Source of the DNA: Turritopsis dohrnii
Taxonomy: Eukaryota; Cnidaria; Hydrozoa; Anthoathecata; Oceaniidae
Direction: 5' to 3'
Assembly (NCBI GenBank): GCA_027922465.2
Contig: BQMF02000589.1
Coordinates: forward strand, 1-64,000
DNA: 64,000 nucleotides
The translations under genes and the position numbers were made by a program. This document shows positions 1-64,000 of this stretch, piece by piece. The notes beneath the pieces were generated by a model. That model ran no database searches and had not been told where the DNA came from. It saw only the letters and a program-made list of their open reading frames with translations. How positions within the stretch are numbered: the first letter of the stretch is position 1; each line of letters opens with the position of its first letter.

Positions 1-3000
1 CCAAATTAGTAGGACCCGCTGAGAGAAGAAAAGAATCCAACAAGGCAATGTTCATTGAGTCAGGTTGGGAAAGTGAGAAAAGATCAACGGAAGATCAATA
101 TAAACGTTCAGCGGTGGAAGCAGTACCGAAAACTGTCCAAGAAATTATAGATGATGCAAACGAATTAGTAGGACACGCTGAAAGTAGAAAAGAATTCAAT
201 GAGGTGAAGTTGATTGAGTCAGGTTGGGAAAGTGAGACAAGATCAACAGAAGATCGACACAAACGTGCAGTGGCCGAAGCAATACCGAAAACTGTTTCAG
301 AAATTGAAGATGATACAACCGAATTAGTAGGACCCGCTGAGAGAAGAAAAGAATCCAACGAGGCCATGTTCACTGAGTCAGGTTGGGAAAGTGAGACAAG
401 ATCAACGAAAGGTCGACACACACGTGCAGTGGCCGAAGCAGTACCGAAAACTGTTCCAGAAATTGAAGATGATACAACCGAATTAGTAGGACCCGCTGAG
501 AGAAGAAAAGAATTCAACGAGGCCATGTTCATTGTGTCAGGTTGGGAAAGTGAGACAAGATCAACGAAAGGTCGACACAAACGTGCAGCGGCCGATGCAG
601 TGCCGAAAACTGTTCCAGAAATTGAAGATGATACAACTGAATTAGTAGGACCTGGTGAGAGAAGAAAAGAATCCAACGAGGCCATGTTCACTGAGTCAGG
701 TTGGGAAAGTGAGACAAGATCAAGGAAAGGTCGACACAAACGTGCAGTGGCCGAAGCAGTACCGAAAACTCTTCCAGAAATTGAAGATGATACAACCGAA
801 TTAGTAGGACCCGCTGAGAGAAGAAAAGATTCCAACGAGGCAATGTTCATTGAGTCAGGTTGGGAAAGTGAGACAAGATCAACGAAAGGTCGACACAAAC
901 GTGCAGCCGCCGATGCAGTACCGAAAACTGTTCCAGAAATTGAAGATGATACAACTGAATTAGTAGGACCTGGTGAGAGAAGAAAAGAATCCAACGAGGC
1001 CATGTTCACTGAGTCAGGTTGGGAAAGTGAGACAAGATCAAGGAAAGGTCGACACAAACGTGCAGTGGCCGAAGCAGTACCGAAAACTCTTCCAGAAATT
1101 GAAGATGATACAACCGAATTAGTAGGACCCGCTGAGAGAAGAAAAGATTCCAACGAGGCAATGTTCATTGAGTCAGGTTGGGAAAGTGAGACAAGATCAA
1201 CGAAAGGTCGACACAAACGTGCAGCCGCCGATGCAGTACCGAAAACTGTTCCAGAAATTGAAGATGATACAACTGAATTGGTAGGACCCGCTGAGAGAAG
1301 AAAAGAATCCAACGAAACAATGTTCATTGAGTCAGGTTGGCAAAGTGAGACAAGATCAACGAAAGGTCGACACAAACGTGCAGCGGCCGATGCAGTACCG
1401 AAAACTGTTCCAGAAATTGAAGATGATACAACTGAATTAGTAGGACCCGCTGAGAGAAGAAAAGAATCCAACGAAACAATGTTCATTGAGTCAGGTTGGG
1501 AAAGTGAGACAAGATCAACGAAAGGTCGACACAAACGTGCAGCGGCCGATGCAGTACCGAAAACTGTTCCAGAAATTGAAGATGATACAACCAAATTAGT
1601 AGGACCGGCTGAGAGAAGAAAAGAATCCAACAAGGCAATGTTCATTAAGTCAGGTTGGGAAAGTGAGAAAAGATCAACGGAAGATCAATATAAACGTTCA
1701 GCGGCCGAAGCAGTACCGAAAACTGTCCAAGAAATTATAGATGATGCAAACGAATTAGTAGGACACGCTGAAAGTAGAAAAGAATTCAATGAGGTGAAGT
1801 TGATTGAGTCAGGTTGGGAAAGTGAGACAAGATCAACAGAAGATCGACACAAACGTGCAGTGGCCGAAGCAATACCGAAAACTGTTTCAGAAATTGAAGA
1901 TGATACAACCGAATTAGTAGGACCCGCTGAGAGAAGAAAAGAATCCAACGAGGCCATGTTCATTGAGTCAGGTTGGGAAAGTGAGACAAGATCAACAAAA
2001 GGTCAACACAAATGTGCAGCCGCCGATGCAGTACCGAAAACTGTTCCAGAAATTGAAGATGATACAACCAAATTAGTAGGACCCGCTGAGAGAAGAAAAG
2101 AATCCAACAAGGCAATGTTCATTGAGTCAGGTTGGGAAAGTGAGAAAAGATCAACGGAAGATCAATATAAACGTTCAGCGGCCGAAGCAGTACCGAAAAC
2201 TGTCCAAGAAATTATAGATGATGCAAACGAATTAGTAGGACACGCTGAAAGTAGAAAAGAATTCAATGAGGTGAAGTTGATTGAGTCAGGTTGGGAAAGT
2301 GAGACAAGATCAACAAAAGATCGACACAAACGTGCAGTGGCCGAAGCAATACCGAAAACTGTTTCAGAAATTGAAGATGATACAACCGAATTAGTAGGAC
2401 CCGCTGAGAGAAGAAAAGAATCCAACGAGGCCATGTTCATTGAGTCAGGTTGGGAAAGTGAGACAAGATCAACAAAAGGTCAACACAAATGTGCAGCCGC
2501 CGATGCAGTACCGAAAACTGTTCCAGAAATTGAAGATGATACAACCAAATTAGTAGGACCCGCTGAGAGAAGAAAAGAATCCAACAAGGCAATGTTCATT
2601 GAGTCAGGTTGGGAAAGTGAGAAAAGATCAACGGAAGATCAATATAAACGTTCAGCGGCCGAAGCAGTACCGAAAACTGTCCAAGAAATTATAGATGATG
2701 CAAACGAATTAGTAGGACACGCTGAAAGTAGAAAAGAATTCAATGAGGTGAAGTTGATTGAGTCAGGTTGGGAAAGTGAGACAAGATCAACAGAAGATCG
2801 ACACAAACGTGCAGTGGCCGAAGCAATACCGAAAACTGTTTCAGAAATTGAAGATGATACAACCGAATTAGTAGGACCCGCTGAGAGAAGAAAAGAATCC
2901 AACGAGGCCATGTTCATTGAGTCAGGTTGGGAAAGTGAGACAAGATCAACAAAAGGTCAACACAAACGTGCAGCGGCCGATGCAGTACCGAAAACTGTTC

Positions 3001-3020
3001 CCGAAATTGAAGATGGTACA
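1..3020 (+). repeat. Tandem array A of 159-bp coding repeats (~19 units)
   Basis: The unit is exactly 159 bp (53 codons); its core reads like SGWESETRSTKGRHKRAA followed by AVPKTVPEIEDDTTELVGP. Units differ by a few substitutions. From about 1600 to 3000 they fall into a higher-order period of 477 bp (three units), seen as identical blocks starting near 1685, 2162 and 2639. The segment with SRKGRHKRAVAEAVPKTLPE is itself duplicated (about 720 and 1040), a further two-unit step. All units keep the forward frame open. Confidence 0.95.
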
Positions 3021-6000
3021 ACCTCTGCAGACAACGAGAATCTGGAAGATACATTAGAAAGCATCGAGGCCGGAATAATTGATGGCATCAGCCGATTTAC
3101 TGATAAAGCTATTAAAAACACTGTCTGCAGCTCCTCCTTTAAAAACATTATGTTAGGAAATAATAATTCATGGCGACATTCCACTTATCGCGGAGGGGGG
3201 AAACTCAAAAAGAATTTGGGCATATGTGATGCAAAACTACTCGAGCTAATACCTGACACAATTATGAGCAAAATCCAGAAGGAAATTACGGGTTCGGGGA
3301 TAAACACACTTTCGTTATTTGACTATACAATAAAAGTCCTTTATCCAGAGGTTATCATAAAGTTATTTTCACTGGTTAAATTGTGGTCTGAAGATCAAAC
3401 AGAACAACACTTCGAAAAATATTTTTCAATGTTAGAAGAAGCAGATACGGACAAATTGAGAAAAGGTGATACTTGGGAATCATACATCAAAAGAGGAATG
3501 TGCAAGGATCAGAAAAGGTTAGAGCTGCTTCATGAAAAGATTTTAAGCCAGTTATCCATTGCAAATAAAAGGGAAACAGCAATCGCAGACACCAATACAA
3601 GCACAGCAACAGAAGAACAGAGCAAAGGAGTGCCCACTTCTTTTCCCTTGGAAATGGACACAGTGTCACCAAATACAGAAGTTGACATTATCTTTATTGA
3701 TAATGCTGATGTGCTAAGTGTGTTGAATGAGACAGATTGGGAAAGTGAGACAAGATCAACGGAAGATCGATATAAACGTTCAGCGGCCGAAGCAGTACCG
3801 AAAACTGTCCAAGAAATTGAAGATGATACAACTGAATTAGTAGGACCTGGTGAGAGAAGAAAAGAATCCAACGAGGCCATGTTCACTGAGTCAGGTTGGG
3901 AAAGTGAGACAAGATCAACGAAAGGTCGACATAAGCAATCAGCGGCTGAAACAGTACCGAAAACTGTTCCAGAAATTGAAGATGATACAACCGAATTAGT
4001 AGGACCCGCTGAGAGAAGAAAAGAATTCAACGAGGCCATGTTCATTGTGTCAGGTTGGGAAAGTGAGACAAGATCAACGAAAGGTCGACACAAACGTGCA
4101 GCGGCCGATGCAGTGCCGAAAACTGTTCCAGAAATTGAAGATGATACAATTGAATTAGTAGGACCTGGTGAGAGAAGAAAAGAATCCAACGAGGCCATGT
4201 TCACTGAGTCAGGTTGGGAAAGTGAGACAAGATCAACGAAAGGTCGACACAAACGTGCAGTGGCCGAAGCAGTACCGAAAACTGTTCCAGAAATTGAAGA
4301 TGATACAACCGAATTAGTAGGACCCGCTGAGAGAAGAAAAGATTCCAACGAGGCAATGTTCATTGAGTCAGGTTGGGAAAGTGAGACAAGATCAACGAAA
4401 GGTCGACACAAACGTGCAGCCGCCGATGCAGTACCGAAAACTGTTCCAGAAATTGAAGATGATACAACTGAATTGGTAGGACCCGCTGAGAGAAGAAAAG
4501 AATCCAACGAAACAATGTTCATTGAGTCAGGTTGGCAAAGTGAGACAAGATCAACGAAAGGTCGACACAAACGTGCAGCGGCCGATGCAGTACCGAAAAC
4601 TGTTCCAGAAATTGAAGATGATACAACTGAATTAGTAGGACCCGCTGAGAGAAGAAAAGAATCCAACGAAACAATGTTCATTGAGTCAGGTTGGGAAAGT
4701 GAGACAAGATCAACGAAAGGTCGACACAAACGTGCAGCGGCCGATGCAGTACCGAAAACTGTTCCAGAAATTGAAGATGATACAACCAAATTAGTAGGAC
4801 CGGCTGAGAGAAGAAAAGAATCCAACAAGGCAATGTTCATTAAGTCAGGTTGGGAAAGTGAGAAAAGATCAACGGAAGATCAATATAAACGTTCAGCGGC
4901 CGAAGCAGTACCGAAAACTGTCCAAGAAATTATAGATGATGCAAACGAATTAGTAGGACACGCTGAAAGTAGAAAAGAATTCAATGAGGTGAAGTTGATT
5001 GAGTCAGGTTGGGAAAGTGAGACAAGATCAACAGAAGATCGACACAAACGTGCAGTGGCCGAAGCAATACCGAAAACTGTTTCAGAAATTGAAGATGATA
5101 CAACCGAATTAGTAGGACCCGCTGAGAGAAGAAAAGAATCCAACGAGGCCATGTTCATTGAGTCAGGTTGGGAAAGTGAGACAAGATCAACAAAAGGTCA
5201 ACACAAATGTGCAGCCGCCGATGCAGTACCGAAAACTGTTCCAGAAATTGAAGATGATACAACCAAATTAGTAGGACCCGCTGAGAGAAGAAAAGAATCC
5301 AACAAGGCAATGTTCATTGAGTCAGGTTGGGAAAGTGAGAAAAGATCAAAGGAAGATCAATATAAACGTTCAGCGGCCGAAGCAGTACCGAAAACTGTCC
5401 AAGAAATTATAGATGATGCAAACGAATTAGTAGGACACGCTGAAAGTAGAAAAGAATTCAATGAGGTGAAGTTGATTGAGTCAGGTTGGGAAAGTGAGAC
5501 AAGATCAACAGAAGATCGACACAAACGTGCAGTGGCCGAAGCAATACCGAAAACTGTTTCAGAAATTGAAGATGATACAACCGAATTAGTAGGACCCGCT
5601 GAGAGAAGAAAAGAATCCAACGAGGCCATGTTCATTGAGTCAGGTTGGGAAAGTGAGACAAGATCAACAAAAGGTCAACACAAATGTGCAGCCGCCGATG
5701 CAGTACCGAAAACTGTTCCAGAAATTGAAGATGATACAACCGAATTAGTAGGACCCGCTAAGAGAAGAAAAGAATCCAACGAGGCCATGTTCATTGAGTC
5801 AGGTTGGGAAAGTGAGACAAGATCAACGAAAGGTCGACACAAACGTGCAGTGGCCGAAGCAATACCGAAAACTGTTCCAGAAATTGAAGATGATACAACC
5901 GAATTAGTAGGACCCGCTGAGAGAAGAAAAGAATTCAATGAGCTGAAGTTGATTGAGTCAGGTTGGGAAAGTGAGGCAAGATCAACGGAAGATCGACACA

Positions 6001-8729
6001 AACGTGCAGCGGCCGAAGCAGTACCGAAAACTGTTCCAGAAATTGAAGATGATACAACCGAATTAGTAGGACCCGCTGAGAGAAGAAAAGAATTCAATGA
6101 GGTGAAGTTGATTGAGTCAGGTTGGGAAAGTGAGGCAAGATCAACGGAAGATCGACACAAACGTGCAGCGGCCGAAGCAGTACCGAAAACTGTTCCAGAA
6201 ATTGAAGATGAAACAACCATTGTAAAGGCATCGGAAGATGTAAGATACTCGAAAATTAGGAATATGAATAGAAAGGAAGATAAGGTGACCAAAAAGTATT
6301 TGAAGAGGAAGTTTATATGCCCTGTGTGTCAAGAAGAGCAATCATATATATCACGTCATTTAAGAAATAAACACAAATGGAGTTGGCAAAGTGCAGCTGC
6401 CGCAACAAGCCAATTTAATTTGAAATTTTCTCGAAAAACCAAAACAAATGATTATCACGTAAAAAGAGTATGTCCAATCGAATCTTGCTTACAAGTTAGG
6501 AGTAACTTGCCGGAACATCTTTTGAAGCATCATAAACTAGAAAAGGGCGAAATTTATTATCAGCTGTTAAAGAGAGCAGTTAAGTATATTGAACAGGCAG
6601 TTCCAAAAGAAGTTGTACATTCGCCAAGAAAAATATTTCGGAACTTTTCAAAACGTTCTGGAAACTCGTTAGATGAAAATGAAGCCGGAGAAAATAATAT
6701 CAATATCGAAACCCTTGAACAAGCTTCCATTAACATCGATGATTGCCGAAATTGCCAATCCAACGTACATTCAACATTGATGAACAATTCTATACCTACA
6801 AAAGAAGCCCTTAGTCATGGATTTTCTAACTTGCGATTACGTCCCAAGCGAAAACTAGAAGCCACTACTGAAAAGTTTGGAACAGATTGGGACATTGACT
6901 TATCCATTTCATCAGATTCACATCAAACCAATTCTGAGTCTGCCGTAATGACCACGGGTTCACATTTTCAAGACATTTCTAAATGTACTACTGTTCAGAA
7001 CCCAATGAATCCACAAGAAGAGACAGTACAGACAGAACAAGAATGGAATTCAAATACTGATATCTACAATCTCAAGTTAAGACCAAGAGATAGATCACAA
7101 AAAATGCATGAAGAGACAGGAAGTAACTCAGAAATCGATTTGTCCAGTTCAAGTGATTCATCTATTTCGGATGAGGATGAAAGTTTCGTAGTTCCGACTA
7201 AGTGGCTTGGACCAAAAGTCACTGCTCTTATCAACAGATTTGTCAGTTATATGGTTGGCCCAGATAGAAATAGGAAAAGAGAACGTGTGAACGTAGAAGC
7301 TGGGGAACTGCGCAGGATGTTTGCATCCGTGAACGTCAAAGATGATATTAGCGTTATTTTTCAAGACAATGGAAGTCACTTTAGAGAGCAGTATGTGGTA
7401 AACTATTGTCATGAAAAAGGAATCAAAGCGTCAAGCATAAAAAAATACCTTTTCACTTTGAGGGAATTTTGTGAATTTTTGATGGCTGAAAGAATTGCAG
7501 TTAACAATATCTCTCAGGAAGATATAAACACCATGGTTGAGAAGATAAAACAATGGCGTAAAAACTACAAACGGCAAGAGAGAATTTCAAGATACGAGAG
7601 AATGATCACTGATGAAGAAATGCTAGTTGATAAAAAACAAGTCATTACTTACAATACCTGTGAAAACGCCAAGAAGGCATTAGAACTATTAGAAATGATG
7701 TCTACAAACTCAACTTATCGGCTAACTCAAACGGAATATTGCCTGATTAGAGATCATTTGTATACGATTATCCACTTTTCTATTGCGCAAAGATCCGGGG
7801 TTACGGCGAACATGAAAATAAGTGAATATCAGCGGGCAAAAGTCACAGATGGTGTTGTGATGATAGATGTTTGGGATCACAAAACAGTTGCGCATTTCGG
7901 GCCAGCTAAGGTTATTTTGAACCCAGAGAACTTCAAACTACTGAAGACGTTTGTAGACATTGCAAGGCCACAAACCAACCCAAAATCTGATAATGTTTTC
8001 TTGAGTTGGGCTGGAAAGAAAGTGTCATCAGGAGACATTAGCAAAAGGCTTCATCTTTCATGGGAGCGGGCAGGAAACTTTGAGAACAAATCAATTCCAA
8101 AGAATCTTTCTGCCAATATCATCCGGAAGTCCGCAAGTACTGGATTAAGGAAAATAGATAGTGCACATATCCAAGAAGCGGCTAATGTCATGACACATAG
8201 CAAGAGGACAGCTGACGACCACTATTATTTGAGACAAATGGAGAAAGATTCCATCATTGGTGCTGCTACTGTGTCTGAGTTATTTCACGGTAAAGAAAAT
8301 AGTATTAGCTCAGAACTTCAAAGAACACCAAAAAAAAGAAAGCTGTGGTCTGAGGCTGAGGTTGACGAACTAAACAAAATGTTTGACGGGGATAGAATTG
8401 ATTACAGCACTGTGAAGGAAAAATGTAAATCATCATACAATAAAGCTTCACCTAGACAAATATATGACAAACTGCGTCGAATTAGTCCTGAAAAGTTTCA
8501 GATTTCACCATTGAAAAGAACAAGTTTATTTCAGACGTCAGATCTGTTAGCTTTGAAGAAAGACGGAAGAGAACTTCTTAAAGGTGGACCTTTGACAGCC
8601 AAAAAAATAAACAGCGAATTGGGAAATTCCTATCTTTTACAAAAGTTTACCATTCCTCAATTACGCACTTGGATTAACTACGAGCGCGCAAGTAATTATT
8701 CAATATTTGCAAAATACATTTTTGACTGA
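3..8729 (+). CDS. Giant repeat protein with zinc fingers and tyrosine recombinase domain (5' end outside window)
   Basis: The frame is open from the left edge to TGA at 8727-8729; the first Met visible is at 48, but the repeat continues upstream of it, so the true start lies outside the window. Domains in order, counting residues from the Met at 48: tandem 53-residue acidic/basic repeats (to ~990), a unique ~235-residue segment, a second repeat array (to ~2056), two C2H2-type zinc fingers (~2088-2165), a low-complexity acidic linker, a tyrosine recombinase domain (~2385-2750) with R2582, K2612, R2693, H2717 and Y2726 in order, then a basic motif PKKRK and a Myb/SANT-like tail. No intron is needed across 8.7 kb. 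The layout without the repeats matches the multi-exon gene at 47951-59561. A nuclear DNA-binding or recombining protein is inferred; mobility is not shown. Crypton-like element or a derived host gene are both possible. Confidence 0.85.
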   Translation, partial: KLVGPAERRKESNKAMFIESGWESEKRSTEDQYKRSAVEAVPKTVQEIIDDANELVGHAESRKEFNEVKLIESGWESETRSTEDRHKRAVAEAIPKTVSEIEDDTTELVGPAERRKESNEAMFTESGWESETRSTKGRHTRAVAEAVPKTVPEIEDDTTELVGPAERRKEFNEAMFIVSGWESETRSTKGRHKRAAADAVPKTVPEIEDDTTELVGPGERRKESNEAMFTESGWESETRSRKGRHKRAVAEAVPKTLPEIEDDTTELVGPAERRKDSNEAMFIESGWESETRSTKGRHKRAAADAVPKTVPEIEDDTTELVGPGERRKESNEAMFTESGWESETRSRKGRHKRAVAEAVPKTLPEIEDDTTELVGPAERRKDSNEAMFIESGWESETRSTKGRHKRAAADAVPKTVPEIEDDTTELVGPAERRKESNETMFIESGWQSETRSTKGRHKRAAADAVPKTVPEIEDDTTELVGPAERRKESNETMFIESGWESETRSTKGRHKRAAADAVPKTVPEIEDDTTKLVGPAERRKESNKAMFIKSGWESEKRSTEDQYKRSAAEAVPKTVQEIIDDANELVGHAESRKEFNEVKLIESGWESETRSTEDRHKRAVAEAIPKTVSEIEDDTTELVGPAERRKESNEAMFIESGWESETRSTKGQHKCAAADAVPKTVPEIEDDTTKLVGPAERRKESNKAMFIESGWESEKRSTEDQYKRSAAEAVPKTVQEIIDDANELVGHAESRKEFNEVKLIESGWESETRSTKDRHKRAVAEAIPKTVSEIEDDTTELVGPAERRKESNEAMFIESGWESETRSTKGQHKCAAADAVPKTVPEIEDDTTKLVGPAERRKESNKAMFIESGWESEKRSTEDQYKRSAAEAVPKTVQEIIDDANELVGHAESRKEFNEVKLIESGWESETRSTEDRHKRAVAEAIPKTVSEIEDDTTELVGPAERRKESNEAMFIESGWESETRSTKGQHKRAAADAVPKTVPEIEDGTTSADNENLEDTLESIEAGIIDGISRFTDKAIKNTVCSSSFKNIMLGNNNSWRHSTYRGGGKLKKNLGICDAKLLELIPDTIMSKIQKEITGSGINTLSLFDYTIKVLYPEVIIKLFSLVKLWSEDQTEQHFEKYFSMLEEADTDKLRKGDTWESYIKRGMCKDQKRLELLHEKILSQLSIANKRETAIADTNTSTATEEQSKGVPTSFPLEMDTVSPNTEVDIIFIDNADVLSVLNETDWESETRSTEDRYKRSAAEAVPKTVQEIEDDTTELVGPGERRKESNEAMFTESGWESETRSTKGRHKQSAAETVPKTVPEIEDDTTELVGPAERRKEFNEAMFIVSGWESETRSTKGRHKRAAADAVPKTVPEIEDDTIELVGPGERRKESNEAMFTESGWESETRSTKGRHKRAVAEAVPKTVPEIEDDTTELVGPAERRKDSNEAMFIESGWESETRSTKGRHKRAAADAVPKTVPEIEDDTTELVGPAERRKESNETMFIESGWQSETRSTKGRHKRAAADAVPKTVPEIEDDTTELVGPAERRKESNETMFIESGWESETRSTKGRHKRAAADAVPKTVPEIEDDTTKLVGPAERRKESNKAMFIKSGWESEKRSTEDQYKRSAAEAVPKTVQEIIDDANELVGHAESRKEFNEVKLIESGWESETRSTEDRHKRAVAEAIPKTVSEIEDDTTELVGPAERRKESNEAMFIESGWESETRSTKGQHKCAAADAVPKTVPEIEDDTTKLVGPAERRKESNKAMFIESGWESEKRSKEDQYKRSAAEAVPKTVQEIIDDANELVGHAESRKEFNEVKLIESGWESETRSTEDRHKRAVAEAIPKTVSEIEDDTTELVGPAERRKESNEAMFIESGWESETRSTKGQHKCAAADAVPKTVPEIEDDTTELVGPAKRRKESNEAMFIESGWESETRSTKGRHKRAVAEAIPKTVPEIEDDTTELVGPAERRKEFNELKLIESGWESEARSTEDRHKRAAAEAVPKTVPEIEDDTTELVGPAERRKEFNEVKLIESGWESEARSTEDRHKRAAAEAVPKTVPEIEDETTIVKASEDVRYSKIRNMNRKEDKVTKKYLKRKFICPVCQEEQSYISRHLRNKHKWSWQSAAAATSQFNLKFSRKTKTNDYHVKRVCPIESCLQVRSNLPEHLLKHHKLEKGEIYYQLLKRAVKYIEQAVPKEVVHSPRKIFRNFSKRSGNSLDENEAGENNINIETLEQASINIDDCRNCQSNVHSTLMNNSIPTKEALSHGFSNLRLRPKRKLEATTEKFGTDWDIDLSISSDSHQTNSESAVMTTGSHFQDISKCTTVQNPMNPQEETVQTEQEWNSNTDIYNLKLRPRDRSQKMHEETGSNSEIDLSSSSDSSISDEDESFVVPTKWLGPKVTALINRFVSYMVGPDRNRKRERVNVEAGELRRMFASVNVKDDISVIFQDNGSHFREQYVVNYCHEKGIKASSIKKYLFTLREFCEFLMAERIAVNNISQEDINTMVEKIKQWRKNYKRQERISRYERMITDEEMLVDKKQVITYNTCENAKKALELLEMMSTNSTYRLTQTEYCLIRDHLYTIIHFSIAQRSGVTANMKISEYQRAKVTDGVVMIDVWDHKTVAHFGPAKVILNPENFKLLKTFVDIARPQTNPKSDNVFLSWAGKKVSSGDISKRLHLSWERAGNFENKSIPKNLSANIIRKSASTGLRKIDSAHIQEAANVMTHSKRTADDHYYLRQMEKDSIIGAATVSELFHGKENSISSELQRTPKKRKLWSEAEVDELNKMFDGDRIDYSTVKEKCKSSYNKASPRQIYDKLRRISPEKFQISPLKRTSLFQTSDLLALKKDGRELLKGGPLTAKKINSELGNSYLLQKFTIPQLRTWINYERASNYSIFAKYIFD
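3021..3730 (+). other. Unique domain between the two repeat arrays (inside the giant ORF)
   Basis: This part of the reading frame has no 53-residue repeats. It holds a segment with SWRHSTYRGGGKLKKNLGI and, ~55 residues on, FDYTIKVLYPEVIIKLFSLV. The same order, a basic/Gly-rich stretch then a Tyr-x-hydrophobic-Lys-Val-Leu helix, occurs in the gene at 47951-59561 (RHEWYKQGGSAKASLR and YLDYVMKVLSVV, exons 11-13). I read it as a shared N-terminal domain of this recombinase family. Its function is not known to me. Confidence 0.6.
3735..6215 (+). repeat. Tandem array B of 159-bp coding repeats (~15-16 units)
   Basis: Same 53-residue unit as array A. The order of variant units repeats that of array A: the variant MFIVSGWESE lies at about 528 and 4041, and the variant SGWQSETRS at about 1330 and 4525. 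The offset falls from 3513 to 3195 bp, exactly two units, so the arrays are copies that differ by gain or loss of two units. The 477-bp higher-order period is also present (blocks at 4880 and 5357). Confidence 0.93.
6311..6540 (+). other. Paired zinc fingers of the giant ORF
   Basis: Two Cys/His modules are visible: CPVCQ ... SRHLRNKHK and CPIESC ... LPEHLLKHHK. The first has C-x2-C, the second C-x4-C; both end in H-x3/4-H. The same pair (C-x2-C finger, then C-x4-C finger) lies in exons 17-18 of the gene at 47951-59561, so the order is conserved between the two. DNA binding is inferred from the family. Confidence 0.75.
7197..8290 (+). other. Tyrosine recombinase catalytic domain of the giant ORF
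   Basis: A core-binding-like helical part (SSIKKYLFTLREFCEF) precedes the catalytic part. Visible in order are R in AQRSGVTANM (R2582), K in WDHKTVAHF (K2612), R in NIIRKSAST (R2693; the preceding HxxR histidine is replaced), H in MTHSKRTADDHYYLR (H2717), and the Tyr nine residues later (Y2726). The H-to-Y spacing of nine fits the tyrosine recombinase family. This is motif reading only; no alignment was run. Confidence 0.72.
8330..8726 (+). other. C-terminal Myb/SANT-like tail with basic motif
   Basis: After the recombinase domain the sequence has TPKKRKLWSEAEVDELNKMF: a basic cluster like a nuclear localisation signal followed by a Trp-Ser-x-x-E-x-x-x-L pattern typical of Myb/SANT helices, then a basic KASPRQIYDKLR helix. 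The gene at 47951-59561 ends with a comparable segment (KFSTPEKKVVSKYFKHC). Confidence 0.45.
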
Positions 8730-9802
8730 CTATTTCATCGATATTTCTCACAAATGTAACTTCTACATTGCCGGTTTCCATTTTTTTTATAGAACAAAGA
8801 AACTGATCTGAAGATACCAAGAATAAGATAAGCTGACCTAAAGTTTCCTATTTCACTATTGGCATCAATGCATCAACAGGTTTTGTGCGAATGCTGTTAT
8901 GGTTCAGTTCGAGAAACATTCTTCACTTTTTATCAATACGCTTGATTATTGCCTCTTTCAATAAAACGCCCTGTTGAGGTGTTTAAAGCAGATTTTCTTT
9001 CATAATAGTCAATAGCAATGAATCAAGCATTTCGTGTGCTTTCTGATTTTCTTCTGAATTTTCTTGTCTTATTTAATGGTTTACGCTTCAGTTAGGAATG
9101 AGAAAGTTCATTCAAGTTTATTCACCGATTTTCAGGCAAAATCGCGTTTTGTTGTTTTGTTTGATAGGCAATGCAAATTAACCATAGCATTTATTTTTTC
9201 ATGGCTGGTTAAAGAATGCATATTTCGTTGCCTACGTTCATTTTGTTACGTAAGAAAAAACATTCCGTTGTAACTATTGCAAAGGATCTTATATTTACAT
9301 TTGGGTTCCGAAGTTTACTATATCAATATATGTATTGCTGATGATGCGACCTTGTCGGATTGAAATCACTTGCAAATTTATTGTAGCTGATGACGTCTTA
9401 TGTAGTCGGAAATAGAGAAACTGATCTATGTGCAAACACTGCACGGAATTTCCAGTCTAGTCACAACTAGAGAATTTAACATTGTGCTTTGTTTTTCAAC
9501 TGAAGGGTAAAAAGTGAATTCCAAATTTAGAGTTGTATTTGATATCACGTGGAACTTTCTGTTATTTCTGTTTTTTGTATTTTTAGCTGGGTTGCGGGCA
9601 AAATGCTTTTCAACCTATCGTATGACAAAAAACGAACCCCATTGATGTTACAAGATTTTGTTTTGATTCCTCTTTGTTTCCATTTAATCAATTATCGAAA
9701 ATAATCCAAGAACCCAACAATAATCGTCAGTTAACAAGAATGGCACGGTTGAAAAATGACAGGAAATTTTAGCCTACTTTACTGTGATCTAGATTAACAT
9801 AT
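8730..9802. other. Non-coding region after the giant ORF
   Basis: No credible ORF or exon. AATAAA at 8960-8965 is a possible polyadenylation signal for the giant ORF, about 230 bp past its stop. The rest is AT-rich sequence with no repeat that I recognise. Confidence 0.5.
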
Positions 9803-10962
9803 GTTATGTACCACTTTGTAATTACTACCTGTCCCACTTTGTAATTTGTGATCCTATTTTACCTGTGTTTCTCCTGGTGTCTATACGATAGATGATTATC
9901 TACAGAGTATTCCATTTTCTTGCGCATGCTCATTGAGTGAGAAAAAACCTAGTTGACTGACTAATTATCAAATTGTCGGCTTCATTAGTTTACAAGGCGA
10001 TGGTAAAATGTTTGTATTTTTAATGCATGCATCGTAGGGAAAATGCAATCATCTAGCTAATTTATTAATTTATGGCTGTCGGATTCATTAGTATGCAAGG
10101 TAAGACGAATATGCTGAAGGTGACCGTAATGTTTTTGAGATCTTCTAACGCATGCGCGGTAGAAAAAACGCAATTATCTTGATAATTATCAATCTATAGC
10201 TGTCGGCTTAATTTGCTTACAAAGTAAATTTTCTTGCAAACCTTTTCTACTTGAATGAGTGATCGATCTTAACATTTTACAAAGTATACATCAAACAGGT
10301 AGAATGTTAACGGAGAAAGAATTATTTATTCTGGACTTAGCATTCGAGTGGTTGATTTTTCAGCCAACTGAATCGAATATTTTCATCTTTGGAAATATTT
10401 TCACGGTTTTGTAAAGATTTTCATGTAGAATCTCATTTGAACCCATACTAAGTGCCACATGATGCAAAACCGTATAGCAGCATCTTTAAATGTTTCAACA
10501 TCATTAATCCTTGCTGGAAGTATTGCTTAGCTTTTTTAGGCCTATTTTAGGTTTCGTAATGTTTCTATGAAAACTTCTACATGGAAATGTAACATTGTAC
10601 CACTACCCATAGATTGTCAAAGACGCAAAGAGTAGTATGAAAAATGATGATTACAGTTACGAAAAATCACTTCCAAGTTCGATATCAGCACCTTCCAATT
10701 GTTCTTTGTGCAAATTTTTGTGAAATTTGGAGAACTTTCAAAAATTGGTCCAAATAATTTGGCCCAAATTGCTCAATTTTGTTGAAACTGAAAAATCACT
10801 TCCAAGTTCGATATCAGCACCTTCCAATTGTTCTTTGTGCAAATTTTTGTGAAATTTGGAGAACTTTTAAAAATTGGTTTTGGTAAAATACACATTATTT
10901 AGGAAGTAAAAAGGACAGGAAATAACAAAGTGGGGCAAGATAATTACAAAGTGGGGCATAAC
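9803..10962. mobile_element. Non-autonomous DNA element with inverted ends rich in CCCACTTTGTAATT
   Basis: The left end reads GTTATG then two copies of CCACTTTGTAATT-type sequence (to ~9845). The right end (10915-10962) is its inverted complement, again with two such copies, ending in CATAAC. Flanks are AACATAT on the left and AACATAC on the right, a probable 7-bp target duplication with one mismatch. No ORF lies inside. A perfect or near-perfect ~88-bp direct repeat (10661-10748 and 10790-10878, period 129) lies near the right end. The superfamily cannot be assigned. Confidence 0.65.
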
Positions 10963-12319
10963 AACATACAAAATACCAGCAGATTCCAGATCGTCTACGT
11001 TGACAGAATAAAAATTAATCCATGTATCTAAGGAAGTAAGTGTAAGAGTAAGGTATGCTTCATTCTTTCAAATGATTGTTCAGTGGTTCTTTGGTTAGTA
11101 CCTTCGAGTGCAAACGCCGCGAGCTGTATGCAAGCTCTAGTCATGTTATCTGGATACTCAACTCCATTACGCTCGATTACGTACTTAGAACTTAGGAAGT
11201 TTTTAACCAAGAAGGTTACCCGGTTTGTAATCGGTAGGTATATACAGCCTTGAGTATCAGAACAGTGAGATAACTCGTTTTCACTTGATTCCGAATCTGT
11301 AATAGTTTTTTTCAGATATTAAGACCTTGAATCGGGTCAGTTAGCTTTACTGGGCTAAATTTGTTCATGTTATCAATCGTTTGGGATATTAAACATTGTT
11401 CGAATTAAGCATTGTTCGAATTAAGCAGTGATAGTGAACGGCATTTTGTATTTGGTATACAAATTTATATACACCAATTTAGAACGGCGTATAATGCGGC
11501 CTAACTCAACACAATTAAGGTGAAACGCAATCTACAGATTTAGTCAATTAATATTACATTAGTCAATTTTTATTAAATCGGCGAACGGCTAAAAAAAAAT
11601 TGTCAATTAATATTTTGTTGACTCAATAATTATGTTCCGTCAGTTGTTGACATGAGCCAGAACTTAAGTTCGAAGTAACTAACTATCTATACATGACTCA
11701 TTTCAAGAAAATTTCTTCCTTATGATCTGTACTTGCGAATGGCAAAAAATATCAATGCGTAAAACGCTCATGTGGAAGCCGACCGACAGCCGTATCAAAA
11801 GATCGAAAAGGATGTTACACTATCGTATCGTCAATAATGAATATAATGAATATAAGAAATATGTTTACAGTAGGAAAGTGTGCTGGAAAGTAGTAGTTTA
11901 AATTAGTAGTAGTTTAAAGTATTATTATTATGTTTACAGATATGAAATATGGAAAGCAAAGAGTTTATAAGTGTTTGAAAATGGCTGCAGAAGATGTTGT
12001 TGTTTACTAACATGATGATGTGAATTAGTATGGATAGGTATGTTCTCTTTGTTTGAAGTTAAACCAAAGTTAAAATATTATAGATCTATTTAGTTAGAAC
12101 ACAGTTTATTTATCCAGCATTTTTGTTGTTTTTCTGTATGTACAATTTATTTTTACTACTAACATGAAAGATGTATTATGAATATTTTGATGCGTTTCAG
12201 ATCTACCGATTAAAACGTTTTTCTGTTCAGAACTCCATTGTTGATAGTGAACTAAAAATGCTTTAGCTGGAATACCTACAGTTTCTTAATTAAAAGGGTG
12301 AGAAGTGTTTTTTTTTTCG
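10963..12319. other. Non-coding, no clear feature
   Basis: AT-rich sequence without a supportable ORF. A short tandem duplication of CATTGTTCGAATTAAG occurs near 11395-11425. Nothing else stands out. Confidence 0.4.
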
Positions 12320-12613
12320 TATTGACGTTAGATTTTTCATCACGGGGAACCATTGCATTGCATCTTCAATCGATACATTTTATTTTACATAGTAAAAAAA
12401 GCTGATGCACACACAGCGCGTATTTTTATTTTTTATGGGTTTAAGATCTTCCAAGTAAAACGGCTATTCTGCGCTCCTATATTTAAAGTTTAAAGTACTT
12501 ACAGCACTGATACCCTTTCTGTTCATCATGCTGTGATTTAATTTTTCTACACCAGGTTTGAGAGGTTACTTTCAGAATTAAAACCCATAAAACTTTTTTA
12601 CACGGGATACTAG
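12320..12613 (+). mobile_element. 3' remnant of a Helitron of family B
   Basis: It shares with the complete B copies at 33143-34266 the block CACGGGGAACCATTGCATTG and the 3' end ACGGGATACTAG followed by T. The 5' terminus is not recognisable, so this is a diverged, truncated copy. Confidence 0.55.
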
Positions 12614-13246
12614 TATCTTTATAATGTCTAAACCTATAATCATCTACTGCAAACAAATAATCATGTTAAAACAGTCTAATAAACTGAATAGTGGAAACTA
12701 CTCTATTTCTATAGAAATGTACTCTTTCGCTGATATTTTTTAATAAATGTACTATAAATATTTTTGAAATTGTATAATTTCTGTTTGACACTGCTTCAAC
12801 ACTAATTGATAGAGTGACAGACAGTGTCAGTAAATTGACAGTGTGAAAGCTAGAATGTTAGGATACTGTGATGAAAGAGGTAAGCAAAATAAATTGGAGC
12901 AAATAACTTTATTCTAATAAGATAACTAAATAACATTAATAATAACATCGAAATGCCATGTTATCAATAGATGTGACTTAATACTAAAAATTTCCGAAAA
13001 TACTTTTATCTGAAAAGAAAATGGACCTATGCATTTTGTAACTGACTTGTAACTGAATCACTGAAATATACTGATACTATGTTATTGTACTAATCTACAT
13101 ATGCTAAAACATTAAAAACATTAGATAAACATTATGAAACTACCATACAGTTGCTTGTGTCATAGTGCTATTGAAAAACATATTGTTATTGTAAAACTAA
13201 GAAACTTTTCAGAAGAACTAATCTCAGTGTATGGTAGTTTCATGCC
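12614..13246. other. Non-coding, no clear feature
   Basis: AT-rich sequence with no ORF, exon or terminal repeat that I can support. Confidence 0.35.
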
Positions 13247-13420
13247 ACCATCAGTTTTCAATTCATTTAAAATGAGTCTATTTATGTTGTCATGAAGACC
13301 TTAGGCGTTCAAAGTTAAATTTACAGACGCCCTTATCAAAATGTAATTCAGATATTCATCCACCTAAGGATTACCACAAAAAACTGTGTACTCACTTAAA
13401 TGAATTGAAAACTGATGGGG
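13247..13420. repeat. Short inverted-repeat (hairpin) element
   Basis: The left arm starts CCATCAGTTTTCAATTCATT and continues to TGAG; the right arm is its reverse complement, ending ACTGATGG. Arms are about 28 bp with one or two differences, separated by ~115 bp. It could be a miniature TIR element or a solitary hairpin. Confidence 0.55.
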
Positions 13421-13789
13421 CAAAATTATTGTAAATAGTGTAGTGCCTGTTTTCAGACACAACACTGTGCTTGTTTTCAGATGACTGGCTGTTTTTTTGG
13501 TTTTTTTTGGCACTTTCCTCCATTTAAAACCGGGATGGTTCCGACCCCCAAGTCTCCACCATACCCGAAATGCCGCCTGGGACTGGGGGCCGGGATGACT
13601 CCGCCTGTACTTTAAGAAGTCTTGGTATGAATCTACAATATATTGTTGAAATAATTTTTATTAGTAAAGAAGCAAAAGGTTGATATTCAAATTGATAAAA
13701 TCATATTGATAGAAACTTACATTCTTTTGTAGTAGCCAAGACACCATCTAAAATGCGAAACTTAGTAACGACACAATAAATTTATTACA

Positions 13790-14644
13790 TCTATATATTA
13801 ATAGCCGATTCTCTGTTTGTTTGTCTGTTTGTTTGTCTGTCACGCAAAATGGTAGATTGAGTTGTGAGCGAAATTATTTCTTTTTTTGTGTGCGACGTGA
13901 GTTCGAAGCAAATACATTGCAACCCCAATCGAACGTGACTTTTTTTGGCTGATGAACTAATAGGAATAACGTTTTGTTTTTATCATTATTGTTAGTTTTA
14001 TATTCCACGTTGACTTGGCTTTGAAAACAGTACATCAACTAAATACAAAGAAACTAACTGATTAAACATTTTGGACAAAAAGCAGCAGTGGCAGAACGTG
14101 GCAGCATGTGCGATTTGCCACTATCTCTTGCCTGACTGTCTGAGACGGGTGAACTTTTTTTTTGAGCAATCAAAATGTTTAAAAACCGATAGGTAAAAAA
14201 AGAGTATTATATCAAAACAAAATGTTTTTTTTTTTTTTTTTTTGCTTTTCTTTTAACAAATTAATTTCTTCTTTTAATTGTTAAGCGTTCTGATCGAACG
14301 TTTTTTATTCTATTTATTCAATTAGCACGTGCCTTTTTTCTCTCCTCCGTCGTGATGTTTTTAAGAAGAGAAACTATTTCTTCCTTACGTTTGATAGCAC
14401 CCATGTTAGAGTGGGTAACTTTTTTAAAACAAAAGCTAATAAAAAGTTGAAGTTTTCTCTCTCTACATTTTGAGTGTATTGTTACACTGATAAAAGATTG
14501 GTTTTATCAGAGGTTGTGACTTCGAATATGCTTCTGGTTGAACACAAGTTGTACGAGCCGTTTATAAGGAAATTTGACGTTTATTGATACAGTGATACAG
14601 AGCATGTGAACATCGGCGGCGAGCGACGCCGCCTTGGCGGCTAG
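13790..14644 (+). mobile_element. Non-autonomous Helitron, family A copy 1
   Basis: It begins TCTATATATTAATAGCCG and ends with a GC-rich hairpin GGCGGCG-AGCGA-CGCCGCC, ten bases further CTAG. It is flanked by A on the left and T on the right with no target duplication, as expected for Helitrons (TC start, CTRR end, insertion between A and T). No Rep/helicase ORF. Length 855 bp. Related copies lie at 17488-18023, 33028-35170 and 40258-40670. Confidence 0.88.
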
Positions 14645-14759
14645 TTTATTATATTATGTTAACCTTGTAATTGTAAGATATATTACCATTGTATTTGGCT
14701 GCAGATGCTGATGATGATGTAGCTATATGAAAATGAAATAAAGCGATTGTGAAAGTTAA

Positions 14760-15310
14760 AACATGTGGTACTAACAATGAATCGAAAAATTAATTTGTAA
14801 ACTCTTACTATCAGCCATTGGTAAAGCTTCATCTAAATAAGAAATGGTTTAAAAACTTCATACACTAGAATAGAGCTCAAATAGAGTAAAAGAAGATGTT
14901 ATAATGACAAAGTAGTGCTCATAGAAGAGAAGTAGAAGAAAACATGCTTGGTATATAGGAGAATATTTCAGTTCAAATTCTTGTCCTTACAGGCATTTTC
15001 TACATTACCAGTATCTGAGTAAGGAAAAAATTATGTTATAATGGCAGCATACAGAAATAACATATAGGTTATAACATATGGAAAGGAGACATTAATGTGT
15101 ATAGACCCTTACTATTAGTTGTTGAAGAACCATCTAAATAAAAAAAAGGTTTTAAAAGGTAGGTGTAATAAAAAAAGAAGAGAAAACAGTAGTTTAAACA
15201 ACAATCTTTACTCCTTTATTCATTTTCTATATTTTCAGTATCTATTGAAGGGAAGGATGATGTTATAATGATAGCATACAGAAAAGTCTAAAACATCATA
15301 AGGGTATGAA
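14760..15310. repeat. Degenerate direct repeats, two to three units
   Basis: Related blocks recur at intervals of about 250-300 bp: GATGTTATAATGA-type sequence followed by AGCATACAGAAA (about 15040 and 15265) and CATCTAAATAAG-type blocks (about 14830 and 15130). No coding potential was found. It may be an old tandem duplication. Confidence 0.4.
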
Positions 15311-15879
15311 AATGAAAAGTTGTTGATAAAATGAAAGTTCTGCAGAAATCTTCATCTGAAACAAAACGAAAGTTTACCTCCTCCTAACAATGTATTTTCT
15401 GAATCTAAAATGAAATCAATTTGCTTTTAGTATTTGAATTCCAATAATAGAAAGTTTAAAAAAAGTTACTATTTTACCCTGGGAGTAGTCCATACACGGC
15501 TGTTACGTTGGGAAATTTGAGATTTTTCACCTTGCTTTGGCATTTTTCAAATATCTCAAGTTAGCAAAAAGGTATTTAAGTTCTGTAAAAGATTTTGATA
15601 GATAAATGAATTTTCTTATCGCCTAATGAAAATTTGCTAAAATTTCTATAAGATTAGGGCCACAAAATTAGGGAATTTAGGGAAATTTGTTTCAATATTC
15701 ATAATAATTGCACTTGGAATACGTTGAATTGGTACAATTTGGCCCGAAAAAGGATGATTCAGGTATGTTTCCATGTTAAAAAGTTGATTTGGAGGGGCTT
15801 TTGTTGAGGTGCATAGAACGATAACTAGTCGATAAGGAACGAATGTAATAAATTAAAATAAAAGTTATATATACATAAT
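15311..15879. other. Non-coding, no clear feature
   Basis: No supportable ORF or repeat. It is the 3' flank of the minus-strand gene ending at 15880. Confidence 0.35.
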
Positions 15880-16377
15880 TCATTTTAAAAAATCCCTTCT
15901 TCCACCCCGATTCCCACTCCGATTTCCTCTATATCTTCCCTGATACCCACTATAAGAGGTTTGGTTGAACCAAACTGCATGGGTTGAACCCTCACTCACA
16001 CACATACAATCCTCATAAGTGTAAGGCAAACCAGTTGCCTTCCACTTATTAAAATTGCACTTACATAGGTGCTGATTTGTCACATGCCTGTTTTCCAGGC
16101 AAAACCTCCTGTAGGTGGTGAAAGTTTTTTTTTGTTCTTCCTTTTTCTTTTTCTCCTCTGCCTTTCTCTTCCCTTCACGCTCCGCCTTTCTCTTTTCCTC
16201 CTCCTCCTTCTCCATTTTATCGATCTTGGACTGCAACTATGATGAATTAAAAAAATTATATGTATAATACATAGTCATAAAAGTGTATACTTATCACATG
16301 AAAACAAAACAGTATTTAACTTACTTCTAACATATTTTGCTTTAAAGTAAAGATCATATGATCGCTATCATGACTGA
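15880..16377 (-). CDS. Small coiled-coil, Cys-rich, RGG-tailed protein (3' exons)
   Basis: Two minus-strand exons fit together: 16377-16325 (donor GTAAGT) and 16236-15880 (acceptor ..CATCATAG), joining in frame at LE|LQSKIDKME. The product has a charged coiled coil rich in K, E and R (about 45 residues), a Cys/His-containing segment with KWKATGLPYTYEDC that could bind a metal, and an Arg/Gly-rich tail (YRGNRSGNRGGRRDF) suggestive of nucleic acid binding. The first exon begins in mid-codon, so more exons lie upstream (higher coordinates). I do not recognise the family. It lies beside a partial RPA-like gene copy on the same strand but no join between them is supported. A mobile-element accessory protein is possible. 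Confidence 0.5.
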
Positions 16378-16728
16378 CTAATCCCTATACGAAACATATA
16401 ATTTATATTCTATGAACTACAATACAACTCATTAACTAAATGTAAACAAAACTATGGGTCCATTTACATCTTATGAATTATTCTGTGAATTATTCTCATT
16501 TTGTCAATGTGAAGTGATGTTTCGTAAGCAACACATTGCATTTACATCTTATGAGTTATTCGGAGATAATTCATTTTGCCAATGCAAATTACATGTTTTG
16601 AAGAGTGGGTTGCTAATATACACTAACTGAAGCTTTTTAAACTCAAACTCTTTCAGCTCTTCTGTTACACTGAGGTTAATTGCCTTTTAATTTACTTTCT
16701 TAGAAGTAGGATTCTGATACTAAAGAAA

Positions 16729-17300
16729 TTATAAGCTATTTGTGCAATTTCGGCATAAACGTTCATGTTTTTTCAGGAAGGTCCGTTCTGTATTTAGTCC
16801 TTTTGAGGAGCACTCACAAAGTCTCTTTCTCTTAGCAAGGAGGGATTTATTTGCTTGACTATGAAGTGCATGTCTTTTCAAACTCAAATGAATTCTCTGA
16901 TCCTCTTGCCTCACCGATACTATTTGCCTGTTTTCCATATTGAAGGCAGCATGTAGGCTTTTGCCTTCTTCTGATAAAAACCCAATGGTCATCCTCCGCT
17001 CTTGGTTTTATAACTGAAAGAAACAGTACGAAACATTAGTAGATTGCCCTACACAAACAGTCTCTTCTAAGATGTAAATACAAATGCATGTAATGTTATA
17101 TACATTTGCTGTCAGGAGACTGGGTTTGCTCGAAATGATTAAGTGCTGGCAGGAGCTGGTACTTTTCTTCATCTGAAACTTTAAATAATTTTGAGTCCTG
17201 TTAATTCATCTGCAGTGTAATGAAGAGACTTAGGTTTGCTTGTGAAACTCCTGGCAGTTTAGATTGGTACAGATTTACCTGAAACATCTTTCTTTTCCAT
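16729..17300 (-). pseudogene. Partial duplicate of the RPA-like gene 5' exons, joined to an unrelated ORF
   Basis: ATG at 17300-17298 with exon ATGGAAAAGAAAGATGTTTC (to 17279, donor GTAAAT) and a second exon with EEKYQLLPALNHFEQTQSPD match exons 1 and 2 of the RPA-like gene at 18620-20122 almost exactly; intron sequence is also shared. After the third exon's start (TTATAAAACC) the similarity ends and an unrelated 87-codon ORF (16992-16729, rich in K, R and Cys) follows. The OB-fold exon is missing. A segmental duplication with one end elsewhere is the simplest reading. The 87-codon ORF is not recognised. Confidence 0.5.
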
Positions 17301-17487
17301 GTTTAATTCTTTATTTTTTTCTAGACACTAGAAATTATGATAAAGAACAAAATAGTTTAATTCAATCAACAAAGACTGTTTTGATGTAATTGTCAATAGG
17401 CAAACAATTTCTTGGAATATAACTGTCTTCTGGAAATGACACAACAGATGAAAAGATTGTAGCAGGTCAGATAAGTTTACACAATAG

Positions 17488-18023
17488 TCTATATATTAAT
17501 AGCCGATTCTCCGTCTGTTTGTTTGTTTGTCTGTCACGCAAAATGGTAGATTGAGTTGTGAGCGAAATTATTTCTTTTTTTGCGACGAAGCAAATACATT
17601 GCAACCCCAATCGAACGTGACTTTTTTTGGCTGGTGAACCAATAGAGATAACGTTTTGTTTTTATTATTATTGTTAGTTTTATATTCCAAGGACCACCGT
17701 TGACTTGGCTTTGAAAACAATACATCAACTAAATACAAAGAAACTAACTGATCAAACATTTTGGAAAAAAAGCAGCAGTGGCAGAACATGGCAGCATTTA
17801 CCAGTGTATAACGCTTGCCTGACTGTCTGGGACGGATGAACTGTTTTTCAAGCAATCAAAATGTTTAAAAACCGATACGTAAAAAGAGAGTATCGTGAAA
17901 CAAAATACTTTTTTACTTTTGTCTTAATAGTTGTCTTAATTTCTTTTAAGCGATTTCTTTTAATCTATTTTAATCTGATCGAATGTTTTTTATTCACTTC
18001 ATTCATTTAGCCTTGGCGGCTAG
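17488..18023 (+). mobile_element. Non-autonomous Helitron, family A copy 2, hairpin lost
   Basis: It starts TCTATATATTAATAGCCG and ends CCTTGGCGGCTAG then T. Compared with copy 1 it is shorter (536 bp) and lacks the GC-rich hairpin before CTAG. The internal sequence is otherwise close to copy 1 and to copy 3 (reverse). The base before TC is G, not A. Confidence 0.78.
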
Positions 18024-18619
18024 TATTATTTATTTAGTTCAGTCCATAGATAAGTTACATAACGTCAAAATAACAAATTTAAGTGCTATCTAAATGGGCA
18101 GTAAGAAGATTTTCCTAGTCTCTATAAAAGTTTTTGTATTGTCATCAGTTGAATTAGAAAGTTTATCCCAACATCTTTTGCAATGATTTAACGGTAGGTT
18201 CTTGTCAAATAGTTTTGAATGGTTTATCCAACTTTGAAGAAATGGTTGTGCACACATATTTGAAATACAATGTTATATTTACAATGGCAGAATTATGTCA
18301 ATGGAAAGACATCAGAGGAAAATTCACTTTGTATACACCGGTAGATACTTAAATTTAACGTAATGTTCGAAACACAACTTCTTTGATTATTGGAAATGCT
18401 TATTTGAGAAGTTAAGTAGAAAAAATTCGACTGAAATTAATGATATACTTCCACTGAATTTCGATCTTTAGGAACAGCAAATCAGAGAAAAGTTTGACAA
18501 TATCACAATGCGAATCATCGTATAGAAACTGAAAAGGAAGCGCGACAAGAAAAATCAAACACAAACAACATCCTTAAAATAGAAAATGAATGCAACTGAG
18601 AACGCAACTGGCTTGTCAC
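18024..18619. other. Non-coding, no clear feature
   Basis: No ORF or repeat that I can support between the Helitron and the 3' end of the RPA-like pseudogene. Confidence 0.35.
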
Positions 18620-20122
18620 TTACACTTTAAATCCTACACACATTTTCCTACTGTTTGCAATCCGTATCGTTTTCTTGTCTTGTAACATGTCTGTTACTTC
18701 TTTTTCGGTTTTCGGAAAGGGAATCTGTTTTCGATCGTAATACAGCTGTACCTGATGACGATATACATTGATTTGCTGATCATTTGGAAAAGACAAGTTT
18801 AACTGGAAATACCACAAGGTTGTATCGTATCTGCAAACCATTTTACACGACGGGCATTCAATCACATTATTGTCGATACCCTCCTTCAATTCAGCTTCAA
18901 CGAAGTCAACTTTTGAATGGTTCTTCTGGCACGAACTACAAATGTAGAACTTGTTAGCACGAATGGACGTTATAGGAAATTTGTGTTCTTCCTCGTACAC
19001 CTATTTGATTTCAAATGGAGTGTAACAAAGCGCCTTGTCTGCATCTAGACAGCGTATAACTTGGGAAGCCTTACCAACATGCAACACAAATCCACCATTA
19101 CCATACGTGCGGTAAGTCGCATCCATAATCTTGTATAGGCCATCTTCATGGGCGTCTCCAATCTTTTGATCCCAAAGTGTGAGGTTAATAGGTGTGTCTG
19201 CATCATGCCCAACAACTTCTCTTTTTTTAACAGGTTCATCGGAGAACTTCGAAGAAGTGGTCATGACCCGGCTGTCTGCAATATTCAGAAAGAGCTTGCA
19301 TGATACTTTCTGGCGATCTGTCGCACTGTCTCTGATGCATTTCACAGACTGAATGGGTGCATGTTTAGCTGGCTCTGCGTGTAGAAAAGATACAATGGCA
19401 CTCTCAATCACTGTGTTATAATTGATTTGGATGTCTGTTTTCTTGTTATCGAATTTCTTGGGAACTTTACGTATATTTGCGAGCCGCACAGCGGACTTTT
19501 GCATGCTCGCATTTGGCAGGAACTCATGCTTTTGTACATCAAATGCTACGGTTCTGAAGCAAGCCTAGCCGTCTGCAGCTCCATGTGGAAGTATTTTGTG
19601 CGTTTGCCATCTTTTATCACCGATAGGTTGTGCACATATCCTGTTATTTCTAAACATTTGCAATCAAGACATTTGAGATTAGCAACTGACTAAATAATTT
19701 CCAAATAGCACTTGATGTAATTTCAAAATGGTTGAATGTTTAAAAAGTTCAGTACGATACACACCATTTTGATTGTCCTCCTCTAGTTTGCCGTCTTCCA
19801 GTTTCCGTTTCACAGAAGGTTTTATAACTGAAAGAAACAGTACGAAACATTAGTAGATTGCCCTACACAAACAGTCTCTTCTAAGATGTAAATACAAATG
19901 CATGTAATGTTATATACATTTGCTGTCAGGAGACTGTGTTTGCTCCAAATGATCCAGTGCTGGCAGGAGCTGGTATGTTTCTTCATCTGAAATTTCAATA
20001 TAAAAAAATTGAGTCGTGTTAATTCATGTGCAGTGTAATGAAGAGACTAAGGTTTGCTTGTGAAAGTCCTGGCAGTTAAGATTGAAAGATAAGTATTTAC
20101 CTGAAAGATCTTTCTTTTCCAT
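18620..20122 (-). pseudogene. RPA-like OB-fold single-strand DNA-binding protein, broken
   Basis: Four minus-strand exons join in phase: 20122-20101 (MEKKDLS), 19986-19918, 19827-19765 (basic KPSVKRKLEDGK) and 19649-18620. The last holds an OB-fold start (TGYVHNLSVIKDGKRTKYF), a second OB region with PINLTLWDQKIG, the RPA-type beta-strand pattern, and a C-terminal zinc ribbon (CSSCQ ... CPSCK). This resembles the RPA large subunit, which binds single-stranded DNA in replication and repair. Lesions: a frameshift near 19570 and a TAG at ~19006-19008 (IK*VYEEEH) where the sister copy at 22980-23490 has a Lys codon. A Penelope-like element abuts the start codon. Many animal genomes carry such RPA-like genes in repeats and Helitrons; which applies here is unclear. 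Confidence 0.7.
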
Positions 20123-20341
20123 AATTTGAGTAAGCGTTGTGGTAAAAACATTGTGGCTTTAGAAACATATAGGATTAAAAGACCAACAATTATATTTTCG
20201 CGATATATTTCGATAATTTTTTTTTTTTTTTTTTCATCATCAGGCTAAAAGTAAAATCAGTAAAACAGTTATAAACAGCTAAAAAATGGTAGATTAAAAT
20301 ATATACAAGAAGTCAGACACACAACTTCATTTCAACAACTA

Positions 20342-21455
20342 TCACAATTTAATCACTAGAGCTCTGGAACGATATTCGTCTTTAGTATTAATTGATGGTT
20401 TGAGTTCACTGATCCATAGAGCTTCTAGGGTCATTAAATACGTCAATGATCTATATGTCGATGCAATTATATGAACGTTTTCAAAACTAATACTGCTATT
20501 ACACGTAATAAAATGCAATCCCACAGGGCTACTCCTTCGTCGATGTTCCCGAATCCGGCAAAGTAGATGACGACTTGTTTGGCCGACATAGCATGCATTA
20601 CAGCACGGACAATTAATTATATATACAACTTTGCTTTTCAACGATATATCAACTTTTGGTTTCAGGGACGGCAATACAGTTTTCACCTTTCTCAAAGTAA
20701 AAATAATTTTACATGGTGCATTCGTTCTCTTTAGTGCGTTTTCAAACTTCTCAGACACTCGACCACGGTATTGAACGAAAACCATTTTCTCCTCCTTATC
20801 CTCTTCTTTCTTTTCTTCTTCATTCTTATCGTTGTCATTTTGTTTCGTTATTATATCTTCCAGGGTTCGTTTGATAATGGGTTCGAAAAACCTTTGTGGA
20901 TACTGGTTGTCGAGTAATATTTTCCTTGCATGCACTAAACTTTCATCAAAATTACTCCAATTACTACAAGACCTGAAAATTCGGTGAATAAATCCTGACA
21001 CAACTGATTTCTTATATTTTAGTGGAGCTAGACTGTGGAAGTTCATGGTCAGACCAGTGTCAGTTTTCTTTTGGTACCAAGTAGATTGTAATGTGTTTCC
21101 TGTCCGTGTTATTAACATATCCTAGAAGGCTAATGTATTATTACTTTCTCTTTCTATAGTAAATTTTAATGATGGGTGGAGATTGTTGATTTCTGCAAGT
21201 TTTATATCTATCTGAGTTCTTAAAATATTTCTCAAAATATCATCCATGTAACGTGAGAACAAATTTGCATTATCTTTGATTTTTGAATCAAATTTACTCA
21301 TCCAACCATTTGCGATTTGTGGTGCAGGGGGACTGCCCATAGCAAGACCATCAATTTGACGGTGGAATCCATCATTTGTTTGCATGACTACATTGGAACT
21401 ACAAACAGTTAAAAGTTGTCGAAAAGTTTCCTTGTCTACAGGTGGTGTTTTATAT
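20342..21455 (-). pseudogene. PLE reverse transcriptase (C-terminal part) and GIY-YIG endonuclease
   Basis: From 21385 the frame reads RQIDGLAMGSPPAPQIANG and FSRYMDDIL, the PLE forms of RT motifs B and C (the Asp pair of motif C is intact), then a thumb region. The GIY-YIG-like nuclease follows (VVYIINCPCCNACYVGQTSR, ... RIREHRR). The N-terminal RT domain is missing. One in-frame TAG (21124-21122, NTLAF*DMLI) interrupts it; otherwise the frame is open to 20342. PLE proteins prime reverse transcription at a target nick; this copy cannot be active alone. Confidence 0.82.
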
Positions 21456-21463
21456 CACGGACA

Positions 21464-21911
21464 ATTATAATTAATTGTCCGTGCTGTAATGCATGCTATG
21501 TCGGCCAAACAAGTCGTCATCTACTTTGCCGGATTCGGGAACATCGACGAAGGAGTAGCCCTGTGGGATTGCATTTTATTACGTGTAATAGCAGTATTAG
21601 TTTTGAAAACGTTCATATAATTGCATCGACATATAGATCATTGACGTATTTAATGACCCTAGAAGCTCTATGGATCAGTGAACTCAAACCATCAATTAAT
21701 ACTAAAGACGAATATCGTTCCAGAGCTCTAGTGATTAAATTGTGATAGTTGTTGAAATGAAGTTGTGTGTCTGACTTCTTGTATATATTTTAATCTACCA
21801 TTTTTTAGCTGTTTATAACTGTTTTACTGATTTTACTTTTAGCCTGATGATGATAAAAAATTATCGAAATATATCGCGAAAATATAATTGTTGGTCTTTT
21901 AATCCTATATA
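21464..21911 (+). repeat. Inverted copy of the PLE 3' end
   Basis: The plus strand repeats the GIY-YIG coding end and the 3' tail (through GATATATTTCGATAATTTTT in reverse) found on the minus strand at 20170-20618. It is open as a 109-codon ORF (21416-21745) only because it is the copied coding sequence. The junction carries a small palindrome CACGGACAATTA/TAATTGTCCGTG near 21455-21484. Confidence 0.85.
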
Positions 21912-21917
21912 TTTTCC

Positions 21918-22075
21918 ATAATTGTTTATTTTTTCTAGACACTAGAAATTTTGATAAAGAACAAAATAGTTTAGTTCAATCAACAAAGACTGTTTTGATG
22001 AAATTGTCAATAGGCAAACTATTTCTTGGAATATTACTGTCTTCTGGAAATGACACAACAGATAAAAAAAATCAG
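21918..22075. repeat. Downstream half of a segmental duplication interrupted by the PLE
   Basis: TCTAGACACTAGAAATT and the following ~150 bp match 17320-17455. Together with 19815-20126 matching 17010-17300, this shows one duplicated block (17.0-17.46 kb) whose second copy was split by the PLE insertion. Confidence 0.75.
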
Positions 22076-22553
22076 GTAATGCAACCAAGAAAAGATAGAT
22101 TGGAGTAGTAAGGTAAGTGTAACACAACCGTTTATTTAATTTAGTCCACTCAAAAATACATCAGCAAAATTAATAAAACTTCAGTTAATTACTCATTTAG
22201 ACATAATGTTTAACTAAAAAGACAAATTTAAATGATCCAAGAATAAGAGAAATTCCTAGACAGCCCTCAATCCCCCTTGGTTTCCTGTCAAAAATTGCTT
22301 TTTCTGTGTCCCAAGTGCCCATTGTTAGCTTTCATTGTCATAGGCATGGTGAGTAGCATTGGCAGCAAGCTACCCTTTGTTGAAGAAATTAAACAGAGAA
22401 TTGTAACAAAGTTGTCAAGCATCCAGCTGATGACAGTCCTCAGGTATGAATTACAAGTTATTTGAGATGACGACGGTGTTCCATTGGATTTCATTGACAG
22501 AAAGCACACATTTGATTGCCATAGTGACTTTCCCTCTTTATGCACAGATATGT

Positions 22554-22700
22554 TGTCAATGAAATTTTGGCAGTTAATTTGGATGTCTGTTTTATTGGAA
22601 TTGAAGTGGTCTGGAACTTCAATTCAGCTTCAACGGAGTCGACTTTCGAATGGTTCTTCTGGCACGAACTGCAAATGTAGAACTTGGTGGCATGAATTTT
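22554..22700 (-). pseudogene. Short fragment of the RPA-like gene
   Basis: The minus strand reads KFYICSSCQKNHSKVDSVEA and a few flanking residues, matching the zinc-ribbon region of the copies at 18620-20122 and 22980-23490; it then continues into sequence like the region near 19430 (IPIKQTSKL). It is a rearranged third fragment. Confidence 0.6.
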
Positions 22701-22979
22701 TCTTAAGGGATTTCGAAATTTAGAGAAAATGAAATAGTGGAATGGTTTGGAGATATCACAATGCAAATCTCGGAAATGAAACTGTAAACAAAACGCAACA
22801 AAAGAAATTGTGCTAGGACATATAAAAAGTGTTACATGAACAGAACCAAGGAGTGGAAAACTCTGCCAAGGGTTACTGCTGACAAAACGCAACGAAAAAA
22901 CATTATACCAATATGAAGAACAACTTTTAAATAAAAATCAAACGCAACGGAGAAGTACCAGTGAGTGAAATATTAAATC

Positions 22980-23490
22980 CTACACACGTTTCCTACTGTT
23001 TGCAATCAGAATCATTTCCTTGTCTTGAAACATGTCTAATGTTACTTCTTTTTCGGTTTTCGGAAAGGGAATCTGTTTTCGATCGTAATACAGCTGTACC
23101 TGATGACGATATACATTGATTTGCTGATCATTTGGAAAAGACAAGTTTAACTGGAAATACCACAAGGTTGTATCGTATCTGCAAACCATTTTACACGACG
23201 GGCATTTAATCACATTATTGTTGATACCCTCCTTCAATTCAGCTTCAACGAAGTCAACTTTTGAATGGTTCTTCTGGCACGAACTACAAATGTAGAACTT
23301 GTTAGCACGAATGGACGTTATAAGAAATTTGTGTTCTTCCTCGTACACCTTTTTGATTTCAAATGGAGTGTAACGAAGCGCCTTGTCTGCGTCTGGACAG
23401 CGTATAACTTGGGAAGCCTTACCAACATGCAACACAAATCCACCATTACCATACGTGCGGTAAGTCGCATCCATAATCTTGTTACGTCTA
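22980..23490 (-). pseudogene. RPA-like gene, 5'-truncated second copy
   Basis: From MDATYRTYGNGGFVLHVGKA onward it matches the last exon of the RPA-like gene at 18620-20122, including the zinc ribbon (CSSCQ ... CPSCK) and the C-terminal PFPKTEKEVT segment. Here the Lys codon replaced by TAG in the other copy is intact. The N-terminal OB region is missing: similarity stops at ~23482 and unrelated sequence follows. It ends early (NSRKRV) relative to the sister copy. Confidence 0.65.
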
Positions 23491-23549
23491 AACTGGATTC
23501 TTCTTCTAAAGCTGGTAAGTACTTTCCATGATGTTCTATACGTCATCCT

Positions 23550-25230
23550 TAAGATAATGTTCGCCTCCCACAGGCTAAGGTTGATGGGCGCTTACCAATA
23601 ATGACGAAAACTTTCCCTAACAAAAACAATTGTTATTTCATAAAGTTTAATAGAAATGGAATAATGAGTATTTGACATGGGCGATAATGTTTGCATAAAA
23701 ATGCGTAAAAAGGAACTTGTAATGAAAATATCTCATGCCTAAACTTTCGACAGGACATTCTTATTTCAACGTATTCAAAATTTTTTCTATTTCTTTGTGA
23801 TTCATAACGATTAAAATAATAACAGAAGGAAATATGTAAAAAGGAGAGTGTCCAAAATTTGTGATTTTTTTTTAAAGCAGTTTTCCAATAGTACGCCTAT
23901 CGTAATTAAATCTGACATCTGATTGGCCAGATTGATTAATCTTAATATGCTATGGTACGACACGTGCATAGTTAAAATTAAGTCAACCTTTTTTTTAACG
24001 CAATGCATATATCAAATTATTTAAACAAAAGAATGATTATAAATAATTCTCAAGAACCAATCGACAAACAATATGATATACGTCTCAAGGTTTTCCATTG
24101 GAAAAGCGGCTTAAGAATTTGCTTTATAATTACAGTGCAACAATTAAGCAAATACAAAGCTGTAAACTCTAAAAAATAAGCAGCAACGAGCGTTCGTTGA
24201 ACATTTTTATTGTTTATAAAAAAAAGAGTCTGCTGAAATTAATGTTACAAAAGTCTCACACGTTTGTGAAATTCAATCAAACAAAGGAAGTTTTGTCGTT
24301 TAAAGTTACTCCTTACCGCAATTTTAATGTAAACCTTAAATGATTTAACTTCTGCATACCGATAAGTTTCTCTTCATGTACGAACACTTGTTTTCTTCAT
24401 TGGAGTTTGTACAAGAAAATAATATCCAAAAATAATGCTTATACCTTCCAGTTTTGTATGAAAGTTAATCATTATTTATTTAAAAAAACATCTTTCTTCA
24501 AAATTTGTATTTTCAGTTAAATGAACATCCTTCCTTTGCTTTTAATATTAATAAAACTGATCGACCAAATAAAACATAAGCAAGTTATCTTTTCTTCGAA
24601 AAACTATTTACGATTCTCCTCTGTTTCATTCCACAGCATGCAAGTTTTGTCATCTAAATTTGTAATAATTGGAAATTTAAAACCTGAAATTTAGACCAAT
24701 ACTCTAAATAAAGTAAAATAAAATAAATAAAAATGATAGCCTAATGAAAATTTGACTTTATGATAACTTTACAATGATGTAAAAAACTTACAACGACTAC
24801 AAACATCGCATACTTGAGCATTTTGTATTCAATTCGATCGAGTTCTTTTTATCTTCAGCTACCGATCTGCAAGTTATCTGACAAGCCCTCTAGCTTCCAA
24901 TAAAACAACTTTGATTAGGTGCGACCATGTGGCATGTCAGTCTTAAATAGCAAAAGGGTACCCAAAAGTAAATTCTTCAAAGATTGGTTCATCAATATCA
25001 CGTGACCAAATGAAAATAAAGACTCCTGACTTAACTTCTTAAACTACTTTAAAACTTAATACGTTCACAATGCGTGTGTATTATTACTCTTCCAATTTTC
25101 TTTTATCATTGTTGGGCGTATCTGTATTGTTTCAGTCCTTTTTCTAATAATTTTTCCTGTCAGTATGACAATCTGTAAAGTTTCTCTTAATTAGAATAAT
25201 TTAAAATGCTGACATCAATAAACATTGCAG
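23550..25230. other. Non-coding, no clear feature
   Basis: AT-rich sequence with no supportable ORF, exon or terminal repeat. Confidence 0.4.
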
Positions 25231-25328
25231 ACGTGAGTAGTTACAAAATGGCGAATACAACAGAGTCCATTGCAATCGCAGATGTTATTTCTGACCTTTC
25301 ACCGTTTTCTCCTAGTAGCTTTGACAAG
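25231..25328 (+). other. Candidate coding exon with ATG and splice donor
   Basis: An acceptor-like AAACATTGCAG ends at 25230. ATG GCG at 25248 (preceded by AAA) opens 27 codons (MANTTESIAIADVISDLSPF...SFDK) ending exactly before GTATCT. It lies 247 bp outside the left TIR of the integrase-HECT transposon, so it would belong to the host locus. No continuation exon was found. Low confidence because it is short. Confidence 0.3.
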
Positions 25329-25574
25329 GTATCTGGTATAGTCTAGTTCATTTGTTTTTTTTTAAATTCTGTTATTATAAACACTTCCTTTAACTATGAT
25401 TACCTATCTAAAGTTCTCTACAGTTTTTATAGTGACATGTAAAATCTCACTAATAGTTATTTTGTATAATGATACCATTACTGATGATTATCCTTTCAAG
25501 TAGTAGAATCTGCAGAGGGATTTTTAGCTGCCCAGTGTACAAATGGTTTACACAGAAGATATACATGTGTTATA

Positions 25575-25755
25575 TATGAAGTTAGATCGACGCCAAAATC
25601 TCGTTTATCAAGTCGTCGAGTCGTTTTAGATGTTGACTCGTGACGTCATTAATCGTTTTAGAAGTTAACGCGGTTCACAATAAGTCGACATACAATTCGT
25701 CGAGTCGTTTTAGATGAACACTCGTTTTTCAATTTGAAGCGTTTTAGAAGTTGGG
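25575..25755 (+). repeat. Left terminal inverted repeat with subterminal motif array
   Basis: Matches the reverse complement of 32178-32357 with scattered differences. It contains spaced copies of CGTTTTAGAWGTT-like sequence (about 25620, 25653, 25703, 25738; another at 25798), candidate transposase-binding sites. Confidence 0.85.
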
Positions 25756-26456
25756 GTCGCTAGATGCTGTGTAATTGAGGCGCTTTGGAAGATTACCCGT
25801 TTTAGATGTTCAGTCGGTTCAGAAAATGAGGCGGTGCAACCTGATTACCAGTTTCTTCTAGTCAGTGTTAGATGTTACACGAAAACAGAAGTTTGTGTCA
25901 TATTTACATAAGTTTACCCACAGGCCTTTATGTTTACAAGTTGCATAAAGCATGGACAGTTGCACGCGTGTTTATGGAGAGGACCCTAACCGACTATGAA
26001 AGAATTCTTTTCTTTGAGTTACATTTGATTGTTTGTTAGAATTGATTTGAAGGATCCTTTATCTTCTTCTGGTAATGTTAAAAAATTGTTGCTTCAAAGA
26101 TTTTTCATTCATTGTGGATGCCCAAACTAGCTTTGAAATTCATTAAATTTTTTAGATCTACTAATGTTTTTTACTTTTGAGAAATTGTATTAGGGTGGTC
26201 AAACAAAATGTAATGTTTTCATTAGAATATTTAGATTTTTAAAATAGAATGTTTCGATGACTCAGAAAAACTGCTAAAACTTCCCTCAAAACAGTCGAAA
26301 TTCTATGAATTTTTATCTTAGCCTTAGGTAGCTAGAAAGGGAGTTTAAAGCATGGCTGTTAAATTAATTAACCAATTATAATGGTTCACTCCCATCACAG
26401 GTCTCATAATGATATTTTGATGAACATCCAAATGTTTTTTTCCCTTATTTTCTTAG

Positions 26457-27961
26457 TTTCGTGGAAGTTATGAGTAGTGTTCAAGTTAGATTGTCTCCTG
26501 AAGAAAATGTGAGGGATTATTTCAGGTCCACAATTGTTGATTTATCGCAGAAACTTGTAAATTTTTCCTTGTCTGGTAATCATGGTGATGGTGATTTTAT
26601 TTTATTGAAATTGGATAGACTTATATATTTTGGATGTCAAGTTCAAGCTGTCTTTCCATGCCTTGTTACTGATCATTTTTATGAGTGTATATCAGAAGCT
26701 TTTGAATTACTGGATTGTTATCTTTCAAACCCTGGTTCCTGTTGTGCACTTTCTTTGCATTATAGTGGTTCAGCTGGAAGACCTTCCTTTGTAATATATA
26801 CCTGAAGAGACTCTTGAATTATTGATTACGTATAATTTCACTGAAAAGCAAATTGCTAACATGACTGGAGTAAGTAAACGTACAGTTCAGAGAAGAATAA
26901 AGGAATTAAAGTTACGAGAGAGAGTCTTGAGACACACACAAATCATTGACGAAGAGCTGGATGATATTGTGAGAAATATAGTAGGAGCATTTCCCAATTG
27001 TGGAATTAAGCGAATGAAGGGGTATCTACGTGCACATGGTCTAAACGTTCAATGGAATAGAGTTCGTGCATCTATGTGGCGAGTAGATCCTGAAGGAATT
27101 ATGTTACGTACAATCCAATCCAGAGTTGTTAATGGGCGAAAGTATTCTGTGGCTGGGCCATTGTCCCTTTGGCATTTGGATGGCCACCACAAACTAATTA
27201 GATGGGGTTTTGTAACACATGGTTGTGTAGATGGATACTCACGAAAACTTATGTACTTGCATTGCAGTACTAACAATAGAGCTGAGACAGTGTTAAGACT
27301 TTTTCATGAAGCTGTTGAAAGATATGGATTACCATCCAGAGTGAGAGCTGACATGGGCATTGAAAATGTAGATGTTGCACGTTTCATGCTTTCGCATCCA
27401 AATAGGGGTCCCGATAGAGGCAGCTTTATTACAGGCAAAAGTTGTCATAACCAACGAATTGAGCGTTTTTGGCGAGACCTATTCCATGGATGTATTTTCA
27501 AGTTTTACCACATCTTTAATTATCTTGAGGATCAAACTCTCCTTGACATTTCAAGTAGTGATGATTTATTTGTTCTTCATTTTGTCTATCTTCCGATGAT
27601 AAATTATCACTTGCAGCTTTTTTCATGTGGCTATGATAATCACCCACTATCATCAGAAGGTAATATGACTCCTAATCAGTTATGGATTCGAGGAAGTTTT
27701 AGCTACCACCCTGACCTAGAAAATTCAGTTCTGTCAGATTGTGACAGATATGGTATTGACTGGGAGGGCCCGTTACCTGAAAGTTCACAGTTAGATAGTG
27801 GTGTTATTTTGCACCAAATTAGCAGCACATTGAATGATGAACAGTTATTTAACTTTGAACAGAGAATGTGTGATGTCCACACTGATAGTGATGGTTCACT
27901 TGGAATTGATAATTACTTGGAAGGCTTAAGGATTTTAAATGACATTAAATCTAATTCTTAG
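26457..27961 (+). pseudogene. DDE integrase/transposase of the IS3-like element, one frameshift
   Basis: The exon follows a strong acceptor (TTCCCTTATTTTCTTAG, ending 26456); ATG at 26470 is the likely start, and the stop is at 27959-27961. An N-terminal domain of ~105 residues (first frame) is followed by a GRP motif, a helix-turn-helix ([20 protein letters not shown]), a segment like the IS3 HTH_21 region ([16 protein letters not shown]), and an integrase core. Catalytic residues are visible: D in [10 protein letters not shown] in RADMGIEN, E in [10 protein letters not shown], with 36 residues between the second D and E. The frame is lost near 26794-26803 in an AT run (a 1- or 4-nt gain would explain it); the downstream frame is open for 379 codons. 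This enzyme would cut and join the element's ends. Confidence 0.8.
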
Positions 27962-28204
27962 ATTTGTTTCAAGGTTGTTTGAGTGTTCATGATTTTCCAT
28001 CTTCTGAATTGTTTATTGTACAAGTTGTATTTTATTTCTGGGTCTTATTAATGTATATACATTTATTTTCAAAACTTTTCTACTTTCATTGAAGTTTCAT
28101 TTTATTTAAAGACATGCTAATGCAGTTTTTTTAATTGGCTATAGTACATTAAGGGGTGTCTTATTTTTATGTATTATTTAAACTTGCTTGATTTTCTCTT
28201 TCAG

Positions 28205-30979
28205 AAAAAAAAGAGTAAAATGACTAATGTCCAAAGGGCAGCTGACTTGCTGCAACAAGCATTAACTGCTTTGTCCAATGATTCCATGTAAGTATTGTGT
28301 CTGGAGTATTTATAATCAATGAAAAGGTCAAAATTAAGCAACTTTTTAATTTTGAAATGAATAGATATAAAACTAGATGTCTCTACATTGCAAAAACAGG
28401 GTTTAAAGTGAGTGAACATTGGCAAAGAATCTAAATAGATAATCTTCTTAAACATGTGTATGGTGCAAGGGAGATTTTGTATTTTTCAGTTTTTCTTCAA
28501 TATAATCACTGTTGTTAACTATTTTACATCTAGTACTACTTCCCAAGTTGACGAGACAAGGACATCCAATGAACAGCGATTGCAAGAACCAAATTTAAGG
28601 ATGAATAGAATAGTATTATTCTATTATAGTATGCCATCTCGAAAAAGAAAGTTTCACACACCTTTTACTTTCAAACCACGTGAAACTTGGACTCACGATT
28701 TTGTTGCTCTAAGCAGTCCAAATGATTCCTTAACCCCTTCAAGTTCTGCTTTACAGAAGTTAAAAGACGCTGCATTAGGACGTAGAAAGATTGTATTCCA
28801 GAATAAACAAGGTGACTGGCAGCATATGAGGAAAACACTAGAAGATGTTTTCCAAAAATTAAAACCATTAGGTGGTGCTTTTGAACTGTTGAGGGCAGGT
28901 AAAGGAGGATATTCACAACCACTTATGTTGATCACAATCCCAGATGAAGGGTATTCTGTTCCATACTTGAGAGATACATGCCCTACTTCAGTGATTTATG
29001 TTCGACCGATCCAAGAGAAAATATCTATGAAGAAAGAAACTTCACAACTCACAGTGATGGAAAAGAAGAAATGTATCCATTGTGACACTTTGATTAATTT
29101 GGTAGACTTGCGACAGCATACTCTAATCTGCCGCCCAGGAACTTCAGGCACGTGGTAAGTGTGACAAAATGTTTAACAGCTGGAATTTAATCCAGCTAAA
29201 CAAAATAAAAGAGAATTTTGTAGTTTTAATTATCAAGAATTATTACATTTTCAGTTCTAGTGCCTCTCTTGGAAACAATCACATAGACTCCGATATAAGT
29301 GATATCGACGATGAGGATTTATTGCCAGCTGGAATTTTAGAGTGACAAAACCGCAACAGTAAATTCACCTGAAAAAAATAATGAAGTAACAGAACTGCGT
29401 TTGTTGGTTCATGAGTTATTAGACAATGCAGAAAATAGTCTTAAATTTTCCACCTTAGAGCAAGCTATATCATGCTTGCAACGAAAACTACAAGATGAAG
29501 AGGTGAAAATAAAAATTGATGAGGATGATTTAATGTGTGATATGATATCATACTTCAAATCTTCTGAATTCCAGTCGAATTCAAAGATAAAAGTACGTCT
29601 GGCTAATAAACCTGCAGTGGATACTGGAGGTATTTTAAGGCATATCTTCACAAGATGTTTTCAGTATATGGTCAGTGGATGTGGTTCTGTTCCTCCCTTT
29701 TTTGAAGGTGACATTACCATTTTATTATGAAGATTATTATCAAAGTCATTGGTTGTCTCTGTGAAATCGTTTGGTCATCTTTTTATTTGTGTAGGTAAAG
29801 ATAACTGCAAGTATCCTATATATAATTCCGATATGATCTGCTCAGGACTATTAAAAATAGCAGGTGTAATGATTGCTCACTGCATTGTTCAATGTGAGTT
29901 TGGACTACCAATATTTGCTCCAGCTGTATACCAATATATTGCTACTGGTAATATGGATAGTGTTACCCATTTGATCACTTTGGAAGATATTACTAATAAT
30001 GATGTATTGGAAATTTGTCAGTCTGTAAGTATTCTGTATTTGAATTATGTAAATTAGGCTTGTGAAACTTGTGGCTATAATGCATTACTCTAAAATACAG
30101 AACACATTGCGAACAAAATAATTTTGGATTTTTTATTGATTTTTAGGTTTTTAATTCCAGTTCTGGAAATCGATTACTTTAGGTCCAGAAACTTTTGTGA
30201 ACATAAACTGTTCTGCACCTTCAGTATTCGATTAAAGTAGTATTGATTTTGCATTTTCTCAAAACACCTTAGCCAAATGATAATGCTTTTTTCTAGATAA
30301 AAAATGGCAGCACCAGTAAAGAACTAGAAACCCTGCAACAAAGCGATGATTATGGACGTATTATTGCAGAATGTGGAATAAACATGTTATTGTCGGTATG
30401 TGTATCCTACTTATTAAAAACTTGGAAAATGTCTACCAGATTTTGCCAACCTGATGCGATGAGAAATACAATGATAGTTGTTATAGTCTGTGTTTTTAGG
30501 AAAAAACGAAAGATCAAATTGTACAAGCTATAATATTTCATGAAAGCATGTACAAGCGAAAATTGTCTATAGATGAGTTGTGTTGTGGATTAGAAACCTT
30601 GGGTGTTTTAGGCTGTATTCGATCAAATCCAACTCTTTTCGAACCTCTTTTTGTGTACGGTGATCCGTCAAAAGATCAGTTTCTGAAAACATTCGAGTTT
30701 TCAGAGAGCCTATCGCCAGAGCTGAAACAAAATTTGATATCATATCTTGATCAATGCTCCGTTGAAGCTATGGAGCAAATCCTGTTTTATGTGACGGGAA
30801 GTAAAACTATCCCCATGACCCGCAAAATATCAGTCAAATCCGAAAGATCAGATGCTATATTTGCAAGCACCTGTTCGTTTTCAGTCACTTTACCAGATGG
30901 CTGTTGTAGTTATGGGCAGATAAAGAAGTTATTTGAAACGATTTTAAATGATAAACTGCTGTCATTTATTTCAGTTTAA
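28205..30979 (+). pseudogene. HECT-type E3 ubiquitin ligase carried by the transposon, one frameshift
   Basis: Six exons join in phase: 28205-28287 (ATG at 28220), 28534-29154, 29255-29707, 29795-30024, 30297-30395 and 30500-30979. The product would be ~650 residues: a linker region, a Cys/His cluster (KKCIHCDTLI...LRQHTLIC), then a HECT domain (IKVRLANKPAVDTGGILRHI is the N-lobe start; IPMTRKISV and ASTCSFSVTLPDG the C-lobe, with the catalytic Cys in TC). HECT ligases take ubiquitin from E2 onto this Cys and pass it to substrates. The only lesion is one extra base at 29343 giving TGA. It resembles G2E3-like HECT proteins repeated in invertebrate and fish genomes. Exon 1 begins right after an acceptor, so a 5' leader exon is expected. 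Confidence 0.8.
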
Positions 30980-32177
30980 AGATAGTTTACTTACTAACAT
31001 TCCGTTGTTATGTTTTGTTTAGAAGATTTGAGGACTATTTGAAGGCTATGAGTAAAAACTATTTATTTTGTTATTTTGTTATGTTTGTAAAAAGGGTTCT
31101 ATGTAAGTTGGGTTATTGATTTACCACTGTGTTTATTCGGAAAAAAGTTCAAATCCTCAAAATAATTCCGAAAAACTTTCAAATGCTATACTGACATAAA
31201 ATCGCTTTACTCTTATATTATTCATGCACATTGAAGTTAGTTGGAAGTTATTGATGTTTTGTTTGTTTTAAGGAAACAATATTTCGTTGACTCGAGTTTT
31301 TGTTATAATTTGCGAAATCGAAATTCGTAGGAAAATATTTATTTGTTAAAGTTTCTTTGCTTTCAGTTTTGATTGTACGTATTTCCCACGGATCCATGTT
31401 ATTTTCACATTTTATTACCCTACCCTTTTCCAGAATTTCTGTTTAAACATGAATTTTTTAACTCCATCAAGGATGATTAAAAGCAATTTTGACGTTGCAA
31501 ACAAGGTGTGCAAACTAACGGTGTTTAAACAGAAATTTGGGTATTTGTTATTTTTACTGCAGTTTTGATAGGAAAATATAAAAAATTCCTAACTTTTGAA
31601 GTAATTAGTGTCTTTATATGTACCACCCGCCCTGGGTCCATTATTAGTGACTGTCAGAAGTACCAAATTCCAACCTTGTGGGACAGTTTCTACAGAGGTG
31701 GAGAATGCAAAATCTTTCAGATAGTCGTCGTAGGGCGCGTAGACATAGCAAGGCACAAAAACGACAAGGGGACAGAAACCACGAAATGAAATCCTTGGTG
31801 TAAAGCCAACTTTACTTTTGGTCTGCCTTTCAAAATCCGACCAGCAGGAACAGCGGACATCAACTGTTACTGTCATATATTTTAAAGTTTCATTCTGTTC
31901 ACCGTAAAAAAAATTAAACTTTCCTTTTAAATCCTTATTCCTAATTTAGCAGTGTGAACATGGTATAAAGTTATAGACAAAATAGTGAATCGTTTTATCA
32001 ACAGGGTCAATATGGTATACACCATGTCAATATGGTGCAGAACCACTATATATCACCTGATTTCAAGTAAGCGACTCACGAACAATGTCATTCGGAATAA
32101 ACAGATCACGAAATTTTAATAGCTCTTGATATGAAAGACCGACAAATTTTGGAGAACGCGTCATCATCTAAAACGAA
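30980..32177. other. 3' region of the integrase-HECT transposon, no gene
   Basis: Between the HECT stop and the right TIR I see no exon with a plausible product. A short inverted repeat ATTTCTGTTTAAACA / TGTTTAAACAGAAAT lies at about 31435-31449 and 31520-31534. Confidence 0.45.
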
Positions 32178-32357
32178 CAAACTTCTAAAATGCCTCCAAT
32201 TGAAAAACGAATGTTCATCTAAAACGACCCGACGACTTGAATGTCGACTCATTCTGAACCGTGTTAACTTCTAAAATGACCAATGACGTCACGAGTCAAC
32301 ATCTAAAACGATTCGACGACATGGCAAACGAGATTTTGGCGTCGAATTAACTTCATA
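32178..32357 (-). repeat. Right terminal inverted repeat with subterminal motif array
   Basis: Inverted copy of 25575-25755. It holds five AACWTCTAAAACG-type motifs, the complement of those at the left end, and ends TAACTTCATA next to the GTTATA target duplication. Confidence 0.85.
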
Positions 32358-33027
32358 GTTATAACCTAAAATAATATTGTACTTATCAGCTAATATAAAG
32401 TCACTCGTGGTGTTTATTGCTGTAACTGATTTCACGCAACATCTGTTCTGTTTATACAATATGTCAACTTTGACAAATATAGTCAGAGAGCAATTGGAAA
32501 AATATATATGATTTTACAAAATATAAAGGGACAATGTAAAAAGTTGAAAAACTGTTAGACACATGTATCTGCTAACAAAAAATCTTTACTAGACATTAAA
32601 ACCCCACTAATATAAAAACTTATTAATAAAAACATGTTGGACAATTTTCTCAAATCTCTCCAGTTTCCATCCACCATTTTTTATTTAATCATTCTTTTGA
32701 GTATGTTTATGTAGCAATTACAGACCAGCAAACTTCTTGGTGAATGTCTCTTAAAAGTGTTTGAAAGAACGAGTCATCACGTGACCAAATGCTCATCATC
32801 CCAAACAAATTTAACAAGGTTTTGACCATAAAGATTTGATGCTCTGAAATTGTTAAATACGTATGTTTGCATGTTTGTTTGTATGATATGTATGTTTGCA
32901 CGAGAATGACATTACTATATATCAGGGTGTTCGGTATGTATTCATTTGTAGAAATAACTCAATTAGTTTGACAAAGTCTAAAAAACTTTTTTATGAAAGT
33001 TAAAAGAATTGTGAAAATTTTTTAACA
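32358..33027. other. Non-coding, no clear feature
   Basis: Starts with the right GTTATA target duplication. No ORF or repeat beyond that. Confidence 0.4.
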
Positions 33028-33142
33028 CTAGACGCCAAGGCGGCGTCGCTTGCCCCCCATGTTCAACCAGCGTTGTATCACCACCTGATCCAAATAATTG
33101 CACTTAAAACCAGCGATAAGACTTCCTTTGCTGCTGGCTTTA

Positions 33143-33703
33143 TCTTATTATAATAATCCGCGTGCGTGTGTAACACATTTAACTTAGAGAGTGTTATTTT
33201 TTTTCAAATTTACGGTCAAAATCTTCTTAATCGTGGTCATTTTTTCGTTAGACCATTGATAATCGAGGATTAGTATAATAGCACGCGGCGTGACGTCAGT
33301 TATTTTTACCTTATCACGGGGGAACCATTGCAATGCATCCCCAATCGAACGCGACGTTTTTGGGGAAATATCTCGAGAACCAATAGGGATAACTGACGTT
33401 TTTTAGGGTCCGCGATACGGGTGATTGAGTGACGCATCATTTGGGCCTAAATTTAATTTGGTACTGCGGATATGACGTCATTAAAATCTTTAATTCACGA
33501 TATCTCTGCAACGGTTGATCGTAGCGAAACGATCCCATACATTTTTTTGCTCAGTTTTTCAAGCTCTACAACATGGGTACATTTTCCAGTCCCGATTCCG
33601 TAATTGAAATTTTCGTCACGGGGTACGCACACGGGAACACGTCGTATTTCTGCAGATTCTTTTGGAAATTAAAGTCGTAAAAAACTTTTACCCGGGATAC
33701 TAG
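33143..33703 (+). mobile_element. Helitron family B, first unit of a tandem pair
   Basis: Starts TCTTATTATAATAATCCGCG and ends TACCCGGGATACTAG. It shares with unit two the conserved blocks CACGGGGGAACCATTGCA, GACGCATCATTTGGGCC and the gcggatATGACGTCAT block. No ORF. It is joined to unit two with no base between. Confidence 0.8.
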
Positions 33704-34266
33704 TCTATATAATAATCCGCGATCGTGTGTCACACTTTTATTTTAGAGAGTGATATATTTGTTTAATTTTTACGGTCATCGTCCTCTTATGTGCGCGTAA
33801 AACCACGTAGATGCGAGAGACACTTTTTTCACGATCATTCCAAAAGCACGTGGCATCATTTGACGTCAGTTTTTTATGATCAAGGGGAATCATTGCATTG
33901 CATCCCCAATCGAACGCGACGTTTTAGGGCAAATATCTCGAGAACCAATAGGGATAACTGACGTTTTTTGGGGTCAGCGATACGGGTCATGGGGTGACGC
34001 ATCATTTGGGCCTAAATTTTATATGGTACTGCGGATATGACGTCATCGAAATCTTTGATCAGCAATATCTCTGTAACGGTTGGTCGTAGCGAAACGATCC
34101 CATACATTTTTTTGATCAGTTTTTCGAGCTCTACAACATGGGTACACTTTTAAGTCACGCATCCGTAATTAAAATTTTCGCCACGGGGCACGTACATGGG
34201 AATGGTGGATTTGACCTAATGTTTTTGAAGTTAAGTTCGGTAAAATGGTTTTACCCGGGATACTAG
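33704..34266 (+). mobile_element. Helitron family B, second unit of a tandem pair
   Basis: Starts TCTATATAATAATCCGCG immediately after the CTAG of unit one and ends TACCCGGGATACTAG, followed by T. Internal sequence is similar to unit one over its whole length (563 versus 561 bp). Confidence 0.82.
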
Positions 34267-35170
34267 TCACTTAATAAAGCTCGTTTGCACGTGAAGAGAA
34301 ATACGTTCCTGGTGTTTCAAAACTTGAATGTTCTTAACTCAGCCGTTCATTGTCGCGGTCGCATTTAAAATATCAGCAGACTTTCTTGCTTTACACAATG
34401 CATTCCGAACGTGAACTTCACGTGGTTTTTATTTACGATTTTAAACCAATCAAATATTAGTTTAACAATACACTCAAAATGCAGAGAGAAAAAACTTTTC
34501 AACTTATTATTAGTTTTTGTTTTACGCGCTCTAACATGGGCACCCATGTCAGAAGTAGGAAAAAAATGGTTTCTCTTAGAAAGATCACACGGGAGGAGAA
34601 AAAAATGCACGTGCTAAATGAATGAAGTGAATAAAAAAACGTTCGATCAGATTAAAAGACATTAAGACAACTATTAAGACAAAAGCAAAAAAATATTTTG
34701 TTTCACGATACTCTCTTTTTACGTATCGGTTTTTAAACATTTTGATTGCTCGAAAAAAAGTTCATCCGTCCCAGACAGTCAGGCAAGCGTTATACACTGG
34801 CAAACTGGCACATGCTGCCACGTTCTGCCACTACTGTTTTTTGTCCAAAATGTTTAATCAGTTAGTTTCTTAGTTGATGTATTGTTTTCAAAGCCAAATC
34901 AACGTAGAATATAAAACTATTATTATTGTTATTGTTATAAAACTATAATTATTGTTAATATTAATGTTATTATTGTTAAATAATAATAAAAACAAAACGT
35001 TATTCCTATTAGTTCATCAGCCAAAAAAGTCACGTTCGATTGGGGTTGCAATGTATTTGCTTCGAACTCACGTCGCACACAAAAAAAGAAATAATTTCGC
35101 TCACAACTCAATCTACCATTTTGCGTGACTTACAAACAAACAGACAGAGAATCGGCTATTAATATATAGA

Positions 35171-35327
35171 TTGCATGATAACATTTATGATGAAAAAAAA
35201 AATAAAGTTAATGGTATCAAAGAAAATTTTTATTCAGTTGTTTTTTTTTTTGAAAAAAATGTTTTTTATGTTTTTAAAATAATCTTCTTGAAATAAATTG
35301 GACCCCCTGTCTGCGCTTTTTCATGAA
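35171..35327. other. Spacer between Helitron A3 and a small TIR element
   Basis: Short AT-rich spacer; it includes the left TGAA (35324-35327) of the next element. Confidence 0.4.
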
Positions 35328-36629
35328 AGGAGTGGTATCGTCATTTCAAATTTTATGACAAATTTTAGTTTAAAAAATGTATAGTTAACCTGCGTTAAAG
35401 CTTTTTTAAAAAACGTTTTACTTCCGAAGATATTGAGTTTTGAATTTTTTTATAAACCCCCGTCTTTTTTTCTGATGAAAAGCGTGTGACGTCATTGAAG
35501 AAGTTTCGTTTATTTTTACTTGTTATGTCAGTGCAAAGGAGCGTATTAATTTCTCATGTTTTCAAAAATCATGAGTGAGAATTCAATTGAAGAGGAATCA
35601 GATGTTCTCAGCGAAGATGAAGAATGTAGCAATGAGTTTTATTCAAGGATTTCACAGAGAATTTTAGCGGTTTGAGCAATATAGTTTCGACCCAGTTGCT
35701 GTAAAGAACATGAAGAAGTCCGGATGATGATTTTGATGACGAAAATGCTTTACCGGAGAGAGTTGGCAACAAACAGTGATGCAAATGTGTTGCAAAGAAG
35801 TTTATGCGATCGAAGACGATAAATTTCAAAATAATTTTTTGTAAAAATCAAAACGCAAAACAAAAAAAACCAAAAAAAATACATGCAATATTGAGTTGAT
35901 CATTGATCGTAGTAAAATTCATATATTGAAAGTTAACGTTTTTCCAATTTTCCGTTTTCAATAGAATCAATAGCTCATTCTATGAAAACAATAATGAAAT
36001 AATCGGTGAAACGGAATAATGTTCAAATGCCCAGTTCGAAGAGAAACACGAAAACAAAAATCGAAAAAAGACTTGCACACAGAAAGTAAAAGTTCACCTA
36101 TGTATAACGAAAAGTGTAGATAAAACATTAAAGTAAAACTCCTTATAACATGTTTACCATCAAATTTCTTCCAAAACATGATTCTTTAAAATATATAAGT
36201 GACGTAAAGATGGAAGATTGGCCTCGCTTCAACTTTGAAATCCATATTTTTTTTAAATATGAATTTTAGCTAATCTAAACAAACTAATGTTCTGTCCTTT
36301 GGTTGAGTCACTGTCACATCCCACATCAGCACAAATAACCATGTTTTTCATTAGATTTAAAAAAAATACTTAGTTATTGCTTGAATTTCAAAGAACACTC
36401 GCTCGATTTGAATGCAAAACATCGCATCAACACTGAATATAACTTCTTCAATGACGTCACATAATTATTACTAATTTATTCAGCGTTTTAAGCCTATGTT
36501 TTAAAATGGCATTTTATAGCGAAAAAAAGACTTTTTTTTTCCAAATTAAATTTATTTTGTAGTATCTACATTAAAACAAGGGATATACGAAGAAAAAAAA
36601 ATTTTTCAAATTTTCATGATACCACTCCT
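35328..36629. mobile_element. TIR element with 4-bp duplication and a remnant acidic ORF
   Basis: Ends are the perfect 12-bp inverted repeat AGGAGTGGTATC, flanked by direct TGAA (35324-35327 and 36630-36633). Inside, ATG at ~35557 opens a short acidic N-terminus (MFSKIMSENSIEEESDVLSE...), the kind found at the start of some cut-and-paste transposases, ending after ~38 codons. The rest is non-coding, so this is a deletion derivative. Superfamily unassigned; the TGAA flank argues against piggyBac (TTAA). Confidence 0.6.
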
Positions 36630-36718
36630 TGAAATATACAACGTTCCATTTTCGTGATAGAATGTAGAATGTAAATATTCAAAGATTTTAATGGACATTG
36701 CTATTGACAGATAAAAAA

Positions 36719-37884
36719 ATGTCAAATGAAATTAATGAATGCCTTTTCCATTTTCCTTGTTATGATAATGAAAATTTAAGACTTTTTACTGAGAGATCAT
36801 TGACAACAGTTATAAAAGCCAGGTAAGTTTTGACTATTTCATTCCTTCCTGCTGTTGTAAAAAGAGAGAGAATATATCTATTATTATATCTCTTTTATAA
36901 GTACTAGCTCATGCTGTCAGATTGGGCGGTGCGTATGGAATACTTTCTTTTCTTTACAATTCAGAAGCTATGGGTAAACCTATGTCAGCTTTTCTCCCGT
37001 TAAGGTCTAGTTTACAATCTGTTAACCTACCTTTAGAACAGGCATTCTCAATTATTTGCTAAGGCCTGTTTTACATTTGGGGAAAAATTCTAGGGTGTGT
37101 CAATCTTTTCCTATGGCACTTCACGTTTGATTTAGTAGCACCAGAAATGCTATAATTATACAATTTTTTCAGTGAAATAAGAAGGGACTAGAGTATCCAT
37201 GCAGCCCTTGTGTCAGAATATGCAAAGACACTCAAATTTCATCAAAAATGCCTTGACCGCTATACTCATCAAAAAGCGCTCCAAACGATCATTCACGATC
37301 GTGAAAAAGGTGAAGAAGATGAAAGCGAAGAGAGAAAAAGAGCCCGACTTGGATCAACGTTGCGTAGAAGATCTTACCGACAAAAAGACATTTCAGGTAA
37401 ATATTTTCGATTGATAACATAAATTGATTCTGTATTTTTCCAATTTAGTTACCACTTTATATTGTAACTTTAATAGTATATAACATACGACATTTTTTTC
37501 TCGTTTTTTAGCATTAACTATCCTTGCACCAAATGATTGTCGCTTGAAGAAAACGGACCCTTCCAAGAGTGGTTATGAAAAACTGGTGAAGTGCTTCACA
37601 GAGTTGTCGGCCGAAACTGTAAAGCTATGCTGCGATACGAAGCAGGATCTGCCACTCCTTAGTGCAAACCTTGCTGGAAAAGATTGGAAAGCAATGGTTG
37701 CATACGAAATCCAATATCACAGGTCGTGCTATAGAAATTATACCAGGGGACTGAATGCCTCAAAGTATCGAACAACACAGACACTGAAGTTTTTGAGTTT
37801 GTTCGGAAGAAAGTGATAGAAAATAATGAAGTGTTGTACAAGGAAGAACTGTTGAGGGTTTATAACAAAACAAGAGGCCCATAG
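36719..37884 (+). pseudogene. Three-exon gene with two H-x2-C-x3-YT motifs, broken
   Basis: Exons 36719-36822 (ATG, donor GTAAGT), 37173-37396 and 37512-37884 join in phase. Exon 2 holds FHQKCLDRYTHQKAL, exon 3 holds YHRSCYRNYTRG, both with the pattern H-x2-C-x3-YT. The second lies after an EKLVKCFTELSAETVKLC helix. Lesions: TAG early in exon 2 (at ~37188) and a frameshift near 37780, after which the expected tail continues (FEFVRKKVIENNEVLYKEEL). I have the impression that proteins with this repeated motif are numerous in cnidarian genomes and often of unknown function; no enzyme motif is visible. It could be part of a mobile element or a decayed host gene. Confidence 0.6.
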
Positions 37885-38164
37885 GCCTTAAGGTCAGCGC
37901 GAATATGCACAAAAATCTAAAGATCATAATCACTTTGCTAAAGAAATGACTAACTTTCCAAAATATAGTTTGATTAGTATCTGGGTAAGCCCGTATTCGG
38001 TTGGTGAACACATATGCTAATCGAAAATGTAAATCCATTCGTCCAAAGCAAAGACATATTAAAATCCTCTCGTGATAAAAGGAGTAAATCGTCGAATGAA
38101 TAATAACCGAAAGAGCCCGACATTGCATACAGATCATTGCTAACATGACATCGTGTGGCGTCTG

Positions 38165-38668
38165 GGAAAAAATGTCGAGTTAGGCGGGGGATTTTTTTTA
38201 ATGTAATATTTTTGTCCAACGCACCAACCACCCCTATTATTTTGCTTTTATTAGGTTTGGACAGTACCTAGAAGAATTAAATAAGTATAAATGTAATATA
38301 TTTCTTAATTTGAAATATATTGTTATCGTATAACATGTTTCCAAAAATTAAAGTTCATTGATAGCCTGATACTGCTGTCTAAGAATATGTTTATATCCTG
38401 CTTTTCCAACGAAGTAAAGTGTACGTTCCATCAGCACCCCTTCCCCATGTCCTTAATTCACAGGAATTTGATTGAATTTTAAAAATGTCGAGTTTTTGGT
38501 TAAGGGACCGCAATATTTATGTCGAAATAGCTAGTGTCGAGTTAGAAATGTCAAGATAGCGGGAGAAATTTCCAGTCAAAAACTTCGAATTTGGCGGGAC
38601 GGAAGGAATTATGTCGAGTTAGGCGGGTGTGGAGATAGCGAGAGGTCGAGTTGGCGGGGGACAACTGT
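38165..38668. repeat. Element end with GTCGAGTTAGGCGGG motifs (pogo/Tigger-like end)
   Basis: Repeated variants of GTCGAGTTAGGCGGG occur at about 38172, 38542 and 38612, and the segment ends GGTCGAGTTGGCGGGGGACA then ACTGTA. A GGGGGACAACTG terminus next to TA resembles pogo/Tc1-mariner ends. The matching opposite end was not found, so this is a fragment or solo end. Confidence 0.45.
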
Positions 38669-38899
38669 ACATACAGTAATGCGACACGCATCAACAGAAA
38701 GCATATGGGCAAGAACAACTACAACAACTTTGATACTTCAATCGATTTTTTTGAGCTTCAAATTTCAGTTTTACAAGTTAGACTTTCAAGCTTTACGTTC
38801 TTACAGGCGTGTTTGGTTAATCACACAGGTGTTCGTTTGAACCAATTAAGTGGTCCTCAAATGAGCTTAAATGAAGATCTAATGTCAAGCGGTTGCTGA

Positions 38900-40257
38900 T
38901 TACTAAATAAAAAGTGTAAAAAGTTATGTATAACTGCACGACTCACCAATTCATTCTAATTAACAAAAGTTCCATTTAACAAAATTCAACACTTATAGAA
39001 ACTTGAATTTTAACATAATTTTAGCTCTATTATTATACCTGAAGAGAAAATAGTTACTGAATTTTTCTATTTCATGGTGGCAGGTGAATTATAGTCAATA
39101 GAACTATCAATTTATCATCCCTACAAAGCTAAAATCCAGCTCATGGAAATTCATATTCACATGACAAATTCATATAAATTTCTCTGGTCAAAAAATAAAT
39201 CTGAAATAATTTGGATTGACTTTTGACTGATTTTCAATTATTTTTCATAATGGTATAAAAACGTAGAAATGACGATTAAATGTGCTTTTCCGAACACACA
39301 GCAAATCCAACTGCACATCCCATACTGTCAATCAAATTAAAAGTCATTTCTGCTAATGAGTATGGATGTATCTGCTCATTGATCAGAATCTTTTCACATT
39401 CAGAATTAGGAAGTTGGTCATTGCTTGTCATCAGGCATCACCACTGTCTGAATGAGTTAAGCCAAATTTCCAACAAAAGACTATCAGTTAAAGTAACTCT
39501 GACATCAAGTTCACTTCACACTGTTACGAGAATATGGGCGCAGGCATCCATATGTATACAAACAGTTCTAGCTTGTCACACGAAAGTTTTCACAGTATGC
39601 AAATGATCCCTCAAATAATTCAATATAATAATTCAAATAACAAGGCAGAATAAAGCAACTTGTCTTTGTGAGAGACACTCTGAGATGGGAAGGAATTTAT
39701 GGATCTAGGAATGGAAATTTCGTTGGTGAACACTCCTTCAGTAAGGATTGTTTCCATATATATATATTGATAATGAAAATATCAATACTTTAAGGACTAG
39801 TGGCAACTACCAAAATGACAACTAAAATTAAAGAAAGGTTTGTAAAAATCTTGAAATTTGCAGGACAAACTTGTGCAACTCAAAGACAAATTTGAAAAAT
39901 AAATATCTCCTTTACTCATCATCATTTTTATTATCTATAATATGAAAAATATTCCTATCTTTACAATCTAAAGAATAGAATCTCTCATTTTTTACCTGTA
40001 CGAGAAAGAAATAAATCTCTGAATGTAATAGTATTAATAATGATACGGACAGATAAGAAAAGTAAAATATTATTTCTTCTTGTTTCGGGGTTCATTATTT
40101 CCATATATTTCACTTCCCCTTTACGTATATTTTAGAAATAAATTTGCTCTAAAAATGAGAAAAAAACAAGGAAATTTTTGGGAATTTCATGGCAAAATTG
40201 CAAAAATAAATCCCGCAATAAATTGTGCCGCAAGAAATTCTCCAGCATTAAGAAGTA
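38900..40257. other. Non-coding, no clear feature
   Basis: No ORF with a recognisable product. AT-rich with short simple runs (for example TATATATATAT near 39755). Confidence 0.4.
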
Positions 40258-40670
40258 CTAGCCGACAAGGCGGCGTCGCTAGCCGTCCATGTGCACCTTC
40301 TCTGTGTCAACCCGGAGACCCCAATAAACCTCATATTTCCTGAAAAACGGCTCGTACAACTTGTGTTCAGCCAGAGGCAGATTCGAAATCAAATATCAAA
40401 TATCAGTTTAAAAAATGGTTCCAAAAAAAACCAAATTTCATGATGTGTTACTTATTTATTTTTTAAAACGATCGTTGATCAGTACAACAATACACTCAAA
40501 ACTTAGGGAGAAAAAACTTCAACTTTTTATTAGCTTTTGTTTTAAAAAAGTTACGCGCTCTAACATAAGTGCTATCAAACAGGGGGAAAATGGTTTCTCT
40601 TCTTAAAAAGTTCACACAGGAGGAGAGAGAAAAGGCACGTGCTAAATGAATAAAGAGAATAAAATAAGTA
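40258..40670 (-). mobile_element. Helitron family A copy 4, 3' fragment
   Basis: On the minus strand it ends with the GC hairpin (GGCTAGCGACGCCGCCTTG) and CTAG at 40258, followed by T. Internal blocks (TTAGCACGTGCCTTTT, the TTACACT-like part) match copy 1. The 5' terminus TCTATATATTAATAGCC is absent. Confidence 0.7.
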
Positions 40671-41252
40671 TGAATAAGGTAGTATTGTATAATTACTTTT
40701 GCTTGTGTTTTTATTTCAATGTTCTTTTCTTCGTCTTTGTCATCTTTTATGCACTGATGTGTATTATTTCCACTGTAATTATTTTCTCACCAACCTTACA
40801 TATTTTATAACTCTAATTAATCTCTAATTACTTAATATTTAACTCTTGTATCTTAAAAATGAAATAAGGCTATATTAATTAACTTTTTGTATATATATTT
40901 GTATTCCTGCGTAAGCAAGGAATACTTTGAAACCGTTCGTGTTTTTTTTGTTTTTTTTTCACTGTCCAAACCTAGACCAATTTTTGTTGATGGGAAATAG
41001 CCACTCAAATCATTAATGTTCCCAACTTACATTCTTTTTATGATCTAACAGTCTAAACTCACAAAGATCATGTAACCTAATAAATAAGGCTTACCTAGTT
41101 GTTGGGTCAGTGGTTTGTCTGATAAAACCTCTTCTAAAAGAACATCCATTAAAATATCCGTCTGCCATCGTGTTTTGTATCTTTCTCACTAGTAACTTAT
41201 GATTTCTTAATTTCTGATCTCAAAAACAAAAGAATTAGGAAGAGCCACCAGA
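40671..41252. other. Non-coding, no clear feature
   Basis: AT-rich, no supportable feature. Confidence 0.35.
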
Positions 41253-41325
41253 AAAATATTCGAAGGAATTTTTTTTAAAATCAAACTTTTTTGATTTTAA
41301 AAAAAATTATTTCAAAATATTCCCA
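41253..41325. repeat. Long AT palindrome
   Basis: The core has perfect 19-base arms (41267-41285 and 41290-41308) around a four-base loop CTTT, and the arms extend imperfectly outwards to ~36 bases (AATATTCGAAGGAATT against AATATTTTGAAATAATT). Strong hairpin potential; possibly a miniature element. Confidence 0.6.
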
Positions 41326-41610
41326 TCGTTTTACTAATTAGTTAAAATACTTACATTTATTATTTTTATGCACAAAATAAGATGTTTCACATTAAAATAT
41401 TTTGAAAATATTATTATTTTGAGAATATTTTGAAAAAATATGTCCGTGAAACCAGGGCTTAACATACTTTTAATTATTTATTTTTCATGCGTTGTCAGTT
41501 TCACTGTTTGAACACGGTTAAAAGATTCGAATGGGAATTCGATTGTCAATTTCGAGTTTAATTTGATTTTGTCAAGTTCAAACTTAAGAAACCAAAAGAA
41601 ACTTTCCATA

Positions 41611-42696
41611 CTAAAAATTAAGAAATTCTAAAAACAGTTTCCAACTGCCATTCAACCTGTTCGGTAGAACAAAAATATTTTTTTTAAATGTGTCACGAAC
41701 ATCTTTAGCTTGTTTTGAATAATTGTTTGACCCTGTCTTTTCTATAGACTCTAATCCATTACAACAAGGGTTCTCTTTCCTCCAATAGCCCGATCGGAAA
41801 CCACTTGAAACGTAATTTGATGGACAGTATCTATCATTACTTTCTGATCTTTTTTCCATAAGGAAGTTGTGCAGAGCGACTACAGCTTTTGTAATTTTAA
41901 CCACTTTACAGACATCGGCAATGATGGGTCTTCGAAAGATACGAAGTCTTGTAGTCGCTATTCCGAACGTGTTTTCAATAACCCTGTTACTAAAGACACT
42001 AACATCGCTATGTCTCCCAGAATCTCCGATATCCACCATTAGGAATTCGTAATTTTGCGTTGCAAACAGCAAGAAGAACTATGCTGTGTGTTTTCTTATA
42101 GTTAAAGTATTCACTGCCACCATTATGAGGTGCTTGCATAACTACATGCTTCCCATCAATTGCTCCGACTGCGTGGGGAAAATTCCACAACTGTTCAAAA
42201 TTCATTTGCAACTACTTCCCATTCCTCTTCATTTGATGGAACTGCTAAATAGCCTTTTTCTAATAACAAGTCCCATAAAGCTTGACAAGGTTCATTAATA
42301 ATTTTGCAAATACTAGAAGGGCTGATTTGGTAGCTCGCTGCTATGGTGCTTTGTGCATCTCCAGTAACAAGGTATCGAAGCGTTACAGCTAACCGTTCGC
42401 TAGGACAAAGTGGATCCCTCATTAAAGTTTTTTGCTTTACAATACTTGGTGGGACATCAGATTACAACTCTTCAAAAAGTGATGGTGACATGCGAAAGTA
42501 TCTAAAAAAGTACTCCTGGTCATGCAAACGTAAATCTTACTAACAAGTGAAATTCTCCTTTTTCCTTCCGTTCCATGTAGATCTTTCGAACCCACATTCG
42601 TCTTTCACTAATCTTCCTCTTAACGGATTTTCTTTTAATAAGTTTTAATGTTACTAATTTCTTTTTTATAAGTAACAGTTTCTTAAATTTATTCAT
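41611..42696 (-). pseudogene. Harbinger DDE transposase, broken and lacking the second Asp
   Basis: ATG at 42696-42694 starts a Lys/Arg-rich N-terminus. After a frameshift near 42530 comes YFFRYFRMSPSLFEEL, the conserved Harbinger N-terminal motif, then [28 protein letters not shown] (first Asp), a segment [14 protein letters not shown], and VIENTFGIATTRLRIF (Glu). Between SVFSNR and VIENTFG the family normally has ~60 more residues including the GD of the second catalytic Asp; they are deleted. Further lesions: an in-frame TAA (LFEEL*SDV), and frame changes near 42200 and 42040. The family cuts and pastes DNA at three-base TWA targets; this copy is dead. Confidence 0.8.
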
Positions 42697-42813
42697 CTTG
42701 TTTGTTTACAGTAATTCGAGCGCCAAAGTTTTGTTTGTGTAAATCGATGAGGCGATTTTTTCGCCCATAAAAGTTCGCTTCGCGCGAAAAATTCGCTATG
42801 TGTAAATCCGCCT
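41611..42813 (-). mobile_element. PIF/Harbinger transposon, one end visible
   Basis: The right (5') end reads on the minus strand AGGCGGATTTACACATAGCG at 42813, next to a TAA (42814-42816) that could be the three-base target site. It is followed by GCGAA/TTCGC-rich subterminal sequence and then the transposase. The left end was not found. Confidence 0.65.
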
Positions 42814-42874
42814 TAAAAGTGATATGTTTAAAGTTATGAAAAATATTTTTAAATAAAATAAAAAAGTTTTAAAA

Positions 42875-44312
42875 ATGTCCAAGAGAACATTAGTTGTGAA
42901 CTGGGCTGGAATCAATGGCACTGCTAAACACAAGAGAAAGTTTGTATTACGTCCAAACGATAGAAATATTTACATCTGTCCTGTGCCAAATTGCCTACAC
43001 ATTGGTTTTAAAAGCAGTCGAGGTTTACGCAAACATATCGATGTCGAGCATTGTTGGTATTACTATCTTGACGAAGCTCCAGATATCAAAAGGGGAGAAG
43101 TCGAGGCACAACAACCAATCAGAAAGAAAGTATGTACAGCAAACAAGCCTTCCTTTTCTATTAACGATGGTATTGGAAAGACATTTTGGAATTGGCTGCG
43201 TACACCATGCGGAGGAGGGAAGTCTGAAAAAGAAGCGAAGCAATGTGCACAACGATGTATGAAATTTTTAATAGCTAGTTTTGACGACCTCGAGTCAGAA
43301 TCAAGTTTAACCGAAGAGTTTGTCGATTGTTGCATGGGTACATCCTCCATCATTATGGACTTCCTTAAAACTCTTGAAGAAGATTGGAAACTAAGTTGTT
43401 CGGCGTCGTTAAATTACCTAAAATCAATATCATACATACTGGACTTTCGAAAAGCGAACGGTGTATCCGACAGAACATTACGTTGTTTTGCCTTCACTGA
43501 AGTTTACATACCACGTGGTAAAGAAAATCTCGGAAAGAGAAAGAGACTCGAGTATTCTCGCAACTTGGATTTGGAAACCCTCATTGCTCGAAACAGTTGG
43601 GCGACCTTGGACGAAATGGAAAACGTCATCCCATATCACATCAATTGTTTCCGAGACATCTTACAAGAATGCAGAAAAGAACGAAACGTGTCGGCATCTC
43701 AATTGGTGTTTACAACGAGATTTATTGCTACGTATTTATTTTTTCGAGTTAAGTGCTCCAGACCAATGACCTATCAATACTTAACCATAGAAATTATTAA
43801 CAAAGCAAAGACCAATGGAGGTTACATTGACCAAAAAGAATTGAAAACCACCGCAAGATATCTCTTTGACACTGTGATTCTCGATTCCGAAACTGCGACT
43901 ATTTACTCGTAACTCGTATTTACTCGTAACAAACAAGGGAAAGCAATACACCGCGTTCTCGTCAGCTATGAGCGTCGTCGTCCACGAAGCTATTGGCAAA
44001 TATATACATCCGACTCGCTATCGACAAATTCTGGAGACGGAAAGTGCAGAAAGACTGAACCAATCGAAAAGAGAAATCGTTTCACGTGACCAAAAGCACA
44101 GTTCTTACGTGGCGAAAGTAGCTTATCAAAAGAATTTGTCAAGGGACGTTGCTTCACGCAGCAAAAAATGTATGGAGAAACTGGTTGGCGATAAACGAAA
44201 GGAAGTGAGTGCAGGCATGATGGATGTTTTAAGATCAATCAACGACGCGGCTCGTGCATTCGATCAGCAAGTACTCAATCGAGCAGAAACGATAATCATA
44301 GCCCTGCAGTAG
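42875..44312 (+). pseudogene. Zinc finger-tyrosine recombinase protein, deleted in the middle
   Basis: ATG at 42875 opens 345 codons: a C2H2-like finger (CPVPNCLHIGF...LRKHIDVEH), a conserved block with WNWLRTPCGGGKSEKEA, helical core-binding sequence and the first catalytic region (KCSRPMTYQYLT). The frame stops at 43910-43912 in a local duplication of TATTTACTCGTAAC. A second frame (from ~43923; Met at 43968) continues the domain: HPTR fits HxxR, and RDQKHSSYVAKVAYQKN gives H and Tyr nine residues apart. About 20 residues that relatives should have between the frames are missing. I recall similar proteins as multi-copy families in corals. It starts 60 bp from the Harbinger end. No TIR of its own was found. 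Confidence 0.72.
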
Positions 44313-44470
44313 TTTGTCTTAACGAGCTGTTGGCGAGGCTAACGACGAAGACGATGTAACAATAACAAATACCATTCCAGCTAACTTAGAAAGCGCTGCT
44401 ACTACGGATTTGCATGTAGATCGAATACTCGTACTCGAGAGAAGTTCTTTTATCAATATATTATGCATTA

Positions 44471-45262
44471 TTTCATTCTCATTTGTCTTACTCAGCTAAT
44501 GTATGGGCTTTAAATCAAAATTCAACGAAACGCATTATGACTCTTCACAAAAAGTCTGTTAGAATTATGACATTTTCAGATTTTAATGCTCATTCTCTTC
44601 CCCTTTTTACTCAACTTAGAATTCTTTCTTTTCATGATTTTATCAAGTTTTGTAACATTGTCTTTATGTATAAGCTTCTGAACGGCAATGTTCCTTCTCC
44701 GTTGTATGACACTTTTGATTTAGCTGATATTTCTCGTGATTATTCTCGTCCTCGAAGAGCGAAATCTGGTATTTTGCGTCTTCCGAAAGTTTCCACCGTT
44801 AGGTTTGGAGATTACTCTTTAACATACCAATCAGTGGTCTCTTGGAATCTTCTTCAGAACTACCTTGATGTTGATGATTTGTCAACTTTATCACTTAACA
44901 GGTTGAAAGACCATGTCAAATTATATTTTTTGTCTTCTTACGTTCAGTTGGTACTAAAATTTTTCTGTTGCATGTACAGTATTGATAGATGTTGATTGTT
45001 TTCTCATATTTTTAAAATAAGTAAAAAATTTATAAAAAAGCTAGTTATTTTTAATTTTACTTTTATTTTAGTTGTCACACAAAGTGTTTTGTAGCATTTT
45101 GTTTATTTTTCATTTTTTTAGCTTTTTACTTTTTATTTGTTTACTTGTTTGTTACATTTTGTAACATTTTGATGTTTGTAACTTTTTGATGTGGTGGCCC
45201 TTCCTTCGTTTAGATTAATTCTATTGAAGTGGTCTCCACTTATCTGTATTGAAATAAATTGA

Positions 45263-45295
<33 letters not shown>
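44471..45295 (+). mobile_element. 5'-truncated LINE 3' end with (ACTT)n tail
   Basis: A 170-codon ORF (44483-44995) begins in mid-protein (SANVWALNQNSTKRIMTLHK...VRIMTFSD) and matches the C-terminal region of non-LTR reverse transcriptases after the RT core, with MYKLLNGNVPSPLYD. About 260 bp of 3' UTR follow and the copy ends in ACTT repeats (45261-45294). The 5' truncation and microsatellite tail are typical of CR1/L2-like LINEs; the exact clade is unresolved. Confidence 0.7.
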
Positions 45296-47705
45296 GATCT
45301 CGATCTTTGAGCCTTAAATCCTCCTACGGCAACGAAGTTTAAGAAATTGAAAGTATCGTATTTCTTTGTTCATTTCAAATGCTGTAGCACAACAAATTAA
45401 GAAAAAGTCGTTTTTATTGCAAGATTTTATCATAAAAGTTGAATTTACGTCCGAATTTGCTGGAAGTGTCAGTATAAGAGAGTAGATTGTTGATACTGAT
45501 TGGATTTAGGGCAATCGTCTTGTTTCAGTATAATTAGTTACTTGCATGAATAGAAAGTCTTACCCTGCATTTGACATGTAAGAAAGCCTATAATTACATA
45601 GTTTCCATCGCATTTCACCTTCCTGAACCACTCCTTAATTAGAAATTTACTACTTTTTTGCTACTTGAAAACTCCCTTGAAGGGGTACCTTGCAACGGCA
45701 AGGTTAGTCTCAATCATCGAAGATTACCTAACGGTCTTAAAGATGTTTTTAATCACTTTTTAACTGTTAAAATATTATGAATATAAAGTTTACTTCATGT
45801 TACTATGTTCGAAGGCAAAACACTTTTTTAAATTCTTTTGAACAGTCCTTTTTAGACTAAAATAACTAGTCCGAAAATTGGAAATTAGGGCATATTTATT
45901 GATGTCATGTTTTTCTGTGGTATAGGAATGGAATAAAAACAAGAGAGTAACTGAATGTTCGCATTCATCCTACTAATAAGAATATAGAAATGAACAGCCC
46001 AAAAGCCTTACTAATATTCGTGCAACAAGCCAAAAATTAAGTTTTCGAATCGCGTATATAATAATTTTTGGAAATTAGGGCACCTTTTTTTCCAAAACAA
46101 TTGCAACTTTAAAAGCTTCTATCTTTCGAAGTTTTTGGTATCAAGCTTTGGCTTCATACAACTTTTTGTTCCTAACTGCTATGCGGATAGCGTGATATGA
46201 AGCAAATAGAAAAATCCAAACAAAAATTCAACAACGTTAGCATTGAAACTTTAAGTCGTAATTGTAAATGTTTTTGCTTGATATGGCGTTCTGTACTTTT
46301 CACAGAATGGAGTGCTGTTTTCTAATAAAAACAAATAATTTTTTTCTCACTTTCCCCCCTTTATTAGCATACGTTTCGGTGTATCACACATCACGGTCAA
46401 ACTAACTGTTTTTGTTATAAATCTGAAAAATTACAAATGCCTAACCTTCCCTTAAGTTTAATTAAAAAATCTCAAGAGGGTAAGACATGACTGTTGTTCA
46501 TGAGTGGCGGCAGTTTCTTAACGTTTAATGACTCTTCTATGGGAAGTCCCTTATCACATTCCATGACTGGAGTGCTATTTATATGATAGGATCTACACCA
46601 CATAACAAAGCAATCAGTGATACTTATAGTTCGTTAAAGATTAAGAGGGATATGTTATACGAGCATTTCGGAAGTTGAATTCCCGTTATTCAATTTATTG
46701 TATATGTTGAGTATAACTTTCTTCAGGTAGGGCTAATTCAAAGGTAATCATAGCCATGTAATGTAGAAATGCCAAATATATTTCATTAAAAAAAAAATCA
46801 AGGGAAGTCTATCTGTTATCAATTGCCATTGGGAGGCGATCTAATAGCTTAAGTTACCCCTAAAACTAAACTTAAGATATGCTTGCTATCAATTATGAAA
46901 ATTCTGTCAGGAAGAAACAAATATATCATAAAATACTTGTATGTATTCAAATATACCGTTTACAAGAACAAAGTTTCAAACTAAATCAAAAACAATTTCA
47001 CCAAATCTTTCAAACGAAGTTTCTCCCTTTACTATACGTCATTCAGCTAGATAGACTTGCTCAATAGGTCTTAATAGGTTCTCATTATTTTCCTGATCAA
47101 TGGTATTTGTTGATTGGGATATGAAATAAGAGAAGTAATAAAAGTCATAAAAACGACGCTGTACATTGATACAGTATAACAGTTACATTGACTGTGGAGT
47201 TTTCCGTCACCTAGTTAAGAAACAATAGCCTTCACGTCGAATGCTCTAAAACATTTTGTGTGAGGCTACCGGTCCCCCAGGACAGAATCCTGTATTAGCC
47301 ACTCAAAGGTGGGGGTTTCACATCTGCCTAAGATGCTGACTGTAGCCGGCTTTTATCTGAAATGAAAAAACATGAGTGTTAAAGGGATAAACGTAAAATA
47401 AAAAATAAAATAAAAATACATAACAATTGTTACATGTTAGCTAGGTAGCATCAAGCCTCGATGATTATGTATGTGACAAATTATATTAATCCAACAAGCA
47501 AGTTTCTTGTACAGCATGGCATCATTATGCTCCTAAATCAGTAAGTAAGTACTGAAAGTAATTGAAAAACCAGCAAAAACTATGAACTTATATATATATA
47601 AATATAATACCTTATTTAAAATGTATGTGATTGATTCCTCTTCAGCAGTTTCTTTCCAATTTAATCATCATTTCACCAACCAGTGGTGCTAATAATACCT
47701 ATATT
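45296..47705. other. Non-coding, no clear gene
   Basis: No ORF with a recognisable product. It contains GGATTTAGGGCAAT (45503) and two GGAAATTAGGGCA copies (45882 and 46070) of a motif that recurs elsewhere in the window. Confidence 0.4.
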
Positions 47706-47853
47706 CATTCCAGTAGTTCTTCAACCAATATATCAACGAGGCAAGCATATTAACTTGGGAAAGCAATGTATCAGGTAGCCATTCCAGTAGTTCTTCAACC
47801 AATATATCAACGAGGCAAGCATATTAACATGGAGAGCAATGTTTCCGGTAGTC
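47706..47853. repeat. 74-bp tandem duplication
   Basis: CATTCCAGTAGTTCTTCAAC and the following sequence is repeated once with period 74 and few differences, just downstream of the SET-ZF-YR gene's stop codon. Confidence 0.85.
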
Positions 47854-47950
47854 ATGAATACAGCCAATTTTCCCAGCAGTCCCAGAAAATAAAACCGAAG
47901 AGATAAGATACCAAGTACTAAGATAAAAAAAACTGTTTCAAATAACCAGA

Positions 47951-49644
47951 TTATAAACAGTCAATTTTCTTCCTTTTTTCCGTTCGTATTTTTGTCAGCA
48001 ACCGTTTCATGCCATACATATCAATAAACCTGGCAACTTCAGGATTAGCCTCGGCAATTTTTTTAACATCCCCAGCTTTGATAAGAGAATTCGGGTTGTT
48101 GATACAGTGCTTGAAATATTTTGACACAACCTTCTTTTCTGGTGTGGAAAATTTGGTTCTCAGCAAACTGCCTTTCTTCGACTTTCTTGCTTCGCTGTCA
48201 CTGAGATCATCGGTTGGGGGGACAAAATCATCATCGTCATCTACGCCGGAGCTTTCGGATTCTTCTTTGGAGCTAACAGTATATGAGCTTTTCTGTGACA
48301 AGGGTGCTTGCTTTTCCACATTATTAGCTTTTTCAGCTTTGGTTTTTCCTTGCAGATAGCGGAGTTTGTCACGAATTTGTATCTCCGACAGAGGGAGGTC
48401 GTAAATCTGTTCTGCCTTCGATCGCACGGTTTCCAAAGTAATCGAATTTGATGTCTTCATGTCTTCACCGTAAATGGATGTTAATTGGGAATCTAAATTG
48501 GCATCACTTTGTCTCATTATGGCATTCATTGCTTTATATGTGTTAGCAACATTCTTAGCTTTTTCTTGGAGGAAATACGATTTTGTTGCTGTTTCCTCAC
48601 TATGACACATCATGTTGCTAAGATCCCTTTTAAGTTCAGGTTTTGTACCATGACACTTCGACACGAAACTTTTTCGAATCAAGGTTGTGGTGATTTGGTT
48701 TTCCTTTCTTTTCACTAAGTTCTTATTTACAGCTCGAACGAAAAAGCGACTGAACTGATCACCAATCATCGATGAACTCATGGGTTTTCCTGACAAACTA
48801 ACAAAGACGCAAGAATCTGGGTCAGTAGGTATTCCTGGTAGTTGATTTCGAAGTCGGTTAATGTAAATGCTGCACAGTTCATAGGTTTCCGCAGAAAAAG
48901 CCAACATTGCCGGACCTGATGTTGCAGCTGTTTTGTGATTCTTCACAGGAACCACATATATTTCGCTTTGGTCGAGTCGAGCTTGTCCGAATTCTTTCAA
49001 AGTCATATTTCGAACAGCCCCGGGGCGAGACGCGTTTCCCAATATAAGCGAACTGATAAGGTAATCTCTGCATGTTGTGAAACGCTGCAACGGCAGTTGT
49101 TGATTCAAAACTTTTGCTTGCTTCAACCACAACTTAGAATTGGCTACGGTTTCCGATTTGTCAAAAGTTAGCATCTCTTCCTCTGTAACAAGATTGGAGA
49201 GATCCTCAACCTGTCTTTCAAATTTCCTATGAGCGACTTTGTCTTTGTATGTGGAACTCCAATTGAGGGTCGTCTTAATTAAGCGATTACACTCCTCAGT
49301 ATTGGTTGTTAATCCTTCTGGTTTGTCACAAATCACGAACTCGTAGAAGAAACGCAGTGAATTAAGATAACTTTTTACTGTTCCTGGAGCTCGAATTTTA
49401 TCAAAACTGGTGAGAAATTGGTTCCTGATTAATTTCTTATCAAATAAAGTAGATATATTGAAGTCATCCGGGCATATGGTCTTCAGTATGAACAACACCT
49501 GTTGTGCCCGTTGATTAGCAGATCGTTCAGGTTTGAGCCGACCATCAACACTCATAAGCCGCTTCTTGTACTGTTGTATATAGGTATTAGCACTGGTTGG
49601 TGAAATGATAAACCGAATTTCATCGTCTTCGTCATCTTCGGACG
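47951..49644 (-). other. Tyrosine recombinase domain, last exon of the fusion gene
   Basis: One 564-codon exon after acceptor TATTTTATTTAAG. It begins with a DE-rich stretch, then the core-binding helices (APGTVKSYLNSLRFFYEF) and the catalytic part: SRPGAVRNM (R), KNHKTAATSGP (K), TTLIRKSFVSK (R; HxxR His replaced), CHSEETATKSYFLQ (H and, nine on, Y). The tail is rich in acidic and basic residues and ends with KFSTPEKKVVSKYFKH, a Myb-like helix, and RTEKRKKIDCL. Confidence 0.8.
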
Positions 49645-52600
49645 CTTAAATAAAATATAAAATTGTCAGAATTAACAACATTCAGTCAACAGGGTCGAAA
49701 ATAAAATAACAAATTCGATTTAACGTACTACATAAATTTTCCTCATCGCCGTAACTTGAGTTCACAGACTGAGGTTGACTGTCTAAAGCGTCAAGCACAA
49801 AAATTAAAATAATATAAGTGGAACAATTGGATGTCTTGATAAAATGCTTTTCAAAAAGCAGTAACTGTAGGAGATTGTAGTCACATTCATCTGAAATGAC
49901 ACATTTCAACAACAATTAAACATACGTCTCTGTTCACAGAATTGGGAAATGTATGTTGTTGGCAAAAATGTTGTGCGTGAAAATTCTCTAGTGCATCCTC
50001 GCAGCAAAAAAAAAATCACACGCAAATTATCAATAAGAGAATTACATCTTGTGTGCAGAAAATTTGCAGCGTGTGTTAAAATCAATAAAATTAATTTCTG
50101 TCAATAACGCATTTCGAATGAAGACAAGGCGCTGTCGATGTTGACTCTCATTCCCAAACAAAAATTAGGCAATTACCATACTCACCATCCTGTTGGTGTG
50201 TCTCTGTTTCACCTTCTTTGATGAAATGTACGGTATCTATAAATTATACATTGTACATTTGTGTGCGAATACTGATTGTGAAAACATATAGCAAAATCAA
50301 CGGCAACCAAGTATGAAGTAAATTAACAAAGGACATTCGTTGTTCCATGTAGGGTATCAAAAGCAAAGTAAAGGTGTTAATGTGTGGATTTAGGGCGCTA
50401 CAATTTAAGATTCCAATGGGATGAGCATTAATCATCGGGATCTAACAGTTTAGTTACTTTGCTGGAATCATATCACCGTAGAGAACTTACTGTTGTCACA
50501 TATGGTTGTTTGCTGCTTTGGATCTTCAAACTGCACGGGAACACCTATTGATAATATAACGAAAATGAAGGGTAAGAAAACTACTCCGATGAGCTGCTAA
50601 ATTCAGAAGAATTAATTCAAATTAAAATGTCACCTAATTTCCGAATCATCTTTTTCTTTCGCTTTTCCTTTAAGTCCACGGTATCGTACAATTTACATTC
50701 AATAAAATCTGGGTCGCTACTTCCCTCATCACTATCAATTATGCCCAAACCCCGCTTTCTTTCAATAACAGAGAGGTCTTTGACTCCATACTTCCGCATA
50801 GCTTCCTTAACATCTGAAATCTCTTGTTTCTCATCTTCGCTAGAGTCATCTTCGCTGGTAACAGCAACAGAATCTTCTAACTCTGGAACAGCCGATGCAA
50901 TAAGTCGTTTTAAGATAACTTTATCTTTAATTTTATGCGTTTGCCTCAAATGATTACCAATACGTGCAACAACCTGAAAAGACGCTGATATCTCGTAAAG
51001 ACTTTCATTTCAAACATTTCAGTTTATTATCATTATCACACAATGAAATATCTGTAGCTTACTTTTGTGCAGCTTCTTACAGGGCATGCTTTCCGAGAGT
51101 AAACTTTCCTTTTACTTTTTCTGACCCCATCAGGTAATGTTTTTCTTTTCTTATACATATTCAACTGACTTTTAACACCCGCAGCCTGTTCTTCCTTCAT
51201 ACCATGTATTGCCATCAAATGTTTCTTTAGATCAAATCTCTCCATTTCACATAAAGGACATTTTGATCTCACTTTACCAGATAAAGAAACCTTCAGCGAA
51301 GGAGCCTTTTTCTTAGCAGCCCATAATTTAAATATCTACATTGAATCACAAAGAGCTATATAGAATTCTCAAGATCATGTATCATACAATACCATTTGTT
51401 AGCAAAAATTTGATTTTTAATGTAATAGAGAGCCATAAATAAAAAATAAATCATACGTACTTTTGAAGCTTCTGATAAATTGTTTCCAGTCATTGCGGTT
51501 TTCATTGAAGCAATAAGCTACAGTTGAAAAAGTATCTTTAAAATTCTGTTATTCATAACATAACATTAGGAATACCCAACTAAGAAATGAGATTACCCTT
51601 TCATTATCAACATCTTGAACATCACTGCTTATCTCCAAAGCTTCTACTACATTTTCGTTAACAGGGCCATTGATGGTAACAGATGGCAACTCCAATGCAT
51701 CGCTGTTTTTCTCCAAACCTTCTCCAAGCCCTTCCTCAACAGAGCCATTGATGGTAACAGATGGCAACTCCAATGAATCGCTGTTTTTCTCCAAACCTTC
51801 TCCAAGCCCTTCCTCAACAGAGCCATTGATGGTAACAGATGGCAACTCCGATGAATCACTGCTTATCTCCAAAGCTTCTACTACATTTTCGTTAACAGGG
51901 CCGCTGATGGTAACAGATGGCAACTCCAATGTAGTTATTTGTAATCCGTCAATATCACTTCCTAAATGGAAATACGTAAAATGATCAATTTTAGAATGAA
52001 CAGAAAAAAGTTTCCTTGAACAGAACAACCAATAACATTTACCAGAACTATCCGTATTTGTATTGAGGTCATCTCCATAAAGTAGTATACATTCAGCCTA
52101 AGCCAGAAAAAGTAATCAAGTAATTCTGAATCAGCATTTCATTTTTCAAGCAGGTTTACTATCAGTGTAAATATTTCAAATCAAATGTGTACAGGATTAG
52201 CAAAAAAGACGTGCGAAACAATATCAACCTCATCCATCGGTACACTTCTCACAACAGATAACACCTTCATAACATAATCCAAGTACTGAAAAAATGAATG
52301 GACACAAAAGCTTGTTACTATTAGATTGTTTGTAAAGGACCTGTTTTATAATTCTTACAATTTTAAAATTATAAAATTATAAGTTTAAAATTAAAACATT
52401 TAGCATACCCTAGGATTATTCTTGCAAAACAATTCAGTTAACACATTTAGTACACGTTCACTTTGACTTTGATCAAATTTTCCAAACCCAGCATTTGCAC
52501 GAAGTGATGCTTTACAACATATGTGAAAACAGTAAATAATATAGCATGAATTTAATATTCTTTGTCATACAAACTCATAGTTACCTTTTGCAGAACCCCC

Positions 52601-55600
52601 TTGTTTATACCATTCATGTCTGCTGCAGGACTCCTACAGACATGATTTAGAATGATAGATTACAAACATATCACATTAAAGGTCACCTCTGATATAAAAA
52701 CAAACCGTAAGAAAATACAATTTCTATCTCATTTTATGTATGCATTTTATGTATAAAAAGCTTAAACGAGTACAATACACTAAAATATTTTTTTAAATTT
52801 TCATTTCGAAGCTTCGTCTTCATTCCCGCTCTCGAAAATGCAAACAAGATCATAATGGCCACTGTTTACGTCACTACGATTATGAAAATAGATGTTTGAA
52901 TATGTAACCTCTGTGATCAAATATTTCAACATTGATGTGATTTAGTGATTTAGTGAGTTATTTAGCATCAATATACAAGTACTTTGTTTTTTATCAGACG
53001 TAACCTTTAAAGCTTCAGGCATAACGTTGAAAGAAATGTATTAATACCTTTCCTTCGAATATATTCTGCAAATATGTTCTCATGTTGTATACAACATCTT
53101 TCAAGACATTATCTGGTATAGCTTTTTCATCCCTATAAAATATTAAATTAAAAGATCATTCTGCATTTACATATCAGGAATCTACCTAAAATAAATAACA
53201 ATATTTTACATACTTGTATAAGGTTAGGTCGATATTTTCAACATAACCATTATTAGCATTATCTTTTATTAACTATAAAATCATTGTTAAAATTAAATAT
53301 GCCTGTAAAATTTGGTAGATAGATCCAAAAGCACATGAAATCACAATCTGAGATGAAACAGGCTTACTTCATTAACTTGTGGAGAAGTTGCTATGTCCAC
53401 ATCTAGGGCATTTTCAGCCTAAAACAATTCAATTGGGAAAAGTTTAACAGTTTCAAACACTTGATAACAATGTAACCTATTTAATTTTAGCACAGACAAC
53501 ACAAGTTTAAATTTTTGTAATACTGTAGAAAAGATTTGTCACAAAATAGTACTTACACAACAAATTGCTAGTTCTTGTTGATGTAAAGAATCTGGAATTT
53601 GACCAGATTCACATAATATCTGTCAATAATTGATATTCAATCAGAATACATAACAAATACAACACAAATAGAAAAAAATAGAATGGAATGCAACAAAGAC
53701 ATACTGAATTAAGGGTTAAAGGTCTCAGGTTAGAACCATCCTAAAAATAAACAACTCGATCACAAGAAAAAAATAAGATGAGTAGCAAGGAAGATAACCA
53801 CATGATGACAATATGCATATATACCTTTCGCCAAGACAAACCACTCGATCCATAGCTATACCTATGAAATCAGTTTTTCAACATCAGTGCTACATTTAGA
53901 TAGTCATCACAAAACATAATGAATAGAAGCATTATTGTTTATACAATAGCTCTATAGTTTGTTTCTTCCCATTGCCTTTTGCCATTGCATGTGAGGTCAC
54001 ATGCCTATAAAGGTAATGGTGCTGTTTTGAAGTAGATCAAACAGAAAGATTAACATATTAGAAGTAACTTTTCTTCTGATATAGAGCAACTTCCAGGGAC
54101 AAATCCTTTTATTATACGTTGGTCTCCCCAAAATAATTATCAATCCAGCACTAGAATTATACTATATATACTAAAATGTGTATTCGGATCAAACACATAC
54201 CAGGCGCGGATCTAGGATTTTCTGAAGGTATGTTGCGAGCACGACCAAAATGAATTGCGGAGCGCAGGGGATTTGGAGGGTGGGGCGAAGCCCCAGAACC
54301 TTTTTGAAATTTTTAACAATTGAAGGTCCCGAGAAGCAGTAAAACATAGCAGTAATATAGCGTTCAGATCACATTTTATTATCTCGGTAACGAAACGTTT
54401 CCCTGTCCTTTAAAACTGTACTCCCATGGAATTTCTATAACATTTCAAACTAGTTGTCTGTTTCGCCTAATATCAAGGCTCGTCAGACCATCTTGGAAAA
54501 TCTTTCCAGCAATTTTCTAATGTAAAGATAATGCAAAAACAGTTCACACTATGAAACAAATTAGTAGAAGCTTCAAAATTCTTCTTTAAGAACAACACCT
54601 TATCAACTTCAGAATAAAATTGGAAATCATCTTGATTAATCTGAAAAGAAGAATTGCACCTTGTAACCAATATAATGGAGTGAAGGATTTCATTTGGTGA
54701 TTTTCTTCAATTAACATTAATTAACACATCAACATCATGACAGTGTCCTGAAGAAACACTAGCCACCAAGGAGTGAAAAATTTGGGAGTAGTGATGATAG
54801 AACCCAAATACAAAACTTTCATGTTTTCTAAAATATTAACAGCACTAAGCTAATGTCAAACAGGTTCTGCTCTGTTGTTCTTTCACAAATGTGTTGCATG
54901 ATGAATTCTGCTTTCCAAAAAGAGCACAATAAAGGCAGTACACACCATCAGTGTTGACTGAATATCAAAGCCATTGAAATTTTTTAGCCACTGGAAAACT
55001 TTCTAGCATTGAATCTGCACAAGTCCTTGGTTAGTAGAATTTTTCATCATTTGAAAAAGCATTATAACAAAGTAATTCAGAGTTACTCACCTAGGGCTCT
55101 CCATTTACATTCTTAGAAATAGAATTTAATCTTTCAAAAGGGTAAAGGTTTGAATAAGAGCTATAAGCATTATCACTACCAGTACTGTGTTATTGTCATT
55201 ACTTGTCATTAAGGAAGCACTTGAGAATGACTAAGATTCATGTTACACAGAGAAGTGTGCTGGGTAATAAGTCGGAGTTACTTTAATCATTTAGCTGTTG
55301 TTATTGGAAATACAGTAAACAGTAATACAGTTCAAATTATGGAGGTTCGAATTATAGAGATTCGACTGTATATAAAATTATTGCTTTTCACAAATGAATT
55401 ATTACAGGATTTTGACAGATCAATCAGTATGTTTAGATGCTGCTAAAATACTAAATTACTATATTGTAGTCTTTATGTTTTTCTCATAGCTGGAAAGAAA
55501 AGTTTCTTTCTTCTGCTAGGTCAAGAAAAGTGTGGGGTTTTTTGTTGTTTGACTTTGATATTAGTGGAACAAAATGATTAGGAAGTGATGCAGATTTTGA

Positions 55601-58600
55601 TAAATGACAGCTTCATTAAAAAAGAGAATCTCTTTGTGTCTCCTGAGTTGATGGGAATTCATGGCTGAACAAATTAATATTTTTCTTCAACAAACAGTGA
55701 ATAATAAACTTGGATATTTTTAGTTATGACAGTGTGTATAATACTAAAATTCACACTAAAGAAGACCAAATACTAGAGCAACAATTATTTACAGCTTCAA
55801 TATTCATGTATACTCCTTGAAGTAGATAAACTCTTCTTGTCTGTAAATAGCACAGGAAGAGATGACTGAAACATGTTTTTATTTTTTACAAATCGAATAA
55901 ATCTTGTGTGTATCGTAAACCAAAGAAAAACATTGGTGCTTGGAGTAATAACAAGAATTCAATAATTCAATTCAATTCAATTCAATTCAATAAAATTGTT
56001 TATATCTGCAGAGTATCGACCATGGAATTTTTGCATTAATCTACATCTAAGTTGATAATAGTTATCAAAACACACTTCAAAACCGATATCTTGCCTTGTC
56101 TCATTTTTACAAACAAAAACACTCAAAACTATATCTATCCACATGATATGCAGATATAAACAATTATTTTGTCATTATCATGACATGTCAAAACAAAAAC
56201 AGTTGTGTAATCAAAGCAATAAACTTACACATAATTAAAAATGACAATATGAACTTTCAGATTAAATTATTTGTAAGTATCCATGGTGGAAAAAGAATAA
56301 TAAAATACCAAAAGCTATCTTGGGGAGCCTCACTTTTATACATTTTCAAGAGGTAATCCGCCTTTAAAACTAAACCCCATAAACCAAAAATTATCAAGTT
56401 AGAATCTTTATGTTTGTTGGGTTAGTTTCTTCGAAATGTTCAGTAAAAAAATAACTTACCTTCATCCAGAGAGAGGCCATGAATAAAGAATGCATAAGGC
56501 TTGAATTTCTCGCACATATTTGCACAATGTGGTTTGAAAACATACTGTTTTTGATATTTTATCCTACTAAGCACGCAATAGGTTCTTGCCCTTGAACTCA
56601 CTGCTGCATTTGATACCAAGTTAAATTTTGACGTCAAAATACACATCCATTGGAATTAGGGGGTTGCTGAATATGGCAGATAGATTTCTCGACATACCTA
56701 GGTCTAGCCTGTGTCATGGCTTACCTCCTTGCCGCAATTTTTAAGGTCAGTATTGAGTGCCATTCTATCTAGGCTAGGCATTTCGCACATATGCGAAATG
56801 GCTCGTACAATTCTGAAAGACATGAGATATACGGAGTTACTGCCGTATCAGTAAATAAGCAAATAACACGAACGTCACAAATTACGGCAATGTAAGAAAC
56901 GCTGAACTACATTTTTTTTTGGAGTCTTTTTTTACAGGTATGTCGGTCGCACAGTTTGACAGACCTTAAATCAACGCCTGCCTACCTTAACTCAGTGCCT
57001 TCTTTGATGTCTTTTAAAGCATATAAACATAACGCAGGAACAGCCGAAATGGATTGAACTTTCATTTTACAATTACTATATTTTGCTGGGCTGTCATTAA
57101 CAAATTTTCCAAGGCCATCATGCTGTGTTGCATCAATACTAAAATGTTAAAAATTTATATTTCAAAAGAATGATCATGTCAATACAACCACGATAATTTT
57201 TATATCAGGCATGGAAACTTGGTGGAAACGATCGTTATCGTTATCATGTCGTTTACGCAATGTTCAAATGTCAGTAACCGTCCATTATTTCCCATAATCA
57301 TATTTCTTTTTTCCTTAGATAATCACAAAGTTTGTGCTTTTTTATGTTTAGTTTTCAGGATTTCGTGATTTAGCCATATAACTCAGTTTTCTCATAATGA
57401 GGTATGCGGTCACGCTAGCGCTCACATACAACGCTCCCAGAGAGCCTAGTTAAAAACATACTCAACTATTTATATGGACTAAAACATGCACAACTTATTA
57501 AATTAGTTTTCATGCTCAATTGATAATGAAGGTAACGATAATTCAAATTTCCATGCTTGATTATGAAATAGAGCATTATGTATGTATATAAACTGACTAA
57601 ACACATGGGAATTTGGATATTTCTCCTTTAATACATAGTATAGTATAGTATTTTCAGATTACATATTACATATTATGTATATGTCGTTATGACTGAAAGT
57701 TAGGACCACTCAACCAAAACCTGCAATAAAGAGCGTTTCATACTACTTATGACAGCCCCACGACGAAGTGCATTCACAACGTTTTCTTCTGATTTGAGAA
57801 TACAAGATTGAGAAATGTATTGCAAAATCGTGAAAGAAGTAATTATCAATCTGATTTAATTTGTAACTTAGGACTCTTTACTTTGTACATTCATATTGAT
57901 ATAAATAAATTGTCCAGAACAAATTAATTGTGTTTTTTCTATGAAGCCCGAGAATATGTGAATAGAATTCGTCGAGATACAGACGAAGTTCATCGTAATA
58001 TTAAAGACACAAAAGATCAGGAACACAAAAATTCTCACGATTTTTGCGACATTTTGCTTTTTTAGGATTCACGACTTTATATGCTGGCGACTTTTAAATA
58101 TTTTCACAAAAAAACATTTCACAGATTTGCAGCCATTTTTTTGAAGGGTCAAGGGTGCTCGTGACTTTTTGTGTTATTTTCGTATTCAGATTGAATAACT
58201 TCGTTTTCAGATCCCCAAAATAAGTAGGCAGTGGCGTAACTTGGGAGTTGTTTTGGGTGCGATCGCACCACCCTCGGATTTAGTTGGCCTTCTTTTTTAT
58301 CAAGCAATTTTTCAAGCAATATACCACCAAACATTTCTTGAACACTTAAGTTTAAGCTAAGGGGAGGACTGAGATATATGTTCTGGTGAAGCATGTAATA
58401 ACCATTCGTTCGTTTGAATTCATTCCGAATGCTTCCTGAAAACTTATTATTGTAATGTTTGGTATTGTTATGTTAATGTTTTTAATAATCGTTTTGTCGA
58501 TACGCCACACAAAAGCGCAAATTTAATTTTACGACCATTATTGACACTACTCCTGTATCGCTAGAAAAGCGGTACACACCCGAAGATGTAGAAATTGTTC

Positions 58601-59561
58601 ATTTTCTTCTTTCTTCATTTTCTGAAGAACTAAGCCGAATGGGAAAATTTGACACAGTAAAAAGTTTTGTTTTTGCATAAAGTTTTACCACCCCAAAAAT
58701 AAAAAAAATTTACCGTGTCAAATTTTCCCAAGAGCTATGTTTCTATGCGGTTGCTATGCTAGATCGTCATCATTCAATCGGACGTATTCAAATAAGAGAG
58801 TAAAATAAAATTATCGAGGTAATTCTTTATAATAAATCACGATTATTTTGGTGACAAATTCTGGTCGAGTGGTCGTAACTAACTGAATTCCTTAGTTCCC
58901 TTAAATGATAAAAAAATTCTTGAAATATATAAACATTTCATCATTTTGATGGGAATTTGGATGCCGTATGTAAAACTAAGTTTTATGTGGCTATTAAGAT
59001 AAAAATATGCAAGTTCTGATATAAGCAACTCACCAGAAATTCTTCCCTTGGAATTGAAAGAAGAACAAAAAACCACCCAGGTTGTTCTTTTCATAGTCTT
59101 CTTCACGTTCCTCAGCCTGCTCTTCTGTTATCAGTTCACCTGGATATTGCAGTAAGATCTCTCCCCTTTTAACGAATCTTGTACAAAATATACCAAAGCC
59201 TATGTGTAGTAAGTAGAGAAAGGAGAGGAAAGAACACAATCATGATATTTAAAGAATAGCATAACACCACATCATCACACCTGGAGTTTTTAATAATCAA
59301 TTATATAAACCTTTTGCTTAATTTGATCACGTCAATGAATGGCTTATTAAAACCATAATTAAGCACTTATGACAAATAAAATCTTCACCAGCAACCAACT
59401 ACTTACCGATGTTATCGTTAATCCTTTGCTTTATGAAGCATTTTTTGTCCTTGAATCCGTTCTATTATATTGAAAAGATGCAGAAATAATAAAAGCAAAG
59501 TAAACAAAGCCACTAGCAAGGCATGATAAAGGTGTTCACATACATCCTCTAAGTTCGACAT
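47951..59561 (-). CDS. SET methyltransferase-zinc finger-tyrosine recombinase fusion gene (~22 exons)
   Basis: I could splice this minus-strand gene with every junction phase-consistent. Exons: 59561-59544, 59461-59407, 59199-59034, 57138-56986, 53861-53825, 53740-53705, 53619-53557, 53418-53368, 53272-53214, 53132-53048, 52633-52585, 52509-52409, 52285-52229, 52097-52043, 51961-51597, 51517-51461, 51335-51063, 50973-50634, 50544-50491, 50236-50186, 49890-49729 (may hold a small intron) and 49644-47951. The ~1,326-residue product has a SET domain (12-143), a family domain (~240-320), acidic repeats (~330-450), two zinc fingers (495-513, 553-573), an acidic linker, a YR domain with R969, K1000, R1086, H1110 and Y1119, and a basic Myb-like end. 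ATG at 59561 gives MSNLED and joins directly to the SET. No stop or frameshift is seen. It is probably nuclear. Host-domesticated gene or multi-exon mobile gene are both open. Confidence 0.82.
50634..51335 (-). other. Zinc finger exons 17-18 of the fusion gene
   Basis: Exon 17 holds CPLCEMERFDLKKHLMAIH (C-x2-C, H-x4-H) and the first half of finger two (CPVRSC); the junction TK|VV then gives GNHLRQTH from exon 18. The intron splits the second finger. The same pair of fingers is encoded without an intron in the giant ORF at 6311-6540. Exon 18 then codes an acidic, Ser/Asp/Glu-rich stretch. Confidence 0.8.
51597..51961 (-). repeat. Exon 15 with four 26-residue repeats in ABBA order
   Basis: The 78-bp unit encodes LELPSVTINGSVEEGLGEGL-type sequence. 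The outer two units carry GPVNENVVEALEISSD, the inner two GSVEEGLGEGLEKNSD, so variants lie in the order A-B-B-A. The exon stays in frame and resembles, in principle, the repeat expansion of the giant ORF at 1-8729, with an unrelated unit. Confidence 0.85.
53862..56985 (-). other. Intron 4 of the fusion gene (3.1 kb)
   Basis: It contains a repeat end with GCGCGGATCTAGGATTT and GGGGCGAAGCCCC (54197-54310), as found in dispersed DNA elements; a (ATTCA)n run at ~55956-55992; and two exon-like minus-strand segments: 56788-56729 (MALNTDLKNCGKE, donor GTAAGC) and an ORF 56646-56454 ending at GATGAAG|GTAAGT. Neither fits in phase between exons 4 and 5, so I did not include them. They may be an alternative or unrelated transcript. 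Confidence 0.5.
57139..59033 (-). other. Intron 3 of the fusion gene (1.9 kb)
   Basis: Contains a MITE-like terminus CAGTGGCGTAACTTGGG followed by GCGATCGCACCACCC (58230-58275) and a hairpin with 21-base arms GGGAAAATTTGACACAGTAAA (58641-58661) and its complement (58709-58729, one mismatch). No coding sequence supported. Confidence 0.5.
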
Positions 59562-59565
59562 TATC

Positions 59566-59640
59566 TTTCTTTCTTTCTTTGTAAAACCAGATCACTGACA
59601 CTGACACTGACACTAAACTAGAAACTAGAAACTAGAAGCT
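59566..59640. repeat. Simple repeats in the 5' flank of the fusion gene
   Basis: TTTC repeats (59567-59580), then ACTGAC repeats (~59594-59615) and GAAACTA repeats (~59618-59638) lie just upstream of the ATG, probably in the leader or promoter region. Confidence 0.75.
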
Positions 59641-59740
59641 AAAATCTCCTGTCCACAGCACTTGCAACAGAAAGAAGTAACCACGAGAGTCGTGTGATTA
59701 ATCATGAAAGTGAAAAACTACCGGCAACCGAACATAAGAA

Positions 59741-59925
59741 TTGCGGTTGGATTTCGGGCACCAAATCGAAAAACGGGCTTCGCCATTTGGATTTAGGGCG
59801 CCACGAATAGAATTTCGGGCTCATTCGCCCTATTTCCAATCAGAAAATGAATTTCGGGCCGTGCAATTGGATTTAGGGCAACTGAAATCAATAAATAGGG
59901 CGACCGTGATTCCTTACTTACTTAC
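59741..59925. repeat. Cluster of ATTTNGGGC repeats
   Basis: Six spaced copies of GGATTTCGGGC / GGATTTAGGGC / GAATTTCGGGC, plus an inverted GCCCTATTTCC, in 185 bp. Single copies of GGATTTAGGGC occur at ~45503 and ~50385. It is probably a miniature element or a repeat consensus of unknown class. Confidence 0.55.
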
Positions 59926-60185
59926 TTATCAGTTCTGACGTGAATTTGAAGAAAGAAGTCGTAAATGATCAAACCAAAACGCGGGTAAAATTCACAATGG
60001 AAGAAGACGTTTTTTTTGTGTAAAGGATTTGCAAAATATGGCAAAGGATTTTGGACACTTATACTTTAAGATCCTGAATACTCTTTTCATCCGTGTCGTA
60101 ACGAAGACACGCTGAGAATTATTATTATTATTCATGATTTACAATTCACAGGCGCCAACAAGTGCCTCTTCGAATCGATCATTGT

Positions 60186-62870
60186 TTAATCGTCGTAGGA
60201 AAATCGTAAGTTCTTCCAATATTTGTCCAACTTGTTTTTAAACGTGTTGATCGTGTCAGCTTCTACAACGTCTTTCGGTAGTTCATTCCAAACCTTCAAT
60301 GTTCGAAAATAGAACGAATTGTGTTGAACTCCTCTCAATCCATCTTCTGCAAAATTACGCTCCAGCGGCAGGGCGTGGCGTCGAAATGGCTTTATTCTTT
60401 TGCGGAAAAAGGGCGAGAGACACTTCACATCGTACGAATGATGGTGTTTAAATATTTCGATCATATCACCCCGAAGTCTTCTGTACACAAGTGATGGTAG
60501 CTTTCGCAAACGCTCCAAATACGTAAGGTCTTTAAACCCATCCACCAATTTTGTGGCTCGTCTCTGAACGGATTCTATCAGTTTAATGTACTTCTTCAGA
60601 TGTGGTGACCATACACTCTGGCAGTACTCTAGATGTGGGCGAACAAAGCTCGTATAAAGTTGCTTGAATAATTTTCCGTCCAGAAAGGAGAAACTCCGTC
60701 TAATGATTCCAACCATTAAATTTGCCTTTTTGATTTTTAGGTTGATATGCTCCTCGAACGTAAGCTCGGAATCAAAAATTACCCCCAGGTCCTTTTCTTC
60801 AAAGACATGTTCAAGTTCACAGGAACCGAGCGTGTATCTTTCGGTGTGCATGATGTTGTTAAACTTTCCGATAGTTAGGACGTGACATTTGTCTGGGTGA
60901 AATTTCAGAAGCCATTTCTTTGACCACTCGTGTAAAGCATCGATGTCATTTTGAAGTCGCTTAGCGTCGCTTTCCGAATTCATTTTGCGAAGTATTTTCG
61001 TATCATCGGCAAACAGGTACAAGCTAGATGAGACACAGTCAGGAAGGTCGTTGATGTAGATAACGAAGAGCAGTGGGCCTAGGACGCTACCTTGTGGAAC
61101 ACCACTGATTACCTTGCTTGAATAGGAATAACTGCCATTAACTCTCACTACCTGTAGTCGCTCAAGCAAAAATGCTTTAATCCAATGAAGAAGCCGTCCA
61201 CTGATCCCATATGATGATAACTTTGACAGCAAGCGTTGGTGGGGAACAGTGTCAAATGCCTTGGCGAAATTGAAATATATACTGTCGACAACTTCTCCAC
61301 AAGCCACAGCTTTGGTGCATTCCGTAAGGTAAGAAAGCAGCTGCGTTGTTGTTGATCGTCCTTTTACAAACCCGTGTTGTTTGTTAGAGAGAAGGTTGTG
61401 GTTTTCCAAATGCGACATTACTTCTGCCTTTACTAGCGACTCCATTAACTTACAAACAATTGAAGTTAAACTAATTGGGCGATAGTTTTCTGCCATATTC
61501 CGGTTCCCTTTCTTAAAAATTGCGGAAATGTAAGCCAACTTCCAATCCTTAGGCAGACATCCTTCACGTAACGATTTCTGAAAAATCTGTGCGATTGGTG
61601 CAGAAATGTAGTCAATAAGTTCATTCAACATACTTGCAGAAATTTCGTCCGGTCCACATGCTTTGTTGACATTTAACTTTTTGATTTCAGACTCCACAAT
61701 TTCTTTGCTTAAATCAAGATCGCTTATCAGAGCGCTTGTCCGTTTTTCTAGAGATGGGATATTATCTGTTGGCTCATTGGTAAAAACACTCGTGTATTGC
61801 TTCTGTAGAATGTTAGCTTTTCCTGCGTCATCGAATGTTTTTATATTACCGTTATTTTTATCGATAAGCGGTGCAATACCAGATTTCGTCTTTAGTTTAC
61901 CACGGACATGGGACCACAATGACTTAGGGTTGTTCTTGGCACTACCAGCAATATCTTTTTCGTATTGACGTTTAAATTTACGCATCAGAGATTTCACACT
62001 GTTGCGGGCTTTGTTGAAAGCTTTTCTGTCGTGATCACTCGTTGATACACGTCTGCGGTTCGTTATCCATTTTCGGTGAGAAATCTTCTTCTTTCGTATA
62101 GCTTCTCGAAGGGTTTTAGGTATTGGTATTTTTCCTTTCTTTTTCCATGCGATTTGTGTATCTAATTTCGGGATGAATTTATCTCGCAGAGCATGCATCG
62201 TTTCCTTGAAAATTGACCAAGTGCTTTCAACATCTAAATGTATATTTTCTTGCATGAACTTTTCAGACCATGACGTAGACTCGAGGTACTCTTTCATTGC
62301 GTGATATTCGCCCTTGTGGTAGGCATAGCGCTCTTGTGGCTTACCGTAATCCACATAACAGTTGTAAATAAAAGAAATGACGGAGTGGTCACTCTTTCCC
62401 AGAGGTGCATGAAATTGTAGTTCGGAGATATGCATTTCCTCGTTCGTGAGCACTAAATCTAGTATAGATGGGTCGTCATTACCGCGAGTTCTGGTTGGCT
62501 CTAAAACATGTTGTTGAAGATAGCTGTCATTGAGAGCTTCGAGGAACAGGGCTTCTTTACTTGTTTCATTCAGAGGTGTCGAACAGGATTCCCAATTAAT
62601 ATTTTTATAGTTGAAGTCTCCAACAAAGCAAAAATGAGAGAAGTTCTGGCTTGTAACAGTCTTCATCAACAAATTCAATTTTTCATTGTTCTCTGCTGAC
62701 GTATTGGTGGGACTTCTGTAAAAACAGCCGAAAAGCAATATATCGTAATTTTTCAGCTTCACCTCTAATAGACATGCTTCTTGGAAATCAATAGGTAGTG
62801 AAAACTCAGAAATGCTGGAAACCATACTGGAAATGACGTAGATGGCGACACCCCTTCCAACTCGGTTCAA
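60186..62870 (-). pseudogene. LINE ORF2: endonuclease and reverse transcriptase, catalytic Asp changed
   Basis: 894 codons open. The endonuclease part has GVAIYV, GCFYRSPTN, VGDFNYKNINW, DLVLTNEE and GKSDHSVISF (the terminal SDH). RT motifs: KACGPDEISASMLNEL, AENYRPISLTSIVCKLMESL, motif A as YFNFAKAFDTVPH (Asn where the family has the first catalytic Asp, codon AAT), VPQGSVLGPLLFVIYINDLP, and FADDTKI (intact). The C-terminal HLEYCQSVWSPHLKK region follows. Upstream, in-frame sequence continues (ELTTSKKSELIELVE*TSPHIVAVCEV) with one TGA at ~62980, so the true N-terminus is cut off by that stop and by a frameshift near 63030. Confidence 0.82.
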
Positions 62871-63412
62871 TAGATTAGCTGAGTAAAGGCTGTAGTTGGG
62901 AATTTGGTAATCGACTTCCGATCTCTCACTTCCGTTTTTCGGCTTTACCTCACAAACTGCTACGATATGGGGGCTGGTTCACTCTACAAGTTCTATAAGC
63001 TCGCTTTTCTTGGAAGTTGTCAGTTCATCTGCATTTGTATACAAAATCGAATTGGAGACTCTTGGTTAGACTTTGATTTTGACTTCGATTCTTCTTTCAA
63101 AGGTGATGTGTTGGCATCAGTAGCATCGTCTGTGATTGAGATTTGTTTTTGTGTGCGTGTTTGCTTTTCTGTTTCATGGTTAGGTACGTCTTTATCAATT
63201 TGTGTGCTATTCATTTTTTTGTTTCTTTTTGCAGCGGTAATTTTACTATTATTGTGTTTTGTGTTTCTTCTAATATTTTTCTTCTTAGTTTTACTACTTA
63301 TATTCTCAAGCGTAGTTTGGTTCGAAGTTAATTTTGAATTGGAGCTGGAAGGTTCCTCTTTCTGAACTTCTTCACCTGCAGCCCGTTTTTTGGCGTACCA
63401 CCGACTTTCCAT
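62871..63412 (-). pseudogene. LINE ORF2 N-terminal region, frameshifted
   Basis: A 130-codon frame (63412-63020) rich in K, S, T and N ends at IRFCIQMQMN*; the neighbouring frame continues YTNADELTTSKKSELIELVE, a typical start of CR1-like ORF2 endonucleases, then hits TGA at ~62980 before joining the 894-codon ORF2. So two lesions separate ORF1 from ORF2. It overlaps the end of ORF1 by 85 bases. Confidence 0.55.
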
Positions 63413-64000
63413 TCAAAACGGGAGTCCTTCGGTTCTCTTTGGTTTAACTCTTTAGCCTTGATAACGTAGCTTTTGATCTGTTCCCTCTCAGTGATGGTGT
63501 AATCATCTGTCACGCTGATTCTTTTATATGGTTCTAAGCCTTTCAAATTAGACAAACAGCTTAAAATCTCATTCTTTGCAATTTCAGTATCAAGAACAAC
63601 CTTTAATGGCCTGGTCTTGCCATCCTCCTTCTTTCCAAGTCTGATGACAGATTTGACAGTAGCTGAAGAACAGATTGCATTAACAAAGTTAACAACAAAT
63701 TCTCTGTCGTGAGCTTTAGATGGTTTACTTTCTGTTTCTTGTTCCATGACGTTATGCATGATTAGGTTGCATGCCCTGTTTTTTCGTTCTCTTTCTTCAT
63801 CCAGTTCTTCTTTACGAGCTTGGAAAATGATTTTTCTCAGATCACTTACTTGATTAGTTTTCCGTACCTCTCTTGGACCATCTGCTTTACTCTGAGCATT
63901 AGGGCATTCAGAAATTTCCTGGCGAACTTTACTGAACTCTTCCTCTCCAGTAACAATGTCGGCATAGGTCTTTGTCACAACGTTCTCGATCTTTTGTTCA
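63328..64000 (-). CDS. LINE ORF1 (RRM-like nucleic acid-binding protein), 5' end outside window
   Basis: The frame is open from the right edge (EQKIENVVTKTYADIV...) to 63328. It has a charged helix (FQARKEELDEERERKNRACN) followed by an RRM-like pattern (LIMHNVMEQ ... VIRLGKKEDGKTRPLKVVL) and a C-terminal SVTDDYTITEREQIKSYV stretch, as in ORF1 proteins of CR1-type LINEs that coat the RNA. The start lies at or beyond the edge. Confidence 0.75.
   Translation of the reverse strand, partial: EQKIENVVTKTYADIVTGEEEFSKVRQEISECPNAQSKADGPREVRKTNQVSDLRKIIFQARKEELDEERERKNRACNLIMHNVMEQETESKPSKAHDREFVVNFVNAICSSATVKSVIRLGKKEDGKTRPLKVVLDTEIAKNEILSCLSNLKGLEPYKRISVTDDYTITEREQIKSYVIKAKELNQREPKDSRFEWKVGGTPKNGLQVKKFRKRNLPAPIQN

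Follow-up and report, generated by a model that had tools for sequence, protein, structure and literature searches.

The window, a 64,000-nucleotide stretch that forms the first 64 kb of contig C589 of the Turritopsis dohrnii genome (435.9 Mb, 891 contigs), contains a minus-strand gene predicted to join a SET methyltransferase domain to a zinc finger-tyrosine recombinase (ZF-YR). This locus raises the question of whether the two parts indeed belong to one protein and, if so, whether that protein is a host chromatin regulator or the product of a mobile DNA element.

The gene was rebuilt from the sequence. It spans 59561-47951 on the minus strand and comprises 22 exons: 21 of 21 introns have GT-AG boundaries, the phases fit and the joined exons form one open frame of 1290 aa. 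The joined SET-ZF-YR gene of the preliminary description, with its 22 exons in correct phase, was confirmed at the level of a predicted exon model. Specifically, exon 1 (59544-59561) carries the start codon and is followed by exon 2 (59407-59461). The SET domain occupies exon 3 (first half, 59034-59199) and exon 4 (second half, 56986-57138), and is completed in exon 5 (YSYG...WRK, 53825-53861). Exons 3 and 4 were supported by Pfam, and exons 2, 5 and 6 (53705-53740) by protein alignment. The rebuilt model then places exon 7 at 53557-53619, exon 8 at 53368-53418, exon 9 at 53214-53272, exon 10 at 53048-53132, exon 11 at 52585-52633, exon 12 at 52409-52509, exon 13 at 52229-52285 and exon 14 at 52043-52097. 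Exon 15 (51597-51961) holds 26-aa (78-bp) repeats, as seen by repeat analysis, and precedes exon 16 (51461-51517). From reading of the sequence, exon 17 (51063-51335) contains C2H2 finger 1 (about 51204-51260) and the first half of finger 2 (about 51063-51086), the second half of which (about 50935-50973) lies in exon 18 (50634-50973). Exons 19 (50491-50544), 20 (50186-50236) and 21 (49729-49782) lead to exon 22 (47951-49644), which comprises the entire recombinase, the C-terminal part and the stop codon.

Intron 4 is 3124 bp long, and introns 5 to 16 are 75-414 bp each. When exons 6-14 and 16 were pooled, with exon 15 excluded, a coding bias as strong as theirs arose in 2 of 5000 samples drawn from stop-free pieces of intron. 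Taken singly, exons 6-16 were uneven in this bias, and exon 7 was negative. The gene frame of the joined exons 6-16 is open, as compared with 23 and 34 stops in the other two frames; because splice sites were picked to keep the frame open, this openness says little by itself.

The preliminary description had proposed that the junction over intron 4 restores the SET motif ELR-YSYG. Indeed, the spliced domain scored 66.3 bits in Pfam, versus 28.4 and 26.9 bits for the exon 3 and exon 4 frames alone. Moreover, a Hydractinia protein, P0007, aligned at 48% over 143 aa (query 15-156), crossing the joins of exons 2 to 6, that of intron 4 included. Among PDB sequences matching the SET domain, the best 14 were all KMT5A/SETD8 (E 4.8e-21 to 1.4e-19) and, judged by sequence, the domain is nearest to the KMT5A class. 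It is N-terminal, not C-terminal as in KMT5A, and reads VNDS in place of the KMT5A INHS motif (NHS to NDS). As VND also occurs in the SET domains of the Hydractinia and fish relatives, the substitution looks like a family trait rather than a recent loss.

Joining exon 17 to exon 18 yields a complete second C2H2 finger, and the YR in exon 22, identified by fold and residue comparison, has a Cre/Xer/Flp-like fold. Its catalytic residues are R (49025-49027), K (48932-48934), R (48674-48676), H (48602-48604) and Y (48575-48577), all on the minus strand. The N-terminal SET, two C2H2 fingers and YR catalytic set described earlier were thus all recovered. The R-K-R-H-Y set was kept in all 11 copies chosen for this check, namely nine from the genome YR list (window gene included), the C94 copy and gene B (window 3-8729), and was invariant across six alignment rows. 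In the same copies, the classical HxxR histidine is replaced by T (8 of 11), N (2 of 11) or P (1 of 11), and a histidine stands nine residues ahead of Y in 11 of 11. In its residues and fold, the window YR therefore belongs to the tyrosine recombinase superfamily. Up to E 1, Pfam listed no Phage_integrase in exon 22, and for three relatives this family appeared only below the cut-off. Similarly, DUF3504 was not listed by Pfam for exon 22 (to E 1) or for the relatives and gene B (to E 10). Exon 22 had no match in PHROGs at E up to 1, and scans of viral contigs yielded no confirmed relative.

Protein searches returned six matches for the full-length query (P0005 and P0006 via SET), one for the SET-only query and one for the alignment query; because the search needs exact 5-residue words, these counts do not measure spread. 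The closest named proteins were from Clytia and Hydractinia. The alignment of P0003 began at about exon 16 and those of P0001, P0002 and P0004 at exon 17, all continuing into exon 22; exons 7-15 had no relative among the database proteins found. P0007 contains both ZF-YR and SET, in the order ZF-YR-SET, which may reflect two tandem copies annotated as one gene. A single chain of a fish protein, P0005, contains SET twice, along with finger-like motifs recognized by eye and a YR-like region. This last region gave an hhalign E of 0.003 with a probability of only 10 and no PDB match of note, and its identification as a YR is suggestive only. The earlier statement that no described family has both domains accordingly held in part: P0007 and P0005, the latter with a suggestive YR part, hold both, and each bears only the database name 'uncharacterized'. 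A middle domain shared between this gene and gene B was considered and is not claimed (E 0.023; equalled by 5 of 1000 shuffles).

Comparison with the rest of the genome revealed that the gene lies within a larger repeated unit. A second copy, on contig C372, is homologous to the window from 59927 to 45280, introns included, in blocks that are 84-98% identical. The body of the unit, 14,617 bp in the window (45296-59912, minus strand), corresponds to C372:73366-86786, with homology ending on both sides. At the left (5') end, both copies pass from unrelated flank into AAGTAAGTAAGTAAG-GAATCACGG; the direct repeat AAGTAAGTAAGTAAG lies at 59913-59927 on the minus strand of the window and is identical in C372 (73351-73365). 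At the right (3') end, both copies have GATCGAGATC, AAGT repeats and then unrelated flank; the direct repeat is (AAGT)8 in the window (45264-45295, minus strand) and (AAGT)4 at the corresponding place in C372. The adjoining 5.7 kb of C372 had no match when searched against the whole window, and a search of the genome with the left-end sequence found two places. The window's own subfamily was found at two places only and, as described below, one of these copies is broken, which counts against a mobile element.

Inside the unit, no other frame of at least 120 aa was listed, antisense overlaps aside, and no other reverse transcriptase frame was recognized; a reverse transcriptase gene at 60186-62978 falls outside 45296-59912. 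Apart from the SET-ZF-YR gene, no large gene was seen in the unit. When the 120-base ends of the unit were compared for inverted repeats, only two 7-base matches were found. A 20-base pair near the ends (47537 and 59910) was considered as an inverted repeat and, consisting of AAGT-type sequence, was not used.

The two copies differ in their introns. A 2.83-kb part of intron 4 (54048-56876) is missing from C372, through later insertion in the window or deletion in C372, and a 1.3-kb part of intron 3 (57573-58886) is likewise missing. The gap between exons 4 and 5 in C372 is about 296 bp, so the absence of the 2.83 kb accounts for the 3.1-kb length of intron 4 in the window. The C372 copy is broken, with stops in the YR, an excess of about 0.4 kb within exon 4 and a loss of about 2 kb over the YR end. 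Over ten chosen colinear blocks, mismatches amounted to 79/2971 (2.66%) in exons and 77/3122 (2.47%) in non-exon sequence; this comparison left out 57049-57572 (84% identical), 51622-52009 (the repeat part of exon 15), 45280-46252, 59273-59356 and a few overlaps. Exons have thus diverged at least as much as introns, which gives no indication that purifying selection has acted since the window and C372 copies split.

We next consider relatives of the two domains across the genome. The YR gave at least 81 matches, merging into at least 76 places, and the SET domain at least 161. These counts include alleles and are lower bounds, as 77 of the 431 candidates for YR and 150 of the 450 for SET were scored. 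Pairing used the 150 listed of the 161 SET matches. Among the listed matches, a same-strand SET was found upstream of the YR at 7 of 76 places, one of them in the window, with a maximum distance of 12.8 kb; 0.2 would be expected by chance within 15 kb. Within 17 kb, the listed matches also included two same-strand pairs with SET downstream of the YR, likewise in excess of chance, and none on opposite strands. Some of the seven places may be allelic to one another. With these queries, SET and YR occur together at only 7 of 76 places, an observation that weighs against a mobile element carrying both.

Several of these copies share the arrangement of the window gene. At C170, SET exons are followed by one unbroken ZF-ZF-YR frame, all within 5 kb. 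C37 and C94 have the order SET, 36-residue repeat array, ZF and YR; the YR is split over two frames in C37, and the C94 frame is unbroken. An 801-bp segment of C37, containing both SET frames and the intervening gap, had 23 matches, of which 14 were full length at 97% or more. The C14 copy is 99.86% identical over 3521 bp and the C29 copy 99.95% identical over 3757 bp, with different left flanks, and C29 and C94, which share one flank, are probably allelic. C37, C14 and C29 represent three insertion sites, in each of which an AAT-rich tract precedes ACGAAATTGATGGACTCC. The right end of the C37-type repeat was not reached within 19 kb, and no other long frame was recognized there; movement of this larger repeat may depend on something else.

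A third type (L002-L007) has a YR that is 45-47% identical to that of the window. With L005 (one stop) and L008 excluded from the comparison of L002-L008, the 10 pairs formed by five copies show differences at 0.6-1.8% of synonymous sites. Their dN/dS values, 0.33-1.19, are based on few changes and indicate nothing firm about selection. Between the window and third-type YRs, pS is saturated (about 0.83) and pN is about 0.36, a contrast suggesting that the recombinase has been under constraint over the long term. One third-type copy, C17, has no SET within about 7 kb upstream, with no match better than E 0.02; SET is thus present in several subfamilies and is not universal. The preliminary description had considered that homologues might always carry SET and ZF-YR as separate genes. 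This is not the pattern observed: SET stands upstream at the seven places, and a multi-copy ZF-YR type lacking SET also exists.

It is very improbable that the exon model has merged two adjacent genes, with exons 1-7 forming a short SET gene and exons 8-22 encoding ZF-YR. The exon joins are those of a predicted model, the middle exons resemble nothing among the proteins found beyond the weak similarity to gene B, P0007 has the order ZF-YR-SET, and C17-type ZF-YR genes occur with no SET nearby, all of which would suit two genes. Against this stand the shortness and fitting phases of introns 5 to 16, the small exon 4-5 gap in C372, the recurrence of same-strand SET upstream at seven places and the single chain of P0005. 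A passenger role is quite unlikely: the gene would lie inside larger repeats moved by other machinery or by segmental duplication, its YR idle. The C37-type repeats, which exceed 19 kb with neither a right end nor another long frame recognized, fit such a role, as does the flank shared by the probably allelic C29 and C94. By contrast, the unit common to the window and C372 ends sharply on both sides at the same short repeat and has no other listed frame of at least 120 aa, antisense overlaps aside, and the insertion sites of C37, C14 and C29 differ while all starting at an AAT-rich tract.

Domestication is also unlikely, although several features are compatible with it. Under this explanation, a YR element fused once to a host KMT5A-like gene, in the manner of SETMAR, and the product is now a targeted chromatin regulator and not a recombinase. 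The 22 exons, many of them small, together with the additional DNA of introns 3 and 4, are suggestive of a long stay in the genome; the whole frame is open; and KMT5A-like genes of Hydractinia are reported to be switched on in embryos (PMC10368294). On the other hand, the YR catalytic residues are kept, whereas the vertebrate DUF3504 genes, described as derived from Crypton YRs, have lost theirs (PMC3212892). Further, a second copy with the same ends exists elsewhere, other SET-ZF-YR copies occur, some nearly identical, and exons are no better conserved than introns between the window and C372. Thus, of the earlier suggestion of 'a recombinase element or its domesticated descendant', the first part gained support from the C372 unit, the family and the SET upstream at 7 of 76 places, and the second lost it through the lack of excess exon conservation.

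Based on these comparisons, we regard the unit as a likely DNA transposon that moves itself and carries along a chromatin modifier of its own, with a YR joined to a KMT5A-like SET. We favor this reading because two sites with different flanking DNA carry this unit with its introns and the same ends, and because the YR family is multi-copy with SET upstream at the seven places. YR elements recombine short identical sequences. In the window element, YR-catalysed recombination between the two (AAGT)n ends would release the unit, probably in circular form, for insertion by the same enzyme at a further (AAGT)n tract; binding of the element ends may fall to the zinc fingers. Movement as DNA would explain why introns were kept in the compared copies. 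The likely target of the SET domain would be a lysine in the surrounding chromatin, probably H4K20, and its methylation might serve either to maintain expression of the insertion or to silence it and thereby spare the host. Host genomes silence transposons through histone marks; if the proposal is correct, an element with a recombinase-methyltransferase fusion would write its own mark at its landing site. Because (AAGT)n is a simple repeat, the two copies could also have arisen by a duplication broken at (AAGT)n tracts. Twenty-one introns are many for a transposon, which also counts against this reading, as do the NDS in place of NHS in the SET domain and the replaced HxxR histidine of the YR.

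SETMAR arose from a SET gene and Hsmar1. SETMAR/Metnase is described as a host gene in which SET is joined to a DDE transposase called inactive (PMC8704517). The window gene similarly joins a SET methyltransferase to a DNA-mobility enzyme; unlike SETMAR, it has a YR with kept catalytic residues, lies in a repeated unit and has a KMT5A-like SET. In place of the dead mobility enzyme and single host gene of SETMAR, we found kept residues, two copies of the unit and a large family. Cryptons are described in PMC3212892 as YR DNA transposons, those of animals having neither terminal repeats nor a C-terminal domain, with records in Nematostella and sea urchin; the terms 'SET domain' and 'methyltransferase' do not occur in its text. 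Like Cryptons, the window unit has a YR gene, no reverse transcriptase inside and no terminal inverted repeats found; unlike them, it is about 14.6 kb long, with 21 introns and SET and C2H2 domains. We do not file it as a Crypton, the comparison being one of features. The DUF3504 genes (KCTD1, ZMYM2-4, QRICH1, WOC) are also eukaryotic genes whose proteins join a YR-derived domain to others, and the window YR differs from the vertebrate ones in its kept catalytic site and its location in a repeated unit. In the literature searched (titles, abstract openings and passages, with subscription papers and supplements outside its scope), a SET-tyrosine recombinase fusion was not described.

The expanded KMT5A-like genes of other animals provide a further parallel. 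As many as 65 are reported in Hydractinia, 24 in Hydra, 61 in sea urchin and 1 in Nematostella, in a study that treats them as predicted methyltransferases (PMC10368294) and whose main text contains neither 'recombinase' nor 'integrase'. Like the family described here, they have a SET nearest to KMT5A and many divergent copies, and an N-terminal SET with a long C-terminal part is common to the window gene and most Hydractinia KMT5A-like genes (PMC10368294). As suggested by one Hydractinia protein, P0007, these C-terminal parts may be ZF-YR, and many of the genes published as expanded H4K20 methyltransferases in Hydractinia and sea urchin could be elements of this kind. With some reserve, we lean towards a new superfamily of large animal DNA transposons that unite a ZF tyrosine recombinase and a KMT5A-type methyltransferase in one protein, have spread through cnidarians, sea urchins and fish, and are the real source of the H4K20 methyltransferase gene expansions. 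Such a source would account in concrete terms for dozens of divergent KMT5A-like genes, which the embryo study of Hydractinia and sea urchin interprets as host chromatin regulators.

A second zinc finger-tyrosine recombinase gene, gene B, lies at the start of the contig (positions 3-8729, forward strand). It consists of a single open frame of 2908 residues that runs from the contig start to a stop codon at 8729, the true start of the gene lying past the contig end. Analysis using TRF revealed an array of a 53-residue repeat, with 39 periods over positions 4-6218, interrupted by a non-repeat stretch. Downstream of the array are two C2H2 zinc fingers, followed by a tyrosine recombinase (YR) domain with the catalytic residues R-K-R-H-Y. 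The YR of gene B matched those of the C37-type copies, SET-repeat-finger-YR genes on other contigs of this genome, at 35-38%, versus 25% for the 22-exon SET-finger-YR gene of the window, making the C37 type, which has SET upstream, the nearer relative. The repeats preceding the fingers differ: 53 residues in gene B, 36 residues in the C37 type, and a 78-bp coding repeat in exon 15 of the 22-exon gene (51660-51931).

Among the C37-type copies, a stretch of approximately 1 kb ahead of SET is present in contigs C94 and C29 and absent from C37; C14 has a stretch of similar length. In C94 (locus L041), this stretch includes a 357-residue frame (about 4755-5825) that, by eye, looks like a piece of a retroelement. 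In the Hydractinia protein P0007 (LOC130630515; cluster of 22 member sequences), the domain order is the reverse of that in the 22-exon gene: fingers and YR, with SET last.

A third C2H2 protein is split across two frames at 42857-44312 (forward strand). Its C-terminal part appears recombinase-like on visual inspection; a Pfam search of the protein named no recombinase.

At 26413-30979 (forward strand) are frames that we take to resemble an integrase-core protein, then a HECT-type protein. Decayed frames at 54400-55020 (reverse strand), within the 2.83 kb by which intron 4 of the 22-exon gene exceeds that of the copy on contig C372, presumably resemble a hAT transposase. Finally, a LINE-type open frame of 930 residues, encoding endonuclease and reverse transcriptase (60186-62978, reverse strand), sits immediately beyond the 5' end of that gene's element.
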